Below, piece after piece: positions 1 through 64,000 of a DNA stretch of 64,000 bases (its first letter is position 1; each line of letters starts with the position of its first letter). Position numbers and translations under genes: made by a program. The DNA comes from Deltaproteobacteria bacterium (GTDB taxonomy: Bacteria > JAGRBM01 > JAHCIT01): NCBI GenBank assembly GCA_026129095.1, contig JAHCIT010000001.1, positions 186,245 through 250,244 on the forward strand, in the 5' to 3' direction. The notes under the pieces were generated by a model that did no database searches, was not told where the DNA came from, and worked only from the letters and a program-made list of their open reading frames with translations.

Positions 1-2
1 CG

Positions 3-995
3 GAAGTGACTCCGGCCGCTCCCGACAACAGCGGCGGCGCCTGCCATAACTGGGGCGTGATGATGACCCTTGACCCCGGCATGCACACAAGCTGGTCGCA
101 CTTCTACGCCGACACTCATGGCGTCCGCACACGCTACCTGATGGTGTGGAACCGGATCGTCCCCGCTTTCGTCTCCAATCCCGGAGTGATTGGCTACGAC
201 CTGCTAAATGAGCCCTGGGGCTGGGAAGCGGCCGAACTGCTCCCGCTCTATGAAGATGCCGCCGCCATCATCCGCTCAATCGACCCCACGGCCATACTGT
301 TTATCGAGGGCCACGTCACCACCAACGGCGGCCTGCAGACCACGCTTCCCAAGCCCTCGTTCGGAAACTTTGCCTACGCTCCGCACTTCTACGAAGGGCT
401 CGCCCTCGTCAGCAACTACTGGAGCGGCATTACCTGGGCCGCCGACATGGGCTACTCAACCATGAACCAGAAGGCCCAGGAGTGGAACGTCCCGCTGTTC
501 GTGGGCGAGTTTGGCATCGGAGCAAACGCCACGAACGGACTGGCCTATGTCGATCTCAACTACACGAAGCTGGACGATTACTTCGCTTCCGGTGCCTACT
601 GGAACTACACGCCCGGCTGGGATCCGGCACTGAAAGACCGGTGGAATGGCGAAGACCTGTCTATCGTCACCAATACCGGAGCCACCCGTCCTACTTTCCG
701 CCACCGGGCCTATGCCCAGAAGATTCCCGGCACGCCGCAGAAGCTCAAGACAACCTACGGCTCAAATCCCGAGATCGAGATCAAGTGGGCCCACAATCCA
801 TCGCTCGGCCGGATGGAAGCCTTTGTGCCGAAACAGCAGCTCTGGGGAAACGCCCAGCTCAAGATCACCGTGGAGGGAACCTCCACCGGATGCTGGTTCA
901 ACGATGCCAGCACCTTCATGTGCCAGAGCACCACGGCCACCACCAAAACCATCAAGGTGAGAAAGTGCGTGATGTTCCTGGGAGCCTGTTTATAG
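3..995 (+). CDS. Glycoside hydrolase family 5 protein, endoglycoceramidase-like (5' truncated)
   Basis: The reading frame is already open at the window edge, so the N-terminus lies outside. The visible 330 residues hold the second half of a GH5 TIM barrel. The acid/base glutamate is in YDLLNEPW (about residue 69 of the visible part) and the nucleophile glutamate is in FVGEFG (about residue 168). A C-terminal beta-rich region follows (about 240-329), as in endoglycoceramidases and related beta-glycosidases. The family hydrolyses beta-glycosidic bonds in glycolipids or glucans, and members are usually secreted; a signal peptide cannot be checked here. Several cysteines near the C-terminus suggest a disulfide-stabilised exported protein. 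The exact substrate is not inferable. Confidence 0.8.
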   Translation, partial: EVTPAAPDNSGGACHNWGVMMTLDPGMHTSWSHFYADTHGVRTRYLMVWNRIVPAFVSNPGVIGYDLLNEPWGWEAAELLPLYEDAAAIIRSIDPTAILFIEGHVTTNGGLQTTLPKPSFGNFAYAPHFYEGLALVSNYWSGITWAADMGYSTMNQKAQEWNVPLFVGEFGIGANATNGLAYVDLNYTKLDDYFASGAYWNYTPGWDPALKDRWNGEDLSIVTNTGATRPTFRHRAYAQKIPGTPQKLKTTYGSNPEIEIKWAHNPSLGRMEAFVPKQQLWGNAQLKITVEGTSTGCWFNDASTFMCQSTTATTKTIKVRKCVMFLGACL

Positions 996-1052
996 GAAAC
1001 AGGACTGCACTGGGCAGTTTGGCGCCAGAAAGGTTACGGGAGAGCCCTGCGG

Positions 1053-2015
1053 TCAGTACTGCCGGACCTGCTTCTGGAGCATGCCCTTCTCGCTGAACCA
1101 GTTGATGGCCTTGAGGAAAAATACCTCAGGCGGACTGGGATCGGGCAGGCGCAGAACGCGGCGATCCCCGTCGCCCCCATTCACCGAACCCGGTTTTGCC
1201 TTGAGGTAACGCTCGGTGAACCAGCTGTAGCGCGGCGGCTTGCCGGAGAACTTCGCCCCCAGTTCGCCGAGGGCCGCGCAGGCTTTGGAAGCAAGAAGCG
1301 GAACAGGACGGCCAGAGACCGGCCGCTTGATGAGAAAGTCGATCATCTGGAAAATGTCCTGTGTCGAGAGGTATTCGGCCGACAGGATATATTCGTGGCC
1401 AGGGAGTCCGCGCTCCAGTGCCAGGACCGTGTGCTCGGCGCAGTCCTCCACGTCGATGACACCGGTTCCGCCACGCGGGTAGCGGGTGAGGTCGCCCTTT
1501 ACATAGTCAATAATTGCCTGTCCCATCGGGGAAGGCTTGGCGTCGCGAGGACCAGCCATCACGGCCGGATGAACTGTTACCACATGCATGCCATGCTTAA
1601 TGTTCTCGAAGGCGATCTCGGCGGCGCGCATCTTGGTACGCGACAGCTCGCCAGGTACCCCCCTTGGCACCGCCAGCGAGCCGACGTAAACGGCCCTTTT
1701 CACCCTGTGCTGCCGGGCGACCTGAAAGACATTGGCCGTACCAACGATATTTGTGAGGCGATGAACCTCAGGATCCGGGTACCAGCGGGCGGTGGTGCCT
1801 GCAGCGTGAAACAGCCAGTCGGCTCCCTCGGTCCCCTTGCGAAGAGCATCAATGGTGGAAAGATCACCCTCAATGACTTCGCACAGGGTTCCCTCCAGCG
1901 TCGAGCGGTCCGAACCCGGACGGACAAGCCCCTTCACCCGTACACCCCGGCGGTTCAGTGCCCTGACCAGAGCTGATCCCAGAAGCCCGTTTGCACCTGT
2001 CACAAAAGCCAGCAT
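1053..2015 (-). CDS. NAD(P)-dependent epimerase/dehydratase (extended SDR family)
   Basis: A 320-residue protein beginning MLAFVTGANGLLG, where the TGxxGxxG dinucleotide-binding loop immediately follows the start. A longer in-frame extension exists to 2255, but it has no family similarity and would overlap the divergent malic enzyme gene, so I place the start at 2015. The Rossmann core runs to about residue 170 and the substrate-binding half follows. Relatives act on nucleotide sugars, dihydroflavonols or sterols. One oddity: the position of the catalytic YxxxK reads LSRTK, with leucine where tyrosine is expected, so the redox chemistry may be altered or lost. It is convergent with the GH5 gene and divergent from the malic enzyme gene. 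Confidence 0.8.
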   Translation of the reverse strand: MLAFVTGANGLLGSALVRALNRRGVRVKGLVRPGSDRSTLEGTLCEVIEGDLSTIDALRKGTEGADWLFHAAGTTARWYPDPEVHRLTNIVGTANVFQVARQHRVKRAVYVGSLAVPRGVPGELSRTKMRAAEIAFENIKHGMHVVTVHPAVMAGPRDAKPSPMGQAIIDYVKGDLTRYPRGGTGVIDVEDCAEHTVLALERGLPGHEYILSAEYLSTQDIFQMIDFLIKRPVSGRPVPLLASKACAALGELGAKFSGKPPRYSWFTERYLKAKPGSVNGGDGDRRVLRLPDPSPPEVFFLKAINWFSEKGMLQKQVRQY

Positions 2016-2247
2016 TTTCGCAAAGTTCCCCGTTTTTTGGGCGTTTCCGGTCCTGCTTCCCCTCTGGAGAGGCCCTGGCACCGGAACGACCCGCTTGTTT
2101 GAACCCCCCGGATACGTCCCGTCAAGAGACGCAAACCGGGAGGGAAAACCCCTCCTTGCGCCGGACTCCGGGGGTTTGCTATCTCCCACCGCGACCGGCG
2201 GTATCCATTGAATTGGGAATATCGCCCCCTCACCAGAGAAGGCATCC

Positions 2248-4530
2248 ATGAGCATCCGTAACCAGGCCCTCGAATATCACTCCTCCGGACGCAAGGGGAA
2301 GATTGAAGTTGTCCCGACCAAGCCCTGCACCACCCAGAGAGATCTTTCCCTCGCCTACACACCGGGAGTGGCGCAGCCCTGCCTTGAAATCGAGGGAAAC
2401 CCGGACCTCGCCTATGAATACACGGCCAAGGGAAATCTGGTAGCCGTGATCTCCAACGGGACCGCCGTGCTGGGTCTCGGCAATATCGGCCCGTTGGCCG
2501 GCAAGCCTGTGATGGAAGGCAAGGGCGTCCTCTTCAAGCGGTTCGCCGACGTGGACGTATTCGATATCGAGATCAAGGCCGACACCGTTGACGAGATGGT
2601 CAAGATCATCAGCGCGCTGGAACCGACCTTTGGCGGCATCAACCTGGAAGATATCAAGGCCCCGGAATGTTTCGAGGTGGAGCGGCAGCTCAGCGAGAAA
2701 ATGAACATTCCGATCTTCCATGACGACCAGCATGGAACCGCGATCATCTCTGCCGCCGCATTCCTGAACGCACTGGAACTGACAGGCCGCGACATCAAGA
2801 ATACCCGCGTCGTCTTCTCGGGAGCCGGAGCCGCCGCCATTGCCACGGCCCGGCTGTACCATTCGCTCGGTCTTCCCAAACAGAACGTGCTTCTGGTGGA
2901 CACCAAGGGCGTGGTTTACCGGGGCCGCACGGATGGAATGAACCCCTACAAGGAGGAGTTCGCCGCCGACACGTCCAAGCGGACGCTCGCCGAGGCGATG
3001 GAGGGAGCCGACGCATTTATCGGCGTGTCAGTGAAGGATCTCGTCACCCAGGACATGGTCAGGGCGATGGCAAAGACTCCAATCGTGTTCGCCATGGCGA
3101 ACCCTGATCCCGAAATCACCTATGAATCCGCCACCGCCGCCCGCAGCGACGTCATCATGGCTACGGGCCGGTCGGACTACCCGAACCAGGTAAACAACGT
3201 GCTGGGTTTCCCGTTCATCTTCCGCGGTGCGCTGGACGTCCGTGCCAAGGCAATCAACGTGGAAATGAAGCTGGCCGCCGTCCGGGCCCTCGCCGAACTG
3301 GCCAAGGAAGACGTACCGGACAGCGTGCTGGCTGCCTACAACGTGAAGCGTCTTTCGTTCGGCAAGGAATATCTCATTCCCAAGCCATTCGATCCGCGTG
3401 TGCTCACCTGGGTTGCTCCGGCGGTGGCGCAGGCAGCCACCGAAACGGGAGTTGCCCGGCTTCCACTGACTGATGTCGACGCCTATCGCGAGCAGCTCGC
3501 CCAGCGCGTGGACCGATCGCGCGTAATCCTGCGGCCGATCTTCAAGAAGGCCAAGTCCGAGCTCCGCAAGATTGTTTTCCCCGAGGGCGACCATCCTTCC
3601 ATTCTCCGCGCCGCTGCCGCACTGGTCGAGGACAAGTTCTGCCGTCCGGTTCTCCTTGGACCGGAGAAGCTGATCGAGGCCGGCCTGGAACGGTACGAAG
3701 TCGATCCGGCGCAGGTGGACATCATCAACCCCGTGGTAAGCGAGGCCCACAACGCCTACACGAAGGAACTGTGGGAACTGCGCCAGCGGCGGGGCATGAC
3801 CGAAGTGGAAGCAAGCCGCTGGGTGCGCCGCCGTCTTGTCTATGGCGCATTGATGGTGCGGACAGGCGATGCACATGGCATGGTGGCCGGTGTCACCCGG
3901 AACTACCCGGAAGTGATCGAAACGGCTATTGATCTCGTCGGGATCCGTGAACCGCACACCCTTACCGCAGGCGTCTACATGATGGTCCACAAGGGCCAGT
4001 CGATGCTGTTCTCCGACGCGCTGGTCAACATGGACCCGACACCCGAGCAGCTTGCCGAGATTACAGAGATCACGGTTAGCGTTGCGCCGATGCTGGGCAT
4101 CGACCCGCCGCGCGTGGCAATGCTCTCGTTCTCGAACTTTGGCTCTGTCAACAATGCCATGAGCCAGAAGATGCAGCGGGCGGTTGAACTGGTGCGGGCC
4201 CGGTGCCCCAGCCTGATCGTGGACGGCGAACTCCAGCCCGACGTGGCACTCACGGCCGAAACGCTGCATGAATACTTCCCGTTCTCACGGCTCAAGGAAC
4301 CGGCCAATGTTCTGATCTTCCCGTCGCTTTCGGCCGCGAACATTGCCTACAAGCTGGTGCACAAACTGGGTGCGGCCGATTCCATCGGTCCGATCCTGGT
4401 GGGCCTGAACCGTCCGGTGAACTGGATTCCGCGCATTGCTTCCCCAGAAGAGATCGTCAAGACGACGGCGATCACGGTCAATCAGAGCCACGAGGCAGAG
4501 CAGTTCCACCGCCGCCGCAAGGCGGTGTGA
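2248..4530 (+). CDS. maeB: NADP-dependent malic enzyme with C-terminal phosphotransacetylase domain
   Basis: A 760-residue protein with the two-part MaeB architecture. Residues 1 to about 425 form the malic enzyme, with the [12 protein letters not shown] segment, the FHDDQHGTA motif and the NAD(P)-binding VFSGAGAAA loop. Residues about 430-760 are a phosphotransacetylase (PTA) domain. It converts malate to pyruvate, CO2 and NADPH in the cytoplasm. In this class the PTA domain usually serves as an allosteric sensor of acetyl-CoA or acetyl-phosphate rather than an enzyme. The length matches the family. Only 6 nt separate its stop from the downstream hydrolase gene, so the two are probably cotranscribed. 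Confidence 0.95.
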
Positions 4531-4536
4531 GCCATC

Positions 4537-5277
4537 ATGCACCGGTCATTGAAACTGGTTACTGCCGCCGCACTGCTGCTGGCGGTGCTGGTGATTCCGC
4601 TCCATGCCGAGGAGATCCAGATCCGTACAACCGACGGGGTGCTTTTGCGCGGCACCTGGCGGGCCGCCGAAGGCGGCGGTGAACGTACGGCGCTTCTGCT
4701 GCACATGCTGGGCAGGACACGTGCGGATTTTGAACCGCTCGCGGCAGAGCTGCTGGCGCAGGGAATATCGTCGTTTGCCATCGACTTCCGGGGACACGGT
4801 GAATCGGTCAAGCAGGCGGGATCAGAAGCAGTCCTTAACTACCGGGAGTTTGATCACCTCACATGGCCCGGCATCCTCAAGGATGTCGCACCCGCAATCC
4901 AGTTCATCGAATCGAAGGGGGTCACGCGCAGCAGCATCACCTTTGTAGGCGGTTCGATCGGAGCCAACGCGGCAGTGATTGCCGCATCCGGTGACCGGCA
5001 GGTCCGGGCGGCGGTTTTGCTCTCGCCGGGCATGGATTACCGCGGCCTTAGGATCGGTGACGCACTGGATGGCTGGGGCAACCGCCCCCTGCTGGTGCTG
5101 GCCACAAGTGGCGACACCTACAGCCTGTCGACCGCCCAGAAAATCCGCGACCGGTTCGCCGGACAGAACCGGGTGAAAGTGGAAATCTATCCCGGCCAGA
5201 CGGCCCACGGAACCGAACTGTTCACCGGCGTGCCGGGCGCAACAAAAAAGATCGCCGACTGGATAGTTGCCAACTAG
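4537..5277 (+). CDS. Exported alpha/beta hydrolase
   Basis: A 246-residue protein. It starts with a signal peptide: a basic MHRSLK stretch, a leucine/alanine-rich core and a probable cleavage after PLHA near residue 24. The mature part is a short alpha/beta hydrolase of the dienelactone-hydrolase/BAAT type. The nucleophile serine sits in GGSIGA (about residue 140), an aspartate is available in SGDTY, and the terminal histidine is in TAHGTE. A lid domain is missing, and the substrate cannot be predicted. It follows maeB by 6 nt and is probably in the same transcript, though the link to central metabolism is not obvious. Confidence 0.8.
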   Translation: MHRSLKLVTAAALLLAVLVIPLHAEEIQIRTTDGVLLRGTWRAAEGGGERTALLLHMLGRTRADFEPLAAELLAQGISSFAIDFRGHGESVKQAGSEAVLNYREFDHLTWPGILKDVAPAIQFIESKGVTRSSITFVGGSIGANAAVIAASGDRQVRAAVLLSPGMDYRGLRIGDALDGWGNRPLLVLATSGDTYSLSTAQKIRDRFAGQNRVKVEIYPGQTAHGTELFTGVPGATKKIADWIVAN

Positions 5278-5459
5278 CTGAACTGGCATCGCCCCGCCAC
5301 ATGGCTGAAAGTTACCGGTAACAGTAACTTGTTGAATTTATTTGGTTTTCCCGTGTGGCTGATGCGAAATGACAACACTCCGCCTGCCCCCTGAGGCTGT
5401 GCAGAAAGTGGACGCGGGGCTTCCGGCACGGTAGAAAGAGCCCGGCAGCTGTCCGCCGG
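5278..5459 (+). promoter_or_regulatory. Leader/promoter region of the cysD-cysNC operon
   Basis: This 182-nt gap precedes the sulfate-activation operon. It contains a perfect 12-bp palindrome GTTACCGGTAAC at 5311-5322, embedded in a larger imperfect inverted repeat (AGTTAC at 5310, GTAACT at 5324). The palindrome could be a regulator site. Further GC-rich complementary stretches lie between 5380 and 5455. I could not match any known sulfur riboswitch consensus. Regulation by a sulfur-responsive factor is inference only. Confidence 0.35.
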
Positions 5460-6392
5460 ATGGCAGTGCCGAAAAACTCCGAGATGAAACCCTACCAGCT
5501 TACCCACTTAAAGCAGCTCGAAGCCGAGAGCATACATATCATCCGCGAGGTTGCCGCCGAGTTCGACAACCCGGTGATGCTGTATTCGATTGGCAAGGAT
5601 TCATCGGTGATGCTGCATCTGGCGCTGAAGGCGTTTCATCCGGGCAAACTCCCGTTTCCGCTGCTGCATGTCGATACCCGGTGGAAATTCCGAGACATGA
5701 TCAGGTTCCGGGACGAGACGGCCAAACGGCTGGGACTCGATCTGCGTGTCCACATCAACCCCGAAGGAGTCGCCCAGAACATCAATCCGTTCGACCACGG
5801 CAGCCAGAAGCATACCCAGATCATGAAAACCGAGTCGCTGCTTCAGGCACTGAACGCCGGCGGATACAACGCGGCCTTCGGCGGTGCGCGCCGCGACGAG
5901 GAGAAATCCCGCGCCAAGGAGCGGGTCTATTCGTTTCGTGACCGGTTTCACCGGTGGGATCCCAAAAACCAGCGGCCGGAGCTGTGGAAACTTTACAACG
6001 GGAAGGTGAACAAGGGGGAGAGCATCCGCGTCTTCCCGCTTTCCAACTGGACCGAGCTGGACGTTTGGCAGTACGTGTACCTGGAAAATATACCGATCGT
6101 GCCGCTCTATTTTGCCGCCATGCGGCCGGTGGTCGAGCGCGAAGGCAACCTCATCATGGTGGATGATGACCGGTTCCGGTTCCTGCCGGGAGAAAAGCCG
6201 GTCATGAAGAAAGTCAGGTTCCGTACGTTGGGCTGCTATCCTCTCTCCGGTGCCATCGAGTCAGAGGCCGACACCCTGCCTGCCATCATCCAGGAAATGC
6301 TGCTGGCCAAGCAGTCCGAACGCCAGGGACGCATGATTGACTACGACGAGCAGGGCTCGATGGAGCAGAAGAAACGGGAGGGATATTTCTGA
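5460..6392 (+). CDS. cysD: Sulfate adenylyltransferase subunit 2
   Basis: A 310-residue ATP sulfurylase small subunit. It makes adenosine 5'-phosphosulfate from ATP and sulfate, driven by GTP hydrolysis in the CysN partner. The PP-loop signature [13 protein letters not shown] is at about residues 42-54. The conserved [15 protein letters not shown] segment and the C-terminal [12 protein letters not shown] match the family along its length. The start at 5460 gives a 9-residue extension; an alternative ATG at 5484 would begin MKPYQLTHL, nearer the usual N-terminus. The stop overlaps the start of cysNC by one base, implying translational coupling. The cytosolic product feeds assimilatory sulfate reduction. 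Confidence 0.96.
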
Positions 6393-8326
6393 TGTCCCAC
6401 CAGTCAGAGCTCATCGAAAAGGACATTGAGGCGTATCTGGCCGAGCATGAGCGCAAGGAGCTCCTGCGCTTCCTCACCTGCGGGTCGGTGGATGACGGCA
6501 AGAGCACGCTGATCGGCCGCCTGCTTCACGACACACGGATGATCTACGAGGATCAGCTCCAGGCCATTCACCGGGATTCCCAGAAGGGCGGTTCAGCGGG
6601 CGGCGAACTGGACCTCTCGCTTCTGGTGGATGGGCTCAAGGCCGAGCGCGAACAGGGAATTACCATTGACGTCGCCTACCGGTATTTTTCCACCGCGAAA
6701 CGCAAGTTCATCATTGCCGATACTCCGGGACACGAGCAGTACACCCGGAATATGGTGACGGGTGCCTCCACCTGCGATCTTGCCATCATCCTGATCGATG
6801 CCCGCAACGGCATCGCCACGCAGACGCTCCGGCACAGTTTCATCGCCGCGCTGCTGGGAATCCGCCACATCGCCGTCGCTATCAACAAGATGGATGCAGT
6901 GGAATATTCCCGAGAGATATTCGACAGAATCCGGGCGAACTATCTGGCCTTTTCCGGCAAACTGGGGATGAAGGACATCGCATTCCTTCCGCTGTCGGCA
7001 CTCAAGGGCGATAACGTGGTCGAGCGGAGCCGGAATACTCCCTGGTACGACGGACCGGTGCTGATGGAGTATCTTGAAACGGTACCGGTTTCAGACAGTA
7101 CCGACCTGAAGAACCTGCGCTTCCCGGTTCAGTATGTGATTCGTCCGAACCTCGACTTCCGCGGATTCGCGGGAACAATTGCGTCGGGTATCGTGAAGCC
7201 GGGTGACGACATCGTCGCCCTGCCTTCACGAAAGACCTCGCGGATCCGGGCGATCACGACCTATGACGGACCGCTTTCCGAGGCATTTGCAGGCCAGGCA
7301 CCGGTCATCACTCTGGAGACGGAAATCGACGTGAGCCGTGGCGACATGCTCGCCCACCCCACAAGTATTCCGCATGCCGGACATGACGTCGATGCGATGC
7401 TCGTCTGGATGGCAGACGAACCGATGGTCCCCGGACGCCAGTATGCAGCCAAGCATACGACCCGGATTACCAATGCCATCATCAATACGCTCCATTACCG
7501 TGTAGATGTGAACACGATGGAACGGCAGCAGGGCTCCACCCTCTCGCTGAACGAGATTGGCCGGTGCGGCGTCACCTTCAGCGATCCCATTGCCTGGGAT
7601 CCCTACGCAAAGAACCGCACAACTGGCGCCTTCATCATCATTGACCGGCTGACCAACGTTACCGTGGGGGCCGGAATGATCCTGGACCCGGAGATCGGCG
7701 ATCCGTATTCGGGGGGCGCACGGCTCGACACTGGTCCCGACCGGGCACGGAGCGGCATCGTACCCGTGACGTCCGAAGAGCGGGCGGCCCGTTTCGGCCA
7801 GCAGCCGGTGACGGTCCTGCTTACCGGCTATGCCGGCTCGGGAAAGCGCAGCATCGCCAAAGCGCTCGAGCGGCGTCTGTTCGATATGGGCCGTGCCGTG
7901 CTGGCGATAGACGGCGACGGAAACTACTCAAACCTGGATCAGTCGCTGGCAGATTCAGCGAAGCTGGCCGCGGGACTCGGCCAGGCGGGGTTCATCACGC
8001 TGCTGGTGGCACTGGCACCCACCCGTGCCGGCCGTGAAAGCGCCAGAAGGATTGCCGGCGGCAACTTTATCGAGATATTCGTCTCAGCACCACTCGACAT
8101 CTGCCGCAACCGCGATCAGCAGGGGCTGTACGTGAAGGCGCAGGTGGGTGATCTGAAAAACTTCCCCGGCGTCACCGGCACCTATGAGGAACCCTCTGCT
8201 CCCGATCTCACCATACCGACCTATGAACTGTCCGTAGACCAGTGCGTGACCCGTATTCTGGACTTGCTTCGGGAGCGCAGGCTCCTTGAGGCCAAGCCGG
8301 TCACAGCTGGCGGATTCGATATCTGA
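6392..8326 (+). CDS. cysNC: Sulfate adenylyltransferase subunit 1 fused to an adenylylsulfate kinase-like domain
   Basis: A 644-residue fusion. Residues 1 to about 440 are the CysN GTPase: G1 [10 protein letters not shown] (30-39), switch [14 protein letters not shown]4 NKMD, then two beta-barrel domains. Residues about 470-644 are an APS-kinase (CysC) domain, recognised by [17 protein letters not shown] and the GLYVKA / [12 protein letters not shown] block. The kinase half is divergent: its P-loop reads GYAGSGKRS instead of GxxGxGK(S/T), and the DGDNxR substrate loop reads [12 protein letters not shown] synthesis by this domain is therefore doubtful, whereas the GTPase half looks fully functional. 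It forms an operon with cysD. Confidence 0.94.
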
Positions 8327-8382
8327 GACTGAAACCCGTTGCCTGGCTATCGGCAGCGGAACCATGCGCGCCCTTCAGTCTC
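8325..8382 (+). terminator. Possible structured terminator after cysNC
   Basis: A 9-bp inverted repeat (GAGACTGAA at 8325, TTCAGTCTC at 8374) begins inside the cysNC stop codon. It encloses a second, weaker stem (CGTTGCC / GGCAGCG). The downstream strand reads CTCGTTTGTTC, so the U-tract is poor and intrinsic termination is only likely, not certain. Confidence 0.4.
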
Positions 8383-8468
8383 GTTTGTTCCTGCAGATGA
8401 CCCATACATCACGTGCCGCGACCTCCTGCCATCAGAAGGAGCGGTCGCTATGAGATCCATCATATGGA

Positions 8469-9194
8469 TTGCTGTGCAGAGGGGATAATGGAGTAATCAG
8501 GGTTAGAAGGACTGTGAAACGGCCAGCAGAACCTTGGGTGCTCTTTGCTGATACGGCTGACGGCGTCTGGGCCAGCGGTGCAACGGGTCGAATTCTGTTC
8601 TGGAACCCGGCAGCGGAGCGTATCCTGGGATACTCCGCCCAGGAAACCATCGGCCGGCCATGCCGGGATATTTTCTGCGGACGTGACTATAACGGCAACA
8701 GGCTTTGCGGCTGGCCGTGCCCCATCAAGATGCAACTCGGCGAGGGAGAACCAGTTCAGCACTTCGACATGCTGACCCATACCAATACCGGAGAACCTGT
8801 CTGGCTTGATGTCAGCAGTCTCTCCCTCCCTCGAAAAGGGGGGCGGCCCACTGCAACTGTCCACTTTTTCCGGGACACCACGGTGGCTCACCAGATTGAC
8901 GGGCTTGTTCGCAACGAACTGGTCCGCTCAAAGCTGTCGACCTCCGTGGTAATCCCGGCGCTGATCAGCAAGCTGACATCAAGGGAACTGCAGGTTCTTG
9001 AACTTCTGCGGGCCGGTGCAACAACAGGCGATATCTCCAGACAGTTCTCCATCAGCAGGGCTACGGCGAGAAACCACATCCAGAATATTTTCAGAAAACT
9101 CCGGGTCCATTCACGTATCGAGGCCGTTGCCTACGCCAACCGGCTCACCCGGCAAGAGCCCATCGCCGAGGTTCAGCCCTACGCATTGCAGTAA
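8469..9194 (+). CDS. PAS domain / LuxR-type HTH transcriptional regulator
   Basis: A single PAS sensor (about residues 25-145, GRILFWNPAAERILGYS) is followed by a LuxR/GerE helix-turn-helix (LTSRELQVLELLRAGATTGDIS to KLRVHSRIEAVAYA, about 168-225). The protein would bind DNA as a dimer and respond to a signal sensed by the PAS fold. The PAS domain carries four clustered cysteines (CRDIFC, then LCGWPC), a pattern suited to redox or metal sensing. The frame opens with TTG at 8469; a GTG at 8514 preceded by AGAAGG is an alternative start. No response-regulator receiver domain is present. Targets are unknown; it is convergent with the synthetase gene downstream. Confidence 0.8.
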   Translation: MLCRGDNGVIRVRRTVKRPAEPWVLFADTADGVWASGATGRILFWNPAAERILGYSAQETIGRPCRDIFCGRDYNGNRLCGWPCPIKMQLGEGEPVQHFDMLTHTNTGEPVWLDVSSLSLPRKGGRPTATVHFFRDTTVAHQIDGLVRNELVRSKLSTSVVIPALISKLTSRELQVLELLRAGATTGDISRQFSISRATARNHIQNIFRKLRVHSRIEAVAYANRLTRQEPIAEVQPYALQ

Positions 9195-9369
9195 TCCGGT
9201 CTCAGGCCCGAAGTCGACGTCGATGAGGGTGAATGGACGGTCTACAATGGGAGATGGGCTGCCCAGGAAGACCGGTCCTACGAACGATAGAATAGCCGCC
9301 TCAATACGGGCACCGTTCCATCAAACGAGATACTGACTGTCCTTCGCCAGTTTTGGTCTGCCCTCTACG

Positions 9370-11139
9370 CTAGCTCTGTTCTTCAAGCGTTGAGATGTCC
9401 CCTGGCGGAAGGCCCAGTTCCTGCGCTTTCAGGAGCCGCCGCATGATCTTGCCACTCCGGGTCTTGGGCAACCAGTCGCGGATCTCAATTTCGCGGGGAG
9501 CAACGGCCGGGCCGAGCCGCTTGCGGGCAAAGGCCATCAGATCGCGCTTCAGATTGTCGTTCGCAATAATTCCCTTCTTCAGCGTCACGAATGCCTTGAT
9601 GACCTCCATCGCCACGGGATCGGGTTTACCGATGACACCTGCCTCTGCGACCGAGGGATGCTGCATCAGGGTACTTTCAACCTCGAACGGGCCGATGAGA
9701 TGGCCCGCTGTTTTGATGACGTCGTCGGCCCGGCCCACGAACCAGTAGTATCCATCGGCATCGCGTAATGCGAGGTCTCCCGACAGGTACCATCCGTCGG
9801 CAAAACTCTTCCGGTAACGCTCCTCGTTATTCCAGTAACCCCGGAACATGGACGGCCAGCCAGGACGCAGCGCCAGTTCGCCCTGGACGCCGGGTTCGGT
9901 GATAATTTTGAGGCTGCCGTCTTCCTGCTTTGCGATCAGAGCCGCCTCGATGCCGGGTAACGGTCGGCCCATTGAGCCCGGGCGGATATCCATGCAGGCA
10001 TAGTTCGCCACCATGATCCCCCCGGTCTCGGTCTGCCACCAGTTGTCATGGAAAGGCTTTCCAAGCACTCGCTCGCTCCAGACTACAGCCTCCGGATTGA
10101 GCGGCTCACCCACACTTCCCATAAACCGGACCCTGGATAGGTCATATTTTTTCACCGGCTCTTCGCCAGCCTTCATCAGCATCCGGATAGCCGTGGGAGC
10201 CGTATACCAGACGGTGACTTTTTGCTCCTGAAGAATGCCGTACCACCGGTCCACGGCGAAATCGGCTTCGTCGACAATGTTCGTCACACCGAGCGTAAGC
10301 GGCGCGATGATACCGTAAGAAGTGCCGGTCACCCAGCCAGGATCGGCCGTGCACCAGAATACATCGTCTGGATGGAGGTCCAGTGCAAACTTGCCCGTAA
10401 GCTGGTGGACCACAACCGCCTGATGGACATGGATAGCACCTTTCGGCGTACCGGTGGTGCCGCTCGTAAAATGGAGAATGGCGGGCATCTCAGGATCGGT
10501 CGGACCAATCTCGTAGGAATCCGAAGCGCCGGACATAAGAGTGGCGAAGTCGAGACAACCCGGCTCGCTGACCGCACCCCCTTCATCACTCACGAGAATC
10601 ACATGCCGGAGCGCCGGAAGCTTTTCCCGAATCTGGGCGACTTTCTTCCGGTACAGGCTCTCGCTGGTGATCAGAACAGTCGCCCCGCTGATCGACACCC
10701 GGGTCTGAATTGGTTCCGGGCCGAAAGCCGAGAACATGGGGCAGAAAACGGCCCGGTGCTTCAGGATGCCTATGGCTGAAATATACAGTTCCGGGACGCG
10801 GCCCATCAGCACGCAAATCCGCTCTCCTGCCGCAACTCCAAGCGATGCCAAGACATTAGCGAAACGGTTCGACAGTGAGGACAGTTCGGCATAGGTGATA
10901 TCACGATTCGTCCCGTGCTTCCCCAGCCAGCGGATCGCTGTGTGCCCGGCATTGGAACCGGTCGCATGCCGGTCGGCCGCTTCATATGCGATGTTGAGCC
11001 CCCCCCCTCCAGGCAGGCCAGTAACCAGCTTCTTTGCTTCGTCCCATGTGAAGGTCCGTCGGGTGCCATCGTAGTCTTTCAGATTGGCACCGGATCGGTC
11101 GCTTTCGGTCTTCCGGATTGGCTGGTAACCCTCAAGCAT
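9370..11139 (-). CDS. AMP-dependent acyl-CoA / acetyl-CoA synthetase
   Basis: A 589-residue adenylate-forming enzyme of the acetyl-CoA synthetase group, which activates a carboxylic acid to an acyl-AMP and then an acyl-thioester. Visible motifs are A3 [11 protein letters not shown]5-like [11 protein letters not shown]7/A8 [20 protein letters not shown] with KTAGH, and the catalytic lysine in the C-terminal [11 protein letters not shown] start at MLEGYQP (11139), which has AGAGGTG just upstream. It lies 13 nt after the ACP gene and is the last gene of the E1-E2-ACP operon. It may supply acetyl-CoA, or load an acid directly onto the neighbouring ACP; the substrate is not determinable. Confidence 0.88.
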
Positions 11140-11152
11140 ACCCGCACCTCTG

Positions 11153-11398
11153 CTAGCCGGCCCGCTTTGCCAGATAGACAATGCAGTTGTTGACGGTCAG
11201 GATCTTTTCATAATCAGCTTCGGGAACTTCCACGCCCAGCGCCTCCTTGAGCGCCACGACAAAATTGAGGAAATCCATCGAATCGATATCCAGTTCTTCC
11301 CGCATGTCACGATCCGGTCTGAGTGAACCCAGATCGGCATCAGGAGCGATATCGCCCAGGGCTTTCATGATAGCTTTCTGGATATCCTCATTCTTCAT
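11153..11398 (-). CDS. Acyl carrier protein
   Basis: An 81-residue acidic protein. The phosphopantetheine attachment serine lies in LDIDSMDFL (about residue 38). It overlaps the end of the E2 gene by 4 nt (ATGA), so the two are translationally coupled. This is not the fatty-acid-synthesis locus: no fab genes are present. An ACP placed between a 2-oxoacid dehydrogenase E2 and an adenylating ligase suggests that an acyl group is moved from lipoyl or AMP onto this carrier. AcpS, which would activate it, is encoded about 3.3 kb upstream on the same strand. Confidence 0.9.
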
Positions 11399-12627
11399 CT
11401 CAGCTTCTCCGGTTCCTGAAGTATCCGATCAATGGCAACCAGAAGCCGGGCGCCCTGGTGTCCGTCAGTTACCCGGTGATCGCCCGAAAGGGTCGCAGTA
11501 ATCACCCGGCGTAAAGCTGTTTTTCCGTCTCTCACCCAAGGCCGTTCCATGGGTGCTCCAAACCCGACGATCGCCACTTGCGGCGGGTAAATGACACCAA
11601 ACAGCGAATCCACTCCCTGATCGCCCAGGCTGGTGACGGTAATGGTGGGATCGGTCATTTCCGAACTTTTCAGCTTGCCGGCCCGGCCCCGTTTCACAAG
11701 ATCACGGAACCGCTGCATCAGTTCGGCAAGATCAGCCTTGTCGGTGTCGTGCAGTGCCGGAGCGATAAGTCCGCCTCCGCGCAGGGAAATTGCCGCTCCC
11801 ACATGGATATTTTCTTTCTGAACAGAACGGCCGTCCTCCCAAAGCGCATTGAGTTCCGGAACTTCACGCAGGGCGAGAGCCGTAGCCTTGAGCAGCAGGA
11901 CAGCATGGATCATCCGTTTTTCCACCGGTAGCTTCCCGTTTTCCGACGTGACCCAGTCGAGAGCAGTAGTGAAATCAATGGCTTGCGAAAGATAATAGTG
12001 CGGAATCTCCCGCTTCGACCGGCTCATGGATGCCGCAATGGCCCGCCGCATCCGGACATGTGGCGTATCGGCTTCAATGGCTGGGATAACTGCGGAGCCG
12101 GTTCCGGACTGCTTGCTGGAAGCTGCTGCCGCGACATCACGGGCTGAAATGGCGCCGCCGGGGCCTGTTCCAGCCATGCCCTTGAGGCTTAGGCCGAGTT
12201 CTGCTGCGAGCCTTGCAGCATAGGGAGATATCCGTAACCGCGACTCTGCCGCGGTGATCTGCGGGCGGTAAGCAGTGGGCGCGGGTGCTGTCGGAGATAT
12301 TGCTGGAGCTTTTACTGGAGCTGCGGGGGTAGGTTTTTCCGTAAGCATGGCCGCTGGTGCCGGCGGAACCGGAAGAGAGGACTCTTTTTCGGCAGCGGTG
12401 CGAATCAGGGCAAGGACCGTCCCGACCGGAACCTTCTGTCCGGGTTCGACAAGAAATCGCTCGATCACTCCATTAATATGGCATTCGACATCCACGGCTG
12501 CCTTGTCGGTTTCCACTTCGGCAATGATCTCACCCCGACGAATCGCGTCGCCTGGCTTTTTCCGCCAGGCAACAAGTTTCCCCTCGCCCATGTCGGCGCC
12601 AAGGCTCGGCATGACAAACTCAGCCAT
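11395..12627 (-). CDS. 2-oxoacid dehydrogenase E2 (dihydrolipoamide acyltransferase)
   Basis: A 410-residue E2. One N-terminal lipoyl domain has the lipoylated lysine in ETDKAAV (about residue 44). An Ala/Pro-rich linker follows, then a peripheral-subunit-binding domain ([14 protein letters not shown], about 130-165) and the catalytic core ending with the acyltransferase signature DHRVTDG. The start at 12627 ([10 protein letters not shown]) puts the lipoyl domain at the N-terminus as expected, and overlaps the E1 beta stop by 8 nt. It transfers the acyl group from E1 to CoA; here transfer to the coupled ACP is a plausible alternative. No E3 dehydrogenase gene is in the window. Confidence 0.93.
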
Positions 12628-13600
12628 GACGGCCCAGAATCTCCTGTGCCGCGGCAACAATGTTAGCGGTCTGAGGCAGGGCGGCCGCTTCCATATGCTT
12701 GGCGTAGGGCATCGGCACCTCGGCGCTGCAGACCCGGACTACCGGTGCATCCAGATCGTAAAAGGCCTTCTCCATGATCAGGGCGCTGATCTCTCCGGCA
12801 AAACTGCCAGTACGCCACATTTCATCCACAACCACGACACGGTGGGTCCGGGATACGGATTCGAGAATTGTCGCCTCATCAAGCGGCCTCAGGACGCGAA
12901 TATCCACCACTTCGGCACTGATTCCCGCGGTGGTGAGATCATCCGACGCCTGCAGCGCCTTCCCGAGAGAGCCCCCATAAGCGAAGATCGAGACATCCGT
13001 ACCAGCCCGCCGGATGGTGGAACGACTGATATCAACAGGCTGGAAGGGATCATCCACTTCGCCTTCGACCGGATAGAGCGTGGCATGCTCGAAGATAAAG
13101 ACTGGATCGGGATCCTCAATCGCGGCAACAAGCATGCCGCGGGCATCGTTTGGTGTGGCCGGAGCCAGCACCTTGATACCGGGCACATGGGCGTACCAGC
13201 CCTCAAGGCTGTGGGAGTGCTGGGCGGCGAGCTGGCGGCCGCCACCAGTCGCCATGCGCACGACAAGCGGCACGCTTATCTGGCCGCCCGACATGTGTCT
13301 GAGAGCGGCGGCAGAGTTCACGATCTGGTCCAGCGCGAGCATACTAAAATTGACGGTCATGATCTCCACGATGGGACGCATACCACCGATGGCAGCACCA
13401 ATACCGGCGCCAGTGAAGGTGGACTCCGACAGGGGAGTGTCCCGGATCCGGTCGGGCCCGAATTCGGCGAGCAGCCCCTTGCTGACAGCGAAGGCCCCGC
13501 CGTAGCGGCCCACATCCTCACCCATGAGGAAAACCCGCGGATCGCTTTTCAGGACATGGCGGAGTCCCTCCCTGACCGCCTCCCGGTAGGTCATCTTCAT
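12620..13600 (-). CDS. pdhB: Pyruvate / 2-oxoacid dehydrogenase E1 component, beta subunit
   Basis: A 326-residue transketolase-like subunit. It shows [14 protein letters not shown], the TPLSES segment and the C-terminal [20 protein letters not shown] block typical of PDH or acetoin dehydrogenase beta chains. It pairs with the E1 alpha product to decarboxylate a 2-oxoacid using thiamine diphosphate. The ATG start overlaps the E1 alpha stop by 4 nt. Pyruvate, acetoin and branched-chain substrates cannot be told apart confidently from sequence; pyruvate or acetoin fit best. Confidence 0.93.
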
Positions 13601-14646
13601 GACCGGGCTCCTGCGGGCGTGTAGACATCACGTGTCAGGTCTTCCACCGCTTCCCACTCACCCGACTCGGCGAACCGGACCGCCTCATCGATTTCTGCAG
13701 CGACCGATTTCTCAAGTTTTTCCACGTCCACATCGCCAACAAGGCCGGCATTGCGGAGGAGTAGCAGGAACGAAGAAATGGGATCCCGGGTCATCCATTC
13801 CGAAACCTCCTCCTTGCTCCGGTAGAGAACCGGATCGGCCATGGAGTGCCCCCGAAACCGGTAAGTCAGGATTTCCAGAAATCTCGGCGTACCGTCCCGG
13901 CGAATCGCCTTTGCGTTGCGCTCGACGGCGGCTTCGACAGCCAGCACATCCATGCCATCAACCTGTTCGGCGTGAACCCCGTAGACACGGGCGTGGGCGG
14001 CGATGTCACGCACAGACTCATGCCGATCCAGAGCGGTTCCCATGGCGTAGAGGTTGTTCTCGCAGATGAAAAGAACAGGCAGCTTCCAGAGCGAGGCCAT
14101 ATTCATGGACTCATGAAACTCGCCTTCGTCGACGGCACCGTCTCCGAAGAAGCAGGCAGTGACATGCGGCTTCGATTCCATTTTGTCGGCAAGGGCCAGT
14201 CCCACTGCAAACGGGATCCCGGCACCTACGATCGCATGGCCCCCATAGAACTTCCGCGAGACGTCGAACAGGTGCATGGAGCCGCCGCGTCCCCGGCTGC
14301 ACCCGTTTACTTTCCCGTACATCTCCGCCATGACAGTGCCGGGAGAAATGCCCCTTGAAATGGCATGCCCGTGTTCCCGGTAAGTCGCCACAACCGAATC
14401 GTCGGAGGTGAGACCGCGCATGGCGCCCACGCAAACCGCCTCTTCTCCAATATACAGGTGCAGAAACCCACGGATCTTGCCGAGGCTGTACAGCTCGTCG
14501 GCCTTCTCCTCAAACCGGCGAATCAGCATCATTTCCCGGACCAGCGACAGGGCATGGTCGCGAGAAGCAGGAACCCCCGGGCCCCTTTTGGGGGGCCGGG
14601 CGGAAGTCCTTTTCCGCTTTGCCGGCTTTCTCCGCTGGACAGCCAT
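13597..14646 (-). CDS. pdhA: Pyruvate / 2-oxoacid dehydrogenase E1 component, alpha subunit
   Basis: A 349-residue thiamine-diphosphate subunit. The TPP-binding motif is [20 protein letters not shown], ending in the conserved ENN (about residues 168-198). The phosphorylation-loop region reads [11 protein letters not shown]. The first 25 residues are very basic ([19 protein letters not shown]) and precede the usual N-terminus; they may be a flexible tail. It is the first gene of a run E1 alpha, E1 beta, E2, ACP and synthetase with 4-8 nt overlaps, so all are expected from one transcript. Confidence 0.93.
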
Positions 14647-14714
14647 TCTGTTACCCCGTGTTTGTACGCTTCCTTCTTTGTAACCGGCAGTCTGGGGCTT
14701 CCTTATGATCGATG

Positions 14715-15122
14715 TCAGGCCAGTTTTCCGTGCTCGATAACAACAAAAGCAGCCGCAATACCGCCGTCATGGGTAATCGAAAGATGCACACGCAACATGC
14801 CAAGTTTCCGGAGTTCCGATCCGAGCCGCCGGGAAAAGACGAATTCGGGTGCTCTCCGGCCAGTCGAGCGGATCTCCAGGTCTTTCCAGCCAAAACGCCG
14901 TTGCAGTGGCCCCGCTGATTTGTAGAATGCTTCCTTTGCGGCCCAGATTCCGGCCACACGTCGCCACCGGGCGCTTTCAGTCAGCCGTAAAGCACTTCGA
15001 TGCTCGCTGGCAGTGAATGCAGTATGCATAACTGCCGGCCGCCGCATGCAGGACCGGCGGAGCCGGCTCACATCGACAACATCAATTCCAATGCCCGAAA
15101 TGGAAACATCTGGATACCCCAT
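14715..15122 (-). CDS. acpS: Holo-[acyl-carrier-protein] synthase
   Basis: A 135-residue phosphopantetheinyl transferase. It carries the AcpS signatures [14 protein letters not shown] near the N-terminus and [10 protein letters not shown] (about residues 58-67), with the Mg-binding aspartate and glutamate. It transfers 4'-phosphopantetheine from CoA to the serine of acyl carrier proteins. Its stop lies 69 nt upstream of the E1 alpha start, and the OsmC gene ends 4 nt before its own start, so OsmC-AcpS and the E1-E2-ACP operon may be cotranscribed. The nearby ACP is an obvious client, in addition to the fatty-acid ACP. Confidence 0.9.
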
Positions 15123-15126
15123 GATC

Positions 15127-15603
15127 TCAGCCAGCGACGACTATCCTGGCCTCGACCGCAACAGGGAAATTCACCGAGTTCATGATGAAACATTGCTGAT
15201 GAGCCTTCTCATGCAGGGATAGTGCCCGGCTTTCGTCGTCGACGCTGGCGATAGTTACCCTCGGACGCAGGGTGGCATGGGTAAACTTCATGACTTCTCC
15301 AGACTTTTCGAGCGTACCGGATATTTCGTCTTCATAGGCCAGCACCCTCACCTTCGACAGGGAACAGATGGCCAGATAGGTAAGTGCATGGCAGGCGGCG
15401 AGGGACGCCATGAGAAGATCTTCGGGGTTGTGTTTTGACAGATCGCCCTTGTAGCCCGGCGCGGCGCTGGCGGTAATCGGTGCTTTGCCCTGCACTTCCA
15501 GCGCAAGATCGCGGGAGAAGCTACCATAGTCGAAAGCAGTACCGCTGGCACCTCCGGTCCATCTCAGCTTGCATCGGAACTCATGGGAAGCTGCTTCAGC
15601 CAT
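15127..15603 (-). CDS. OsmC/Ohr-family peroxiredoxin-like protein
   Basis: A 158-residue OsmC-fold protein. The two expected cysteines lie in LAACHALTYLA (about residue 72) and HQQCFIMNSV (about residue 141), and the NPEDLLMASLAACH helix is intact. Family members reduce organic hydroperoxides with a thiol pair in a domain-swapped dimer. It lies directly upstream of acpS (4 nt apart) and is the last chromosomal gene before the island's left boundary at 15726. Confidence 0.9.
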   Translation of the reverse strand: MAEAASHEFRCKLRWTGGASGTAFDYGSFSRDLALEVQGKAPITASAAPGYKGDLSKHNPEDLLMASLAACHALTYLAICSLSKVRVLAYEDEISGTLEKSGEVMKFTHATLRPRVTIASVDDESRALSLHEKAHQQCFIMNSVNFPVAVEARIVVAG

Positions 15604-15725
15604 TGGCTATTACCTCCAAACAAGACACTATCCCTGCCCCCGAGCAGTTCCAGAAGGACTTTTGTCACTGTCTGATGACGATGCCTTGCCGACCGGAAGC
15701 GGATGTCCGAACGGAATAAAGAATC

Positions 15726-15750
15726 TGGTGGAGGCGCCGGGAATTGAACC
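15726..15750. repeat. Left attachment site (copy of tmRNA 3' end)
   Basis: Exactly 25 bp match the last 25 bases of ssrA at 56675-56699, including the complement of the encoded CCA end (TGGT) and the T-arm. Flanking bases differ on both sides (C versus A before, A versus C after), so the duplicated core is precisely delimited. The rest of ssrA is absent here. Confidence 0.9.
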
Positions 15751-15864
15751 ACCTGGGCGCTGCCACATAGATGAGCAATTTCGCGGTCTTGGCCAACTAA
15801 CTGCAGAATTTTGCTTAGTAATTTTTCCGATCCAGTTTGCCCGATTCTGGAGCAGTCGGAACCC

Positions 15865-15994
15865 GTCGGACGGGCTGGCGGCACACTGACGGCACATCAA
15901 CGGCGCACAACACACCGGCGTCGCATGCACGGCGCCGGGTTAGATACCCGGCGCCGTCGGATCTAGTTGGACGAGCTGGCGGCACACTGGCGGC
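15865..15994 (+). repeat. Direct repeats resembling integrase arm sites, left end
   Basis: Two 29-nt direct repeats (15865-15893 and 15966-15994, offset exactly 101 bp) differ at three positions and share GCTGGCGGCACACTG. The first continues into CGGCACACTGACGGCACAT (15879-15897), which is identical to 56601-56619 at the other end of the island. After circularisation these would flank the core in the same orientation, as expected of arm-type integrase sites. This gap (15604-16169) holds no gene that I can support. Confidence 0.6.
15929..15957. other. Strong hairpin between the left repeats
   Basis: A perfect 11-bp stem ACGGCGCCGGG / CCCGGCGCCGT with a TTAGATA loop lies between the two left-end direct repeats. 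It shares GGCGCCGGG with the att core. It has no U-tract, so a terminator role is weak; a recombination-related structure is possible. Confidence 0.5.
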
Positions 15995-16078
15995 TCCTGG
16001 TTGCCTGTTTTTGCGCGTACTAAAGAGCCGATTACCGCTCCACCGATGTATTTTGATTGCCCTCAACCGCCCGTTCTT

Positions 16079-16160
16079 CAAAGTAAAGGATCCTTTACTT
16101 TGCCGGATGCTTAGTAAAGGATCCTTTACTAGCGAAATCCGTTAGGAAAGGATCCTTTAC
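16079..16160. promoter_or_regulatory. Three phased GGATCC-centred palindromes upstream of fic
   Basis: Three copies of GTAAAGGATCCTTTAC occur at 16079-16102 (24-bp perfect palindrome), 16112-16131 (20-bp perfect) and 16145-16160 (one mismatch). Their centres are at 16090.5, 16121.5 and 16152.5, exactly 31 bp apart, about three helical turns. The last ends 9 nt before the Fic start codon. This is the architecture of a cooperative operator array. The Fic protein itself has a C-terminal winged-helix region and is the simplest candidate ligand. Confidence 0.8.
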
Positions 16161-16169
16161 CAAGCTGCC

Positions 16170-17321
16170 ATGCGCACGTCCGGCCACAACGAGGAAACTG
16201 CTGTCGCAGGCGAGAAGGTCGGCGCGTTTGTTCCTTTACCCCTGCCCCCCAAGGATCCGCCTTTACGCATCGAAGGCGAACTGGCTACTGCACTTCAGCG
16301 GGCCGAACAGTCCCTTGCACGGCTTGAACTGGCTGGTGAAATGATCCCTTCAAAGGAGTGGTTCCTGTACGCTTTCATGCGAAAAGAGGCCGTTCTGTCG
16401 TCCCAGATCGAGGGTACGCAGGCGACTCTGATGGACCTCCTCAATTTCGAAGCCGGCGGATCGCTTTCCGGCGCAGACGAAACGGATATTCTGGAAGTCT
16501 GCAATTATCTGGATGCGCTCAAATACGCCCGGGCCGAGCTCGCCAAAGCGACAGGTTTACCTGTTTCTATGCGGCTGCTGAACGAAACCCACAAACGTCT
16601 TCTCAAAGGCGTGCGGGGCAGGAGTAAACAGCCCGGCGAAATCCGTCGAAGCCAGAACTGGATTGGCGGCAATCGGCCGGGAACTGCTGTATTTGTACCT
16701 CCGCCCCCACATCGGCTCGCCGGACTTCTCAGTAACCTGGAAAACTACATCCACAAGGACGATGCACTTCCTCCCCTCGTCCGGGCCGGACTCATCCATG
16801 TACAGTTTGAGACCATACATCCCTATCTCGACGGAAACGGACGTATCGGACGGCTCCTGATCACGCTTCTCCTCGAAGAATGGAAACTGCTTTCCGAACC
16901 GCTCCTTTATCTGAGTCTTTATTTCAAACGGAACCAACGTGACTATTATGACCGGCTGAACCGGGTGCGAACCCAAGGCGACTGGGAAAGCTGGCTGGGC
17001 TACTTCCTTACTGGAATTGCAGAAATTGCCGATGAAGCAGTGGACACTTCACGAGAACTGTTCGCAGTCGTCAGCCGCGACCGGGCGAAACTGCTGAAGG
17101 CAAAGGACAGCTCGGTAATGAGTATCCGCCTGTTTGAAGAACTCCCGCGCCGTCCGGTGGTCACGATGCCGGCCGTCGTGAGGGCTCTGCAAACGACCAA
17201 ACCGACTGCGGCCAAGGCAATCAACGTCCTTGAGAGCATCGGTATTCTGATTGAAGAAACCGGCCGAGGACGCGACCGGACCTGGAGATACAAGCACTAT
17301 CTGGACCGCCTGGGCCAGTAA
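16170..17321 (+). CDS. Fic-family protein with autoinhibitory motif and C-terminal winged helix
   Basis: A 383-residue Fic protein. The inhibitory (S/T)xxxE(G/N) motif is N-terminal, SSQIEG at 77-82 (class II). The catalytic HPYLDGNGRIGR is at 217-228. A C-terminal helix-turn-helix (about 315-375, VVTMPAVVRALQTTKPTAAKAINVLESIG) ends in a basic wing. Fic enzymes AMPylate proteins with ATP, and the inhibitory glutamate keeps them off until displaced. This domain order is common among stand-alone bacterial Fic proteins thought to regulate themselves. The three phased palindromes immediately upstream support autoregulation. It is convergent with a second, different Fic gene. Confidence 0.93.
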   Translation: MRTSGHNEETAVAGEKVGAFVPLPLPPKDPPLRIEGELATALQRAEQSLARLELAGEMIPSKEWFLYAFMRKEAVLSSQIEGTQATLMDLLNFEAGGSLSGADETDILEVCNYLDALKYARAELAKATGLPVSMRLLNETHKRLLKGVRGRSKQPGEIRRSQNWIGGNRPGTAVFVPPPPHRLAGLLSNLENYIHKDDALPPLVRAGLIHVQFETIHPYLDGNGRIGRLLITLLLEEWKLLSEPLLYLSLYFKRNQRDYYDRLNRVRTQGDWESWLGYFLTGIAEIADEAVDTSRELFAVVSRDRAKLLKAKDSSVMSIRLFEELPRRPVVTMPAVVRALQTTKPTAAKAINVLESIGILIEETGRGRDRTWRYKHYLDRLGQ

Positions 17322-17365
17322 CATAGCCATGACGGTCCCTGCCCTTTGGCAGGAGATCTAAACCA

Positions 17366-18595
17366 TCAGAACCGGTCGGGGAAAAGCCCCGGAAGCCACC
17401 GCGATGCCAGTCTGGCCGGAAACACAAGTCGTAGTGGCGAACGCGGGCTTTCGGATGACAGAACGCCGTTCTCCACCAGCGAGGAAACGATCCGGCGGCC
17501 GTGGCGGTCGCTGGCACCAACTACGGAGGCGATGTCGGAGCGAGGCAGCTCCCCCCGGTACAGAATCGCATCCAGAACGCTACCGGATTTAGGCGGAAGC
17601 CGTCCCAAGCGGATTTCTTCTTCCACCCACAGGCGGATTCGAACGCTCAGACGCTCCGGCTGCACCAGTTCCCCCATAAAGGCGACCTGATCACGGCAAA
17701 CCTCCAGGAAGAACCGGGTAAAGTCCGCAAGCGCCTCCTCGCTCAGGTTTCCCCGTCCGTCGAGACTGTTCCGCCGCGGTAGATCGCAATTGGCCAGAAG
17801 ACTCTTGTATTTCTCCACGCTCCGGGCGAGCCCGCGGGCGACCGACCAGACCCCGCCCGTGTCGAGCGTCTCCAGCAGCATTCCATGCGACATCAGCCGT
17901 GCGACACGTCCGTTTCCATCCAGGAATGGATGAACCCATAACAGGCGGTGATGGGCAGCAGCGGTCGAGACAATCAAATCGACTTTCCCAAGCCGCACAT
18001 AGGCCTCTTCGAAATGGGTCATAAACCGGGGCAGTGAACCCGGACTCACCGGAATATGGCCGCCGACTTTCACGTCGTGCTTCCGGAATTCGCCCGGTTC
18101 GACCCTGTGACGCTCTCCCGTTTGCGGATCCTCCGCCCACAGGAGAGTCTCCGGCAATGCTTCGCAGAACCGGCGGTGGATGTCGCGTATGCCATCCACC
18201 TTCGCCACACGGCCCGAAAGCCCGCCTTCGTCGATCCACTTCTGAATGGCGATATGCGCCTTCGCTCCGAACTGGAGATCCCGCTTGCGGCTGTCGTCGC
18301 TGTAGTCGTTATTCAGCGCCCGCTCGATATCGACCGGGTGAGTATCGTGGCCTTCGATGAGATTGCTGAAGTAGCAGTTCATGGACCGGACGAGAGCTGC
18401 AAGCGCAGCCCGGACACCAGCCGGCAGGCTGCTCCGAAAGCCGGCTGACCGGGCCGCAAGTTGCAGTGCCATATCCGACAAATCGGCCCGGTGACGGGAA
18501 CCGTCGCCGATCCGCATCGGCTCCATGAGCGAAGGGTTTTCACCCCGGTCTTCAGCGGCCCGAACAGGCCGTTTTATGTCCGCTTTCGTGCCCAC
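17366..18595 (-). CDS. Second Fic-family protein
   Basis: A 409-residue Fic protein, distant from its neighbour. The inhibitory motif SNLIEG is at 77-82 and the catalytic HPFLDGNGRVAR at 222-233. A C-terminal winged-helix-like segment (SGSVLDAILYRGELPRSDIASVV...DRHGRRIVSSLVENGVL) follows. It starts with GTG at 18595; an ATG at 18526 would remove a poorly conserved N-terminus. All catalytic residues for AMP transfer are present. It ends 45 nt from the stop of the first Fic gene, facing it. Two unrelated Fic enzymes side by side suggest accretion of stress modules at the island's left end. Confidence 0.9.
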   Translation of the reverse strand: MGTKADIKRPVRAAEDRGENPSLMEPMRIGDGSRHRADLSDMALQLAARSAGFRSSLPAGVRAALAALVRSMNCYFSNLIEGHDTHPVDIERALNNDYSDDSRKRDLQFGAKAHIAIQKWIDEGGLSGRVAKVDGIRDIHRRFCEALPETLLWAEDPQTGERHRVEPGEFRKHDVKVGGHIPVSPGSLPRFMTHFEEAYVRLGKVDLIVSTAAAHHRLLWVHPFLDGNGRVARLMSHGMLLETLDTGGVWSVARGLARSVEKYKSLLANCDLPRRNSLDGRGNLSEEALADFTRFFLEVCRDQVAFMGELVQPERLSVRIRLWVEEEIRLGRLPPKSGSVLDAILYRGELPRSDIASVVGASDRHGRRIVSSLVENGVLSSESPRSPLRLVFPARLASRWLPGLFPDRF

Positions 18596-18613
18596 GATAA
18601 TTTCATTATTATC
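18596..18613. promoter_or_regulatory. Inverted repeat at the second fic promoter
   Basis: GATAAT (18596-18601) and ATTATC (18608-18613) form a perfect 6-bp inverted repeat with a 6-nt spacer, directly abutting the GTG start of the second fic gene. The neighbourhood is very AT-rich (ATCATATACTTATACTA), as in a promoter. An autoregulatory operator is possible. Confidence 0.45.
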
Positions 18614-18928
18614 ATATACTTATACTATTTCATAGATCATCCATGTCCGTTTATTTGGCCGCTATTAGAGCCTTACATTGAGGCCGGAAGAGGCCGGTCC
18701 GTCGGCCGGGGCTTCTACGACGAAATAACTTGGGCTGTCAGCGAACATAAGCGGGTATCGCCTGTGCCTGTCCTGCGAATAGTATGAGATAAGCTGATAC
18801 CAAGACCCTGATCGCTCACTTACGAAACTCAACCTGTGGTTAAGTAATGTGTGACGTTCTCAAGATCCAAATCTCCCCCTCCCCCGAGACAGTTGAAACG
18901 GACCAGCACCGCGAATTATTCCGCCGGA

Positions 18929-20623
18929 ATGACGGGGCCTTTTCTTCCCTATGACCGCATCCGCGAGCTGGCGGGCGACCCGAAGATGTTCGCCCGCGGG
19001 GAGAAATATTTTGCCGAAGGGCAGGTGACGAAACTGGAACTTTCGGGGAACCGCCTGGCCGCCAGAGTCGAAGGGACCGATACCTACCGGGTCTCCATCA
19101 GCCTCGACGGCCAAAAGGTTTCCCATTCCTGCACCTGCCCCGTCGGGGATGACGGCCTGTTCTGCAAGCATTGCGTCGCTGCCGCACTGGCGGCGATGTC
19201 GGAACCGGATAGCGGTCGCGCCACGCCGTCCGCTGAGCAGTGGCTTCAGTCCCGCTCCCGTGGGGAGCTGCTGGAGATCGTCCTGGCAGCCCGGCACCAG
19301 AACCCCGAATTCGCCGATTACATCGACCTTCTGACCGAAACGTCATCGGAGAGCGGTACGGCCATCCTGTTCGACAAGCTTGAGAAGGCGTTTCTGTCCG
19401 GCGGGAAGTTCGTGAACTGGGCGCGGGCGACTGGCTATAGCCGCAAGATTCACCAGATCGTCGACTCCCTGGCGGAAGTGTTGCGCCGCGTCCCTCAAGA
19501 CGAAATCACCGTTGAGCGGCTGGAATCCGCGATCAAGGCTGCGGAGAAACGCCTGGATGGCATCGACGACAGCGACGGGCAATACCATCCAGTCATCGAC
19601 AGGCTCGAAGAGCTTCATCTGGAAGCCTGCCGGAAGGCCCGGCCCGACCCGGTGAAACTTGCCGGAAGACTTTTCCGGATGGAACTCCAGAGCGGCTGGG
19701 AAACCTTTGACGGCGCCCTGGAAACCTACCGGGAGGTTCTCGGAACACGCAGACTCAAGGAATACCGCAAACTGGCGGAGGCCGAATGGAAAACCCTGAA
19801 ACCCATCGGCCCCGGCGGCAAGGATCCCGAACAGTATGGGCGTCGCGCCCGCCTCGAACAGGTCATGCTGAAGCTCGCGGAACAGGAGAAAGACTGGCGG
19901 CGGAAGGTCCGGATCCTCTCCCTCGACCTGTCGATGCCTAACCGTTACCGGAAGATATTCGAGTTGTGCCTCGAAAACGGAGACCGGGATTCCGCCCTCG
20001 AATGGGCCCGGCGCGGCTGGGAGGATCTGCCCGAATATCGCGACCACGAATTCGCCGTTTTTCTCTGTCAGGAGTATTTCCGCCGCAAACAGGCCGGCGA
20101 CGCACTTCCCATTGCCTGGCAGATGTTCGAGCGGCATCCCGGTCTGGAAAGCTACCGGTTCCTGAAAGTTCAGGCGGACCAGGCGAAGCGGTGGACGGAA
20201 TGGCGCGAACGCACGTGGGATCATCTTCAGGGGAAGACCATGCAGCAGGAGGCCCAAAGATCCCGTGGTGGCCGGTCCGCAGAGGTCGAAATCCTGCTCT
20301 GGGAAGGTAAACCCGAAGAAGCCTGGACAATCGCCAACGCCGGCGGCTGCTATGACTATTTATGGCAGCAGCTTGCGGAAAACCGCGAGAAGCCCCATCC
20401 CGATGACGCGGTTCGTATCTATCAGACCCAGCTCGAAAAAACGCTCCGCATCACGGGCAACGACAGTTACAAGGAAGCGGTCAGACTCCTGCGCCGGATC
20501 CAGCACACCCTGAAACCGGCTAAACGCACAGACGATTTCATTCAGGTTCTCGCGTCCGTGAAAACCGCGCACAAGGCGAAGCGCAACCTGATGAAAATGA
20601 TCGACGCGGAAAAGTGGGATTGA
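18929..20623 (+). CDS. SWIM zinc-finger protein
   Basis: A 564-residue protein when started at the ATG at 18929. A GTG at 18851 adds 26 low-complexity residues and seems less likely. The SWIM zinc finger CxCx(n)CxH is seen as CTC...CKH (C68, C70, C79, H81), after the usual FARGEKYFAEGQV lead-in. The rest is helical and resembles TPR-like repeats (YREVLGTRRLKEYRKLAEAEW, YRKIFELCLENGDRDSALEWA). SWIM fingers bind DNA or proteins and occur in helicase-associated and recombination factors. No enzymatic domain is visible and the function is unknown. It is a single gene, convergent with hipA. Confidence 0.85.
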   Translation: MTGPFLPYDRIRELAGDPKMFARGEKYFAEGQVTKLELSGNRLAARVEGTDTYRVSISLDGQKVSHSCTCPVGDDGLFCKHCVAAALAAMSEPDSGRATPSAEQWLQSRSRGELLEIVLAARHQNPEFADYIDLLTETSSESGTAILFDKLEKAFLSGGKFVNWARATGYSRKIHQIVDSLAEVLRRVPQDEITVERLESAIKAAEKRLDGIDDSDGQYHPVIDRLEELHLEACRKARPDPVKLAGRLFRMELQSGWETFDGALETYREVLGTRRLKEYRKLAEAEWKTLKPIGPGGKDPEQYGRRARLEQVMLKLAEQEKDWRRKVRILSLDLSMPNRYRKIFELCLENGDRDSALEWARRGWEDLPEYRDHEFAVFLCQEYFRRKQAGDALPIAWQMFERHPGLESYRFLKVQADQAKRWTEWRERTWDHLQGKTMQQEAQRSRGGRSAEVEILLWEGKPEEAWTIANAGGCYDYLWQQLAENREKPHPDDAVRIYQTQLEKTLRITGNDSYKEAVRLLRRIQHTLKPAKRTDDFIQVLASVKTAHKAKRNLMKMIDAEKWD

Positions 20624-20630
20624 GGCCGCT

Positions 20631-21878
20631 TCACAGCCCTTCCTGATGGGCTTCCAGCCATCCGGCCCGGCGCCGGATCTCCAGAATGATCTTCCGGATG
20701 ATTCCCTTGCTGGCTGGTAGTCCCAGCTGGCCGGCGGCATTTGGAGCCTCCGTCATTACGCGGGCCGCCAGTTCCGCGCTCCGCTTCTTCAGCAAGGACG
20801 GCATCACCTTCACATCGGCCGCGAACTTGCGCCAGTGCTTTTCATGCACCCACTCAGCCCGGTATTCGCCGCCAATGGACATGGCCATTTTGGGGTCCAG
20901 TTCCCGGTAGACGGCCGTACTCAGCAGATCATAGAACGGCGCCAGCCGCATACGGCCTCCCTCACCGGCCAGCAAGGCCAGGTTCTTTCCATGGGCGTCT
21001 GCATTTCCAATCAGGAAATTGAATATCACCCAGTCGATCACCTTGAGCTGATCCACGCCCGGTACTGTTGTGTGCTGGTTAATCAGGTCGAAGATGTCCT
21101 TGAAACCCGGCCCTCCGTCCCGCTGGTACTTCTGGTCCGGAAGGACTCCAGCGAGCTGGCAGAAGTCGAGCTGATGCAAGCGCCTGATCCGGTTTTTCTC
21201 TATGGTCCGGTCGTACCTGCGAATCACCAGCACGTCCGGCGGCAAACGGACTGTTTCGGCCCCAACCGCATTCAGGCCGGCCCTGGCAGCAAGTGCCAGA
21301 CAAAACGCCTCGTTCTCGACCGACTCCGGGATATCCGAAACGGGCTGGATTGCCGGTTTGAGAATATGAGTAGACGCCGCGCCGTCTTTCGGTAACGAGA
21401 ACTTGCCGCCATCCCATTTCACCGGGATCTTGTCCTGCGCACCCGCCAGCGACAGCCTGAGTTCGCCGTGCTGCGCAAGTAACGGGAGCCGTTTCCCGAG
21501 CCGTTCGATATCCGCCCGGATCATGGCCGGAGAATAAGGCGCATAAGACGCCTTTCGCGTCCGCTTCACGCCACCCGGTGTGATCGAAAAGGCGCCGGCT
21601 GCGTCCTCCCCCAGCGCTTCCAGCTGGGCGTACAAGTCACCAGCCGGAATCTGCTTGAGCTTAAGGATTGCGGAAAGAACCGGTCCTTCCGGAAGCAGAT
21701 TGCTGAAGAACAGAGCGACCGGGTCGTTGTCGTAAGGCTCCGGCCGGAGCGGAAGGCGGGGGCTCAGCGGAAAGGCCGCATCCGCCTTCAGCCAGGCGGG
21801 ATCGTACGTGAACTGGAGCCGCCGCTTGTCAGCGATGATCGTGCCGACCGGTTCGGTTTCATGCCAGACCTTCAGCAC
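20631..21878 (-). CDS. hipA: HipA-family serine/threonine kinase toxin
   Basis: A 415-residue HipA kinase. It shows the N-terminal beta-domain (GTIIADKRRLQFTYDPAWL), the P-loop/substrate segment LSLAGAQDKIPVK, the catalytic loop NFLIGNADAHGKNLALL and the metal aspartate in PFYDLLS. HipA phosphorylates glutamyl-tRNA synthetase or related targets and induces dormancy; HipB binding neutralises it. Its start lies 3 nt after the hipB stop, giving the normal antitoxin-toxin order. All active-site residues appear intact, so this is probably a working toxin. Confidence 0.93.
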   Translation of the reverse strand: MLKVWHETEPVGTIIADKRRLQFTYDPAWLKADAAFPLSPRLPLRPEPYDNDPVALFFSNLLPEGPVLSAILKLKQIPAGDLYAQLEALGEDAAGAFSITPGGVKRTRKASYAPYSPAMIRADIERLGKRLPLLAQHGELRLSLAGAQDKIPVKWDGGKFSLPKDGAASTHILKPAIQPVSDIPESVENEAFCLALAARAGLNAVGAETVRLPPDVLVIRRYDRTIEKNRIRRLHQLDFCQLAGVLPDQKYQRDGGPGFKDIFDLINQHTTVPGVDQLKVIDWVIFNFLIGNADAHGKNLALLAGEGGRMRLAPFYDLLSTAVYRELDPKMAMSIGGEYRAEWVHEKHWRKFAADVKVMPSLLKKRSAELAARVMTEAPNAAGQLGLPASKGIIRKIILEIRRRAGWLEAHQEGL

Positions 21879-21880
21879 AG

Positions 21881-22168
21881 CTATTTCTCCAGCGCCCTGA
21901 GCCGGAGCCCGAGCGCCCGCATCACCCGGCCGGTATTTCCAAGCGAAACGCCCGGCTTTCCGTTTTCCAGCTGGATGATGAACTCCCGCCCTACGCCCGA
22001 CACGAGCGCCAGTTCCTCCTGGGTCATTTCCGCGCGGACTCTGGACGCGCGGATGGTATCGCCCAGCTCCAGCAGCATGGGGTCGTCCCCCGTCGTCGCA
22101 TGGCGACGACGCTTGGGCATAATGTCTTCTTTAACCGACTTTCTCATCATAACGACCGGCTTCGCCAT
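21881..22168 (-). CDS. hipB: HipB-family antitoxin, XRE-type HTH
   Basis: A 95-residue protein with an XRE helix-turn-helix (GDTIRASRVRAEMTQEELALVSGVGREFIIQLENGKPGVSLGNTGRVMRAL). The first 30 residues are variable, and internal ATGs at positions 7, 8 and 17 are alternative starts. It should bind and inhibit the HipA kinase and repress the operon through the repeated half-sites found immediately upstream. Confidence 0.9.
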   Translation of the reverse strand: MAKPVVMMRKSVKEDIMPKRRRHATTGDDPMLLELGDTIRASRVRAEMTQEELALVSGVGREFIIQLENGKPGVSLGNTGRVMRALGLRLRALEK

Positions 22169-22170
22169 AG

Positions 22171-22280
22171 AAGTCGGCTATAGGCAACTTATAAAGGATA
22201 GCGGCCCGCAAAGCAAAGAGGTGGGGTATAGGCGACTTTTCTGGAAGGTGGTGGAGGCGCAGCTGATCCGAGAAGTCGCC
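22171..22280. promoter_or_regulatory. hipBA operator region with repeated AAGTCG half-sites
   Basis: AAGTCG and its complement recur upstream of hipB. AAGTCG-N8-CAACTT (22171-22190) forms an imperfect dyad 2 nt from the start codon. GGCGACTT (22231-22238) and AAGTCGCC (22273-22280) form a perfect 8-bp inverted repeat 34 nt apart. Another half-site (CGACTTT) lies at the hipB 5' end. Multiple HipB operators in front of hipBA are known in other bacteria, so cooperative autorepression is likely. Confidence 0.6.
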
Positions 22281-22367
22281 AAAAGCCCTACCGATCCAGC
22301 AACATTACGAGCCCATGCCATGACATTTTGGGTTGGCTGACCTGACCTGACCTTGACCTTCCCCCCA

Positions 22368-22424
22368 TTAACACTCGAAGTGGCTCCGAAAAGCAGGGTT
22401 GGTCACGGGATTCCTCTTCGTCAC
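22368..22424 (-). pseudogene. Probable stub of an abiEii toxin gene
   Basis: A GTG codon overlaps the abiEi stop (GTGA) exactly where the AbiEii toxin gene normally begins. It opens an 18-codon frame reading VTKRNPVTNPA and then loses any family likeness and stops at TAA (22368). The first residues resemble AbiEii N-termini, which usually continue into a conserved ASVRxRLLN helix that is absent here. I infer a deletion after about 11 codons, fusing the stub to the hipBA upstream region. Confidence 0.45.
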
Positions 22425-23026
22425 GTCATCGCCTCAAGGTACGGCCGCATCACGTTCTGAACACGGCAGACGGCAGCATACCGCCACAGATCATCGGTCT
22501 TTCCCCGGTATTTGCGTAGATAGTCGCGCAGGGCTTCGAGGGCGACTTCAAGCCCGATCTTGTTCCGGTACTTGAAACAATCAGCCACGGTCTTGGCTGC
22601 CGAATATATCCTGACATCAATATTTTCGATCCGGTGGAGTTCCACACCCTCGGCGAGCGCATTACCCGAAAACCGGACGATCCGAAGCGGCGGGTGATCG
22701 ACCCTCGGTCGCTGCGCCTTTACATCGACTGCAATCCACACCTCAAATGGCGCCTGAGTGGTCAGGCCATGGAAACGAAGCGCAGACAGAAGGCATACCG
22801 TACCTTTCGGCACTTTTTTGCCCGCTTCCGCCAGGGAATGGAACTCCGTCACCCGGAATTTCGGGAGGCTATATAGACCTCGCCCTGTCCGATCGAGCTT
22901 GCCCTGCCGCACAAGCCGCTGGAGGTAGACCGGTGCTATCCCGTACGCCGCAAGGTCACGGGGACGAAACGCCCCCGATTTCCGGGCATATTGCAGGATT
23001 TTTTCGGACGGAGAATACGCAGCCAT
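22421..23026 (-). CDS. AbiEi-like type IV antitoxin (apparently orphan)
   Basis: A 201-residue protein of the AbiEi_4 / wHTH antitoxin family. An N-terminal winged helix (ARKSGAFRPRDLAAYGIAPVYLQRLVRQGKLDRTGRGLYSLP) is followed by the conserved LLSALRFHGLTTQ, the core IYSAAKTVADCFKYRNKIGLEVALEALRDYL and a basic tail. AbiEi represses its operon and counteracts the AbiEii nucleotidyltransferase toxin. The toxin gene is missing; only a short stub follows. As an orphan it may act as an anti-addiction factor or be decaying. Confidence 0.88.
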   Translation of the reverse strand: MAAYSPSEKILQYARKSGAFRPRDLAAYGIAPVYLQRLVRQGKLDRTGRGLYSLPKFRVTEFHSLAEAGKKVPKGTVCLLSALRFHGLTTQAPFEVWIAVDVKAQRPRVDHPPLRIVRFSGNALAEGVELHRIENIDVRIYSAAKTVADCFKYRNKIGLEVALEALRDYLRKYRGKTDDLWRYAAVCRVQNVMRPYLEAMT

Positions 23027-23189
23027 TCCTTACGTTTATAATATAGAGGCATATATAAGTAAATACCGGTATTTAATAACAAACGCTGCACGAGCTTTTT
23101 CAGGAATTGAACCAGCCCGATGTCGAACAAAATGATGAGTATGATGCGGTCTTGGCCAAGAACAGCGAAACGCTCAGGCATTGCCGAAG

Positions 23190-23218
23190 GCCCGGTCAGG
23201 GTCTTTCCCTGATCGGGC
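23190..23218. terminator. Hairpin in the 23.0-23.3 kb spacer
   Basis: GCCCGGTCAGGG (23190-23201) pairs with CCCTGATCGGGC (23207-23218) across a TCTTT loop, a 12-bp stem with one G-T pair. It may be a bidirectional terminator between the 23287 and 22421 genes, although no U-tract follows. The remainder of the spacer (23027-23286) contains an open frame without a start codon and nothing I can name. Confidence 0.45.
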
Positions 23219-23286
23219 TCAGGCACTCACCACACGCAAACAGACCCACGTCATCGGGTAGAGTTTCCCGCTTACAAGAATAAGAG

Positions 23287-23709
23287 CTAGGCCGACATCA
23301 GTGTATCTTTTCTGCGATTCTCGCCCCGCCATTCTTTGCCCCGTTCATCCGTCATGATCACGGTAAAAACCGATGGACCGAGATGGCCGCCAGGCGAGTC
23401 GGGCCACGGCAAGACAATATCGAAATCAGCAGTCAGAGCCGCCTTAACGACCTTGGCGGGCGGAAATAGCTGATGTACGCTGCTTAGCAGGCTCTCTTGG
23501 CACATCCAGGCGAGATTCCGGTTCCGGGGAATGTCGAACTCGGGCGGATCGATTGTCAGCGAAAGCAGATCGATGGTCACTCGCTGAACCCGGTGTTCCC
23601 ATGCCAAATACGCATAATGCTCCGCCGAGGCGGAGAGCTTGTCCGCAATACCGCCCGCGAAGCTTTTCAGGTAGCGGCGGCCGAGCGGTCGGCTGGGTCC
23701 GAAATCCAT
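23287..23709 (-). CDS. Hypothetical protein
   Basis: A 140-residue protein starting MDFGPSRPLGRRYLKSF. A longer frame to 23769 would run through the palindromic operator at 23729-23749, so I prefer 23709, 20 nt from that site. The sequence is soluble and mixed alpha/beta, with LAWEHRVQRVTIDLLSLTIDPPEF and PWPDSPGGHLGPSVFTVIMTDERG. I do not recognise a family. It is the leftmost gene carrying the island-wide GTGACA-N5-TGTCAC site, which suggests it belongs to the same regulated set. Confidence 0.55.
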   Translation of the reverse strand: MDFGPSRPLGRRYLKSFAGGIADKLSASAEHYAYLAWEHRVQRVTIDLLSLTIDPPEFDIPRNRNLAWMCQESLLSSVHQLFPPAKVVKAALTADFDIVLPWPDSPGGHLGPSVFTVIMTDERGKEWRGENRRKDTLMSA

Positions 23710-23728
23710 GCCCAAGCATTGGATATTG

Positions 23729-23749
23729 CGGTGACATGATATGTCACCG
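23729..23749. promoter_or_regulatory. Island palindrome, site 1
   Basis: A perfect 21-bp palindrome with TGACA at 23732 and TGTCA at 23742, spacer TGATA. Its centre is 30 nt upstream of the start of the minus-strand gene at 23709. It belongs to the eleven-member set described in the findings. Confidence 0.75.
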
Positions 23750-23765
23750 GAGCAACGTGATGAGG

Positions 23766-26351
23766 TCATGCATAGTCAGCAGCCAATAAGCCTTCGAACA
23801 AGCTCTTTGCGCCCGACGCTTTCATTACCGCCTGACGAACATCGGCACGGGTCAGATCCAGCACACGCAACTTGCCGCCAACTTCAGCAACCGATTCGAT
23901 ACGACGGTAAAAGCTTGAGTGTTCCTGTGCATAGGCAGCCAGCCCCTGAAGCTTGGGCAGCGCATCAGCCAGATGCAGTCCATGCGGATCGACTAAATCC
24001 GCAACCACCTTGCCATCCTGCTCAGCAAAGAAAATGAAATCCGGGCGGACGATCTTGAACTGTTCATCTTCGACGTAGGCGATCCCCAGCGAGGATTGCC
24101 CCGGCTGCTGCGGATTGCGATACCAGAAACGGAAACCGGCGCGATTGGACTCGGTCTCAACAACGGTGCGCTCCCAATCATTCAACTCGGCTGGGTATTT
24201 GCCGTCCTTGTCGGCAAGCAGATGGCGCTGCCAGGTTGGGAGCGTAATTATCTGGTCGTTTTCACGTGCCTTGGTGGCCTCATAGCGAGATTCAGGCTTG
24301 GCCAAATCCACATTCTGCGGCTCGGTGCTCATCTCCACAATCTGCCGGTAGGATTCCTTGCGGTCGTCCGAAAGCTTCTTGATCTGCGGCCCATAAGTCC
24401 TCAGCCATGCCTTTGCAAGCTTGTCGGCTTCGGCATCGAAGTATGGTTGAATCTCGGTAACCAAACCTAAACCCGCGACAGTGACACGAGCCTCGGTGAT
24501 GGCCTCAAGAAACTCTTCTGGATCATCGTCCACGTTAGCGATCTGTTTCGCCAAATGCTCGACGTAGGTACGTGCGATGTCCGGACTGAAAATTCGCGCC
24601 GCGCGCCTGAAGGCATCGTCAACCACTGCGACATCTGCATCCTCCCAGAATTCGTCGAAAGTTTTCGCCTTGCCTTTCATATCAGTGACGACCGTCTCGC
24701 CATCCACTGTCAACACTGACTTGCGCTTGGCCTCGATCTTTTCTTTCTGAGTCTCCTGAAATGCGTCTAGAGCCTTGTGCATCACCCCATGGGCCAGCTT
24801 GCCCGCATCAGCAAGGATACCGTCAGATGCCAACTCGTGAGCCAATGCCGTCAAGCGTTTTGCCGGTTTCGCGCCACGCTGCGGGCGGGTTTGCGATGGC
24901 AAGGATTCGAAAGCCTCCCAAACCACTGCTGACGCGTCCGGGTGGGGCTTCACCTCCACATATTCGATGAGAATGCGACCGGAAGGCGGGGCCGAATCAT
25001 CACCCTTCATCAAGACATCGACAACTTCTTCGACCGCTTTGCGGTTGAATTTCGGCAGCAAACAATCCACTGCATTCAGTCGGTCGTTGCCTGGAATGCG
25101 GCGAGCCAACGGCGAGCGCACCATCCGCCCCAGCAATTGGGTGATGTGGGTCCGATCGCTGGCGGCGCGGAAGGACACCATCACTTCAGCGCGAGGGCAG
25201 TCCCAACCAGTGCTGATGGCATCCTTGGCGATCAACACACGCACCCAGATGGAGTCCTGAACGCGTTGCGGCTCGATGTAAGGTACGTCGCGAGTTCCGA
25301 ATCGTTGCGTGCTGTGTTCGCCAAAAACGTGCGCCACGCTAGCAGCCGGCAATTCGGGATAGCGCTCGAAGATGGTTTCCAGTGCCCGCCCAATCTCGTT
25401 CGGGTCAGGTGTATTGGGAACTTGCAACACCATCAAAGGCACAACGACGCGCGCTTCTTCTTGCTGCTTGGCGTATTCGTACCAGGCGACAGTTGATTCC
25501 TTCAGCTTATCCGTAGCACGCCGCACCAGTACGGTATCGAAATCACCGGTCTCTGTGGGAATGTCCAGCAATATGGTGTCTTTGATAAGGCCGGATTCCT
25601 GCACTTTCACCGCATCCACTACCACGTTTGGCAGCTTGCTGTGCTTACCCGCGGACTCAATGGCCTTGTTGAAACGCTCCACCGTCGCCGAAATTCCCCA
25701 TATCACCGGTATGCCGGTCACACTGCCAGAGCCGTTGATCAGGCGCTGTACGATGGTGTTTTTTTCCTTAATCGTCGCATTGCCCATGCCACGGTGCGCT
25801 TCGTCCAGCACCAGGTACAAGGTCAAATCCGGATCGTCGATGGTGTTCTGAATCGTGTCCCATATGGTGTAGGCACGAAGGTCGGGGCGGATCGCCGGTA
25901 GCAATGCCCCCGCCCTGGCCTCCAATTCCTCAAGATCATGGCCGCGTACCAGCAGACTATTCTTGCTTAACTTCTGGGTGTTGAGAAAATAGATTTTACC
26001 GGCCTCAAATCTAGGGCGATTAAAGGTATTTTCCACCACAACCATATCGGTGTATTTGATGCGGTCGCTGGCTTCCATCAGGCGGAAGCGGGTCTGCTCG
26101 TTCAATGACGGATCATCGCTGAACCAGATCACCACAGCGCTGGGGTCGGCCTCAAAATCGAATTCGTCGTCGCCGTAAAACAGCGCCTCGAACGCAGCGG
26201 CCGCCATCACGGTTTTACCCGCACCAGTGACCGCAGTCAGAGAAAATGCCGTCTTATCGGACTCGCCATGCCATCGGCTGCGTGCTTTTCGAAGATGATT
26301 GAGGACATCGCGCACGGCGTCGCGCTGATAATCCTTGAGGGTAAACTTCAT
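23766..26351 (-). CDS. Type III restriction enzyme Res-like DEAD/DEAH helicase
   Basis: An 861-residue protein. Its SF2 helicase core has Walker A TAVTGAGKTVMA (about residues 38-49), Walker B DEAH in LVLDEAHRGMG, and a helicase C-terminal half containing STGWDCPRAEVMVSFR and QLLGRMVRSP. This matches the translocase/restriction subunit of type III-like systems. The C-terminal PD-(D/E)xK region is plausibly around residues 760-800 (IVRPDFIFFAEQDGKVVADLVDPHG), but the lysine position is unclear. It starts 3 nt after the methyltransferase stop. The pair would cut foreign DNA lacking the host methyl mark. Confidence 0.88.
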   Translation of the reverse strand: MKFTLKDYQRDAVRDVLNHLRKARSRWHGESDKTAFSLTAVTGAGKTVMAAAAFEALFYGDDEFDFEADPSAVVIWFSDDPSLNEQTRFRLMEASDRIKYTDMVVVENTFNRPRFEAGKIYFLNTQKLSKNSLLVRGHDLEELEARAGALLPAIRPDLRAYTIWDTIQNTIDDPDLTLYLVLDEAHRGMGNATIKEKNTIVQRLINGSGSVTGIPVIWGISATVERFNKAIESAGKHSKLPNVVVDAVKVQESGLIKDTILLDIPTETGDFDTVLVRRATDKLKESTVAWYEYAKQQEEARVVVPLMVLQVPNTPDPNEIGRALETIFERYPELPAASVAHVFGEHSTQRFGTRDVPYIEPQRVQDSIWVRVLIAKDAISTGWDCPRAEVMVSFRAASDRTHITQLLGRMVRSPLARRIPGNDRLNAVDCLLPKFNRKAVEEVVDVLMKGDDSAPPSGRILIEYVEVKPHPDASAVVWEAFESLPSQTRPQRGAKPAKRLTALAHELASDGILADAGKLAHGVMHKALDAFQETQKEKIEAKRKSVLTVDGETVVTDMKGKAKTFDEFWEDADVAVVDDAFRRAARIFSPDIARTYVEHLAKQIANVDDDPEEFLEAITEARVTVAGLGLVTEIQPYFDAEADKLAKAWLRTYGPQIKKLSDDRKESYRQIVEMSTEPQNVDLAKPESRYEATKARENDQIITLPTWQRHLLADKDGKYPAELNDWERTVVETESNRAGFRFWYRNPQQPGQSSLGIAYVEDEQFKIVRPDFIFFAEQDGKVVADLVDPHGLHLADALPKLQGLAAYAQEHSSFYRRIESVAEVGGKLRVLDLTRADVRQAVMKASGAKSLFEGLLAADYA

Positions 26352-26354
26352 GCT

Positions 26355-28460
26355 TTATTCCCCGTTCACGAAGCTGAAATTGGACAGGTAGGACTCATAC
26401 AGGCGCACCGGTTCCACCCCCTCGGGCAAACGCTTGGCAATGGACTGGAAACGCCGGTCGTCGTCCGTGACAATGTAGGCGATGCGCAGGCCGCTGGATT
26501 GTTTCACCGCTTGAACGAACGGAGTGGCTTGATCGACCTCGCTCAACAGACCATAGGTGTCCACCACCGCCCAGCCCCCGGCAGGTAATTTGTCAATGCG
26601 TCGGCCTTGGGCACCAGCCCGCAGCCAAAGCATGGGCGCGATGCGCGCATACGCCAGATTGTGGTTAACAGCGTTCCGGGCCTCATAGGTCAGGGTGAAG
26701 AACTCGGCGTTTTCCTCAAAACCTTCAGCCATCGGGAATTCGTCGGTGAACTTATAATCGCTCTTGATTGGCTCACCACCCGGGGTCTTGCCCGTGATCG
26801 CCGCCGCGACACGCGGCTTGGTGATGTAGTCGCAGATGCCATATCTTTCCCATTCGGCATCACCGGGACGCAGGCCCTTCTCACGTAGTGCCCTCTGTTC
26901 GTCTGCGGCAACCTCGTTATTGGTGACGGAAATGCACTGCCTGTGACCGCCATCCTGGCGGTTCAGGCGCATCACAGCGTGGGCTGTGGTACCGGAGCCA
27001 GAGAAGAAGTCGAGGATGATAGCCTTGAGTTTCCCTCGAACGGAAAGGCGAAGCACGTCTTCAACCGCATAAAGCGATTTTGGATAAGGAAACTTGCGTC
27101 CAGGTAGCAGCGTTTTAAGTAGCCCAGAACCATGTTCACTTGCACTATGGCTTACGTTGTCCCACAGGGTTCGAGGAGCCGAAACTCGCCCTCCTTCCTC
27201 AGGATAGTATACTTGCAATACACCGTCTGACGTCTTTCCTCGTACTTCCAACTCGCCAGCTTCAATTGCTGAAAGCTGCTCGGACGTTAGGTAGAATATC
27301 GGGAACTGCCCTTCAGTAAAGTTTACTCTCCCAACTTTAACTGCCCCGATTTTGATCAACTCCCTCAATCTTTCGGGAATGACTGACCATCTCCCATCTT
27401 CACCATCAGGACGGGGTGTGGGCCACACGGCAATGAGCCCTTTTTGTGGGGCCACAGAGTTTACGTCTTGTTCTATTGGCAAAGCATCGCCAACTTCAAC
27501 AATTTTGCCTGCTCTATTGAAGTAGATCGGATAGAAGGCACCCGGCGATTTACTTCGGACGCCGTTCGCGCCCGTTCTCGTCAAACCTCGCCACCGAACC
27601 TCTGTTCCACCACTTCCTTCTTTGATATCCCCTACAATTCTAGAGGAGCCAAACTGTGCAACGAAGATGTACTCGTCCACACGCGAAAATCCATCGCGTG
27701 GTACTCCTTTCGGGTTGATAACCGACGAAATCATTTGAATTCGTGCTTCCGGAAATATCTGCTCCAGCAGTAACCCCAAACGCAGATATTCCTTTTCGTC
27801 AATGGTCACTATCAGCACCGAATCCGCCGGATTCAGCAGCACCTTGGCAACCTCCAAACGTCGCTCCATCATCGCCAGCCATTTGCTGTGGCGGTACTGG
27901 TCATCGCCCTCGACGTAGTCGTTGTTGTATTTCCAGTCCTTCGCGCCGGTGTTGTAGGGCGGGTCAATGTAGATAGCGTCCACCTTGCCCGGGTGCGTGT
28001 AGGTCAGCGCCTTCAGTACGTGATAGTTCTCGCCATTGATGACGGTGTGGAACGGCTTGTCGCCGCCGCGCGTAACCTTGCCGGTGCTGACCAAACCGGG
28101 ATAGATCGTGTCGCGGAATTCAGCCACCACGACCAGATCTTCCAGTGATACCGATTGTGTCTCGGTTTCTGTTGTGTCCAGCAATTCCAAGTCGGCCAGA
28201 TTCTTGGCTTTATTGATGACCTTAACCTGCCACAGGCGTTTGTCGCCTTTTTTGACCGAGCCGCGCTCCGGCAGCACGCGCACTTTATCGCCCTTGCGAA
28301 CCGGACGCAGCGGCAACTCGACGGCCTCCGGGCAGTGACGCTCAAAGTTCAGGCCAAATGGCAGCCGGGAGGAAAGCGCCTTGAACTCACGCTCCAAATC
28401 CGCACCCAGTTGTGCGTCCTTCGACTTGGCTCGGGCGAGTAGATCAGTGAGTCGAGACAC
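26355..28460 (-). CDS. Type III-like site-specific DNA methyltransferase (Mod)
   Basis: A 701-residue beta-class N6-adenine methyltransferase. The catalytic DPPY lies in AIYIDPPYNTGAKDW (about residue 175) and the SAM-binding motif in ILDFFSGSGTTAHAVMRL (about residue 490). The region between carries the target-recognition domain. I start at GTG 28460 (VSRLTDLLARAKS), which has AGGGA 8 nt upstream; a longer frame adds 15 unlikely residues. The central part (27.1-27.7 kb) is visibly richer in A and T than the ends, consistent with a swapped target-recognition domain. It forms an operon with the Res-like gene. Confidence 0.92.
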   Translation of the reverse strand: MSRLTDLLARAKSKDAQLGADLEREFKALSSRLPFGLNFERHCPEAVELPLRPVRKGDKVRVLPERGSVKKGDKRLWQVKVINKAKNLADLELLDTTETETQSVSLEDLVVVAEFRDTIYPGLVSTGKVTRGGDKPFHTVINGENYHVLKALTYTHPGKVDAIYIDPPYNTGAKDWKYNNDYVEGDDQYRHSKWLAMMERRLEVAKVLLNPADSVLIVTIDEKEYLRLGLLLEQIFPEARIQMISSVINPKGVPRDGFSRVDEYIFVAQFGSSRIVGDIKEGSGGTEVRWRGLTRTGANGVRSKSPGAFYPIYFNRAGKIVEVGDALPIEQDVNSVAPQKGLIAVWPTPRPDGEDGRWSVIPERLRELIKIGAVKVGRVNFTEGQFPIFYLTSEQLSAIEAGELEVRGKTSDGVLQVYYPEEGGRVSAPRTLWDNVSHSASEHGSGLLKTLLPGRKFPYPKSLYAVEDVLRLSVRGKLKAIILDFFSGSGTTAHAVMRLNRQDGGHRQCISVTNNEVAADEQRALREKGLRPGDAEWERYGICDYITKPRVAAAITGKTPGGEPIKSDYKFTDEFPMAEGFEENAEFFTLTYEARNAVNHNLAYARIAPMLWLRAGAQGRRIDKLPAGGWAVVDTYGLLSEVDQATPFVQAVKQSSGLRIAYIVTDDDRRFQSIAKRLPEGVEPVRLYESYLSNFSFVNGE

Positions 28461-28767
28461 GTGGTTCCCTGCTTGTCGTGGTGTGCGGCGTGATGAATAA
28501 CGCAATCAGCGCTTACTTGTTCGGAAATTTTTTAGTAATAATGGCAATTCAGCGATCCAGCTCAGTGTCGGCATCGAAACTCCCGGAGTATAGCTCTCGC
28601 TCGCCCTTCGACAGGCTCAGGGTGAGCTCATCAGGTATACCCGCAATCTTTCCATTTCTCCAAAGGAGGGCAAGCGGCGGGCTCCCCCGGCCCTTTGGGC
28701 CACTCTCCCTGTGCACAGTGACCCATACCTTCCTTTCCGGTCCGTTATAGAATTGAAAGAAGCCGGC
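28461..28767. other. Intergenic region with a REP-like sequence
   Basis: This 307-nt gap separates the restriction-modification operon from the metallopeptidase gene. It contains CCCTTCGACAGGCTCAGGG at about 28604-28622, a sequence I recognise as a widely dispersed extragenic repeat in many bacterial genomes. No gene is evident. A promoter for the minus-strand methyltransferase gene should lie at its left edge. Confidence 0.4.
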
Positions 28768-29280
28768 CTATGACCTCACCCACGGATACCTTTTCAGAAA
28801 CTCCCACTTCGGCCATCCGGCCCAGTCGGCCAGAACCGTCAGGACCCAGGGGAAGTCGGTCCGCTCGCCGTAGGCGAGGATGAACTCCAGTTGCTTCCGC
28901 ACTTCACGATCCGTGACAGGGCGGCGATTGTAGAGAGCGACGTCGCGCAGAATCGCCTGTAACAGCCGGCGCTCGCCGGATTTTTCGGCAGCAGAAGCTG
29001 ACCGCTTCATGGCGGCCTTCCACGATCGGCTATGGATACCTTCCGTCGCCAGATGGCCGCATTCGTGGATCAGCGTCTCCCGCCGGGCGATTGATCCCAA
29101 GGATTGGGCTTTCGGAAACAGGCCAATGGTGAACGTCTGACGATCAATCGCTGCAATCATACCGGGTGCCGGATGCGACGTGAATAGGAGCTTTACTCGT
29201 TTGGCCTTAGGCCACCAGGAGAGTGAGGTCTGCCGGATGTGGTCAAGATCGGCCTGCCAGATATGCCTTAACTTCATCAA
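28768..29280 (-). CDS. HExxH metallopeptidase, SprT-like
   Basis: A 170-residue protein with the zinc motif HECGHLATEGIHSRSWKAAM (about residues 72-91), where two histidines (HExxH) and a downstream histidine fit the SprT-type arrangement. The N-terminal half (LLFTSHPAPGMIAAIDRQTFTIGLFP) looks like the beta-sheet preceding the active-site helix. Such proteins may cleave DNA-protein crosslinks or other substrates. It lies 6 nt after the stop of the GIY-YIG gene and is likely cotranscribed with it. Confidence 0.65.
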   Translation of the reverse strand: MMKLRHIWQADLDHIRQTSLSWWPKAKRVKLLFTSHPAPGMIAAIDRQTFTIGLFPKAQSLGSIARRETLIHECGHLATEGIHSRSWKAAMKRSASAAEKSGERRLLQAILRDVALYNRRPVTDREVRKQLEFILAYGERTDFPWVLTVLADWAGWPKWEFLKRYPWVRS

Positions 29281-29286
29281 AGACTA

Positions 29287-30147
29287 CTAAGAAGTGACTT
29301 TCCCTTCTTCTACCGCCCCTAAGGTCTTACCATCCTCAGTCTTCCAGTCAGCGCGACCATTTGAAACACGCCCGAGCATCACACCGGCTGCAGTTGATGG
29401 GGAACCAAACTCATAATCTTGTATCAACTCATATTTTTCACCCTTTTCAGCCAACACCCCCTGCAAAATCAACGATGCCCGAAGCTCTGACAAATACCCA
29501 TGCAACGAATCCGTTTGAGTTTTTGCTGCGTATGATCCGCTTCGAACAACGAACCCTGCCGATGATACATACCCCTTTGCCTGGATACCTCGGCCATTAA
29601 GCACATAATCGGCCACAGAAGATCCTCCAGCCGATGGGATCTGGAAAAAACTGTATCCGAGTGCGGATAAACACAAGAGGGTATTTTCTAAGAATGCTTC
29701 TGCTTGAGCTTCATCAGGCTCCGAGAGTGATGGCCGCTGCGGAGAGTTACCATTGTCAATTACACATTTCTTAGCCTGCTTCGAAAGCTCAAGTAGCCGC
29801 GCCTCAAGATATTGAATATGTGCTTTGTTTAACCCTTGGCTCAAGCTTGTAAATACGACAGCGGTTGTCCAGAAGTCCTTTTCTTTGATATGTTTATTTA
29901 AACGCTCTCTGACTGGGTCTCCCTCGCCAACATAGATTTGCTGCATTTGTGAATCACTACTTGGTCCCACAAGCAAGTAAACACCTGGTGAGCTGCATTC
30001 CTTTCGACCACTAGCATTCGGATACAGCGGTCTAGGGATCAAAAGCCCGAGACCTGACCAATTAGATTTTTCTACCGTTTTTAGTCCATCCGGATCACCA
30101 TCCGGCATAAACATACGCACCCAGAAACCCGAGTTTTTCATTTTCAA
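29287..30147 (-). CDS. GIY-YIG nuclease-family protein with DUF4357
   Basis: A 286-residue protein. The GIY-YIG core appears as PGVYLLVG...QIYVGEGDPVRERLNKH (about residues 53-86). A C-terminal DUF4357-type module (FGSPSTAAGVMLGRVSNGRADWKTEDGKTL) follows. This pairing is frequent in genomic islands and restriction-like contexts; the role is presumed DNA binding or cleavage. Codon use is clearly more AT-rich than in the neighbours, pointing to separate acquisition. No island palindrome precedes it. A 67-nt AT-rich spacer with its own promoter-like sequence separates it from the upstream operon. Confidence 0.85.
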   Translation of the reverse strand: MKMKNSGFWVRMFMPDGDPDGLKTVEKSNWSGLGLLIPRPLYPNASGRKECSSPGVYLLVGPSSDSQMQQIYVGEGDPVRERLNKHIKEKDFWTTAVVFTSLSQGLNKAHIQYLEARLLELSKQAKKCVIDNGNSPQRPSLSEPDEAQAEAFLENTLLCLSALGYSFFQIPSAGGSSVADYVLNGRGIQAKGYVSSAGFVVRSGSYAAKTQTDSLHGYLSELRASLILQGVLAEKGEKYELIQDYEFGSPSTAAGVMLGRVSNGRADWKTEDGKTLGAVEEGKVTS

Positions 30148-30214
30148 AACTCCATTGATATATATTGCGATAATACAACGAAATATAGTCGTGTTTTCTT
30201 ACGGCAAGCGCATA

Positions 30215-30724
30215 TCATTTTTCGGCCTCAATCGTACCGTCTTCACCAACCCTGAGCGTCAGCCACTCGTACCGTTCCTTTTCGACGGCCTGGGCAACGC
30301 TCTTCTGGGCTTGGCGCTGTTCGTCTGACGGGCGGGTCCGGCGGTCGAGCAAGATCAGCTTTTCGACTCTCTTGTCGGTCTTGCCATCAAACACGACGAA
30401 ATCGATCGGGTGAAAGATCACCTTGGCGTCATCTGGGTTCAGGCGTTTGGGCCGGAATATCCGGTCCACTGCGCGGATTGCCTTTTCGGCCGCCTGGCGG
30501 CCTTTGATGCGGGCGGCTTCCTTGATCTTCTCCCGGTCGTTGTCGAGACGGTCCTGCGCCGCTTCCACTTTGGCCCCTTCCGCTTCAAAGCGGTCCAGCC
30601 AGTCGGCTTTCGGGCGGGACTTTATGTAGATCTGGCAATCACTCAGCCGGAAAATCTCTCCACTATTCGGGCAGACCCCGAAAATGCTTCGCTGCATTTC
30701 GAACAGCTTCAGGAAGGGGTTCAT
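30215..30724 (-). CDS. Holliday-junction-resolvase-like protein, divergent copy
   Basis: A 169-residue paralogue of the next gene upstream. It has the same order: N-terminal segment with a cysteine (CPNSGEIFRLSDC), a long charged coiled-coil helix (about 45-90), then the nuclease-like core HPIDFVVFDGKTDKRVEKLILLDRRTRPSDEQ. In the paralogue the equivalent strand reads FVDVKTG; here it is LLDRRTR, so the expected D/E-x-K catalytic lysine is replaced. It may be a structural partner of the intact copy. Its ATG shares one base with the upstream stop (TAATG), indicating tight coupling. Confidence 0.75.
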   Translation of the reverse strand: MNPFLKLFEMQRSIFGVCPNSGEIFRLSDCQIYIKSRPKADWLDRFEAEGAKVEAAQDRLDNDREKIKEAARIKGRQAAEKAIRAVDRIFRPKRLNPDDAKVIFHPIDFVVFDGKTDKRVEKLILLDRRTRPSDEQRQAQKSVAQAVEKERYEWLTLRVGEDGTIEAEK

Positions 30725-31239
30725 TACTTAGCCTCCGGGTCGTAAACGTCCCATTCGACCCGTTTCTGCCCGACCAGATCGCGGATCTCCTTCTGGGTGC
30801 TGCTTAGGCGCGCTTGGCCGGTCTTTACGTCCACAAAGAAAATCCGATCCACGCGGCCCTTCTCGGAGAGCCCTTCAAAGATCACGTAGTCGATGGGGTC
30901 GAACAGCGAGCGGCAATCGCCCGGGTTGAAACGGAACGACTTCATGGCAGGAGCCAGCCGTTCCAGAACAAATCCGATATTCGCCGTGTGAGCGGCGGTT
31001 TCAGAACGCTGCCTCAGCCGCTTACGGTCTTCCCGTACTTTGTCACGGCTTTCCTTGAGGGCTTCGAGCATCCCTTCGTAAACACCCCGCGCCTTGCTGG
31101 TGAACTGGTCCAGCCAGAACAGCCCGGCGTGCTTGAGGGAGATCTCCTCCTGGCAGCACGGGCAGACCGCAAAAAACTTCCCCGACGACAGCGAACGGAT
31201 CAGCTCCGCCGCCTCTTTGGGTACGACACTTTTAGCCAT
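30724..31239 (-). CDS. Holliday-junction-resolvase-like endonuclease
   Basis: A 171-residue protein. A zinc-ribbon-like CPCC motif lies near the N-terminus, a long charged helix (about 55-100) follows, and the core DPIDYVIFEGLSEKGRVDRIFFVDVKTGQARLSSTQKEI is C-terminal. The D...DxK/TG arrangement fits the PD-(D/E)xK resolvase-like family (COG4741 type). It could resolve branched DNA or cleave invading DNA. It is second in an operon headed by the phosphatase/ADP-ribosylglycohydrolase fusion (23-nt gap) and is coupled to its divergent paralogue downstream. Confidence 0.8.
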   Translation of the reverse strand: MAKSVVPKEAAELIRSLSSGKFFAVCPCCQEEISLKHAGLFWLDQFTSKARGVYEGMLEALKESRDKVREDRKRLRQRSETAAHTANIGFVLERLAPAMKSFRFNPGDCRSLFDPIDYVIFEGLSEKGRVDRIFFVDVKTGQARLSSTQKEIRDLVGQKRVEWDVYDPEAK

Positions 31240-31262
31240 CGGTCGATTTCTCCGGCTTCCCG

Positions 31263-33197
31263 TCAGTCAATTCGGCTCTGATGGGACTTCAGTGTATTGA
31301 GACTGCTACCGATCCACAACAACCGCTCGGCCAGCTCAAGAGCGTCCACGGGCCAGAATTCGCATGGACGCGGACGATGAATCCGGCTCAGTCCATCGAT
31401 CGGCCTGCAAGTGAGGATCCGGTCACGCCACTGTGCGGGGACGGCCTCGCGGCCGTAGACCGCCCCAAGCAGCGCGCCGCAGATCGCGGCGTTGGTGTCG
31501 GTGTCGCCGCCCCGGCGGACGGTGTCGATCACACCCGCCTCGAACGACGGCGCGTGCAATAACTGGTAAAAGGCATTCTGCAGCGCGATCAGCACCCAGC
31601 CCTGCTGGTGCAGAAAGTCGTCCGGTGGTCCCTCGCTCGCGGCCTGGAGAGTGCGAATGATCTCCGGCGACAACTCCTGCTCAGCGGCGTACTGCCCGCA
31701 CCGGTCGAACACGACGTTCGCCGCACTGCCCCGGATCGCCTCGCGGATCGCAAAGGCAAAGAGGCGGTTCGCGTGGACACAGACCGGATTCGGATGGGTT
31801 AATTCCGCGTCTTCGCCCGCCCACTTGAGCGGAGCATCGGTATCTGCCGCTGCCGCGACAACTCCCAGGGGACTGATCCGCATGAGCCCGCCATTCGCCT
31901 GCGAATGAGGGGTGGCCGACTGGAGCGCCTCCGCCTCAGGGTCGCCGCCGTCACGGAGCGCCCGTGCGGCCAGCGCCAGAGCCTTCGCCGTGGTATTACC
32001 GATATCGAACGGCTTGGTATTGTACCAGTGAGCATATGCACGCGCCGCTGTTGCCCGCGAATATGTCCCGCTCTCCACAATCGAGCGCGCCAGCATCAGC
32101 GCCATTTCTGAATCGTCCGTCGGCTGTCCCGCGAGCGTCACCCAGGTTCCGCCTTCAAGCAGCTCCCGGGGACCGTCCGGGTACAACTTCGTGATGCTTT
32201 CCGGCCCCTTGAACTCGACGAGACTTCCGAGCGCATCGCCGGCGAACTGACCAAGAAGGCAACCCTGAGCGCGGGCGAGCTGTACGGGAGCAGTCTCCCG
32301 GTACACTTTCCCTTTTTCAGGCCGGATCAGGGGATACACGTCGTTCAGTGCCGATGGTTTGGCAAATACCCGCTCCCACGGTTTGCCGGCCAGTTTCTGA
32401 AGGTATTTCTCCCCGCCGCCGAAACACCGGCCTCCGCAACTGCTGCCGCCTGTGACGGAATAGGTAACAGGCTTGCCGCCAGCATTGATCAGCTCGCCGC
32501 CTGCGGCACGAATAAGCGCGTGCCCCGCCGCGTAGTCCCATCCGACCGGCCCGTTGAGCGAAACCGCCGCGTCGCCCTCTCCGGCCGCAACCAGCGCCAG
32601 CCGGTAGGCGATTCCGGGGACTGTCCGGAACCGCGCCGGAGCGGCAACTTCCGCATTGGCCATCGAGTTCTTGTCGGCGTCCTGGGAAACAAGAATGGTC
32701 GACTCCCGGCTGAGTTCATCCGCCCACTGGCGGATCACCGGCTGGCCGTTCCGGCGCAGCGGCCCGAAGCCTTCCGCCCAGGCGAACAGGTCTCCCTGAT
32801 CGTCCGGGGCACAGAATGCGTAGATGACGCCTAGCACCGGCTCGCCTGCCCGGAGCAGCGCGATCGATACCGCCGAGCCCCGGTGGTTCTTCAGAAAGGC
32901 GCTCGTGCCGTCGTTCGGGTCCACCAGCCAGCAGTGCTGCTTGTCGTCTGCGGGCGTTTTCTTTGCACCAAGCTCCTCGCCGGTGTAGCCGAACCCGTTA
33001 TCAGCGTAATCGGAGAACAGGATGCCGTAGATACACTTCTCGGCCTCCTTATCGATCTCGGCGTGACCGCCGGAACCTCGCGGACCGCCCTTCCGGTAGA
33101 ACTCGTTTCTGAGCATCTCCCCCGAACAGACCGCCGCCTTCACCGCCAGCGGAAGCAGGTGCTCGTAGGACCGAAGATAGGTTTCCAGACCAGGCAT
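31263..33197 (-). CDS. Inositol-monophosphatase-like / ADP-ribosylglycohydrolase fusion
   Basis: A 644-residue two-enzyme fusion. Residues 1 to about 290 form an IMPase/CysQ-type phosphatase with GEEL (73-76), DPNDGT (93-98) and WDYAAG (220-225), the metal-binding set. Residues about 305-640 form an ADP-ribosylglycohydrolase with GCLLGQFAGDALG (312-324), PTDDSE (359-364) and GGDTDTN (563-569). The first half would dephosphorylate a nucleotide or sugar phosphate; the second removes ADP-ribose from proteins or nucleic acids. The start at 33197 has GGGAGGG upstream; a longer frame would run through the operator. Two resolvase-like genes follow in the operon. Confidence 0.88.
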   Translation of the reverse strand: MPGLETYLRSYEHLLPLAVKAAVCSGEMLRNEFYRKGGPRGSGGHAEIDKEAEKCIYGILFSDYADNGFGYTGEELGAKKTPADDKQHCWLVDPNDGTSAFLKNHRGSAVSIALLRAGEPVLGVIYAFCAPDDQGDLFAWAEGFGPLRRNGQPVIRQWADELSRESTILVSQDADKNSMANAEVAAPARFRTVPGIAYRLALVAAGEGDAAVSLNGPVGWDYAAGHALIRAAGGELINAGGKPVTYSVTGGSSCGGRCFGGGEKYLQKLAGKPWERVFAKPSALNDVYPLIRPEKGKVYRETAPVQLARAQGCLLGQFAGDALGSLVEFKGPESITKLYPDGPRELLEGGTWVTLAGQPTDDSEMALMLARSIVESGTYSRATAARAYAHWYNTKPFDIGNTTAKALALAARALRDGGDPEAEALQSATPHSQANGGLMRISPLGVVAAAADTDAPLKWAGEDAELTHPNPVCVHANRLFAFAIREAIRGSAANVVFDRCGQYAAEQELSPEIIRTLQAASEGPPDDFLHQQGWVLIALQNAFYQLLHAPSFEAGVIDTVRRGGDTDTNAAICGALLGAVYGREAVPAQWRDRILTCRPIDGLSRIHRPRPCEFWPVDALELAERLLWIGSSLNTLKSHQSRID

Positions 33198-33232
33198 AGA
33201 CCCTCCCTGAATAGAGGGATCTTGGCATGGGC

Positions 33233-33253
33233 CTGTGACAGGTAGTGTCACAG
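33233..33253. promoter_or_regulatory. Island palindrome, site 2
   Basis: A perfect-armed palindrome CTGTGACA-GGTAG-TGTCACAG. Its centre is 46 nt upstream of the minus-strand fusion gene (33197). A CAAGAT hexamer at 33219-33224 is in -10 position. It is nearly identical to site 10 at 51877. Confidence 0.75.
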
Positions 33254-33307
33254 TTCCATAGCCACTTTAAAACCATCCTTTTGGCCAAAATAACGGCTCG
33301 TTAATCC

Positions 33308-33324
33308 GTGACACTGTCTGTCAC
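33308..33324. promoter_or_regulatory. Island palindrome, site 3
   Basis: GTGACA-CTGTC-TGTCAC, 69 nt upstream of the plus-strand gene at 33385. TATCGT at 33335-33340 is in -10 position. Together with site 2 it gives each of the two divergent genes its own copy. Confidence 0.75.
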
Positions 33325-33384
33325 AGAGCGCCGCTATCGTTGTCCAGCCGACCAGAGAGATCTGTCGGCCGGAGTGTGCAGGCG

Positions 33385-34539
33385 ATGGAAACGGTTCTCC
33401 AGGGCGGCAACCTGTATTTCAAAACCGGCAGGGAACTCATCTCTTTCGGTGCCTGGCCGCATATCCGGTTCATGCGGAAAAACCTGTCCGGGCGCTGGGA
33501 GAAGCTGGCCGATAGCGACGCCGACCAGCACCGTCCATTGGAGAACCAGTGGCAGTTCATGGCATGGCTCGAAACCTTTCCGGCCGATGTGCGGGACATC
33601 GTAGTGGATTCACCTTTTGATCCGTTCAGGTTCCTACCCGTGCTGTGTGCTTCAGGAACAGCCGGACTGGATCTTTACCGGACCGGTGGCAGTTTCTGGA
33701 TCTTCGCCATTGCCCATTCGGACGAACTTGGCACTCCGGTCGGGTCCTCGGAATACTCCGGTCTCGTCCTGGCGAAACGGACCCGGATCGCCGAACGCCT
33801 TGGATTTCCTCCGACGAAACAGATGGCGAAAATTGCCGCAAAAATCGTAATTCAGACTTTCCCAGGGCCTTGGTTTCTGCCCCAGGCAAGGTCCGTGCTC
33901 AGGAATCCGGCATCTCTTGCGCTTTTGTCGCACGTGGAAACGGTTAGCTATTCATCGCTGCACGTATTGGGTTGCGGTATTCCACAACATTATCTGACCA
34001 GTACCCTGCTGGATGAAATCGCGAGGGACCATGAGAGCGGGTATGCGTCGAACCGCCTGCTCCTTTTGTACCAGACCTGGTCGAGAGTGCTTCCGGAGAC
34101 TCCATTCCCGGTAATCCGTTCGATGCATCAGGCAGAGACACTTGCGCAAAGGGTCGGAGTCTCCGCCATTGATGACAACCGGGAATTCCCGGAATCCCCG
34201 ATCTCCGTACCGCAGGGGATAAGCTATCTGGATTGCGCAAATGCGCTGCGTAGGGAGGGCCATCATCGGAAAAACTGTGTGGCCATGTATGTCGAAGAAG
34301 CCGTTTTCGGCCAGTCTTATTTTTTCAGCCTGCGACAACCAGAGCCCGCGACGCTCAGGATTGCCAAAGATCGAGGCACAAACTGCTGGAAAATCGTCGA
34401 GATCAAGGCCCCCTGCAACCAGCCGGTTAAGCCGGAGACCGTCGAATACGTCACGACGTGGCTGGATGAAGCCAGTCGAGAAATTACATCCGGTCAGTCA
34501 GGAAACAGTAGCGGGACTTTCAGATCCCACACTTCGTAG
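33385..34539 (+). CDS. PcfJ-like protein
   Basis: A 384-residue protein. The C-terminal third (GHHRKNCVAMYVEEAVFGQSYFFSLRQPEPATLRI) resembles the PcfJ-like domain, where a conserved H/N-C-V patch precedes a short beta-sheet. The N-terminal two thirds are helical and unassigned. PcfJ proteins are common on plasmids and integrative elements, with no settled function. I start at ATG 33385 with GGAG upstream; an upstream GTG at 33340 overlaps the promoter. Its 3' end overlaps a small convergent gene by 46 nt. It carries its own copy of the island palindrome. Confidence 0.65.
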   Translation: METVLQGGNLYFKTGRELISFGAWPHIRFMRKNLSGRWEKLADSDADQHRPLENQWQFMAWLETFPADVRDIVVDSPFDPFRFLPVLCASGTAGLDLYRTGGSFWIFAIAHSDELGTPVGSSEYSGLVLAKRTRIAERLGFPPTKQMAKIAAKIVIQTFPGPWFLPQARSVLRNPASLALLSHVETVSYSSLHVLGCGIPQHYLTSTLLDEIARDHESGYASNRLLLLYQTWSRVLPETPFPVIRSMHQAETLAQRVGVSAIDDNREFPESPISVPQGISYLDCANALRREGHHRKNCVAMYVEEAVFGQSYFFSLRQPEPATLRIAKDRGTNCWKIVEIKAPCNQPVKPETVEYVTTWLDEASREITSGQSGNSSGTFRSHTS

Positions 34540-34712
34540 TCGTCCTGGAGCCGGTCAAATATCCGGACCGATACCGGCCGGCGGTGGCGGATCAGCATCC
34601 CGAGAATCAGCGCTTCTTCCAGCGTCGGTGTTTCGTATACCTCATCGACGCAGGGGTCCATCAGGCTCCCCTGATCGATTTCGATGACGTACCGGTATTC
34701 AGCCTCATCCAT
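34494..34712 (-). CDS. Small acidic hypothetical protein
   Basis: A 72-residue acidic protein, MDEAEYRYVIEIDQGSL to VPLLFPD, with the alternating pattern of a small beta-rich fold. AAGGAAG 5 nt upstream supports the start. It has its own palindrome 45 nt upstream (34746-34768) with a CATACT -10-like hexamer, which argues that it is a real expressed gene despite overlapping the convergent PcfJ-like gene by 46 nt. Function unknown. Confidence 0.6.
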   Translation of the reverse strand: MDEAEYRYVIEIDQGSLMDPCVDEVYETPTLEEALILGMLIRHRRPVSVRIFDRLQDDYEVWDLKVPLLFPD

Positions 34713-34745
34713 GCCGTCTTCCTTTCATAAAAAGTATGGCAGATG

Positions 34746-34768
34746 CCGGTGTCAGGCTGTGTCACCGG
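34746..34768. promoter_or_regulatory. Island palindrome, site 4 (variant)
   Basis: CCGGTGTCA-GGCTG-TGTCACCGG. The outer arms pair perfectly, but the left inner half is TGTCA instead of TGACA. It is centred 45 nt upstream of the gene at 34712, with CATACT at 34733-34738 in -10 position. Confidence 0.65.
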
Positions 34769-34776
34769 TTCAGGGT

Positions 34777-35223
34777 CTACCAGCGATACCCCAAGTCCTG
34801 AAACGCGCCCGAAGACAAATACCCATGAGGCGCTGACCGCCCGCTGAGAGCAAACTTGCTGGGCGCGGGGTTCGGGTGCCGCCGTAATTCCTCGTAAGCG
34901 CGCTGAATAAGGTCAACCGTCGGGGACGGGATCAGGATTGACGGTGCCTCCCATGCCGTGAGTGCAGCCACAACCGCTTCCGAGTCCGGTTTCTCTGTAA
35001 CCAGTCCGAAGAACTCAGGTATATTTTCCGGCTGCCAGGTCCCCCACACCAGCGTCACACGTCCATGTAGCGGCTTCGGTAGCGATGGAACCCGCCATAG
35101 GTCGGAGGCTTTGCCTGACACTCCGGGAAAAACGAATACACGGACAAGCGGACAGTGAGACAAGATCACCGGAAGATCGTCACGCAGGTAACCGAGCATA
35201 TAGGGACTATCCGTGATTTCCAT
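34777..35223 (-). CDS. Hypothetical protein
   Basis: A 148-residue soluble protein. It contains VILSHCPLVRVFVFPGVSGKASDLWRVPSLPKP and a helical YEELRRHPNPAPSKF segment. I recognise no family. The gene is 10 nt downstream of the 35234-36253 gene and must share its transcript, so it falls under the palindrome at 36351. Confidence 0.6.
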   Translation of the reverse strand: MEITDSPYMLGYLRDDLPVILSHCPLVRVFVFPGVSGKASDLWRVPSLPKPLHGRVTLVWGTWQPENIPEFFGLVTEKPDSEAVVAALTAWEAPSILIPSPTVDLIQRAYEELRRHPNPAPSKFALSGRSAPHGYLSSGAFQDLGYRW

Positions 35224-35233
35224 TTCGAGCCTC

Positions 35234-36253
35234 CTATGAAATCAAGGGTGCCGTGTCACCGGTTCTGGACTGTATCTCCGGCCAGCGGTCTTTCACCCCA
35301 AGCTCCATCAGCCACGTCTTGACCACCGAGAGGGCGTCATCCGGGCCGTCCACGTCAGCAGCGATCTGGTAGAACTCCCGCCACCAGAGGCCGCAATGCC
35401 GATAATGCGCCTGCACCACTCCGCACTTGTCCCGGAACCCGAACAGGCTGAACGAATCAAAAAGCCTGACGAGAGCGGCACGGCCCGCCCGTCTTCGTGC
35501 ATCTCCGGAAAGCGACACACCACCGGTCAGATCCGACTTGGCTGCTTCAATTATAGGCTTCAGCTTATCCGTCGGTTGATGCAACCGATCGCCTTCCATA
35601 TGGATCCGGCCGAGCCTGAGGCACAGATCGAGCAATGCCCGGGAATACGATTCCTGTATCAGGATGGAGGGCCACTGCATCGCTTCAAACATGCCCTGCG
35701 TCGGATCGGCGTATTTGAAGATCAACCAGTCCCGGTTTCCTTCAGCCGAATTCACCTGGTCGAGGAAGGCGTCTATGGGATCGCCTTCCAGAGGGCTGGC
35801 AATGTATGAATAGGTGTTGGGATCCCAACTGAATCGCACAACTGCCCCGTCAGCAGCGATATGCAGCGCGCCCGTCAAGGATTCAACCCGCCGCACATCG
35901 GCCCATATTTCTGGATACCACTTCTGCGACGCAAGGGTCCGGGCGAACGGTTCAGCCGCCTGCCGAACGAAAAGCACTACTGCCCTTGTACGCCCTCCTC
36001 GATTGCACGGCCATCCAGGACACTCCGAATAGGGCGGGATGCCGTTGCACCTGAAGTAACCCACCGGCGGAGTATTCTTGCGCATCCATAAATCGTCTGC
36101 GACCCAGCGTTCGAATGAATCACGATCTGCCGACACTTTGACATAGGGAACGACTATCCCGGTATCGATACCCTTGGCCTCATCCAAAAGTCTCTGGATG
36201 CTGGCTCGAAGAACGGTCTCTTTTGCCGCTTCGGGAACGTCGTCGAATATCAC
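35234..36253 (-). CDS. Hypothetical protein
   Basis: A 339-residue protein without a family I can name. It contains a cysteine-containing segment (YFRCNGIPPYSECPGWPCNRGGRTRAVVLFV, about residues 67-97), an aromatic FSWDPNTYSYIASPLEG region and a helical C-terminus. The clustered cysteines could bind metal. It heads a two-gene operon with the 148-residue protein. A perfect copy of the island palindrome lies about 108 nt upstream (36351-36371) with a CATAAT hexamer in -10 position. Confidence 0.65.
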   Translation of the reverse strand: MIFDDVPEAAKETVLRASIQRLLDEAKGIDTGIVVPYVKVSADRDSFERWVADDLWMRKNTPPVGYFRCNGIPPYSECPGWPCNRGGRTRAVVLFVRQAAEPFARTLASQKWYPEIWADVRRVESLTGALHIAADGAVVRFSWDPNTYSYIASPLEGDPIDAFLDQVNSAEGNRDWLIFKYADPTQGMFEAMQWPSILIQESYSRALLDLCLRLGRIHMEGDRLHQPTDKLKPIIEAAKSDLTGGVSLSGDARRRAGRAALVRLFDSFSLFGFRDKCGVVQAHYRHCGLWWREFYQIAADVDGPDDALSVVKTWLMELGVKDRWPEIQSRTGDTAPLIS

Positions 36254-36350
36254 GGTGCAACTCCTTTTAGCTCCTGGAATTTCTCTCGCGCCCCAGGTGC
36301 AATCCGGAAGAACAAATCCCCGGCGCGTATGTGATTATTATGGACTGCCA

Positions 36351-36371
36351 CGGTGACAGGACGTGTCACCG
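36351..36371. promoter_or_regulatory. Island palindrome, site 5
   Basis: Perfect arms CGGTGACA-GGACG-TGTCACCG. CATAAT on the minus strand at 36337-36342 is in -10 position, oriented toward the operon starting at 36253. Confidence 0.75.
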
Positions 36372-36379
36372 TATTGACC

Positions 36380-36658
36380 TTATCTGCCCTGTTCTTCCGC
36401 AAACCGTTCCAGATAACGGACCAGATCCTCGTCACGGATGTGAAAAGGATCCGTACCCGCCGGAATTGCAGCCGAAACAATCTGAAGCATCCGCCCCTCC
36501 GGCCATTTCTCGCGGATGTTGAGCAGCAGTTCGGCCACGCGGATCACCTGCTGGGGATCACGGGCCTGCTGCTTCCAGCCGCCGGAGGATTTCATCTGCT
36601 CCAAAACACGCCGTCCTGCTTCGATCTGCCGTCTGGTTTCTTCGCCAATAGTCATCAC
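36380..36658 (-). CDS. Small hypothetical protein
   Basis: A 92-residue, mostly helical protein (MMTIGEETRRQIEAGRRVLEQMK...). GAGGAGA 7 nt before the ATG is a good ribosome-binding site. Its 5' end overlaps the 3' end of the lipoprotein gene by 101 nt in another frame. Both genes look real, and the overlap would couple their translation. Function unknown. Confidence 0.55.
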   Translation of the reverse strand: MMTIGEETRRQIEAGRRVLEQMKSSGGWKQQARDPQQVIRVAELLLNIREKWPEGRMLQIVSAAIPAGTDPFHIRDEDLVRYLERFAEEQGR

Positions 36659-36875
36659 GAGTCTCCTCTATGCACTGCTCTGCTGCCTCCACTTCCACCG
36701 GTCCATAAATCCTACCGTCGTAGGTCTCGCAGAAGCAGACCCGGCTGTTTCCCTCGCCGCGCTCGAAGCCGTAGTCGTCTCCGCAAGCCCTGTCGCAGGG
36801 GCCTTCGTCGCCGCAGGATAGGCCTGTCACTGCCAAAACCACCGCGATACCCCTCCACAACTTTTCTGGAATCAT
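36558..36875 (-). CDS. Small predicted lipoprotein
   Basis: A 105-residue protein beginning MIPEKLWRGIAVVLAVTGLSCGDEG: a basic start, a hydrophobic core and a lipobox (GLSC) with the lipidation cysteine at about residue 21. The mature part is acidic and has six further cysteines (CDRAC, CFC, C, C), suggesting disulfides. It would be anchored in the envelope. It is divergent from the WYL regulator gene and shares its palindrome (36914-36932), with TATCGT at 36900-36905 near -10 position. An envelope protein is unusual among the nucleic-acid enzymes of this island. Confidence 0.55.
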   Translation of the reverse strand: MIPEKLWRGIAVVLAVTGLSCGDEGPCDRACGDDYGFERGEGNSRVCFCETYDGRIYGPVEVEAAEQCIEETRDDYWRRNQTADRSRTACFGADEILRRLEAAGP

Positions 36876-36913
36876 GCGGCCCCCCCCCTGCACCTGATAA
36901 CGATACCAATAAT

Positions 36914-36932
36914 GGTGACAGGATATGTCACC
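36914..36932. promoter_or_regulatory. Island palindrome, site 6 (WYL regulator promoter)
   Basis: GGTGACA-GGATA-TGTCACC with perfect arms, between the divergent lipoprotein and WYL-regulator genes. It is centred 53 nt upstream of the regulator start and 48 nt from the lipoprotein start. Its place in the regulator's own promoter suggests autoregulation. The regulator side has TTGCCC (36941) and TAGATT (36964), 17 bp apart, as a possible promoter. Confidence 0.75.
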
Positions 36933-36975
36933 GGTTTTCGTTGCCCGTTTTGGTGAAACCGCATAGATTTCTTCT

Positions 36976-37995
36976 ATGACAAGAAGGAAAGCAGTCCCCC
37001 GGAAGGCATCCCGCGAGGACTATTTCGAGCGGATCTGGAACCTGCTCCGGCAGATGGACGAGGCGGGACTGAACGGCGCAACCGTCGAGGACCTCGCCGG
37101 ACATATGGCGGCGGTCGATGAGCGGACTGTGCGCCGCTATGCCGAGGATTGCGTCAAGATCGGCATCGTCGAAATCGTCCCGCCAAAAGACAAGCGGGAG
37201 CGCCGCCGTTACCGGATCAATGACGATACCAAACGGATGTGGCGGCTCAAGTTCGATCCCGTGGAAGTCGGATCGATCATCCTGGGCGAAACGGTCCTGC
37301 GCCGGTCAGGGCACGACCTGTATGCAAACGCGCTGAAGCGAGTCCGAAGCCGCATCGAGGAAACGGCAGGCCCCCTGCTCAAGAAGCAGTTTGACGGGCT
37401 CGACCGCACACTGGTTCTCACCCAGCCGACGCGCCTCGAAAATCTTCTCGTGCTGGAAAACCTCCACCGGGCACTGGCCGAGAGCCGCATCGCAGTCATT
37501 CACTACGAGAAACCGGGGGCGAAAGTCCGCCCGCACGAAGTGAAGCCCGTGGCCCTCATCGCCGGGCCGAACATGGCGGGCGGGCGGCTCTACCTGCTCG
37601 CCGATCATGTCGCCAAGGGATACCGGCTGGAGTTCGCCCTGCCGCGTATCCGGGATGTTGTCGTAACCGGAACCGCCTTTACGCCGCCCGATCCGGCATC
37701 GCTGCAGAAGGAACTCAGCGCTTCGTTCGGCGTGTTTGTCGGCGGGAAGCCGGAGAAAGTCCGCATCCGGTTCACCGGCAGCGCCGCCGCCTACGCCCAG
37801 GAACACCAGTGGCACCCGTCGCAGAAATTCCGCAAGATCAATGATACCGAGGTGGAACTCGTCATGACCTGCACGGTCACCGATCAGCTTGTCGGCTGGG
37901 TGCTGTCGTTCGGTAGCTCGGCGAAGGTGGTGGGGCCGAGGCGGCTGGAAGTGATGGTGAGGAATGAGGCGGGGAAAGTCGTCTCTGGTTGGTAA
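36976..37995 (+). CDS. WYL-domain transcriptional regulator
   Basis: A 339-residue regulator. An N-terminal DeoR-like winged helix (about 15-80: ERIWNLLRQMDEAGLNGATVEDLAGHMAAVDERTVRRYAEDCVKIGIVE) is followed by a WYL sensor domain (about 165-230: IAVIHYEKPG...HEVKPVALIAG...RLYLLADH...FALPRI). A C-terminal extension of the WCX type (KVRIRFTGSAAAYAQEHQWHPSQKF) binds ligands or DNA ends in relatives. WYL proteins BrxR and CapW repress BREX and CBASS operons and are released by nucleic-acid signals. With a palindrome in its own promoter, it is the best candidate controller of the eleven island sites. Confidence 0.9.
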   Translation: MTRRKAVPRKASREDYFERIWNLLRQMDEAGLNGATVEDLAGHMAAVDERTVRRYAEDCVKIGIVEIVPPKDKRERRRYRINDDTKRMWRLKFDPVEVGSIILGETVLRRSGHDLYANALKRVRSRIEETAGPLLKKQFDGLDRTLVLTQPTRLENLLVLENLHRALAESRIAVIHYEKPGAKVRPHEVKPVALIAGPNMAGGRLYLLADHVAKGYRLEFALPRIRDVVVTGTAFTPPDPASLQKELSASFGVFVGGKPEKVRIRFTGSAAAYAQEHQWHPSQKFRKINDTEVELVMTCTVTDQLVGWVLSFGSSAKVVGPRRLEVMVRNEAGKVVSGW

Positions 37996-38032
37996 TGTAT
38001 GGCAATCACCCAAACACTCATGGATGAAAGCG

Positions 38033-38761
38033 TCACGAAACTCTATACGGTCCGATCGGCGGCCACACCAAGATTCCATTTAGCACTTCTTGTATTTTTT
38101 CTGGAAGGCTACCGAAGCCAAGGCCGGTATGTTTCAATGAAAGCGGTCCCGACGGATTTTGCGTAATGCCGCCAATGATCGAAGCATTTGATCTCGAATT
38201 TTTGAATTTCAGGTCATATTCCGTTGAGAGCTTTAGCTCTTGGGCATATGCACGCCGAACTCCGTGCATGAGAATCGATTCAACTTCTTTCCGCTTTTCT
38301 ATCCTATCTTCTTTCCCATCGGCTGATTTTAACAGACCAAAAGAAAATACGTGTGAATAAAGATAGTCCTCAAACATACGCCGACGGCGCTCATCAAAGA
38401 AACGATCTTTCAAACAACCTTGATAATCCTCAGGGGATCTAGGCTGATACAGAAACGTGGTATTACGATCGTACTCTTTGTTAATTATAAATTTTTCCCA
38501 AAAATATAGTGGGTCATCATGCAGACGTATATCGAAAGCATTGTATCCACCAGTCAACTGAGTGGCGATGTGATGAGTAAACCTCGGCAGGAACCTTTTC
38601 GCCTGTCCGATATAGGTTATTCGAGGGACGATTCCATTGAATATCCATAGATACACCCCGCCACTGTTTTTTAATTGCTTCGCACAATAATCCAAATCTT
38701 TAGGCTCATATCCCTTGGTCCACTCTATCGTTATAGTTTCAATATTCTGCTGATCGGTCAT
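38033..38761 (-). CDS. GIY-YIG nuclease-like protein
   Basis: A 242-residue protein with GVYLWIFNGIVPRITYIGQAKRFLPRFTHHI, the GIY-YIG strand pair and catalytic arginine region (about residues 34-64). The rest is family-specific (FFDERRRRMFEDYLYSHVFSFG). It is AT-rich compared with its neighbours. The start at 38761 has GGAGGAG upstream and overlaps the stop of a degenerate DUF2779 fragment. It lacks its own palindrome and seems to have been inserted at the 3' end of the DUF2779 operon. A nuclease role is inferred from the fold only. Confidence 0.75.
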   Translation of the reverse strand: MTDQQNIETITIEWTKGYEPKDLDYCAKQLKNSGGVYLWIFNGIVPRITYIGQAKRFLPRFTHHIATQLTGGYNAFDIRLHDDPLYFWEKFIINKEYDRNTTFLYQPRSPEDYQGCLKDRFFDERRRRMFEDYLYSHVFSFGLLKSADGKEDRIEKRKEVESILMHGVRRAYAQELKLSTEYDLKFKNSRSNASIIGGITQNPSGPLSLKHTGLGFGSLPEKIQEVLNGILVWPPIGPYRVS

Positions 38762-38830
38762 CACTCCTCCATCAATTTCTCGCGAAGCTTCACCATCGCC
38801 AGCGTGTCCTAGCCACAGCAATCGCGAAGA
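38761..38830 (-). pseudogene. Remnant of a duplicated DUF2779 gene 3' end
   Basis: Read on the minus strand this gives LRDCCG, a TAG stop, then DTLAMVKLREKLMEE and TGA. It mirrors the last residues of the intact DUF2779 gene 1 kb away (LRDYCGQ then DTLAMVKLREKLMEG), with the glutamine codon CAG mutated to TAG. Its terminal TGA overlaps the ATG of the GIY-YIG gene. This is a recombination scar, showing that the GIY-YIG gene arrived together with, or recombined into, the end of another DUF2779 copy. Confidence 0.8.
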
Positions 38831-38871
38831 GGACTCGGAAACCAGTCCCTATAATCGCAAACTCGGCGTCT

Positions 38872-39819
38872 TTAGCCATCCGACTCAATCCACTCCTCAA
38901 ATCTCCCCTTGCCGCCCTCAAACCGCATGACACATTCGCCAGCCGGACCGCTGACGTTCCTCAGGACGGAGATCTTCATCAGGTTGTTCAAATTCTTATT
39001 CTTGGCTTCTTCCACTGTAACAAACAGTTCCGGCCGGTGCAGAAGGATCACCTTGTCCGCCGCGTCGGCGATGACCGTCGGGTTCCAGAAGTTCCTGAAC
39101 GTCGGCGCTCCCATCAGATCTTCATTTTGCCGGTGCCTCAACCGGGTTCCGGCAATCACCGCCCATCCGCTGGCCTCCGCCAGCCCGCGCAGTTCGGCGA
39201 CTGCCTCCGCAATTCGCTCCTTCCGTTTCATCGTGGACGATTCATAGGCATTGAACGGGTAGTGGTCTTCGAGCCGGTCAACAAACAGGATTCCGGGCCG
39301 GGATCTACCCTCTGCATCGCTTTTCATCTGGTCCATCTGGCTTGCCAGACTCCATACATCCTGCGGCCTCCTGGGACTGAAAGCGATGGGATAACCGGAT
39401 ATCCGGCGGCGGGATTCATTCAGCGTCTCGGTATCCGCCCCGCGCAGTATCTGCATGGCTCCCAGTCCGCTGTCGATCGATAGCATCTGGAGCATCCACT
39501 TCTCCGGTATTTCGTCGGTGAGCGACACCAGCACCGGAGTAACCTCCGAGGGCGGGAGATTCCGGGCAATCAGGTTACGAATGATGCCGATCATGAAAGC
39601 GGTCGTGCCTGTTCCCGCAAATCCACCGACAACGGTCAACTCACCGGGGACGAGCCCCCCGATAATCCAGTCAAGCGAGTTAAAACCGGTCTGGATTTCC
39701 GCTGACCGGCCCTCGCACCTGTCCTGGATTCTGCCAAACAGACGTTCGAGCACGCCCGATGCGTCTGTCCGGCCTGTCAGGCGACTTGTTGCCGGTATTA
39801 CGGTTTCTGCCGCTTCCAT
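38872..39819 (-). CDS. DnaB/RecA-like ATPase with degenerate Walker A
   Basis: A 315-residue protein resembling the C-terminal ATPase of DnaB helicases. TGFNSLDWIIGGLVPGELTVVGG (44-66) is the typical lead-in to the P-loop, and LFVDRLED is in Walker B position. The P-loop itself reads GFAGTGTTAF (66-75), with threonine (T72) where the nucleotide-binding lysine should be. ATP hydrolysis is therefore doubtful; it may bind DNA or regulate a partner. The start lies 4 nt after the DUF2779 stop, so the two are cotranscribed. Confidence 0.75.
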   Translation of the reverse strand: MEAAETVIPATSRLTGRTDASGVLERLFGRIQDRCEGRSAEIQTGFNSLDWIIGGLVPGELTVVGGFAGTGTTAFMIGIIRNLIARNLPPSEVTPVLVSLTDEIPEKWMLQMLSIDSGLGAMQILRGADTETLNESRRRISGYPIAFSPRRPQDVWSLASQMDQMKSDAEGRSRPGILFVDRLEDHYPFNAYESSTMKRKERIAEAVAELRGLAEASGWAVIAGTRLRHRQNEDLMGAPTFRNFWNPTVIADAADKVILLHRPELFVTVEEAKNKNLNNLMKISVLRNVSGPAGECVMRFEGGKGRFEEWIESDG

Positions 39820-39823
39820 GCCG

Positions 39824-41308
39824 TCACCCCTCCATCAACTTTTCCCGCAGCTTCACCATCGCCAGGGTGTCCTGACCGCAGTAATCCCGCAACGCTTTCT
39901 CCAGCCGCTTCTTTTCCTTCGGATCGTCTACTGAGAGCATGGTCATGAAGGCGACGCCCGCCTCCATTCCGCCCGCTACATCCATCCCTTCGTAGGTCAT
40001 CTCGGGCACCAGCGCGGGCAGCACAGACTTGATCGAGAACGATCCGTGGAACTCGGGATGGTAGATATGCTCGCGCAGGACCGGGAGCATGTCCCACAGC
40101 CGGTCCACCAGTTTCAGCAGTGGTTTCTCCAGCTTCGGCAGGTCCTTGGCAAGCTGGTTGATGACCCGGGCTTCAAAAGCGGAATAGGTGCAGATGACGC
40201 CTGTCCTTTCGACCGATTCGATCAGCTGCACCGCCAGTTCTTCGCGCGGGTCGTCACCGGTCGTCGCCAGAAACATCCGGTGGTCGTGCCCTTTCCTTCC
40301 CTTCTCCACATGGAGCGACCACTGGAACGGCACCGAGTCATAGGGGCGCGTTCCGGCGTAGCGCGGGATTGCCGGCATGAAGGTCTCGAAGTCGAGGTAG
40401 TGGACCGGGCCCGGCAGGTCCTTAAGCACCTTGCCCAGCTTGCCGGATTTCCAGGTTTTCCCCGACCGGACCACCGAAACGGCCCGGCGCTGCAGGGGGC
40501 TCAGGGGAAAATCGTCCGGCACCTCATGAATCTCCGCAACGCCCATCGCCCGGAGCTGTTCCTTTTTCGCTGCGTGAAGCGACGGGATGTGTTCCACCGG
40601 ATGATCGGGATATATCATCCCCTTCGTGCAGTGGGCGTAGAAGGGGCACGGATAGGGAACCGTGCACTGATCACCCGGCCCGATCTTCGGAGGTTTCTTC
40701 TTCGCCAGCATCGCGTAAAGTCCGGCGACTTTGGCAGCGATCTCTTTCTGACGGCCTATGGCCAGACTAGTCCGGTCGTGCAGCGTGAAAAGGTTCTTGA
40801 GATCGAGCTTCCTGCCGTCGAATACGTAGTCGCGGCTCAGGAGCAGGACTCCGGCCGATTCGACCTTGAGGCCCGCGCCCTTCAGCACCCAGTACTGAAG
40901 CGCCACGTCTTCCTCGAACTGTTCTTTCACCTTCGTACTCGATTTCACCTCGATCAGGTTCCAGCGGTCCTTGCCAACGCGCTCGATGATGTCCGCCCGG
41001 ACCAGCACGTTCTCGTGCATGAAGGCCGCTTCGTAAATGACGCTAACCTTCGGATCTTTCAGTAGCTTCGCCGTCTGCTTGAGCGCCTCATCCGTCTGCG
41101 TGTGATCGGCCTCGACCAGCACTCCCCCCGGATACCTCTGCTGCGCCAGGACGCCCACCTCGTGGCCGGTATCGAACACCGCCTGCTGGACCTCGTCGGC
41201 CTCCTCCGCCAGGTCAGGCTCATAGACGTGGTACCAGAGCCGGAGCGGGCATTGGAGCCCGTACATGTACCGGGATTTGGAGAGGCGGGGGGCCTGGGCT
41301 TTACTCAT
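39824..41308 (-). CDS. DUF2779 nuclease with Cas4-like Fe-S domain
   Basis: A 494-residue protein. The N-terminal half is a PD-(D/E)xK nuclease of the Cas4/RecB type: D106, E120 and K122 (RADIIERVGKDRWNLIEVK). C20 together with C215, C221 and C227 is positioned to hold a 4Fe-4S cluster. The C-terminal half is the DUF2779 RNase H-like domain with HYLDFETF (D306, E308) and a final YCGQDTLAM. It probably degrades DNA or RNA ends. It heads an operon with the DnaB-like gene. A variant palindrome lies 33 nt upstream (41333-41349), and GAGGAA precedes the ATG. Confidence 0.85.
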   Translation of the reverse strand: MSKAQAPRLSKSRYMYGLQCPLRLWYHVYEPDLAEEADEVQQAVFDTGHEVGVLAQQRYPGGVLVEADHTQTDEALKQTAKLLKDPKVSVIYEAAFMHENVLVRADIIERVGKDRWNLIEVKSSTKVKEQFEEDVALQYWVLKGAGLKVESAGVLLLSRDYVFDGRKLDLKNLFTLHDRTSLAIGRQKEIAAKVAGLYAMLAKKKPPKIGPGDQCTVPYPCPFYAHCTKGMIYPDHPVEHIPSLHAAKKEQLRAMGVAEIHEVPDDFPLSPLQRRAVSVVRSGKTWKSGKLGKVLKDLPGPVHYLDFETFMPAIPRYAGTRPYDSVPFQWSLHVEKGRKGHDHRMFLATTGDDPREELAVQLIESVERTGVICTYSAFEARVINQLAKDLPKLEKPLLKLVDRLWDMLPVLREHIYHPEFHGSFSIKSVLPALVPEMTYEGMDVAGGMEAGVAFMTMLSVDDPKEKKRLEKALRDYCGQDTLAMVKLREKLMEG

Positions 41309-41332
41309 GGTTCCTCACCATACAATTTCGTT

Positions 41333-41349
41333 GTGTCAGGACATGACAC
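41333..41349. promoter_or_regulatory. Island palindrome, site 7 (variant)
   Basis: GTGTCA-GGACA-TGACAC: still a perfect palindrome with the same 5-nt spacer, but the inner A/T position is swapped in both arms. It is centred 33 nt upstream of the DUF2779 gene, with TATGGT on the minus strand at 41317-41322. Confidence 0.65.
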
Positions 41350-41356
41350 GATTCAT

Positions 41357-41728
41357 TCAATTGGCAACCAGTAGCTTACGGGACCGGTAATGCTCGTCAT
41401 ACAATATTTTGGTCCGCTTCACGGGAAGCGAGAAGTGCCGGATCACGCGATCACTGAACTTCTGGAGCTGTGGGTCCACGTATAGGAGATATATGCGGCT
41501 TTCCTCATCGTAAACGATCCGCCCGCGCGGCCAGTCGTCGTAATCCGTTTCGGCGAACAGCCCGCCCTTCTCCAGTGCCCAGTGTTCCCATTGTTCCAGG
41601 TGTCCCTCTGGATGATTCCTGAAACGGCCGTAACTTTCAGATTTCCCCAACGGCGTCTTGGCGGATACCAGCTTCACTCGTCCCTTTTCAATTCGGATGA
41701 ACCAAAAGATGCCGAGTGAGGGTGCCAT
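41357..41728 (-). CDS. Small hypothetical protein
   Basis: A 123-residue protein, MAPSLGIFWFIRIEKGRVKLVSAKTPLG. It has a conserved-looking GHLEQWEHWALEKGGLFAETDYDDWPRGRIVYDEES segment rich in tryptophan and acidic residues. Similar small proteins occur in many genomes without known function. It is the last gene of the AAA+ operon, 98 nt after the PD-(D/E)xK gene, and may have its own promoter in that AT-rich gap. Confidence 0.6.
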   Translation of the reverse strand: MAPSLGIFWFIRIEKGRVKLVSAKTPLGKSESYGRFRNHPEGHLEQWEHWALEKGGLFAETDYDDWPRGRIVYDEESRIYLLYVDPQLQKFSDRVIRHFSLPVKRTKILYDEHYRSRKLLVAN

Positions 41729-41826
41729 ATCTCAATCCCATTGTTCTCCCATTCAAAACAATGGAACAAACATCTTCTGCCAATATAAACTTGGTTGACA
41801 TATAGCACCTTGGATCAATCTGAGAA

Positions 41827-42501
41827 TCACTGCTCTCCGCTACCATCTGCTTCCGTGGCTTCAGAAAATGACACCGTAAGATCGTTGCTGTCTACAATAT
41901 TCCACATGCCATCTTTTTGTGTTTTTATCTTCCAGAAATTAGTTAGCTCAGTGCGAAGCTTTATCCAAAATGCTTCACCATCTTCTTTCCACATCCATTT
42001 AGCTCCATGAGTTTTATCTAATTTTTTAGTTGGTTTAGACGGCGATGTAAGAACGAGATGCGGAATTATTCGTAGGTTACTCACGTCCTTCTCACCCTCT
42101 GGGAAAAATAACGCTAATCGAGAAGTCTTAGAAGTAAATTGTTCATTACTCCATGACGTATCCGACTTTGCCTCCACAAATATTAGTCTTGTTACCAATT
42201 CTTTGTCTGTATTCCCTTCTTCATACGCAATAATCAAATCAATGTCTTCCTGGGTTCCCTTTATGGTCCCACGATTCTGTTCCTTCAATTTTGGATCAAG
42301 AACGGCCATCGCTCCCCAAATCCAATCTAAATGGTAGTCCATCGCGACAAAAGCTCTGTGTGGAATAGGAATATCTAGTTGACTCCTAAGCTGATAAATA
42401 AAGTCTGGGCATAAATTGAATGCATTCTGTGTGGAATGACATATCAAATGATACCTTTCTTTCCGGTTAAATTTCTTCAGATTCTCTATAAATTCATTCA
42501 T
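41827..42501 (-). CDS. PD-(D/E)xK-like nuclease, hypothetical
   Basis: A 224-residue protein. The likely active site is DIDLIIAYEEG...RLIFVEAKSDTSWSNEQ: an aspartate followed by E-x-K (VEAK, about residues 125-128), as in restriction-like nucleases. It is distinctly AT-rich while the genes before it are GC-rich, yet only 4 nt separate it from the upstream stop. It therefore appears inserted into the operon and uses its transcription. Function beyond the nuclease-like motif is unknown. Confidence 0.6.
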   Translation of the reverse strand: MNEFIENLKKFNRKERYHLICHSTQNAFNLCPDFIYQLRSQLDIPIPHRAFVAMDYHLDWIWGAMAVLDPKLKEQNRGTIKGTQEDIDLIIAYEEGNTDKELVTRLIFVEAKSDTSWSNEQFTSKTSRLALFFPEGEKDVSNLRIIPHLVLTSPSKPTKKLDKTHGAKWMWKEDGEAFWIKLRTELTNFWKIKTQKDGMWNIVDSNDLTVSFSEATEADGSGEQ

Positions 42502-42505
42502 TGCT

Positions 42506-42934
42506 TCACTCTCCCGTCAGATCCTCAAATACCTTATGTTCAATCGGCTGATCAAGTTCGTATTCGTCAGCCTGATAATTCGCATCGAAAACCTCATTCA
42601 CCCGCTTTCCAACGTCGATCCGTCCCTCGATCTCCTGCCTGACCGATTTCCCGTTCCCCTCCGGGTCGCCATCAGATGCAACACACCAGCACCTGATCTG
42701 CTCCACCCAGAACGGATTCCACTCGGCGCTCATCGTCAGGATGTGCTCAGGCCCCCTCCGAAAATCGTGGGTAACGGCCATGGCCGTCACCTTTCGCTTG
42801 CGGAACCGGTTCGGGAACATCCGGAGCGGCTTCTCGCCCGGAACCGCATCCTGAACCCGGACTATTACCGGCCGTTCGAGCATCTCTTCCGTGACTTCTT
42901 CTGTGCGTTTCAAGTCTGGCATGGCGATCCTCAT
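42506..42934 (-). CDS. Hypothetical protein in the AAA+ operon
   Basis: A 142-residue protein started at the ATG at 42934, which overlaps the previous stop as ATGA; the frame is open further upstream but would bury the overlap. The sequence is charged, with RPVIVRVQDAVPGEKPLRMFPNRFRKRKVTAMAV, a WNPFWVEQIRCWCV segment and an acidic tail. I recognise no domain. Tight coupling to the nucleotidyltransferase-like gene suggests a partner role. Confidence 0.6.
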   Translation of the reverse strand: MRIAMPDLKRTEEVTEEMLERPVIVRVQDAVPGEKPLRMFPNRFRKRKVTAMAVTHDFRRGPEHILTMSAEWNPFWVEQIRCWCVASDGDPEGNGKSVRQEIEGRIDVGKRVNEVFDANYQADEYELDQPIEHKVFEDLTGE

Positions 42935-43512
42935 CCGGACAACGAGCGGTTGATCGAGTCGTATGAGGCAAGCAGGTCGGCAAGCTCCTCCGGATAATAA
43001 AGCCGGCAGAACGTGACGAGCCGCCACAAACCCTTTCCGGAGCCTTTGACCACGGGCCAGAGCCGCCCCACATCGGCAAGGTCTGTTTCCCTGCCGAGCC
43101 GGACCTTGGCAGCAGCAAGCCATTCAACCGGAACGATGCGTATTGTCTGCTTTTTGAACCGTAGCCGTGCCGCACGCTCCAGCGCATAGGCATCTGCCGG
43201 TCCGGCACCAAACACCAGATCCACGTCTAGTCCGGCCACGTGCCACGTCTCGCCGATCAGGTTCGAGACCCGGTCTTCCGGCGGGCAGAGTTTCCGGGCC
43301 GCCTGTGCGGTAGCTTCGGAGATCAGGATATCCAGGTCAGGTGAAATTTTCCGTTCCGCATAGCTGGCAACCGCTCCACCTCCGCAAAGGGCCCACCCGG
43401 CGGGAGGCAGCTTTTCCAGAAAAGCCAGCAAACTGGAGACAGACATGGGCGGATAGTCGGATTCCATTCTTTTCAAGGCCCGCTCCAGTAGCATTCCGTC
43501 CGGTTCAATCAT
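42931..43512 (-). CDS. Nucleotidyltransferase-like protein
   Basis: A 193-residue protein. CGGGAVASYAERKISPDLDILISE (about residues 43-66) resembles the GG/GS...DxD signature of DNA polymerase beta-type nucleotidyltransferases of the minimal or AbiEii-like kind. A second acidic cluster, VDLVFG, follows (about residue 98). It is reminiscent of toxin or tRNA-modifying transferases found in defence loci. The start at 43512 overlaps the upstream stop by 8 nt and the stop overlaps the next start by 4 nt. A transferase role is inference. Confidence 0.65.
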   Translation of the reverse strand: MIEPDGMLLERALKRMESDYPPMSVSSLLAFLEKLPPAGWALCGGGAVASYAERKISPDLDILISEATAQAARKLCPPEDRVSNLIGETWHVAGLDVDLVFGAGPADAYALERAARLRFKKQTIRIVPVEWLAAAKVRLGRETDLADVGRLWPVVKGSGKGLWRLVTFCRLYYPEELADLLASYDSINRSLSG

Positions 43513-44008
43513 TGGCCCATGCCTCCGGGATGTAATCCCCCGTTGCTCCACGCTGGTCGAGGAAGTCTCGTATGCGCGGCATTTCATGCGTCAGCAGTTC
43601 GTCTCGGCCGAGCCGCGATTCAACGATTTCTGCATGGCGGAATTCGCTATAGACCCATCCCTGATGACGGGCTTCACCTTCCCCAGACAGCAGCACGAGA
43701 CAACCGGACCAGAGGACTTCCGAACCCGTGAATGACTCGGTTTCGGCCGCTGGAGGAACCGGATCGACGAGTATCTCCAGGCAACCACACCGGCTGGCGA
43801 TCGCATGAGCCCAGAATGCCGCATCACCGATGCCCAGTGCCGTGTGAATGCTCAGATCACCGGCCAGTGCAGCAAACCAGTGTTCCAGCTCATCCCGGCG
43901 TTCCGGCGGAGTCTCATGCCGGACAGACCAATTCTCAAAAACCCGGTTGATGACGTCCGTTAGCGGACGGACCTCTATATCGTTTCCGATTACGACTGTT
44001 GTCCTCAT
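43505..44008 (-). CDS. Hypothetical protein in the AAA+ operon
   Basis: A 167-residue protein, MRTTVVIGNDIEVRPLTDVINRVFENW. It has a central LWSGCLVLLSGEGEARHQGWVYSEFRHAEIVESRLG and no domain I can name. Its start overlaps the AAA+ stop (ATGA) and its stop overlaps the nucleotidyltransferase start. It is thus a core member of a four-gene coupled module. Confidence 0.6.
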   Translation of the reverse strand: MRTTVVIGNDIEVRPLTDVINRVFENWSVRHETPPERRDELEHWFAALAGDLSIHTALGIGDAAFWAHAIASRCGCLEILVDPVPPAAETESFTGSEVLWSGCLVLLSGEGEARHQGWVYSEFRHAEIVESRLGRDELLTHEMPRIRDFLDQRGATGDYIPEAWAND

Positions 44009-46074
44009 ACGGACCCCACTGGCTGCATGAATCCGACCCGGCGCTCCCGGATCTTCGCGTTTGCTTCATCCCAGAGGAGCCCGCAGAGGATTTCCGGATT
44101 CCCCAGCTGGCCCAGGATCCCGGCTTTCCGGTGAACCAGCGCGAAGTCCCCCGGCGTCAGGTTCGGGGGCAGAACGCTTCCGTCCGGCGGTTCCGTTCCA
44201 AAGTAGAGGCGGAACGCGGCGCGGCACTGCTCCGGCGACATGAACTTCAGGGTCACTTTGAACGTGAACCGGCGGAGCGAAGCAGCATCCAGGCGGTCGG
44301 AGAAGTTCGTCGTGCAGGCGAACGGCCAGTCGTGGGACTCCATCCAGGTGAGCATCTCGTTCACCTGCGTCACTTCCCAGGACCTCTGGGCGAGGTTCCG
44401 GTCCTGCAGAAGGGAATCGGCCTCATCGAAGACAAGGAACGCTTCCTCGTCGCGGGCATGCCGGAAGGCGGCCGCGATGTTTTTCTCGGACCCGCCGACC
44501 CACATGCTGAGCAGGTCAGAAGCGCGCTTCTGGATCACCTCGATTCCCATCTCGCGGGCGAGGTGGCGCACGAAGGCCGTCTTTCCGGTACCCGGCGGAC
44601 CTGACAGGCAAAGCGATACCCGGCGGGAGTTCTCCAGCGAACAGATATGACCTGACAGGTTCACCAGATCGGCATCGGCGTTGACCAGTGACAGATCGTA
44701 CCGGTCCGGACGTTTTTCCGGTTTTTTCTCGGGTGCCTCTCCCCGCATCAGCACGGATACGCTCCTCACAGCCTGCCGCACCTGTTCGGTCTGGCCACCC
44801 GCGAGCCGGGCCGCCCGGACTGCGCTGGCGGCCAGTGCAGGGGCTTCGCAGAAATCCCGGGCCAGCTTGCGGACCTCGTCCCCCGGAACCTCGACCGACT
44901 GGCGCTCCAGGAGCCGCTGCCACACCCCCTCCCGCACCTTGCGGGGCGGAACCTTCATCTCCAGCGCATAGGTCATCCGGCGCAGCAGGGCTGGATCGAA
45001 GCAATCCGTATCGTTGGTCGTCCAGATGACCGGGACCGGATTGTTCTCCAGCAACCGGTTCAGGAATACCTTTGAAAGCGAACTGTCCTCCCGGTCCCGG
45101 GACCGGGAAAGCAGGTCTTCCATCTCGTCGAACAGGAGCATCGAATTTTCAGCCCCGGCGAGGAGTGCACTCGCGATCTGGATGCCGGCGATCCGCTCGC
45201 TGGTCTTGGGCATCGATCCCTCGTCATCGCTTTCCCCGATGGAGTAGATCGACAGGCCGGCCTTCGCCGCGAGCACCTTGGCGAATTCCGTCTTGCCGGT
45301 CCCCGGAGGCCCGTAGAGCAGAATATTAATACCCCGTGCCTTTTCCCTCATGGCCCCGGAGAGAAGAGGCAGAAGGAAATCCCGGTCGGTGGCGACATGA
45401 CCGAAATCCTCCCACCCCAGTTCCGGCAGCTGGGGTTTGCCCGCGACCGCGCGTCGGAAGTCATCGACTCCATGGTTCGGCGGCATCAGTCCGCCGAGAA
45501 CCCGGTTCGGCACCTTGAGGCTCGAATCAAACTGCCCCTTGAAGGTCAGGTGAACCACCACCAGCCCCAGCCGGTACAGACGGGCCGAAGGCTTCATCCG
45601 GACCCGCACGGCCTCAGGATCGGCGGCAAGCAGCTTGGCGATCATGCCGTCCAGGCTCAGCACCCGGGTCGGCATGATCTCGTCGCACAGACGCTCGAAC
45701 TGATGGCAGGTCGCGTAACGGACGGCGGCTTCGAAAATGCCCTGCTCCAGGGGATCAAGGCCGAACTCCCGCGCGATGGCGTCGATATTCTGCTGAAAGA
45801 CACCGGGCGCTTCCGCACGGTTCTCCGCAAAGAACCGGTCCAGCACCTCATGCACGTCCTGAAGCCCCTTCTCCGGCTGGTTCGGTCTGAAGCGCCTGCG
45901 GCGCGAAGACCCATGATCTTCACCGCCAGGGGCCAGAAACGAGAGCCCGACCTCGGACCCTTCACTTTCCACCCAGCTCACCAGCTTCTGCACAATCGCG
46001 GAACGCGCTCCCAAGGACCGGGAGAGATTCCGCACGTACTGGATCACTGCCCAGTGTTCGTAGTTGATTTCCAT
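44005..46074 (-). CDS. Double AAA+ ATPase
   Basis: A 689-residue protein. An unassigned helical N-terminus (1 to about 215) is followed by two AAA+ modules. The first has Walker A YGPPGTGKTEF (about 254-264), Walker B LLFDEMEDLL and the arginine-finger segment DPALLRRMTYALEM. The second has SGPPGTGKTAF (about 491-501), FLVFDEADSLL and AASLRRFTFKVTL. Both look ATPase-competent. This SpoVK/Cdc48-like layout suggests a hexameric remodeller of protein or nucleoprotein complexes. It heads an operon with four tightly coupled small genes. Start at 46074 (MEINYEH); site 8 of the palindrome lies 136 nt upstream. Confidence 0.88.
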   Translation of the reverse strand: MEINYEHWAVIQYVRNLSRSLGARSAIVQKLVSWVESEGSEVGLSFLAPGGEDHGSSRRRRFRPNQPEKGLQDVHEVLDRFFAENRAEAPGVFQQNIDAIAREFGLDPLEQGIFEAAVRYATCHQFERLCDEIMPTRVLSLDGMIAKLLAADPEAVRVRMKPSARLYRLGLVVVHLTFKGQFDSSLKVPNRVLGGLMPPNHGVDDFRRAVAGKPQLPELGWEDFGHVATDRDFLLPLLSGAMREKARGINILLYGPPGTGKTEFAKVLAAKAGLSIYSIGESDDEGSMPKTSERIAGIQIASALLAGAENSMLLFDEMEDLLSRSRDREDSSLSKVFLNRLLENNPVPVIWTTNDTDCFDPALLRRMTYALEMKVPPRKVREGVWQRLLERQSVEVPGDEVRKLARDFCEAPALAASAVRAARLAGGQTEQVRQAVRSVSVLMRGEAPEKKPEKRPDRYDLSLVNADADLVNLSGHICSLENSRRVSLCLSGPPGTGKTAFVRHLAREMGIEVIQKRASDLLSMWVGGSEKNIAAAFRHARDEEAFLVFDEADSLLQDRNLAQRSWEVTQVNEMLTWMESHDWPFACTTNFSDRLDAASLRRFTFKVTLKFMSPEQCRAAFRLYFGTEPPDGSVLPPNLTPGDFALVHRKAGILGQLGNPEILCGLLWDEANAKIRERRVGFMQPVGSV

Positions 46075-46200
46075 ATGCCCTCCTTCAGGCAATGCGTGGC
46101 CAACGGCCTCAATCGGCCGGTCAGAACGCCAGTCCGCCAGGCATTCAGGTCACGTTATGAAGGGAAGCGGTGAACTCATGGGCATGAATATAACGGCCGC

Positions 46201-46220
46201 CGTGACAGGACATGTCAGCG
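46201..46220. promoter_or_regulatory. Island palindrome, site 8
   Basis: CGTGACA-GGACA-TGTCAGCG. The inner arms are perfect and the last outer base on the right deviates. TATATT on the minus strand at 46187-46192 is in -10 position for the AAA+ operon. The rest of the 46075-46298 gap shows nothing else. Confidence 0.7.
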
Positions 46221-46298
46221 AAGCTTTGAACCCTTCGATTTCACAGAGGAAAGATTTTGTTCCAGCCAATCGATAGCCACCATTAGATTTCAATACTG

Positions 46299-46748
46299 TC
46301 AGATTAGATCGTGACGTTTCATGCTCCCGTCAGAAGCGAGCTGGAAATAGAATGCACCAGTCGGATTATTTCGTGAGACTTCCGCTGGATCGAGCCGGTA
46401 TTCTGCGTATGCCTTCGATAGCACCCCTGCAATCTCGTCTGACCTCCGTTCGATTTCGCCCACACCGTCAAACCCGGTGAGGTGAACGATCCCGAACTCA
46501 TCGACTGCGGCTTCGTCATAAAGCTTCTTTACGCGGAGCTCATCTTCCGTAATGAGGGTCCGCTTTGTCAGGAAACTGCTCAGCCGATTCCACTCCTGTG
46601 TATCTTCAAATCGGAGCTGGATGACCCGGAAGTTGTACGTCTTAAGCGGAATCTGAAGGCAGGCCAGAGACACGTCTAGAATGAAGATGCCGCGGGAGCC
46701 CGGCCTAGGTTCACGCGCTATGGTCGGCTTACTATTCAAGTGAATCAT
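46299..46748 (-). CDS. Hypothetical protein
   Basis: A 149-residue mixed alpha/beta protein containing FRVIQLRFEDTQEWNRLSSFLTKRTLITEDELRVKKLYDE. I recognise no family. It is divergent from the NERD helicase gene and shares its palindrome (46824-46840). Base composition is intermediate. It is possibly transcribed alone. Confidence 0.55.
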   Translation of the reverse strand: MIHLNSKPTIAREPRPGSRGIFILDVSLACLQIPLKTYNFRVIQLRFEDTQEWNRLSSFLTKRTLITEDELRVKKLYDEAAVDEFGIVHLTGFDGVGEIERRSDEIAGVLSKAYAEYRLDPAEVSRNNPTGAFYFQLASDGSMKRHDLI

Positions 46749-46823
46749 TAATTCGTGATTTGCTACAGGTATCAGGATAACGACGGAACGGAATGGTCAT
46801 GGGACCTAGCATGCCATGCAGTC

Positions 46824-46840
46824 GTGACAGGACATGTCAC
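46824..46840. promoter_or_regulatory. Island palindrome, site 9
   Basis: GTGACA-GGACA-TGTCAC between the divergent genes at 46748 (minus) and 46896 (plus). CATGCT (46808-46813, minus strand) is a weak -10 candidate. On the plus side, TTCGAT (46857) and TACAAT (46880) are 17 bp apart and would place transcription close to the NERD helicase ATG. Confidence 0.75.
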
Positions 46841-46895
46841 TACTTTGAATATGTGATTCGATAGTTTGTAGCTCTGCGCTACAATCCCGACACCC

Positions 46896-48569
46896 ATGGC
46901 ACGTATCTTCCCAACGCCCCTGCCGGACAGCGTCCGGAAGGAGCCTCGCCTCAACGCGGAGGTGAAGGTCTACGACCGGCTGGCGAAACTGCCGGGTCCC
47001 TACACCGTCTATTACTCGGTGCGCTGGCCGTCGAAGAACCCCAAGGGCCGGACCAGCGACGCGGAGGCGGATTTCGTCGTCGTCCATCCGGCGAAGGGTG
47101 TTCTCGTGATCGAAGTGAAGGGCGGCGGGGTGGCGCACGACGGCCCGACCGGGAAGTGGTTCAGCGTGGACCGCGACGGCCGGCGCCATGAGATCGATGA
47201 TCCTGTCAAAAAGGCGATGATCCTCAAGAACGATCTGGTGAAGCGGCTGAAGGAGCAGCCGGGCTGGCGGAACAGTGGGATGATCTGTCATGCGGTCGCG
47301 TTTCCCGACCTGCGGGACCGCAATACTCAGCTCGCACCCGACCTGCCCACCCCGATCGCCCTCTTCGAGCCCGACCTGATCTACCTGGAGGAAAAGCTGG
47401 AGTCGGCTTTCAGCTTCTGGTCGAACCAGTCCGCGCACCGGTCGGAGATGCTTGAGTCCGATCTGGCCGTCGTCGAAAGATTCTTCGCGCCGACCTATGA
47501 GCTGAGGAAACCGCTCGGCGTTCTCCTCTCTGACACCGATACGGAGATTTTCCGGCTCACGAACCAGCAGTTCGCCGTCCTCCGGTGCAACCGCCGCAAC
47601 GCCCGGGCCTCGGTCGCTGGAGGCGCCGGTACCGGAAAGACGCTGCTGGCCATCGAGAAGGCCCGCGAGTTCGCCCGGGATGGCATGAGCACGCTGTTCG
47701 TCTGCTTCAACAAGCCGCTCGCGGACTACGTGAAAACCGCGCTGGCCGGGACTGACGGCGTTACCGTCAGCACGTTCCACGGCCTCTGCCATGACTATGC
47801 GGAACGGGCGGGGCTCCCGGTGCTGCCGCTTGGCACCAAAGAGGTTCCGGCGGACTATTTCCGCAAGCAGCTCCCGGCGTGGATGAGCGAGGCTCTAGGG
47901 AAACGGCCGGACGACCGATTCAACGCGGTTGTCGTGGACGAGGCGCAGGACATTGAAGAGGACTGGTGGCCACTCATCCTCGGGACGCTCTTTGAACCGG
48001 ACGAACAACCGCTCTGGGTTTTCTACGATCCCAACCAGCGGTTCTACCGGCAGGGCTCGTCGTTCCCCGAGTTTGCGACCGAACTCACCTTGGACGAAAA
48101 CCTCCGCAACACGAAACCGATCCAGCAATTCGCGGCCCGGTTCTGCAGCAACGAAGAGTTTATTCCCGGCGGCCCCGATGGCCCGCCGGTCGAGCAGTTG
48201 AAACTCCCGTCCAACCTGAAGCTGGCCGACGCGCTCGAAACGGTCCTCGACCGGCTGATCCACGAAGACCTCATCCCGGCCGAGGAGATCGCCATCCTGA
48301 CCGGAGTGAGCCTCAAGAAAAGCGCACTCAACGGGATCAAGAAGATCGGGAACTGGGAGTTGACGCCATCAGACCAGCCGGTGCGCGGCAAGGTCGTCCT
48401 GGAAACCATTCACCGGTTCAAGGGGCTCGAACGCCAAGTGGTTATCCTCGTCGAAACCGAAAGCCTTGCCACCGCAACCGGCGACGAGAAGAAAGACCAG
48501 GATCACCGGAACCTGATGTATGTGGGGTGTACGAGAGCGAGAGGACTACTTATTTGCAATTCTGTTTAA
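46896..48569 (+). CDS. NERD-domain / UvrD-like superfamily 1 helicase
   Basis: A 557-residue protein. The N-terminal NERD nuclease-related domain is intact: EADF (57-60) and VIEVKGGG (71-78) supply the E...E-x-K active site. The SF1 helicase follows with Walker A AGGAGTGKT (241-249), Walker B VVVDEAQDIEEDWW, motif V-like TIHRFKGLERQVVILV and motif VI MYVGCTRARG. It would unwind and nick DNA. NERD helicases are recurrent in defence islands. The ATG at 46896 has no Shine-Dalgarno sequence. Its 3' end overlaps the convergent PLD gene by 4 nt. Confidence 0.9.
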   Translation: MARIFPTPLPDSVRKEPRLNAEVKVYDRLAKLPGPYTVYYSVRWPSKNPKGRTSDAEADFVVVHPAKGVLVIEVKGGGVAHDGPTGKWFSVDRDGRRHEIDDPVKKAMILKNDLVKRLKEQPGWRNSGMICHAVAFPDLRDRNTQLAPDLPTPIALFEPDLIYLEEKLESAFSFWSNQSAHRSEMLESDLAVVERFFAPTYELRKPLGVLLSDTDTEIFRLTNQQFAVLRCNRRNARASVAGGAGTGKTLLAIEKAREFARDGMSTLFVCFNKPLADYVKTALAGTDGVTVSTFHGLCHDYAERAGLPVLPLGTKEVPADYFRKQLPAWMSEALGKRPDDRFNAVVVDEAQDIEEDWWPLILGTLFEPDEQPLWVFYDPNQRFYRQGSSFPEFATELTLDENLRNTKPIQQFAARFCSNEEFIPGGPDGPPVEQLKLPSNLKLADALETVLDRLIHEDLIPAEEIAILTGVSLKKSALNGIKKIGNWELTPSDQPVRGKVVLETIHRFKGLERQVVILVETESLATATGDEKKDQDHRNLMYVGCTRARGLLICNSV

Positions 48570-50290
48570 TCACAGTCGCTTTCATCGTCCTCATCGTCAT
48601 TGCCACCATCCTCATCATCATCCACTTCATCTTCTTGTTCTTCTTCGGCCGCAATTGTATTCAATGATTCGGGCGAAAAATAAGGCGGCTTACCGAACCA
48701 CGAAATAAATGTCTCCACTAGCTTTTCTAATGATATAAAAGACTCATCATCTACAGAACACGAGGCCTCCACGTACTTTACCAGATCTTCTTCAGTCGTT
48801 TGCCCGCGACTACGTTCAACAAGGTAGCGAACCGGACCAGTCTTCCTTTTTAATCCCTTAAATCTATAGCCAACTACGGCCCAGACGAGATCAGAGATAT
48901 ATATTCTCATATTCTCTTCGCCTTGGGGCTCAGATAGATATATTATTTTTGACGATAACGTACGAATTTGAGCCAACGCATAACTTTTGTTTAACTGTGA
49001 CCGCACATCCTCATATAATACCTCCGATATTGATTTCAGCGCCCTCTTATATAGCTCTGTCTTGTTGTTCCAAGGCGCACCCTTTTTATAGTTGGATCTA
49101 ATTATTGCCTGATCCCAATTAAATTTCCGTGTTTTCCATTTATCTGGAGATGATAATCCGTCTTTCGCCAGATCATAAACGACTTTTTTTACAGTAGAAT
49201 CTAATTCTTTCCTAGACTTATTTATATGTATCGAGACACGTCTTTCACTTTCAGTAAGTATTCCAACTAATTCCGACTCACATTCCGATATCCTCTCATT
49301 CAAATCTTGGACATTTGAATTCGGTACCCAATAACCAAATGCAGTTTCGATGCCTGAAGTGCCAAATGCATTACTAATTTTCAGCGAGATACTTTTTAAT
49401 TTTTTCTGGACATCTTCAGGAAGCATTGGAACTGAGTAACTTGATCCCTTGTTACGTTTTTGCGCAATTCCTATTTTCCTTTTTGCTTCCTTTGTGAGCA
49501 TCCCCGCCCGATATAAATAATCTGATTTGATTTTGGCATTCGTTTTCTCCATATCGAAATCGTATGAAAGGAAAACGCCTTCGCTGATGAGGTCCATAAC
49601 AAAATCTTGCGGCCTATTTTTATAAGCCTTTATTGTTTCGGGATCGGGTGGCTTTATTTTCTCAGTCAGTTTATTGAATTTTTCTTTAACCTCATCGCGT
49701 CGACGTTTTTGATCCTCCAGCTGTTCTTCGGTCAATTCTATTTTAGCCGATGACTTTTCGATTAAGAATTTTGAAAGATCTTTTATGTTTTCTTTATCAA
49801 GTTTGTGGCAAGCCGGTTTAAGACTTTCAAATATATCGTGAATGTCCCGACGTAAATTACCGAGATTCCCTACAGCTCTTATTGCGATCTCGGTATTTGA
49901 TTTAAACGCTCTTTCGGTAAGATTAGTAGAGCCTATTAACAAATGATCCTGCCCGTCATCCCGGCCAAACCCAGCGTAAACTTTTGCATGCATCAAATAA
50001 TTTGTTTTTTGAAAACACACCCAAACTGAAATGTTTTTCGGCCACTTCTCAACATATACAGAGACACGATCATATAGTTCTTTAGAAGAAATATTAGACT
50101 GATCAATCCCAAACAATAATGTGATATTACCTCCTTTCCGAAGTGATTTTTTAATTTGATCTTCAATTATTTCAAACCCAGTTAGACTAACATATGCACT
50201 AATTACCCATACTTCCTGGGCATTGCCGATGGCATCGCGAACTTGTTCTTCCATTTCACCAGTTGCGCTAGTAACTATATTTAGTTCCAC
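48566..50290 (-). CDS. Phospholipase D-like nuclease-family protein
   Basis: A 574-residue protein. A single HKD-type motif, HAKVYAGFGRDDGQ...IGSTNLTERAFKSNTE (H101, K103), is in the N-terminal 150 residues, so a dimer would be needed to form a PLD active site. The remainder is lysine-rich and helical, ending in a run of aspartate and glutamate (about 545-574). Base composition is far more AT-rich than the adjacent helicase gene, indicating separate origin. No island palindrome is present upstream. Such PLD proteins often act as restriction-type DNases. Confidence 0.8.
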   Translation of the reverse strand: MELNIVTSATGEMEEQVRDAIGNAQEVWVISAYVSLTGFEIIEDQIKKSLRKGGNITLLFGIDQSNISSKELYDRVSVYVEKWPKNISVWVCFQKTNYLMHAKVYAGFGRDDGQDHLLIGSTNLTERAFKSNTEIAIRAVGNLGNLRRDIHDIFESLKPACHKLDKENIKDLSKFLIEKSSAKIELTEEQLEDQKRRRDEVKEKFNKLTEKIKPPDPETIKAYKNRPQDFVMDLISEGVFLSYDFDMEKTNAKIKSDYLYRAGMLTKEAKRKIGIAQKRNKGSSYSVPMLPEDVQKKLKSISLKISNAFGTSGIETAFGYWVPNSNVQDLNERISECESELVGILTESERRVSIHINKSRKELDSTVKKVVYDLAKDGLSSPDKWKTRKFNWDQAIIRSNYKKGAPWNNKTELYKRALKSISEVLYEDVRSQLNKSYALAQIRTLSSKIIYLSEPQGEENMRIYISDLVWAVVGYRFKGLKRKTGPVRYLVERSRGQTTEEDLVKYVEASCSVDDESFISLEKLVETFISWFGKPPYFSPESLNTIAAEEEQEDEVDDDEDGGNDDEDDESDCD

Positions 50291-50388
50291 TATTTACTCT
50301 CCCCTTGGATTATTAGTTTGTCATTGTGACGCCATGAAGCTCGCTGTCGTCACTTTTATGATGCCTCAATGCCCTATTGGTTTCTGGA

Positions 50389-50751
50389 CTAGGTGAACGA
50401 ATTTAACGCTCGCCTCACTCCGTCCATTTCCTCGCCCGGCTTCGTCAACCCCATCTTCTCCGCGCAGGTCATACAGAACGCCGCAAGCTGCTCCGCGTGG
50501 CGGACGCTAACGATGTGGTCCGACGGCTCCATAGGCGGCTCACCGAGGGATTTCCTCTTTTCGTTGATTTGATTCTGTCCCTCGTAATGCTCTGCGGTCA
50601 AATCTTTGGCCGAAATCGGGTCCATCGATTCGAAAGACAGGGTAACACACGCGTATACTTGGCTTTCCCGGATATCCGCTTTGCACCGGGCACACTCCAG
50701 GACCACCGGTTTCACAGGATTGTCAGGATTAATGCTTCTCAGGCGGACCAT
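50389..50751 (-). CDS. Small protein with paired cysteine motifs
   Basis: A 120-residue protein. CARC (about residues 20-23) and CMTC (about residues 95-98) could bind one zinc ion. Its start overlaps the end of the ArdC-like gene by 13 nt, so both are in one operon under site 10. Function unknown; a nucleic-acid or protein adaptor role would fit a zinc-ribbon. Confidence 0.6.
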   Translation of the reverse strand: MVRLRSINPDNPVKPVVLECARCKADIRESQVYACVTLSFESMDPISAKDLTAEHYEGQNQINEKRKSLGEPPMEPSDHIVSVRHAEQLAAFCMTCAEKMGLTKPGEEMDGVRRALNSFT

Positions 50752-51827
50752 GCGTATTCCTCCAGTATGGGCGATTTAAGGTTTTCAATGACAACGGGTT
50801 TCGGTTTCGGGGGCCGCTTCCGCTCGGCGGCCTTGAGGATCTTCTGGGCGGCGCGCTGGATCCGGCTCATCTGTTTGTGAAGATCCTCGACCCGGTTTCC
50901 GAGCCAGTTCCGGTCCTCCCAGAAGGCGATGTAGACCGGCGCGGCCGTCGGCAGTTGAAGCGCCTTGGCGACGATGTAGGCGACCGATTCAGCCTCCATC
51001 TCGCGCTGGCCCTTCTCGATCGCGGTCAGGAACCGGTTGATGAATATCGCCTCGTCGCCCTGTTCGGCCGCCAGCTTGCGCCGCCGCTCCAGTTCCGCCT
51101 GATGGAGCAGTTCATGGGCCAATTCATGAATCAGGACCAGGGACCGCTGGACGGTCGGCAAGGCCATATCCACTTCGACTGAGCCGCCGTGCGACCGGCC
51201 CTGGTATCCCGCTTCCAGATCCGCTTTGGGTTTAATTTCAATGCCCAGATGGGCCGCGCCATTCCGCAGCCGGTCCCACCACGGGGTTTCGCCCTCTACC
51301 GAGCTGGTCAGTTCCGGGAGCGGGTCGCCCTCCGTCTGGGAGATGTCATAGACCCGGCCGCCCCAGAAACTGACGGCGCAGATCACCCAGATCGGCTTCG
51401 CATCCGGCTTGACGGTGCGGTTGTATTGCCGCCAGACCCGCCGGCTCGCCACGCGCCGGGCCTCGGGGAACTGCTCCCGGATCCAGAGGATGTTGTTGAA
51501 CGAGTAGCAGTTGAACGCGGCACAGGCGTCCAGCCAGTTCACCCACTCATCCGACAGCCGGACGGCATCGGTCTCTTTCGCCAGATCCCCGAGCCAGACG
51601 TGGGCCTTTTCCCGGACCCGCCTCCGGGCCGTCCGGAGATCGACCTCTACCCCCGGCACGGCCGCGACCGGCTCCGCCACCTGTGCCAGGAGGGCGGCCC
51701 GCTCCGCCGCACGCTCTGCCTTCTGTTCCTGTCGCCGTTGCTCCCGGCGTTCCTGCCGCCATTTCCGATCAAGCGCCCGGCGCTCCCTGGTGGCGAGAAA
51801 CCTCCTGTGCTTCTTCCTGATCGCCAT
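50739..51827 (-). CDS. ArdC-like antirestriction protein with metallopeptidase motif
   Basis: A 362-residue protein. After a highly basic, coiled N-terminus (1-50) comes an ArdC-N-like ssDNA-binding region (about 90-165: FNCYSFNNILWIREQFPEARRVASRRVW). An IrrE-type zinc peptidase core follows, with HELAH (H234-H238) and the third ligand in EMEAESVAYIV (E280). ArdC proteins shield incoming single-stranded DNA from restriction or act as proteases. It lies in an island that also encodes restriction, a common pairing on mobile DNA. Palindrome site 10 lies 60 nt upstream, with TATAGT in -10 position. Confidence 0.8.
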   Translation of the reverse strand: MAIRKKHRRFLATRERRALDRKWRQERREQRRQEQKAERAAERAALLAQVAEPVAAVPGVEVDLRTARRRVREKAHVWLGDLAKETDAVRLSDEWVNWLDACAAFNCYSFNNILWIREQFPEARRVASRRVWRQYNRTVKPDAKPIWVICAVSFWGGRVYDISQTEGDPLPELTSSVEGETPWWDRLRNGAAHLGIEIKPKADLEAGYQGRSHGGSVEVDMALPTVQRSLVLIHELAHELLHQAELERRRKLAAEQGDEAIFINRFLTAIEKGQREMEAESVAYIVAKALQLPTAAPVYIAFWEDRNWLGNRVEDLHKQMSRIQRAAQKILKAAERKRPPKPKPVVIENLKSPILEEYAWSA

Positions 51828-51876
51828 GCCGCACCTCCCGAAAATCAGCCATTGACAGGTTCACTATAAGGGGTGC

Positions 51877-51897
51877 CTGTGACAGGTAGTGTCATAG
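51877..51897. promoter_or_regulatory. Island palindrome, site 10
   Basis: CTGTGACA-GGTAG-TGTCATAG, nearly identical to site 2 including flanking bases. TATAGT (minus strand, 51863-51868) is in -10 position for the ArdC-like operon. Confidence 0.75.
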
Positions 51898-51950
51898 TTC
51901 TGGAGGGGGCTTAGGAGCCATTTGGAGGGGTTTTAACGATAGCGGGACCG

Positions 51951-51967
51951 GCGACATGATTTGTCAT
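51951..51967. promoter_or_regulatory. Island palindrome, site 11 (variant)
   Basis: GCGACA-TGATT-TGTCAT, with one substitution in the left arm (CGACA). It is centred 37 nt upstream of the HAD gene, with TATATT at 51978-51983 in -10 position. The divergent pair at 51.9 kb thus has one site per gene, as at 33.3 kb. Confidence 0.65.
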
Positions 51968-51995
51968 TTGGGGCGGCTATATTTGGCTCAAGAAC

Positions 51996-52868
51996 ATGTC
52001 GGTAAAACTCCTCATCACCGATCTCGACCACACGCTCTGGGACTGGGCGGGGTATATCGTTCCGTCTCTGAAGGTGATGGTGGATTCGGTCGAGACGACC
52101 ACCGGCTACCCGAGACCGTTCATTATCGAGGCTCTCAAGAAGGTTTACGGGCGCTACCAGACGACCGAATACGCCTTCACCCTGCAACAGTCGGCCATCT
52201 GGACCCGCTGGCGGAGGCAGCATGGCGACGACCTGGACCGTTTCCTCGAAACCGTCGTCACTCCCGCCGCCCTTGCCTATGCCGCCGAACGGAAGAAACG
52301 GTTCCGCCTGTACCCGGGAGTGAAAGAGACTCTGGAAAAGCTTAAGCGTCAGGGCGTGAGTATCGTCGCGCTGTCCGACGCGCCGAGGTTCCCCGCCGAG
52401 CAGCGGCTGAAGCGCGCCGGAATCGACAGCCTGTTCGACGGCCTCTACTGCCTGAAGTCCTATCCGATTCCGAAGTCAGGCGGCCGACACCGGGTCGCGC
52501 CGTTCATCGTCGCCAAAGAGCGGTCCGGCCACTACCGGTCCCAAGTCGGCAAAGTCATCGAACTGCCACCGTCCTGGGAAAAGCCGGACCCGCGAGGACT
52601 GCGGAAAATCCTGAAGGCGATTGGCGTGAAACCAGAAGAAGCCATTCTGGTCGGCGACTCGCTCCGGAAAGACGGGGCCGTCGCCCATACCGCCGGAGTG
52701 CCGTTCTACTGGGCCCGGTACGGAACCGAGATCCCGGCCAAGATTCTTGAAGAGCTTTCCCTCTATACGCCCGCCGCCGTCCGCCGCCGGAACTCTTCGC
52801 CGCCAGCGGGGGAGGTTCACCGGAAGGGGGAGCTGGTTTCATTCAGGGATATATTGAGGCTTCAATGA
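51996..52868 (+). CDS. HAD-superfamily hydrolase
   Basis: A 290-residue HAD enzyme. The nucleophile motif DLDHT lies in LLITDLDHTLWDW (about residues 7-11), motif II serine in VALSDA, a lysine in the KP segment, and motif IV GDSLRKDGAVAHTAGV. A helical cap lies between motifs I and II. It would dephosphorylate a small metabolite, possibly a nucleotide. The C-terminal 25 residues are variable. It carries its own palindrome, so it is part of the regulated set despite being a metabolic-type enzyme. Confidence 0.85.
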   Translation: MSVKLLITDLDHTLWDWAGYIVPSLKVMVDSVETTTGYPRPFIIEALKKVYGRYQTTEYAFTLQQSAIWTRWRRQHGDDLDRFLETVVTPAALAYAAERKKRFRLYPGVKETLEKLKRQGVSIVALSDAPRFPAEQRLKRAGIDSLFDGLYCLKSYPIPKSGGRHRVAPFIVAKERSGHYRSQVGKVIELPPSWEKPDPRGLRKILKAIGVKPEEAILVGDSLRKDGAVAHTAGVPFYWARYGTEIPAKILEELSLYTPAAVRRRNSSPPAGEVHRKGELVSFRDILRLQ

Positions 52869-52958
52869 AGCATTCCCAGCGGGGGAAATGCCATATCTTC
52901 CGGCGTCATGAAGTGCCTCGGCGATCCAGTGGGCTGTCACGAAAGTTCTGTCCGGCGG

Positions 52959-54278
52959 TCAGTTCAGCACCTTCGCCACTTTCTCTGCAGCCTGACGGCC
53001 GGAGGTAAACGCGCCGTCCGTACACGGTGCGATCAAGTAGGCGCCCGCCACGAACACGCGGCGGTCTTTCGGCCACTGGGTGTTCAGGCCGTGGAGGATG
53101 GAGAAGCGCCCCGGAGGCATCTTCTCCACGGCCCGGTCCCATCTGAAGACGTGAATGCCGGTAATGTGCCCTTGAATGTAGGGGAAGAATTTCACCGCAT
53201 CTCTGGCCACGATCTCCCCAAACTGCTCCCGGGTGCCCTTGAACGAACGAACGAACTCTTCTTTCGTGACGCAAAACAGACACCCCTTGCCCGGCGGAAC
53301 GTTCTGGTTTCCCTTGGCGTCCTCGATGCCGAAAGAAGCCAGGCACTCGCTCTCTCCGGGACTGATGTAGACGCCGTAAAAAGGGTTGTGGATCGGCACG
53401 TCCGTCGTAATAGCCACCGGCCAGGTCGTCGAATACTGCGTGCTGCTGAAAATCTCGGTTTCGAGCGGTGAGAGGCCTTTTACGATCTCCGGAACGAGAT
53501 CGCCCCAGACCGCGACGACCGCCGCCGCATAATCCCCCGTCTGGGTCCGGTTTCCATCGCTCCAGCTTACCTCGACCCGGCCGCCTTTCTGCTCCACGGA
53601 GGTGACGCGGGCGCCATACCTGATGTCGAGGTCTCTCGACAGCCGGGCCGGGACCGAGCCCATCCCCTCGCGGAACGAATAGAGCTTCATGTTCAGGACC
53701 GACAGGGAATAGGCCATGAAGTTGAGTTTCGACATGTCCTTGAGCGGGTACATGCACAGGGCGCGGCAGACCGGATCGCCGAGATAGTCGGCGAGTTCCT
53801 GGCTCGTGCGGCGTTTCAGCCAGTCGTAGGCGTTCTCATCGTCGATGGCTACTCCCTTGTAGGCGTTCAGGAAGCTGTTCACCTTGAAAAAGTGCTTCAG
53901 ATAGTCGGGCAGAACCCCGATCATGGAAAGCTGGCTCTTCAGCGATACACCCCGGAACGTAAGCGCCGTGAAGGGGTTGCTCATGCTGACGGTGTGGAAC
54001 TTCCCGTCCCGGTAAAGCGAAGCCGCGTTCCGGGCGAGCACCCGCATCTCGTCTTGCATCCCGATCTCGTGCACCAGATCCGAGACCGCCTTGAAATACT
54101 TCACCACAAACGACGCACCGGTATCCACATGGAAGTCGCCGATCTTCTCCGTCGTCATGCGGCCGCCGGCCTTCTTGCCCGGCTCGAAGACCGTGCAGGG
54201 AATGCCCTGCTGCCGGAGCGAATAGGCCGCCCCGAGCCCCGCCATGCCGGCGCCGATCACTGCCACATGATTGTCCAT
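52959..54278 (-). CDS. FAD-dependent amine-oxidase-like oxidoreductase
   Basis: A 439-residue flavoprotein. The FAD-binding GAGMAGLGAAYSLRQQGIPCTVFEPGKKAGGRM (about residues 7-40) is followed by the DTGASFV segment, and the C-terminal VFVAGAYLIAPCTDGAFTSGRQAAEKV closes the FAD site. It belongs to the monoamine oxidase / protoporphyrinogen oxidase-like group; the substrate is unknown. It is convergent with the HAD gene (90-nt gap) and has no island palindrome upstream, so it may be passenger metabolism or independently controlled. Confidence 0.85.
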   Translation of the reverse strand: MDNHVAVIGAGMAGLGAAYSLRQQGIPCTVFEPGKKAGGRMTTEKIGDFHVDTGASFVVKYFKAVSDLVHEIGMQDEMRVLARNAASLYRDGKFHTVSMSNPFTALTFRGVSLKSQLSMIGVLPDYLKHFFKVNSFLNAYKGVAIDDENAYDWLKRRTSQELADYLGDPVCRALCMYPLKDMSKLNFMAYSLSVLNMKLYSFREGMGSVPARLSRDLDIRYGARVTSVEQKGGRVEVSWSDGNRTQTGDYAAAVVAVWGDLVPEIVKGLSPLETEIFSSTQYSTTWPVAITTDVPIHNPFYGVYISPGESECLASFGIEDAKGNQNVPPGKGCLFCVTKEEFVRSFKGTREQFGEIVARDAVKFFPYIQGHITGIHVFRWDRAVEKMPPGRFSILHGLNTQWPKDRRVFVAGAYLIAPCTDGAFTSGRQAAEKVAKVLN

Positions 54279-54930
54279 GGAAACACTCCTGATGTCCGGA
54301 ATTGCAAACGCCCGATCCTAGCAACAGAGGGAAACGCGTTCCACTATTTTCATGTGCAGAACAAGGCATCACAAAACCCCATAACCTATGTAAACTGCTG
54401 ACCTGAGGCCAATCCGGCCACCTCGGACGCCGTCTTCTGGCCGCCTCGCAGGCGTTTTTCTGGTGCCGCCAGAGGTACCCCGCTTCCGCGCGCGTGGATC
54501 GCGCGCGGCGGGCCGGGAAAACGGCGCGGTTCCAGGTGTCGTCCGAGCACGGCCCAGGGGTGCGTCCACGGGCCCGCCCAGGTGCTGGCAAACCTCTTCG
54601 CGAGCGCGGTTCGCGCACGGATGTTTTCAGGGAAATCCCTCGTTTCAGCCGTAACCCACTGACCTCCCTGGAATCCCGGATCGATCAGTACCCCCATAAA
54701 CGCCCGTGTGCGCACAAAAAGATCATTGTTGAGCAAACAGATAGTTGTCAGATTGATGGCTGAAAGGACCGGGGATGATTTCCCCGGCTCGCAGAATTCA
54801 CCCGGCGTTAATCCCTGCCGGATTCAGCCGCCTTCATGCGAAAATAATTGGCAAAAGATTCCGGAAGATTGGCCATTTTATTTCCCTCCCCTTTGCCCGC
54901 ATCCTGATCTGGAGAAAGGACGAGACACCC
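54279..54930. other. Gene-poor GC-rich region upstream of the excision/integration genes
   Basis: No convincing gene lies in these 650 nt. The region contains a perfect 9-bp inverted repeat CCGCGCGCG / CGCGCGCGG (54486-54494 and 54500-54508, 5-nt spacer) and other CG-rich stem-forming stretches between 54405 and 54640. A minus-strand open frame here has no ribosome-binding site and an implausible composition. A regulatory RNA or transfer/excision control region is possible. Confidence 0.4.
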
Positions 54931-55209
54931 ATGGACCCCGCCGTCACAGAGAAACCCCCGCAGCTCTCCCCGCTTGCCCAGGCGGTCTACGCGCGCCTCC
55001 GGCAGCGTTCCGCAGCCATCCCCGCCGCATCGAGCTTCATCTACGAAATCCGCGCGATGGTCGAATCGAAGGGCTACGAAATCTCCGGCGAAGAGATCGG
55101 CCTCGCCTTCAACGAGCTGGTCCGCGCCGGGCTCGCCCGCATCAAGGTCCGCAAGGACTACATGGGGCTCATCCCCCTCAACCGCTTCCGGGGCGTGAAA
55201 TTCGAATAG
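54931..55209 (+). CDS. Small winged-helix-like hypothetical protein
   Basis: A 92-residue protein from the ATG at 54931, preceded by GGAGAAAGGA. The frame is open from 54775, but the upstream part looks non-coding. The sequence AQAVYARLRQRSAAIPAASSFIYEIRAMVESKGYEISGEEIGLAFNELVRAGLARIKV has the helix-helix-strand rhythm of a winged helix. Its place just upstream of the excisionase and integrase suggests a regulator of island mobility. No family recognised. Confidence 0.55.
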   Translation: MDPAVTEKPPQLSPLAQAVYARLRQRSAAIPAASSFIYEIRAMVESKGYEISGEEIGLAFNELVRAGLARIKVRKDYMGLIPLNRFRGVKFE

Positions 55210-55243
55210 CCACACCAACCCCAATCCCTCTGAGGTTCATGCC

Positions 55244-55495
55244 ATGGACCACGACAAATCTGCCGATTCATCTCAACGCTCCTCACCGATGGAGGAACTA
55301 CCGGCATTTCTCACCGTTGACGAACTCGCCGCCCTGCTCCGCATCAACCGCGACACTGCCTACCACCTGTGCTCGACACGGGAGATCCCCGGCGTCCGCA
55401 AACTTGGCCGGTGCATACGCATCCACCGCGAAACCGTGCTATCGTGGTTTGTTGGCCAGGACCGCGTTTCATGCTCAACGAGGAAACCCCGATGA
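55244..55495 (+). CDS. Excisionase-like / MerR-type helix-turn-helix protein
   Basis: An 83-residue protein. The core FLTVDELAALLRINRDTAYHLCSTREIPGVRKLGRCIRIHRETVLSWF (about 23-69) is the DNA-binding excisionase-family winged helix. An internal ATG at 55289 is an alternative start. Its stop overlaps the integrase start as ATGA, so the two are translationally coupled. It probably bends DNA at the island ends to favour excision, or represses integrase. Confidence 0.85.
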   Translation: MDHDKSADSSQRSSPMEELPAFLTVDELAALLRINRDTAYHLCSTREIPGVRKLGRCIRIHRETVLSWFVGQDRVSCSTRKPR

Positions 55496-56673
55496 GTGTA
55501 CGACGCAGGACCATTCAGGACCGGGAGACCGGCCTGATGAAGGAGGTGTGGGTCGTCGATATCGACTTCACGCATCCAGACGGACGCCGGGAGCGCATCC
55601 GCAAACACTCGCCCGTGAATACCCGCCGGGGGGCGGAACAGTACGAGCGGGAAGTGCGGAATGCGCTGCTCAAGGGCGAATACAAAAAGAAGAAGGAGGA
55701 AATACCGGAGACACAGCCCATACCTACTTTCAAAGCGTTCTCGATAGAGTTCGTGAATACCTATGCGAAGATGAACAACAAACCCAGCGAGATACACAAC
55801 AAGGAACGGATGCTGAGGACTCACCTGAATCCCTACTTCGGAAGCCGGCCGCTCGATTCGATCACGACGCGTGACATCGAGACGTACAAGGCCAAGAAGA
55901 TAGAGAGCGGCCTCTCGCCCAAGTCGGTGAACAACCACCTCGCCGTGGCCGGACGCATGTTCCGGATCGCGAAGAAGTGGGAGGTCATCGGGAAGACGCC
56001 TGAAGTGTCGTTCCTGAAGGTGAAACTGCCTGACTACGATTTTCTCGACTTCAGGGAGGCCGAACGGCTGATCGCCGGCGCGGACCCCGAGTGGCGGGCG
56101 ATGATCGTGGTGGCGCTCCGGACCGGCATGCGGCTCGGAGAGCTGAGGGCGCTTCGCTGGCAGGATGTGGATCTCGTCGCGGGCAAACTGTTCGTGAGAC
56201 AGGCTGCCTGGAACGACGTGATCGGCACGCCCAAGAGCGGCAGGCCAAGGGAGATCCCGCTGAGCAATGATGCGCGGCAGTCTCTCAAGGCTCACCGGCA
56301 TCTCAGGGGCGAGTATGTGTTCGCGGGAAAAAGCGGAGACATGCTTCACAAGGCGGAGACGAAGTGGCCGCTCAGGCGCGCCTGGCGAAAAGCCGGGCTA
56401 CGCGAGGTCGGCTGGCACATGCTTCGCCACACGTTCGCTTCGCATCTCGCCATGAAGGGAGTGCCGCTCAAGGCCATTCAGGAACTGCTTGGCCACGCGG
56501 ACATTCACATGACGATGCGGTATGCGCACATGAGTCCCGACACGAAGCGGGACGCCGTGCAGCTTCTCGACGAACCTCAGGTTCGTCCGGAAGAAAGTTA
56601 CGGCACACTGACGGCACATGACGGTTCATCACGCGCCGCGGCGCTCAAAAGCGCAATAAATACAGATAGTTAA
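55492..56673 (+). CDS. int: Tyrosine recombinase (island integrase)
   Basis: A 393-residue integrase. It has an arm-binding N-terminus, a SAM-like core-binding domain (about 80-170) and a catalytic domain with R214 (TGMRLGE), K248, H309-x-x-R312 (HMLRH), H335 (LLGH) and the nucleophile Y344 (RYAHM). I start at the ATG at 55492, which overlaps the excisionase stop; a frame from 55369 would overlap that gene. It ends 1 nt before the tmRNA 3' end, where it should cut. It carries a direct repeat in its last codons (56601-56619) that matches the left end, probably an arm site. Confidence 0.95.
   Translation: MSVRRRTIQDRETGLMKEVWVVDIDFTHPDGRRERIRKHSPVNTRRGAEQYEREVRNALLKGEYKKKKEEIPETQPIPTFKAFSIEFVNTYAKMNNKPSEIHNKERMLRTHLNPYFGSRPLDSITTRDIETYKAKKIESGLSPKSVNNHLAVAGRMFRIAKKWEVIGKTPEVSFLKVKLPDYDFLDFREAERLIAGADPEWRAMIVVALRTGMRLGELRALRWQDVDLVAGKLFVRQAAWNDVIGTPKSGRPREIPLSNDARQSLKAHRHLRGEYVFAGKSGDMLHKAETKWPLRRAWRKAGLREVGWHMLRHTFASHLAMKGVPLKAIQELLGHADIHMTMRYAHMSPDTKRDAVQLLDEPQVRPEESYGTLTAHDGSSRAAALKSAINTDS
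56601..56619 (+). repeat. Right-end copy of the arm-type repeat
   Basis: CGGCACACTGACGGCACAT, identical over 19 bp to 15879-15897. It lies inside the integrase 3' end, 55 nt from the att core. Same orientation relative to the core as in the left arm. Confidence 0.6.
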
Positions 56674-56674
56674 A

Positions 56675-56699
56675 TGGTGGAGGCGCCGGGAATTGAACC
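56675..56699. repeat. Right attachment site (within ssrA 3' end)
   Basis: The 25-bp core shared with 15726-15750. Here it forms the 3' end of the intact tmRNA gene, so integration has preserved ssrA. Confidence 0.9.
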
Positions 56700-57040
56700 C
56701 GGGTCCGAGAATCCTGTTGTCAGCGGCTACCACGTGCGTCCTGACCTGTTGTGGTTCTCGGCGCCTGGTGTTGGCCGGTCATCCGCCCACCCTGCGCCAT
56801 GCCCCGGTTGCTTTTAGCCATTGGAAGCCGAGGTGCCTCCCGCAGGCGAGTCCGTATTCATGTCACCCCGGGGCGGGCTTCGGACGGGCCTTCCCCGGAG
56901 AACTCGCGGTTTAAATTAGGCCGCGAGAGCCATGTCGTAATCAGCGTCGATTACAGTGTTGCCTCTTGTTAACGCGGCCGAAGGCTCCGCGGCACGCAAC
57001 CCCTGACTCAGCCGATCCCCGTCGAACCCAATTCGCCCCC
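56675..57040 (-). ncRNA. ssrA: tmRNA (transfer-messenger RNA)
   Basis: A 366-nt one-piece tmRNA. The minus-strand 5' end GGGGGCGAATTGGGTTCGAC begins at 57040. The 3' end carries the T-arm GGTTCAATTCCCGGCGCC and an encoded CCA. The tag frame runs from 56963 to a TAA at 56916-56918 and reads GNTVIDADYDMALAA, ending with the protease-recognised ALAA. It rescues stalled ribosomes with SmpB. Its 3' end is the integration target of the adjacent island. Confidence 0.95.
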
Positions 57041-57179
57041 GCAGGTCATCCAGCAGGGAAAACCGGTTCTCCGGCATGAAGCGGGAGAGCCCAAGGCTTT
57101 CACAAAAGCCAATATAAGGCTTCCTGGCGGAAAGTCGAGGGGAGGTTCGTCAGGGCCCGGGAATGGCTATACTTTCAGC

Positions 57180-57494
57180 GTGGAGCACAAACTCTCCAGC
57201 CTTCCCAGCGCAACCTACCGGGGCCAGGTCAATACCCATGATGGCAAGCCGCTCGCCGGGATGGTGCGTGTATTCTGCGGCGACTCGCCGGTCCTCAACC
57301 GCAAAATGGATGGTCAATTTCTGCTCAATCTCGTCCCCGGCCCCTACCGGATTGAAATCCGCGTGGACGGATACCAGTCGATGCAGCACCAGATCACTCT
57401 GCACGCCCAGCAGGGCATATCACACCAGTTCGTCATGAATCCGCAATGGCGGCCAGATGCACGGGCTCCAGGCGACCAGCCTGAGGAAAACTAG
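57180..57494 (+). CDS. Small carboxypeptidase-regulatory-like domain protein
   Basis: A 104-residue protein starting with GTG. YRGQVNTHDGKPLAGMVRVFCGDSPVLNRKMDGQFLLNLVPGPYRIEIRVDGYQSMQHQITL is a typical prealbumin-like beta-sandwich repeat of the CarboxypepD_reg/PEGA type. No signal peptide is visible, so its location is uncertain. It is convergent with the esterase gene 8 nt away. Role unknown. Confidence 0.65.
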   Translation: MEHKLSSLPSATYRGQVNTHDGKPLAGMVRVFCGDSPVLNRKMDGQFLLNLVPGPYRIEIRVDGYQSMQHQITLHAQQGISHQFVMNPQWRPDARAPGDQPEEN

Positions 57495-57502
57495 GCAGTC
57501 AC

Positions 57503-58552
57503 TCAGGACTGGTCGAACCATTCGGCAATCTCGCGGTTTTTTGACACCGGATAGGTATGTGACAGGCCCTGCAGCTCACGGTAGGTAACCGGACATCCGG
57601 CCGCCTTCAGCCGCTGCTCGGCGAGCCTCGCCGTTTGCACTGGGAACAGAAAATCAGATGTCCCATGGATTACATGGACGGGGAGTTTCTGCGCGGCGGT
57701 TTCAACCGGTACCCAGGGCTTCAGGACCCCTGACACACAGCTAACTCCAGTGAACAGGTTAGGATTGGCGAACCCCAGTTCGTAAGCCGCACTCCCCCCG
57801 TCGGAAAGCCCCGTCACCAGCACCTTGCCGGGATCAATGTATTCCTCAGCCATGAGCCGCCGCATTTCGGCAAGGATCAGCGGGAAATCGGTTTTTTCAT
57901 CCCAGGTCGCACCACGGGATTTGGGCGCAAGCCCGTACCAGCACCAGGTGTGCAGTGTCCGCAGCCAGAGCGAAAGGAACTCCCCGGAGCCGCCAAAGGC
58001 GCCATGAAGCAGGACAGCCAGCGGCCGCCGACCAGTGGGTATGCGCCCGCTCGGCCGGAAGAGGAGCCCATGCCCGACAATGCTGCCATCCGAGACAAAT
58101 TCACGCCGGATAATGTCTGCCTTCGGCAGAGGCTCGGTGAACCCTTCCGGCGGGGATACTTCAAGAAAAAACCGCTCCAGTTCGCTCACCACACTGCGAT
58201 AGGGGAAAAGCGCGACCATGGCATCTCCCGCCGCATGAAAACCCGCCAGCAGCGAGGCGGGGTTGGCCGGATTGAACGGCCCGCTCAGGGTTTGGCAGCC
58301 TGCCGCCATGGACTTTACCGATTTCAGCCACGTTCCCAGATGCTCGTCCAGCCCTGCCCGCAGTTCGAGACGCGCTTCCACACCGCGAAGTTTCGGGAGA
58401 TGGATCTCCCGGAGCCTCTTTTGCATCAGCGGAATTGTCCTGAGATCAATCTGCTCCATTGCCGCGTGCAGTTCGGCCAGGTACGCAAGCAGGTCACGCG
58501 CCACCTCCCTGAGCAGCGGCGTGTCTTCCCGGTCAATCACGATATCCGTCAT
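57503..58552 (-). CDS. Alpha/beta hydrolase, esterase/phospholipase type
   Basis: A 349-residue protein. The N-terminal 140 residues are helical and unassigned. The hydrolase core has the oxyanion-hole segment LLHGAFGGSGEF, the nucleophile elbow GLSDGG (about residue 250), an aspartate in GTSDFLFP and the histidine in LSHTYP. It resembles PHB depolymerase or feruloyl-esterase-like lipases of the LpqC type. No signal peptide. It is 33 nt downstream of the RNase G/E gene on the same strand and may share a transcript. Confidence 0.8.
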   Translation of the reverse strand: MTDIVIDREDTPLLREVARDLLAYLAELHAAMEQIDLRTIPLMQKRLREIHLPKLRGVEARLELRAGLDEHLGTWLKSVKSMAAGCQTLSGPFNPANPASLLAGFHAAGDAMVALFPYRSVVSELERFFLEVSPPEGFTEPLPKADIIRREFVSDGSIVGHGLLFRPSGRIPTGRRPLAVLLHGAFGGSGEFLSLWLRTLHTWCWYGLAPKSRGATWDEKTDFPLILAEMRRLMAEEYIDPGKVLVTGLSDGGSAAYELGFANPNLFTGVSCVSGVLKPWVPVETAAQKLPVHVIHGTSDFLFPVQTARLAEQRLKAAGCPVTYRELQGLSHTYPVSKNREIAEWFDQS

Positions 58553-58585
58553 CTATTCATGTCCCGGCATGATCACCCAGAGCCG

Positions 58586-60061
58586 TCATTTGAGCCGCCG
58601 CCGGCCGGTGGATTCCCGGCCAGGCATGACCTCGAACCGTTCGGGATGAAAAGCCTCGATCCCCTTGAATGCGAGGCGCAGCCCCGCTGCCGCTTCCAGT
58701 TCCTCCACGCCCGGCAAATCAGCGCCCGTCAGGCGATCCACAACCGCCGGATGGGCATGAACCACCACATTCGGCCCGAGGCCCTTGGCCGCCGAGCGGC
58801 GGACCTGCCGGAGAATATCCCGCGCCACCGTGAGCGGCGAGATCGTGCGCCCCGTCCCTTCACAGCAGGAACACACGTCTTCAAGTTGTGCGGTCAGGCT
58901 GTCACGCACCCGCTTTCGGGTCATCTCGACAAGACCCAGTTCCGATATCCGGGTAATCGTACAGCGGGCCCGGTCGGCCGCAAGCGCATCGGACAGTTCC
59001 TTCCGGACCCGCTCGCGGTTTTCAGTCTTCTGCATGTCAATGAAATCAATGACGATAATTCCGCCCAGATTGCGGAGCCGGAGCTGACGGGCTATTTCCC
59101 GGGCCGCCTCCAGGTTGGTGCGGGTGATCGTCTCCTCGAAATCACGTTTTCCCGTATGCTTGCCGGTATTCACGTCAATGGCGGTCATCGCCTCTCCCGA
59201 ATCGATCACGAGATACCCGCCTGACCGCAGCCAGACGCGGCGCGCCAGCGCCAAGCGGATATCGTCGTCCAGGCCGAAGCGGTCAGCAGCCGGCTCCAGC
59301 CCCCGGTGCAGTTCCATGACCGGAAGCAATGCCGGTTTCAGGCGGCCGACCAGTTCTTTCATCGAGAGCATCAGGGGTTCCGAATCGCATATCACCGCTG
59401 CAATTCCCGGTTCGATGAAGTCGCGGACGATCCGGAGCGCCAGTTCCGGGGGCCGGTATATGACAGCAGGAACCGGCCCCGACTGGCTGCGCTGTTCGAT
59501 GCTTCTCCACTCGGCGGAAAGCTCGGCCACGTCAGCCGCAATGGCCGCCGGGTCCGCTTCATGGGCGGCTGTGCGGGCGATCAGACCGGATCCCTCCGGT
59601 GCAAGTGCCGCCAGGGTTTCCTTGAGCCGCGAACGATCGTCATCGCCATTGACCCGGTGAGAAACACCGAACACCGGACGTCCGGGGAACAGCACAACGT
59701 ACCGGCCCGCCAGAGCGATCCGCGTCGACACCTTGGCTCCCTTGGCAGGACCCGGTTCCTTTTCCACCTGCACCAGTATTTCGCAGCCCGGCCGGACGAT
59801 ATCTTCAATGAGGCGCTGCTGGCCGCGTGGCCCCTCGGGCTGGGCATCGCCCGCGAACAGGTACGCCGGGCGCTCCACCCCGATATCGACAAAGGCCGCC
59901 TGCATGCCAGGCAGAACCCGGACTACCCGTCCACGGTAGATATTGCCGGTAAGACCTGCGTCCTGGGGACGTTCAGTGTGGTACTCGGCCAGACGGCCGT
60001 CTTCGATCACGGCAACCCGGGTTTCAAGCCGGTCATGGCTGATCACCAGTTCGCGCTTCAT
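58586..60061 (-). CDS. rng: Ribonuclease E/G family endoribonuclease
   Basis: A 491-residue protein the size of RNase G, lacking the long C-terminal scaffold of RNase E. The S1-like start (GNIYRGRVVRVLPGMQAAFVDIGVERPAYL) is followed by the DNase I-like catalytic region (IDSGEAMTAIDVNTGKHTGKRDFEETITRTNLEAAREIARQLRLRNLGGIIVIDFIDM). The Zn-link is CSCCEGTG. It processes 16S rRNA 5' ends and degrades mRNA. Confidence 0.95.
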   Translation of the reverse strand: MKRELVISHDRLETRVAVIEDGRLAEYHTERPQDAGLTGNIYRGRVVRVLPGMQAAFVDIGVERPAYLFAGDAQPEGPRGQQRLIEDIVRPGCEILVQVEKEPGPAKGAKVSTRIALAGRYVVLFPGRPVFGVSHRVNGDDDRSRLKETLAALAPEGSGLIARTAAHEADPAAIAADVAELSAEWRSIEQRSQSGPVPAVIYRPPELALRIVRDFIEPGIAAVICDSEPLMLSMKELVGRLKPALLPVMELHRGLEPAADRFGLDDDIRLALARRVWLRSGGYLVIDSGEAMTAIDVNTGKHTGKRDFEETITRTNLEAAREIARQLRLRNLGGIIVIDFIDMQKTENRERVRKELSDALAADRARCTITRISELGLVEMTRKRVRDSLTAQLEDVCSCCEGTGRTISPLTVARDILRQVRRSAAKGLGPNVVVHAHPAVVDRLTGADLPGVEELEAAAGLRLAFKGIEAFHPERFEVMPGRESTGRRRLK

Positions 60062-60149
60062 CAGCCAGTATCACCCCGAATGGCCATACAGACGCAACGG
60101 TAGCTTCCGAAAGGCCGGAAGGGTAACGGGAACCGGACGAGAGCAGATT

Positions 60150-61055
60150 TCAGTTCAGGATATAGCGGAACGGATCGACCGGAATGTCGTTCACACGGAC
60201 TTCATAGTGAAGATGAGGCCCGGTGGAACGGCCGGTACTACCCACTGCACCGATATTCTGGCCACGAATGACCTTTTCGCCCACCTTCACGAGGGTTTCG
60301 GACATATGGGCGTAAATCGTTGTCAGGCCGTAACCGTGATCAATAGTAATGGAGAGGCCGTAAGCGTCCCGCATGCCGGAACGGATCACCGTCCCGGAAG
60401 CAGGTGCCGTAATGACGGTCCCCTGCGCTGAAGAGATATCCAGACCTTCATGGAGCCGCCGCTCGCCGGTAAACGGATCAATCCGGTAACCAAAGGTCGA
60501 CGTCACCCACCCACGCACAGGCCAGATTGTTGGCGTCGCCAGGATCTGCATCTCCTGGCTCTTGAAGTAGTCGAGGAGGACCTCGAATCCCATTTCGGCA
60601 CGAACGCTACGGCTGCTGTAGGAGGCAAGGTCGGCATCAATACGCTGCAACCGGGCCGCGTCTTCTGGCCGGAAAGTAGAGTATAGCTGCGCTTCGCCCG
60701 CTACCCGCGGCCCGCCTGTGCCGCTCTCCGGCTGGCGGGGAGCAGGGTCGATACCGACAATCCGGCGGATCCGGCTTTCCAGTTGCCCGGCCCGGTCAAT
60801 CTGACGGTCGAGCGTGGCCAGCCGGGCTTCTACCGCTGCCACCTGGGCCCTCAGTTCGGAGTTTTCACTCATCAGGCCGTCTACCTGGACCGCCTGCTGG
60901 AAACTGTAGAGGTAGTGGCCAATGCCAAGAATTGCGGTAATTGCTGCCAAGGCGATAATCCGGCCTGACAGAAGCCATGCGGGAACAGTTACCCGCCGAA
61001 CTTCCCGTTCACCGACCAGTACGACCGTGTACGAACGCTTGGGCTTGGTATCCAA
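60150..61055 (-). CDS. M23-family peptidoglycan peptidase, membrane anchored
   Basis: A 301-residue protein. One membrane segment (about 25-50, WLLSGRIIALAAITAILGIGHYLYSF) is followed by a coiled-coil (about 57-100) and a LytM domain. Its zinc motif is RRLHEGLDI (H-x3-D) and HLHYEVRVN (HxH). All ligands are present, so it may cleave peptide crosslinks in peptidoglycan or act as an EnvC-like activator. An amidase gene lies divergently next to it, consistent with a cell-separation pair. Confidence 0.9.
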   Translation of the reverse strand: MDTKPKRSYTVVLVGEREVRRVTVPAWLLSGRIIALAAITAILGIGHYLYSFQQAVQVDGLMSENSELRAQVAAVEARLATLDRQIDRAGQLESRIRRIVGIDPAPRQPESGTGGPRVAGEAQLYSTFRPEDAARLQRIDADLASYSSRSVRAEMGFEVLLDYFKSQEMQILATPTIWPVRGWVTSTFGYRIDPFTGERRLHEGLDISSAQGTVITAPASGTVIRSGMRDAYGLSITIDHGYGLTTIYAHMSETLVKVGEKVIRGQNIGAVGSTGRSTGPHLHYEVRVNDIPVDPFRYILN

Positions 61056-61272
61056 TGTCTCTTAACAATCCTGTCCTTAAAAATCACAGGAACGGCGACC
61101 CAAACCGACGTTCCCACCCCAGTGCAAGGATCCCGGTCACCATTTCAAAATGGAAGAGCCGCGACTAGACTCCGGCCTGACCAATGGACTCAATGCCTTA
61201 AACCCAGTCTCACACGGACAGTGAACTGCTGTCAATAGGCGGGAATTGCTCCTCATTTTGCATTGCGTCAGA

Positions 61273-62289
61273 ATGGCTGGAATGTTTCACAGCCCTCCCA
61301 ACTGTCCGGTTTCAAAGCCGACCCTGCTGCTTGCCGCACTGATAGGCGTTCTATTCCTCTCCTGTGGACCCAAAAGCGATGACGCAGCGCGTAGCCCTGC
61401 CCCGTCATCGGGACAGCCCCCTGCTGCCACTCAGCCGACCGGCACCGCCCCCCCCACCTACCTGCCGACACCACCGGATCTCATCGAACGGTTCGGCACA
61501 CTTCCCCCCACGCCAGAACAGTTCGACGTGGTGGTGATTGACCCCGGTCATGGTGGTCATGACTGGGGCGCGATCGGAATTGGCGAGATACTGGAAAAAG
61601 ACGTTGTCCTGGCGGTTTCCCGGTTTGCTGCATCCTGCCTCCGGCAGGAAAAACCGGGCCTCAGGGTGTTTCTGACGCGGGAAGAGGACTTCTTCATTCC
61701 ACTCGCAGACCGGACGAAGATAGCGAACAACCTGAATGCCGACGTGTTTGTATCGATCCACGCCAATGCTGCCAAAAACCCCAAGGCGCAGGGGATCGAA
61801 ACCTACCTGATGAACCCGGAGGCCACAGACAGGGAAGCGCACCGGGTGGCGCTGGCGGAAAATGCTTCACTGGGCCTCGAAGGAGCCGATCCGAACGATC
61901 CGCTCCTTATGACCTTGTGGTCCCTGAAAAGTGCGCAGCATATCCGGGGAAGCGAGGACTTCGGCGCCGTCGTCCACCAGACGCTCGCCCGCGAATTCAA
62001 CTTCAGGAGCCGGGGTGTGCTCCAGGCCCCGTTTTTCGTGCTGGTGCGGGCCAACATGCCGGCCCTGCTCATCGAACTGGGATTTCTGACCAACGAGACG
62101 GATGCCACTTCGTTCCGGAATGAGGCTTACCTCAAGCGGCTTGGCCGTGGAATCTGCCGGGGGATTCTCGACTACGGAAGCGAATGGCCCCGTAAGCTGG
62201 ATCTGGGCCCCCGCAAGCGGATGACCGGCGACCGGAAGGAACCGAAGGGCGGGACAGCTTCACCGGGTAAGGAGCGGAAACCGGTGTAA
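61273..62289 (+). CDS. N-acetylmuramoyl-L-alanine amidase, predicted lipoprotein
   Basis: A 338-residue Amidase_3 enzyme. The zinc-binding sequence VVVIDPGHGGHDWGAIG, a glutamate in GEILEKDVVL, FVSIHANA, and the catalytic glutamate in LLIELGFLTNETD are all present. The N-terminus has a signal sequence ending in a lipobox (LFLSCG), then a Pro/Thr-rich linker, so it is probably tethered to a membrane. It cuts the amide bond between muramic acid and the peptide stem. The start is uncertain: ATG at 61273 or 61282. Divergent from the M23 gene. Confidence 0.9.
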   Translation: MAGMFHSPPNCPVSKPTLLLAALIGVLFLSCGPKSDDAARSPAPSSGQPPAATQPTGTAPPTYLPTPPDLIERFGTLPPTPEQFDVVVIDPGHGGHDWGAIGIGEILEKDVVLAVSRFAASCLRQEKPGLRVFLTREEDFFIPLADRTKIANNLNADVFVSIHANAAKNPKAQGIETYLMNPEATDREAHRVALAENASLGLEGADPNDPLLMTLWSLKSAQHIRGSEDFGAVVHQTLAREFNFRSRGVLQAPFFVLVRANMPALLIELGFLTNETDATSFRNEAYLKRLGRGICRGILDYGSEWPRKLDLGPRKRMTGDRKEPKGGTASPGKERKPV

Positions 62290-62459
62290 CTGAGGCCGTT
62301 CTCCTCCTCACCAAAAGTTTCCTATAATTTGCAGCATTAAGCATTCGCGCCGGACTTAGGCTCCGTTTCGCCGCACCGGATCTCCGTCAGAATCCGGAAC
62401 CCTTCTGACTTGCCGCCTTCGACCACGTCTCCTATGCCTAGGTAGCCTGAGGAGGCTCC

Positions 62460-63413
62460 ATGAACCTCGACCGGATGCTGGACAAATGCCAAAAAGGCCA
62501 ATGGAACGTCAACGATTTTGACTGGACGCAGAAGCCTGCATCGCTGTCAAGATTTGACGAGATGGAAGCCTGTCAGGCGTTCACCAATCTCATCTATATC
62601 GAACGGATCGCAGCTGCAGCGTTCCTTGAGTTCGCCAAGCAGGCAGCCGACCCCACGGAGAAGGCGATCTTCGGGACGTTTTATGACGATGAAATCCGCC
62701 ATGCCGAAGCCATGTGGCATCTCGCCAAGTATTTCGACGTTCACCAGTACCGCATCTACACGCCTGACCCGAACCTCGTGAAGTTTGTCCGCGCCATGAG
62801 CGAAATGATCAATGGCATCTCGCCAGAATTCGCCTCGGCAATGGTCACGGCCGGCGAACTGGTGCTGGACGTGGCCCTGCTCCGCTCGGTGAATGACTAT
62901 ATCGAAGATCCGCTTTCCCGTGCTGTCATCGAAAAGGTGAACCAGGACGAATCCCGCCACATCGCGATGGACTTCTACCTGTGCGAGAAATACGGCCAAG
63001 AGGCGGGCGAGCCGCCGTCCCTGAAGGATTTTTTCGATACGATGAGCAACCCGACCCTCGTTTCCGGCATGTACTGGGCCACCGTGGCGCTTTCGGAAAT
63101 GTTCGGCCGGATTCAGGCAATCATGGACCCGGCAGGGACGCGCTTTATCGAAGCTCAGCGGCGGTTCGCCATGCTGGGCGAGAAGAATCCCAAGATCGCC
63201 GCCAACCGGAACTATGCGGCGGTCCTCAGGATCAACACCGTTTCACAGGATTTCTTCGGAGGCCTCCGGCGGATCATGCAGCTGCTACGCGTCGGCCTGT
63301 TCCGCGAGATGAAGGAAGCCGAAAAACGTGGAGAAAAGCGCAAGGCTCCCAGGCAATCCGCAGGACATGATCCGGTGAAAACCGCCGTCGATCTCCTGGA
63401 AGAGATGAACTGA
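62460..63413 (+). CDS. Ferritin-like di-iron protein
   Basis: A 317-residue helical protein. Its four-helix bundle has iron ligands visible as YIER (about residue 47), DDEIRHAEAM (ExxH, about 75-80), a second glutamate in TAGELVLD (about 128) and QDESRHIAMD (ExxH, about 160-165). The length and motifs resemble ribonucleotide-reductase-like or N-oxygenase ferritin-fold proteins. An oxidase or oxygenase activity is plausible; the substrate is unknown. Followed 52 nt later by an SRPBCC protein. Confidence 0.75.
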   Translation: MNLDRMLDKCQKGQWNVNDFDWTQKPASLSRFDEMEACQAFTNLIYIERIAAAAFLEFAKQAADPTEKAIFGTFYDDEIRHAEAMWHLAKYFDVHQYRIYTPDPNLVKFVRAMSEMINGISPEFASAMVTAGELVLDVALLRSVNDYIEDPLSRAVIEKVNQDESRHIAMDFYLCEKYGQEAGEPPSLKDFFDTMSNPTLVSGMYWATVALSEMFGRIQAIMDPAGTRFIEAQRRFAMLGEKNPKIAANRNYAAVLRINTVSQDFFGGLRRIMQLLRVGLFREMKEAEKRGEKRKAPRQSAGHDPVKTAVDLLEEMN

Positions 63414-63465
63414 TGTCTCCCTGGCCCCGGTAGCCCCAGCCGGGGGTTTCAGCTAGAAGCCACAC

Positions 63466-63861
63466 ATGATTAACCGAGATCCGATCAAACTTTCTGCCGA
63501 AGGCCCTGCCAGTGCCACCCGGCTGCATGAAATACTGAATGACCCCGGCCGTCTGCCGGAGTGGTCTTCGCTGGCGGCAAAGGTGAACTCCGTCACCGGC
63601 GACACGGTGGAGGCCGAAGCTCCCGGCGGCTCACGGACGATCTCATATGAATACGAGCCGGCCCGCAGCCATCTCGTCATTCGGACCAAGCGGGATACCT
63701 TTCCCCAGCAGTTCAGCTTCGAGTTCCGTGACCAGAGCGGCAAGGTACGAATCGATGCCGAAATCTTCCCCGGCGGCGAAATCACCGACGATGCCCGCGC
63801 TGAACTCCGTAAATCAGTCGAGGCCGACCTCGCCCGCCTGATCCAGAAAGCCAGGGGCTGA
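63466..63861 (+). CDS. SRPBCC-family protein
   Basis: A 131-residue START/Bet v 1-like protein. The pattern LHEILNDPGRLPEWSSLAAKVNSV...RTISYEYEPARSHLVIRTKRDTFPQQFSFEF followed by a long C-terminal helix matches SRPBCC lipid-binding or cyclase-like proteins. It lies after the di-iron protein and may be in its operon, possibly presenting a hydrophobic substrate; this is inference. Confidence 0.65.
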   Translation: MINRDPIKLSAEGPASATRLHEILNDPGRLPEWSSLAAKVNSVTGDTVEAEAPGGSRTISYEYEPARSHLVIRTKRDTFPQQFSFEFRDQSGKVRIDAEIFPGGEITDDARAELRKSVEADLARLIQKARG

Positions 63862-63874
63862 CACCCCTCGTTCC

Positions 63875-64000
63875 ATGAACGGATGGCCCCGGTCCCGGCG
63901 TTTCGCCGTGGTTATGGCTGCCGCCGCCGTGGGCGCGTCCGGACTGTATTCATTCGTCATCACACCGGCCATGTTCGCCAGGGTCCCGAACCCCGCCAGA
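63875..64000 (+). CDS. N-terminal part of an exported or membrane-anchored protein (3' truncated)
   Basis: An ATG at 63875 opens a frame that runs to the window edge (42 codons). It encodes a basic start and a hydrophobic stretch (FAVVMAAAAVGASGLYSFVITP), a signal anchor or uncleaved signal peptide. It lies 13 nt after the SRPBCC stop, so it is probably cotranscribed. The function lies outside the window. Confidence 0.5.
   Translation, partial: MNGWPRSRRFAVVMAAAAVGASGLYSFVITPAMFARVPNPAR

Follow-up and report, generated by a model that had tools for sequence, protein, structure and literature searches.

The WYL regulator gene and the palindromes of the island

The window analysed here is a 64,000-nucleotide stretch of a deltaproteobacterial genome that carries an island of defence genes. 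Within the island, a gene for a WYL-type transcription regulator (P0001) stands back to back with a small gene, with a palindrome between the two:

36976 to 37995, plus strand: WYL-WCX transcription regulator, 339 aa, with Pfam WYL and WCX domains
36915 to 36931, no strand assigned: perfect palindrome between the WYL gene and the divergent minus-strand gene
36900 to 36905, minus strand: -10-like TATCGT at the conserved distance from this palindrome, directed toward the divergent gene and not the WYL gene
36558 to 36875, minus strand: divergent small gene encoding a lipoprotein-like product (MIPEKLWRGIAVVLAVTGLSCGDEG...) without a Pfam family; predicted first target of the palindrome

Pfam matches to P0001 cover WYL (1.6e-7) and WCX (8e-13). 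No HTH is recognized by Pfam, and the wHTH is assigned by alignment only: the N-terminal part can be aligned with the wHTH of DriD, and the recognition-helix motif R-T-x-x-R is conserved. The three parts named in the initial annotation are thus all present, in the wHTH, WYL, and WCX architecture of PafBC/DriD-type WYL activators. A profile search returned no further WYL protein from the window, in agreement with the proposal that this is the only WYL-type regulator of the island. Used as a query in a protein search of the genome contigs, P0001 retrieved no relatives, and a structure prediction of the protein alone (mean pLDDT 41) was too poor for use.

The palindrome is a perfect copy of GTGACA-N5-TGTCAC, GTGACAGGATATGTCAC, and the ATG of the WYL gene follows 44 bp further on. 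The window holds 11 sites of this kind (six perfect, three with one mismatch, and two with two mismatches), all inside 23731 to 51967 (23.7–52.0 kb), so that both the 11 sites and the 28 kb originally reported are correct. The other sites, with their -10-like elements and the genes toward which they point, are as follows:

23731 to 23747, minus strand: perfect palindrome before a small gene (23287 to 23769, minus strand) without a Pfam family; weak -10-like AATGCT
33235 to 33251, minus strand: perfect palindrome, -10-like CAAGAT (33219 to 33224), toward a minus-strand run encoding an ADP-ribosylglycohydrolase/IMPase fusion, two Endonuc_Holl proteins, a DUF4357 protein, and type III Mod and Res
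33308 to 33324, plus strand: perfect palindrome, -10 TATCGT (33335 to 33340), toward a PcfJ-like gene (ORF 33340 to 34539)
34749 to 34765, minus strand: variant GTGACA-N5-TGACAC, -10-like CATACT (34733 to 34738), toward a small minus-strand gene
36353 to 36369, minus strand: perfect palindrome, -10-like CATAAT (36337 to 36342), toward the gene at 35234 to 36253
41333 to 41349, minus strand: symmetric variant GTGTCA-N5-TGACAC, -10 TATGGT (41317 to 41322), toward a DUF2779/Cas4-like nuclease gene (39824 to 41308) and a DnaB-like helicase gene
46202 to 46218, minus strand: one-mismatch palindrome, -10 TATATT (46187 to 46192), toward a tandem AAA ATPase gene (44005 to 46092)
46824 to 46840, minus strand: perfect palindrome, -10-like CATGCT (46808 to 46813), upstream of a NERD-UvrD helicase gene (46896 to 48569, plus strand)
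51879 to 51895, minus strand: one-mismatch palindrome, -10 TATAGT (51863 to 51868), toward an ArdC-like paralogue (50739 to 51827) and then a PLD/NgoFVII-like nuclease gene
51951 to 51967, plus strand: two-mismatch palindrome, -10 TATATT (51978 to 51983), toward a HAD hydrolase gene (51996 to 52868)

In the stretch 46299 to 46840, the -10-like element of the 46824 box points away from the NERD-UvrD gene, at a very short minus-strand ORF, and for the plus-strand helicase gene there is a TACAAT some 40 bp away from the box. In the stretch 31263 to 33251, behind the palindrome at 33235, one protein fuses inositol-monophosphatase and ADP-ribosylglycohydrolase domains in a single chain within the defence island.

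Identical arms separated by every other spacer from 0 to 12 gave zero perfect and zero one-mismatch matches in the window; with both strands counted, 26 matches were observed against a shuffle mean of 4, and spacers and flanks vary from site to site. Chance palindromes are ruled out by the spacing control, the shuffles, and a reversed control. A dispersed repeat, or chance, as the origin of the sites is a reading to which we give almost no credence: two ArdC-like paralogues do have a duplicated promoter in common, but spacers and flanks vary among the sites, the spacing control is empty, the reversed control yields 0, and the phase of the -10 is fixed. The association of a WYL gene with a palindrome is thus confirmed by the domains, the perfect site, the window counts, and the empty spacing control. 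Its description as a palindrome in the regulator's own promoter fares less well. The palindrome is in place, but its -10 faces the neighbour, and none was seen at the expected place on the WYL-gene side; the box more likely drives the divergent gene, and "own promoter" may be literally wrong.

Promoter geometry and known WYL systems

Measured outward from the palindrome, TANNNT begins at +10/+11 on 16 of the 52 site-strands (about 0.5 expected) and is rare at other offsets. Relaxed to YANNNT, the element is found at 10/11 on at least one strand of 20 of the 26 sites of two genomes (random positions: 5.4%), and six of the 26 have no clear -10 at the expected place. At normal -35 spacing the best hexamer match across the 26 sites is no better than background. 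From the fixed -10 distance and the lack of a -35 it follows that the palindrome is centred on the -35 region, in promoters that have no -35 element. The site ends 9–10 bp before the -10, neither overlapping nor following it, and in the majority class 12 nt separate TGTC from TA. A GAC-N7-GTC-type site at -35, held at a fixed distance from the -10 of a promoter without a consensus -35, is the arrangement of PafBC/DriD-type promoters. The layout is thus activator geometry and not the repressor geometry of BrxR and CapW, and it points to activation.

PafBC of Mycobacterium is a WYL heterodimer that acts by sigma adaptation at promoters lacking a -35 (PMC5656591, PMC11804915), which carry tTGTCRgtg-8nt-TannnT, that is, TGTC-12nt-TA (PMC5656591). 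The island resembles this system in its WYL-WCX protein, in TGTC-12nt-TAnnnT without a -35, and in the best PDB profile match; it differs in that PafBC is a heterodimer reading an asymmetric half-site before DNA repair genes, whereas a full palindrome precedes mostly defence genes here. DriD of Caulobacter is an ssDNA-activated homodimer with sites of the form ATACGAC-N7-GTCGTAT; they overlap the -35, keep a constant distance to the -10, and, at driD itself, activate the divergent operon (PMC12340889). Common to both are GAC-N7-GTC centred on -35 and the divergent-operon layout, and DriD is also the best single-sequence PDB match of P0001. The flanks differ, however (ATACGAC/GTCGTAT against GTGAC/GTCAC here), the DriD regulon is a small one of repair and checkpoint genes, and P0001 retains the arginines of the sensor loop only in part. 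SiwR of Mycobacterium smegmatis is likewise a WYL activator homodimer, with a 19-bp palindrome upstream of the -10 and an adjacent dinB-like target operon (PMC10693628), but its one known target operon is not a defence operon.

WYL repressors of defence genes, BrxR and CapW, are also known (PMC9122601, PMC9122588), and the initial annotation had taken them as its model. Both act on defence genes via palindromes, as proposed here, but they are local-operon repressors, distant in sequence, with sites on or after the -10: CapW sites overlap it, and the repeats of BrxR come after the predicted -10. As a single sequence P0001 matched neither BrxR nor CapW in the PDB, and its profile returned PafBC at 1.6e-33 and DriD at 2.6e-29, against 1e-5 for CapW and 5e-6 for BrxR. 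Judged by sequence, the protein is much closer to PafBC/DriD than to BrxR/CapW and does not appear to belong to the latter family. That a WYL protein represses many defence operons in the manner of BrxR and CapW and is released by a phage signal is therefore unlikely in our view. The existence of such repressors speaks for it, and a dimer covering the -35 region could also keep polymerase out; against it stand the position of the site 9–10 bp upstream of the -10, the distance in sequence, and the lack of a consensus -35, which should leave the promoters weak without help. The position of the site and the closeness to PafBC/DriD speak against the repressor analogy.

We consider it likely, with appreciable room for doubt, that a WYL activator runs this regulon through bipartite, activator-dependent promoters in which the palindrome is the operator. 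The promoter code would read GTGACA-N5-TGTCAC, a gap of 9–10 bp, and a -10 element YAnnnT. A WYL-WCX dimer of the PafBC/DriD mechanistic kind would sit on the palindrome in place of the missing -35, and the bound dimer would replace the -35 contact so that housekeeping RNA polymerase could start there (sigma adaptation). Without an activated WYL protein, box promoters would be weak or silent; the activating signal would probably be ssDNA. By analogy the trigger may be ssDNA or DNA damage, with phage replication or restriction damage as a possible source. P0001 would be one of two WYL proteins able in principle to act as the activator, and its box would fire the divergent gene, a layout that recurs at many other WYL genes. 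We infer binding, activation, sigma adaptation, the trigger, and the acting WYL protein from sequence comparison.

Sites beyond the island and across phyla

The whole genome holds 11 perfect sites, five of them outside the island on five other contigs, and all five precede defence or anti-restriction genes:

L006: perfect site before a type III-like restriction locus with a HATPase gene
L007: perfect site before a type III Mod/Res pair
L008: perfect site before an ArdC-N-like gene, 58.5% identical to the island gene at 50739 to 51827
L009: perfect site before a type I hsdM-hsdS locus
L010: perfect site before a Cas12b gene

The two ArdC-like paralogues (regions 50739 to 51967 in the window and L008:5135-6325; 58.5% identity) each have a divergent promoter region with two boxes 72 bp apart, duplicated along with the gene. 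The Cas12b ORF (L010:6342-10823, on C17 of the same genome) is 1493 aa long, and its family match begins at residue 45, suggesting a protein of about 1450 aa, well above the 1000–1130 positions of the PADLOC Cas12b models; a Cas4-Cas1 fusion is encoded upstream.

Allowing W at position 4 (GTGWCA-N5-TGWCAC) raises the count to 14 exact sites by adding one site upstream of rmuC and two within the island. The comparison set contained a single other genome of this phylum, the sister genome G001, which has eight exact sites of this form; the reversed control gave 0 in both genomes. The other 143 genomes have 0–3 each, except one with 12 copies of a single identical repeat. The box lies directly upstream of rmuC here (L011:2917), and in the sister genome a small gene stands between box and rmuC (L054:2216); the presence of rmuC boxes in both genomes suggests that a repair core of the regulon is older than the defence island. 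One-mismatch sites elsewhere in the genome, including one within an Asp/Glu racemase gene (L012) but excluding that at rmuC, were treated as chance. The regulon would comprise the island together with type I/III R-M, Cas12b, and ArdC-like genes elsewhere on the chromosome, plus rmuC.

The link between motif and WYL genes extends to other phyla. Around 48 WYL loci sampled from diverse genomes (a few of them overlapping), GTGAC-Nk-GTCAC occurs with k=7 in five genomes, and other spacings are nearly empty. In most of the five an AT-rich -10-like hexamer follows 10 bp on, with exact TANNNT in G032, G355, and G064, the phylum of G032 being represented by one genome. In the GTDB collection the bipartite motif matched at least 118 loci, at least 15 with a WYL gene; about one would be expected by a rough estimate from WYL density (115 of 386 genomes with a strong match), used in place of a control scan. 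Among the matches listed, 11 of 118 have a WYL gene within 200 bp, and nine of the 11 are divergent, as in the window. The bipartite promoter precedes cas9 next to a WYL gene (L201) and cas6 in G032 (L069); at L083 a variant box, TGGAC-N7-GTCCA-N10-TAGGAT, adjoins a WYL gene, with cas6 further along. Other kinds of gene follow the box in the Bacillota (VOC-like and, by eye, DinB-like), indicating that the box is a feature of WYL genes and not of defence as such. By sequence, then, a tie between the palindrome and WYL genes across phyla is supported.

Non-WYL control would leave the WYL gene as a mere member of the regulon of some other transcription factor reading the palindrome. Autoregulation is no proof of binding, but WYL genes of many phyla have the motif with this spacing next to them, the lexA promoter is without a box, and the sites revealed no other regulator in common, so we regard this as very improbable. 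lexA is present (C2:488639), and its locus and promoter contain no site within two mismatches, which rules out an SOS/LexA box. RptR, one regulator for R-M loci across bacteria, offers a likeness in scope but is a 9-kDa non-WYL repressor of TAGCTA sites (PMC12255303), and RptR-like control is ruled out by the different site. Gac/Rsm of Pseudomonas likewise coordinates defence genome-wide (PMC11888443) but works through the Gac/Rsm pathway and not through DNA boxes read by a WYL protein. Control of many scattered defence operons by one WYL-type regulator, as first proposed, is thus supported by the comparative link between motif and WYL genes, but "switch of the island" falls short, because defence genes on five other contigs also have sites before them.

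Candidate WYL proteins and a possible immune switch

A second WYL gene lies elsewhere in this genome (C1:489227-490105; L052:5180-6253). The only WYL gene detected in the sister genome lies about 30 bp downstream of a box and encodes the orthologue of this second protein (43% identity; grouped at 100/97); it is not orthologous to P0001 (27% identity). Thus, the sister genome keeps the palindromes without an orthologue of P0001, which counts against the island protein and nearly amounts to the refuting condition set in the initial annotation, palindromes retained where the regulator family is lost; yet it has a WYL protein of the family with a site in front. Both orthologues of the second protein have the recognition helix RRTVYRD. 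In a MAFFT alignment, the R-x2-R-x2-R sensor loop of DriD reads R,A,R in the second WYL protein and L,A,R in P0001, in a register made uncertain by an Arg one residue off. PafBC and SiwR need arginine pairs in the sensor-loop region for ssDNA binding or activation. P0001 lacks the full set of ssDNA-binding arginines typical of PafBC/DriD-type proteins; ssDNA sensing by P0001 is therefore doubtful, the nucleic-acid trigger initially suggested is less certain for it, and we do not claim it as a DriD-like ssDNA sensor. In a WYL tree, P0001 is a long branch of unreliable placement and boxes are scattered, not confined to one clade, so that having a box is no distinguishing mark of P0001.

It is accordingly a serious possibility, though one we rate below even, that the true regulator is the second, core-genome WYL protein, with P0001 as a diverged paralogue acting as its modulator, competitor, or partner. 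The orthologue in the sister genome with its adjacent box, the shared helix, and the better-kept sensor loop favour such an assignment, and the PafBC heterodimer provides a precedent for partnering; however, the 11-kb locus of the second WYL gene in its own genome contains no box, a perfect box adjoins the island WYL gene, and boxes elsewhere often adjoin a WYL gene. Orthology, the long branch, and the sensor-loop residues are the reasons for judging "a WYL activator" and "P0001" separately, and that P0001 is the switch instead of, or more than, the second protein has in our estimate a little under an even chance. Of the master-switch proposal, the part that names a WYL-family regulator is supported; P0001 itself is unproven, given the second gene.

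Defence genes are usually viewed as regulated operon by operon, mostly by local repressors. If true, one promoter code for type I/III R-M, Cas12b, and nuclease/helicase operons would amount to a coordinated, activator-run immune regulon. The shared WYL-type promoter signal at an activator position suggests that immune genes may switch on together, perhaps by DNA damage. That a WYL sigma-adaptation switch has been recruited as a chromosome-wide immune switch, turning on R-M, Cas12b, and other systems at ssDNA or DNA damage, is a tentative extension that we hold to be somewhat less than probable. The device is already known from PafBC, DriD, and SiwR; the novelty lies in the regulon, in which one such box is common to scattered R-M, Cas12b, and other defence genes of a single chromosome, and searches of an open-access library returned no account of a defence regulon with WYL boxes. 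Because the spacing matches that of LexA-independent DNA-damage promoters, a connection of immunity to genome damage can be tested directly, and the bipartite box GTGAC-N7-GTCAC-N10-TAnnnT provides a simple motif for WYL targets where only the regulator is annotated.

Two other features of the window lie apart from these sites. At 16082 to 16161, immediately ahead of the ORF at 16170, three copies of an 18-bp palindrome, AGTAAAGGATCCTTTACT, recur at intervals of exactly 31 bp and form a repeat or regulatory element of another kind. A tmRNA gene at 56675 to 57040 lies a few kb to the right of the island; tmRNA genes are a common site of island insertion.
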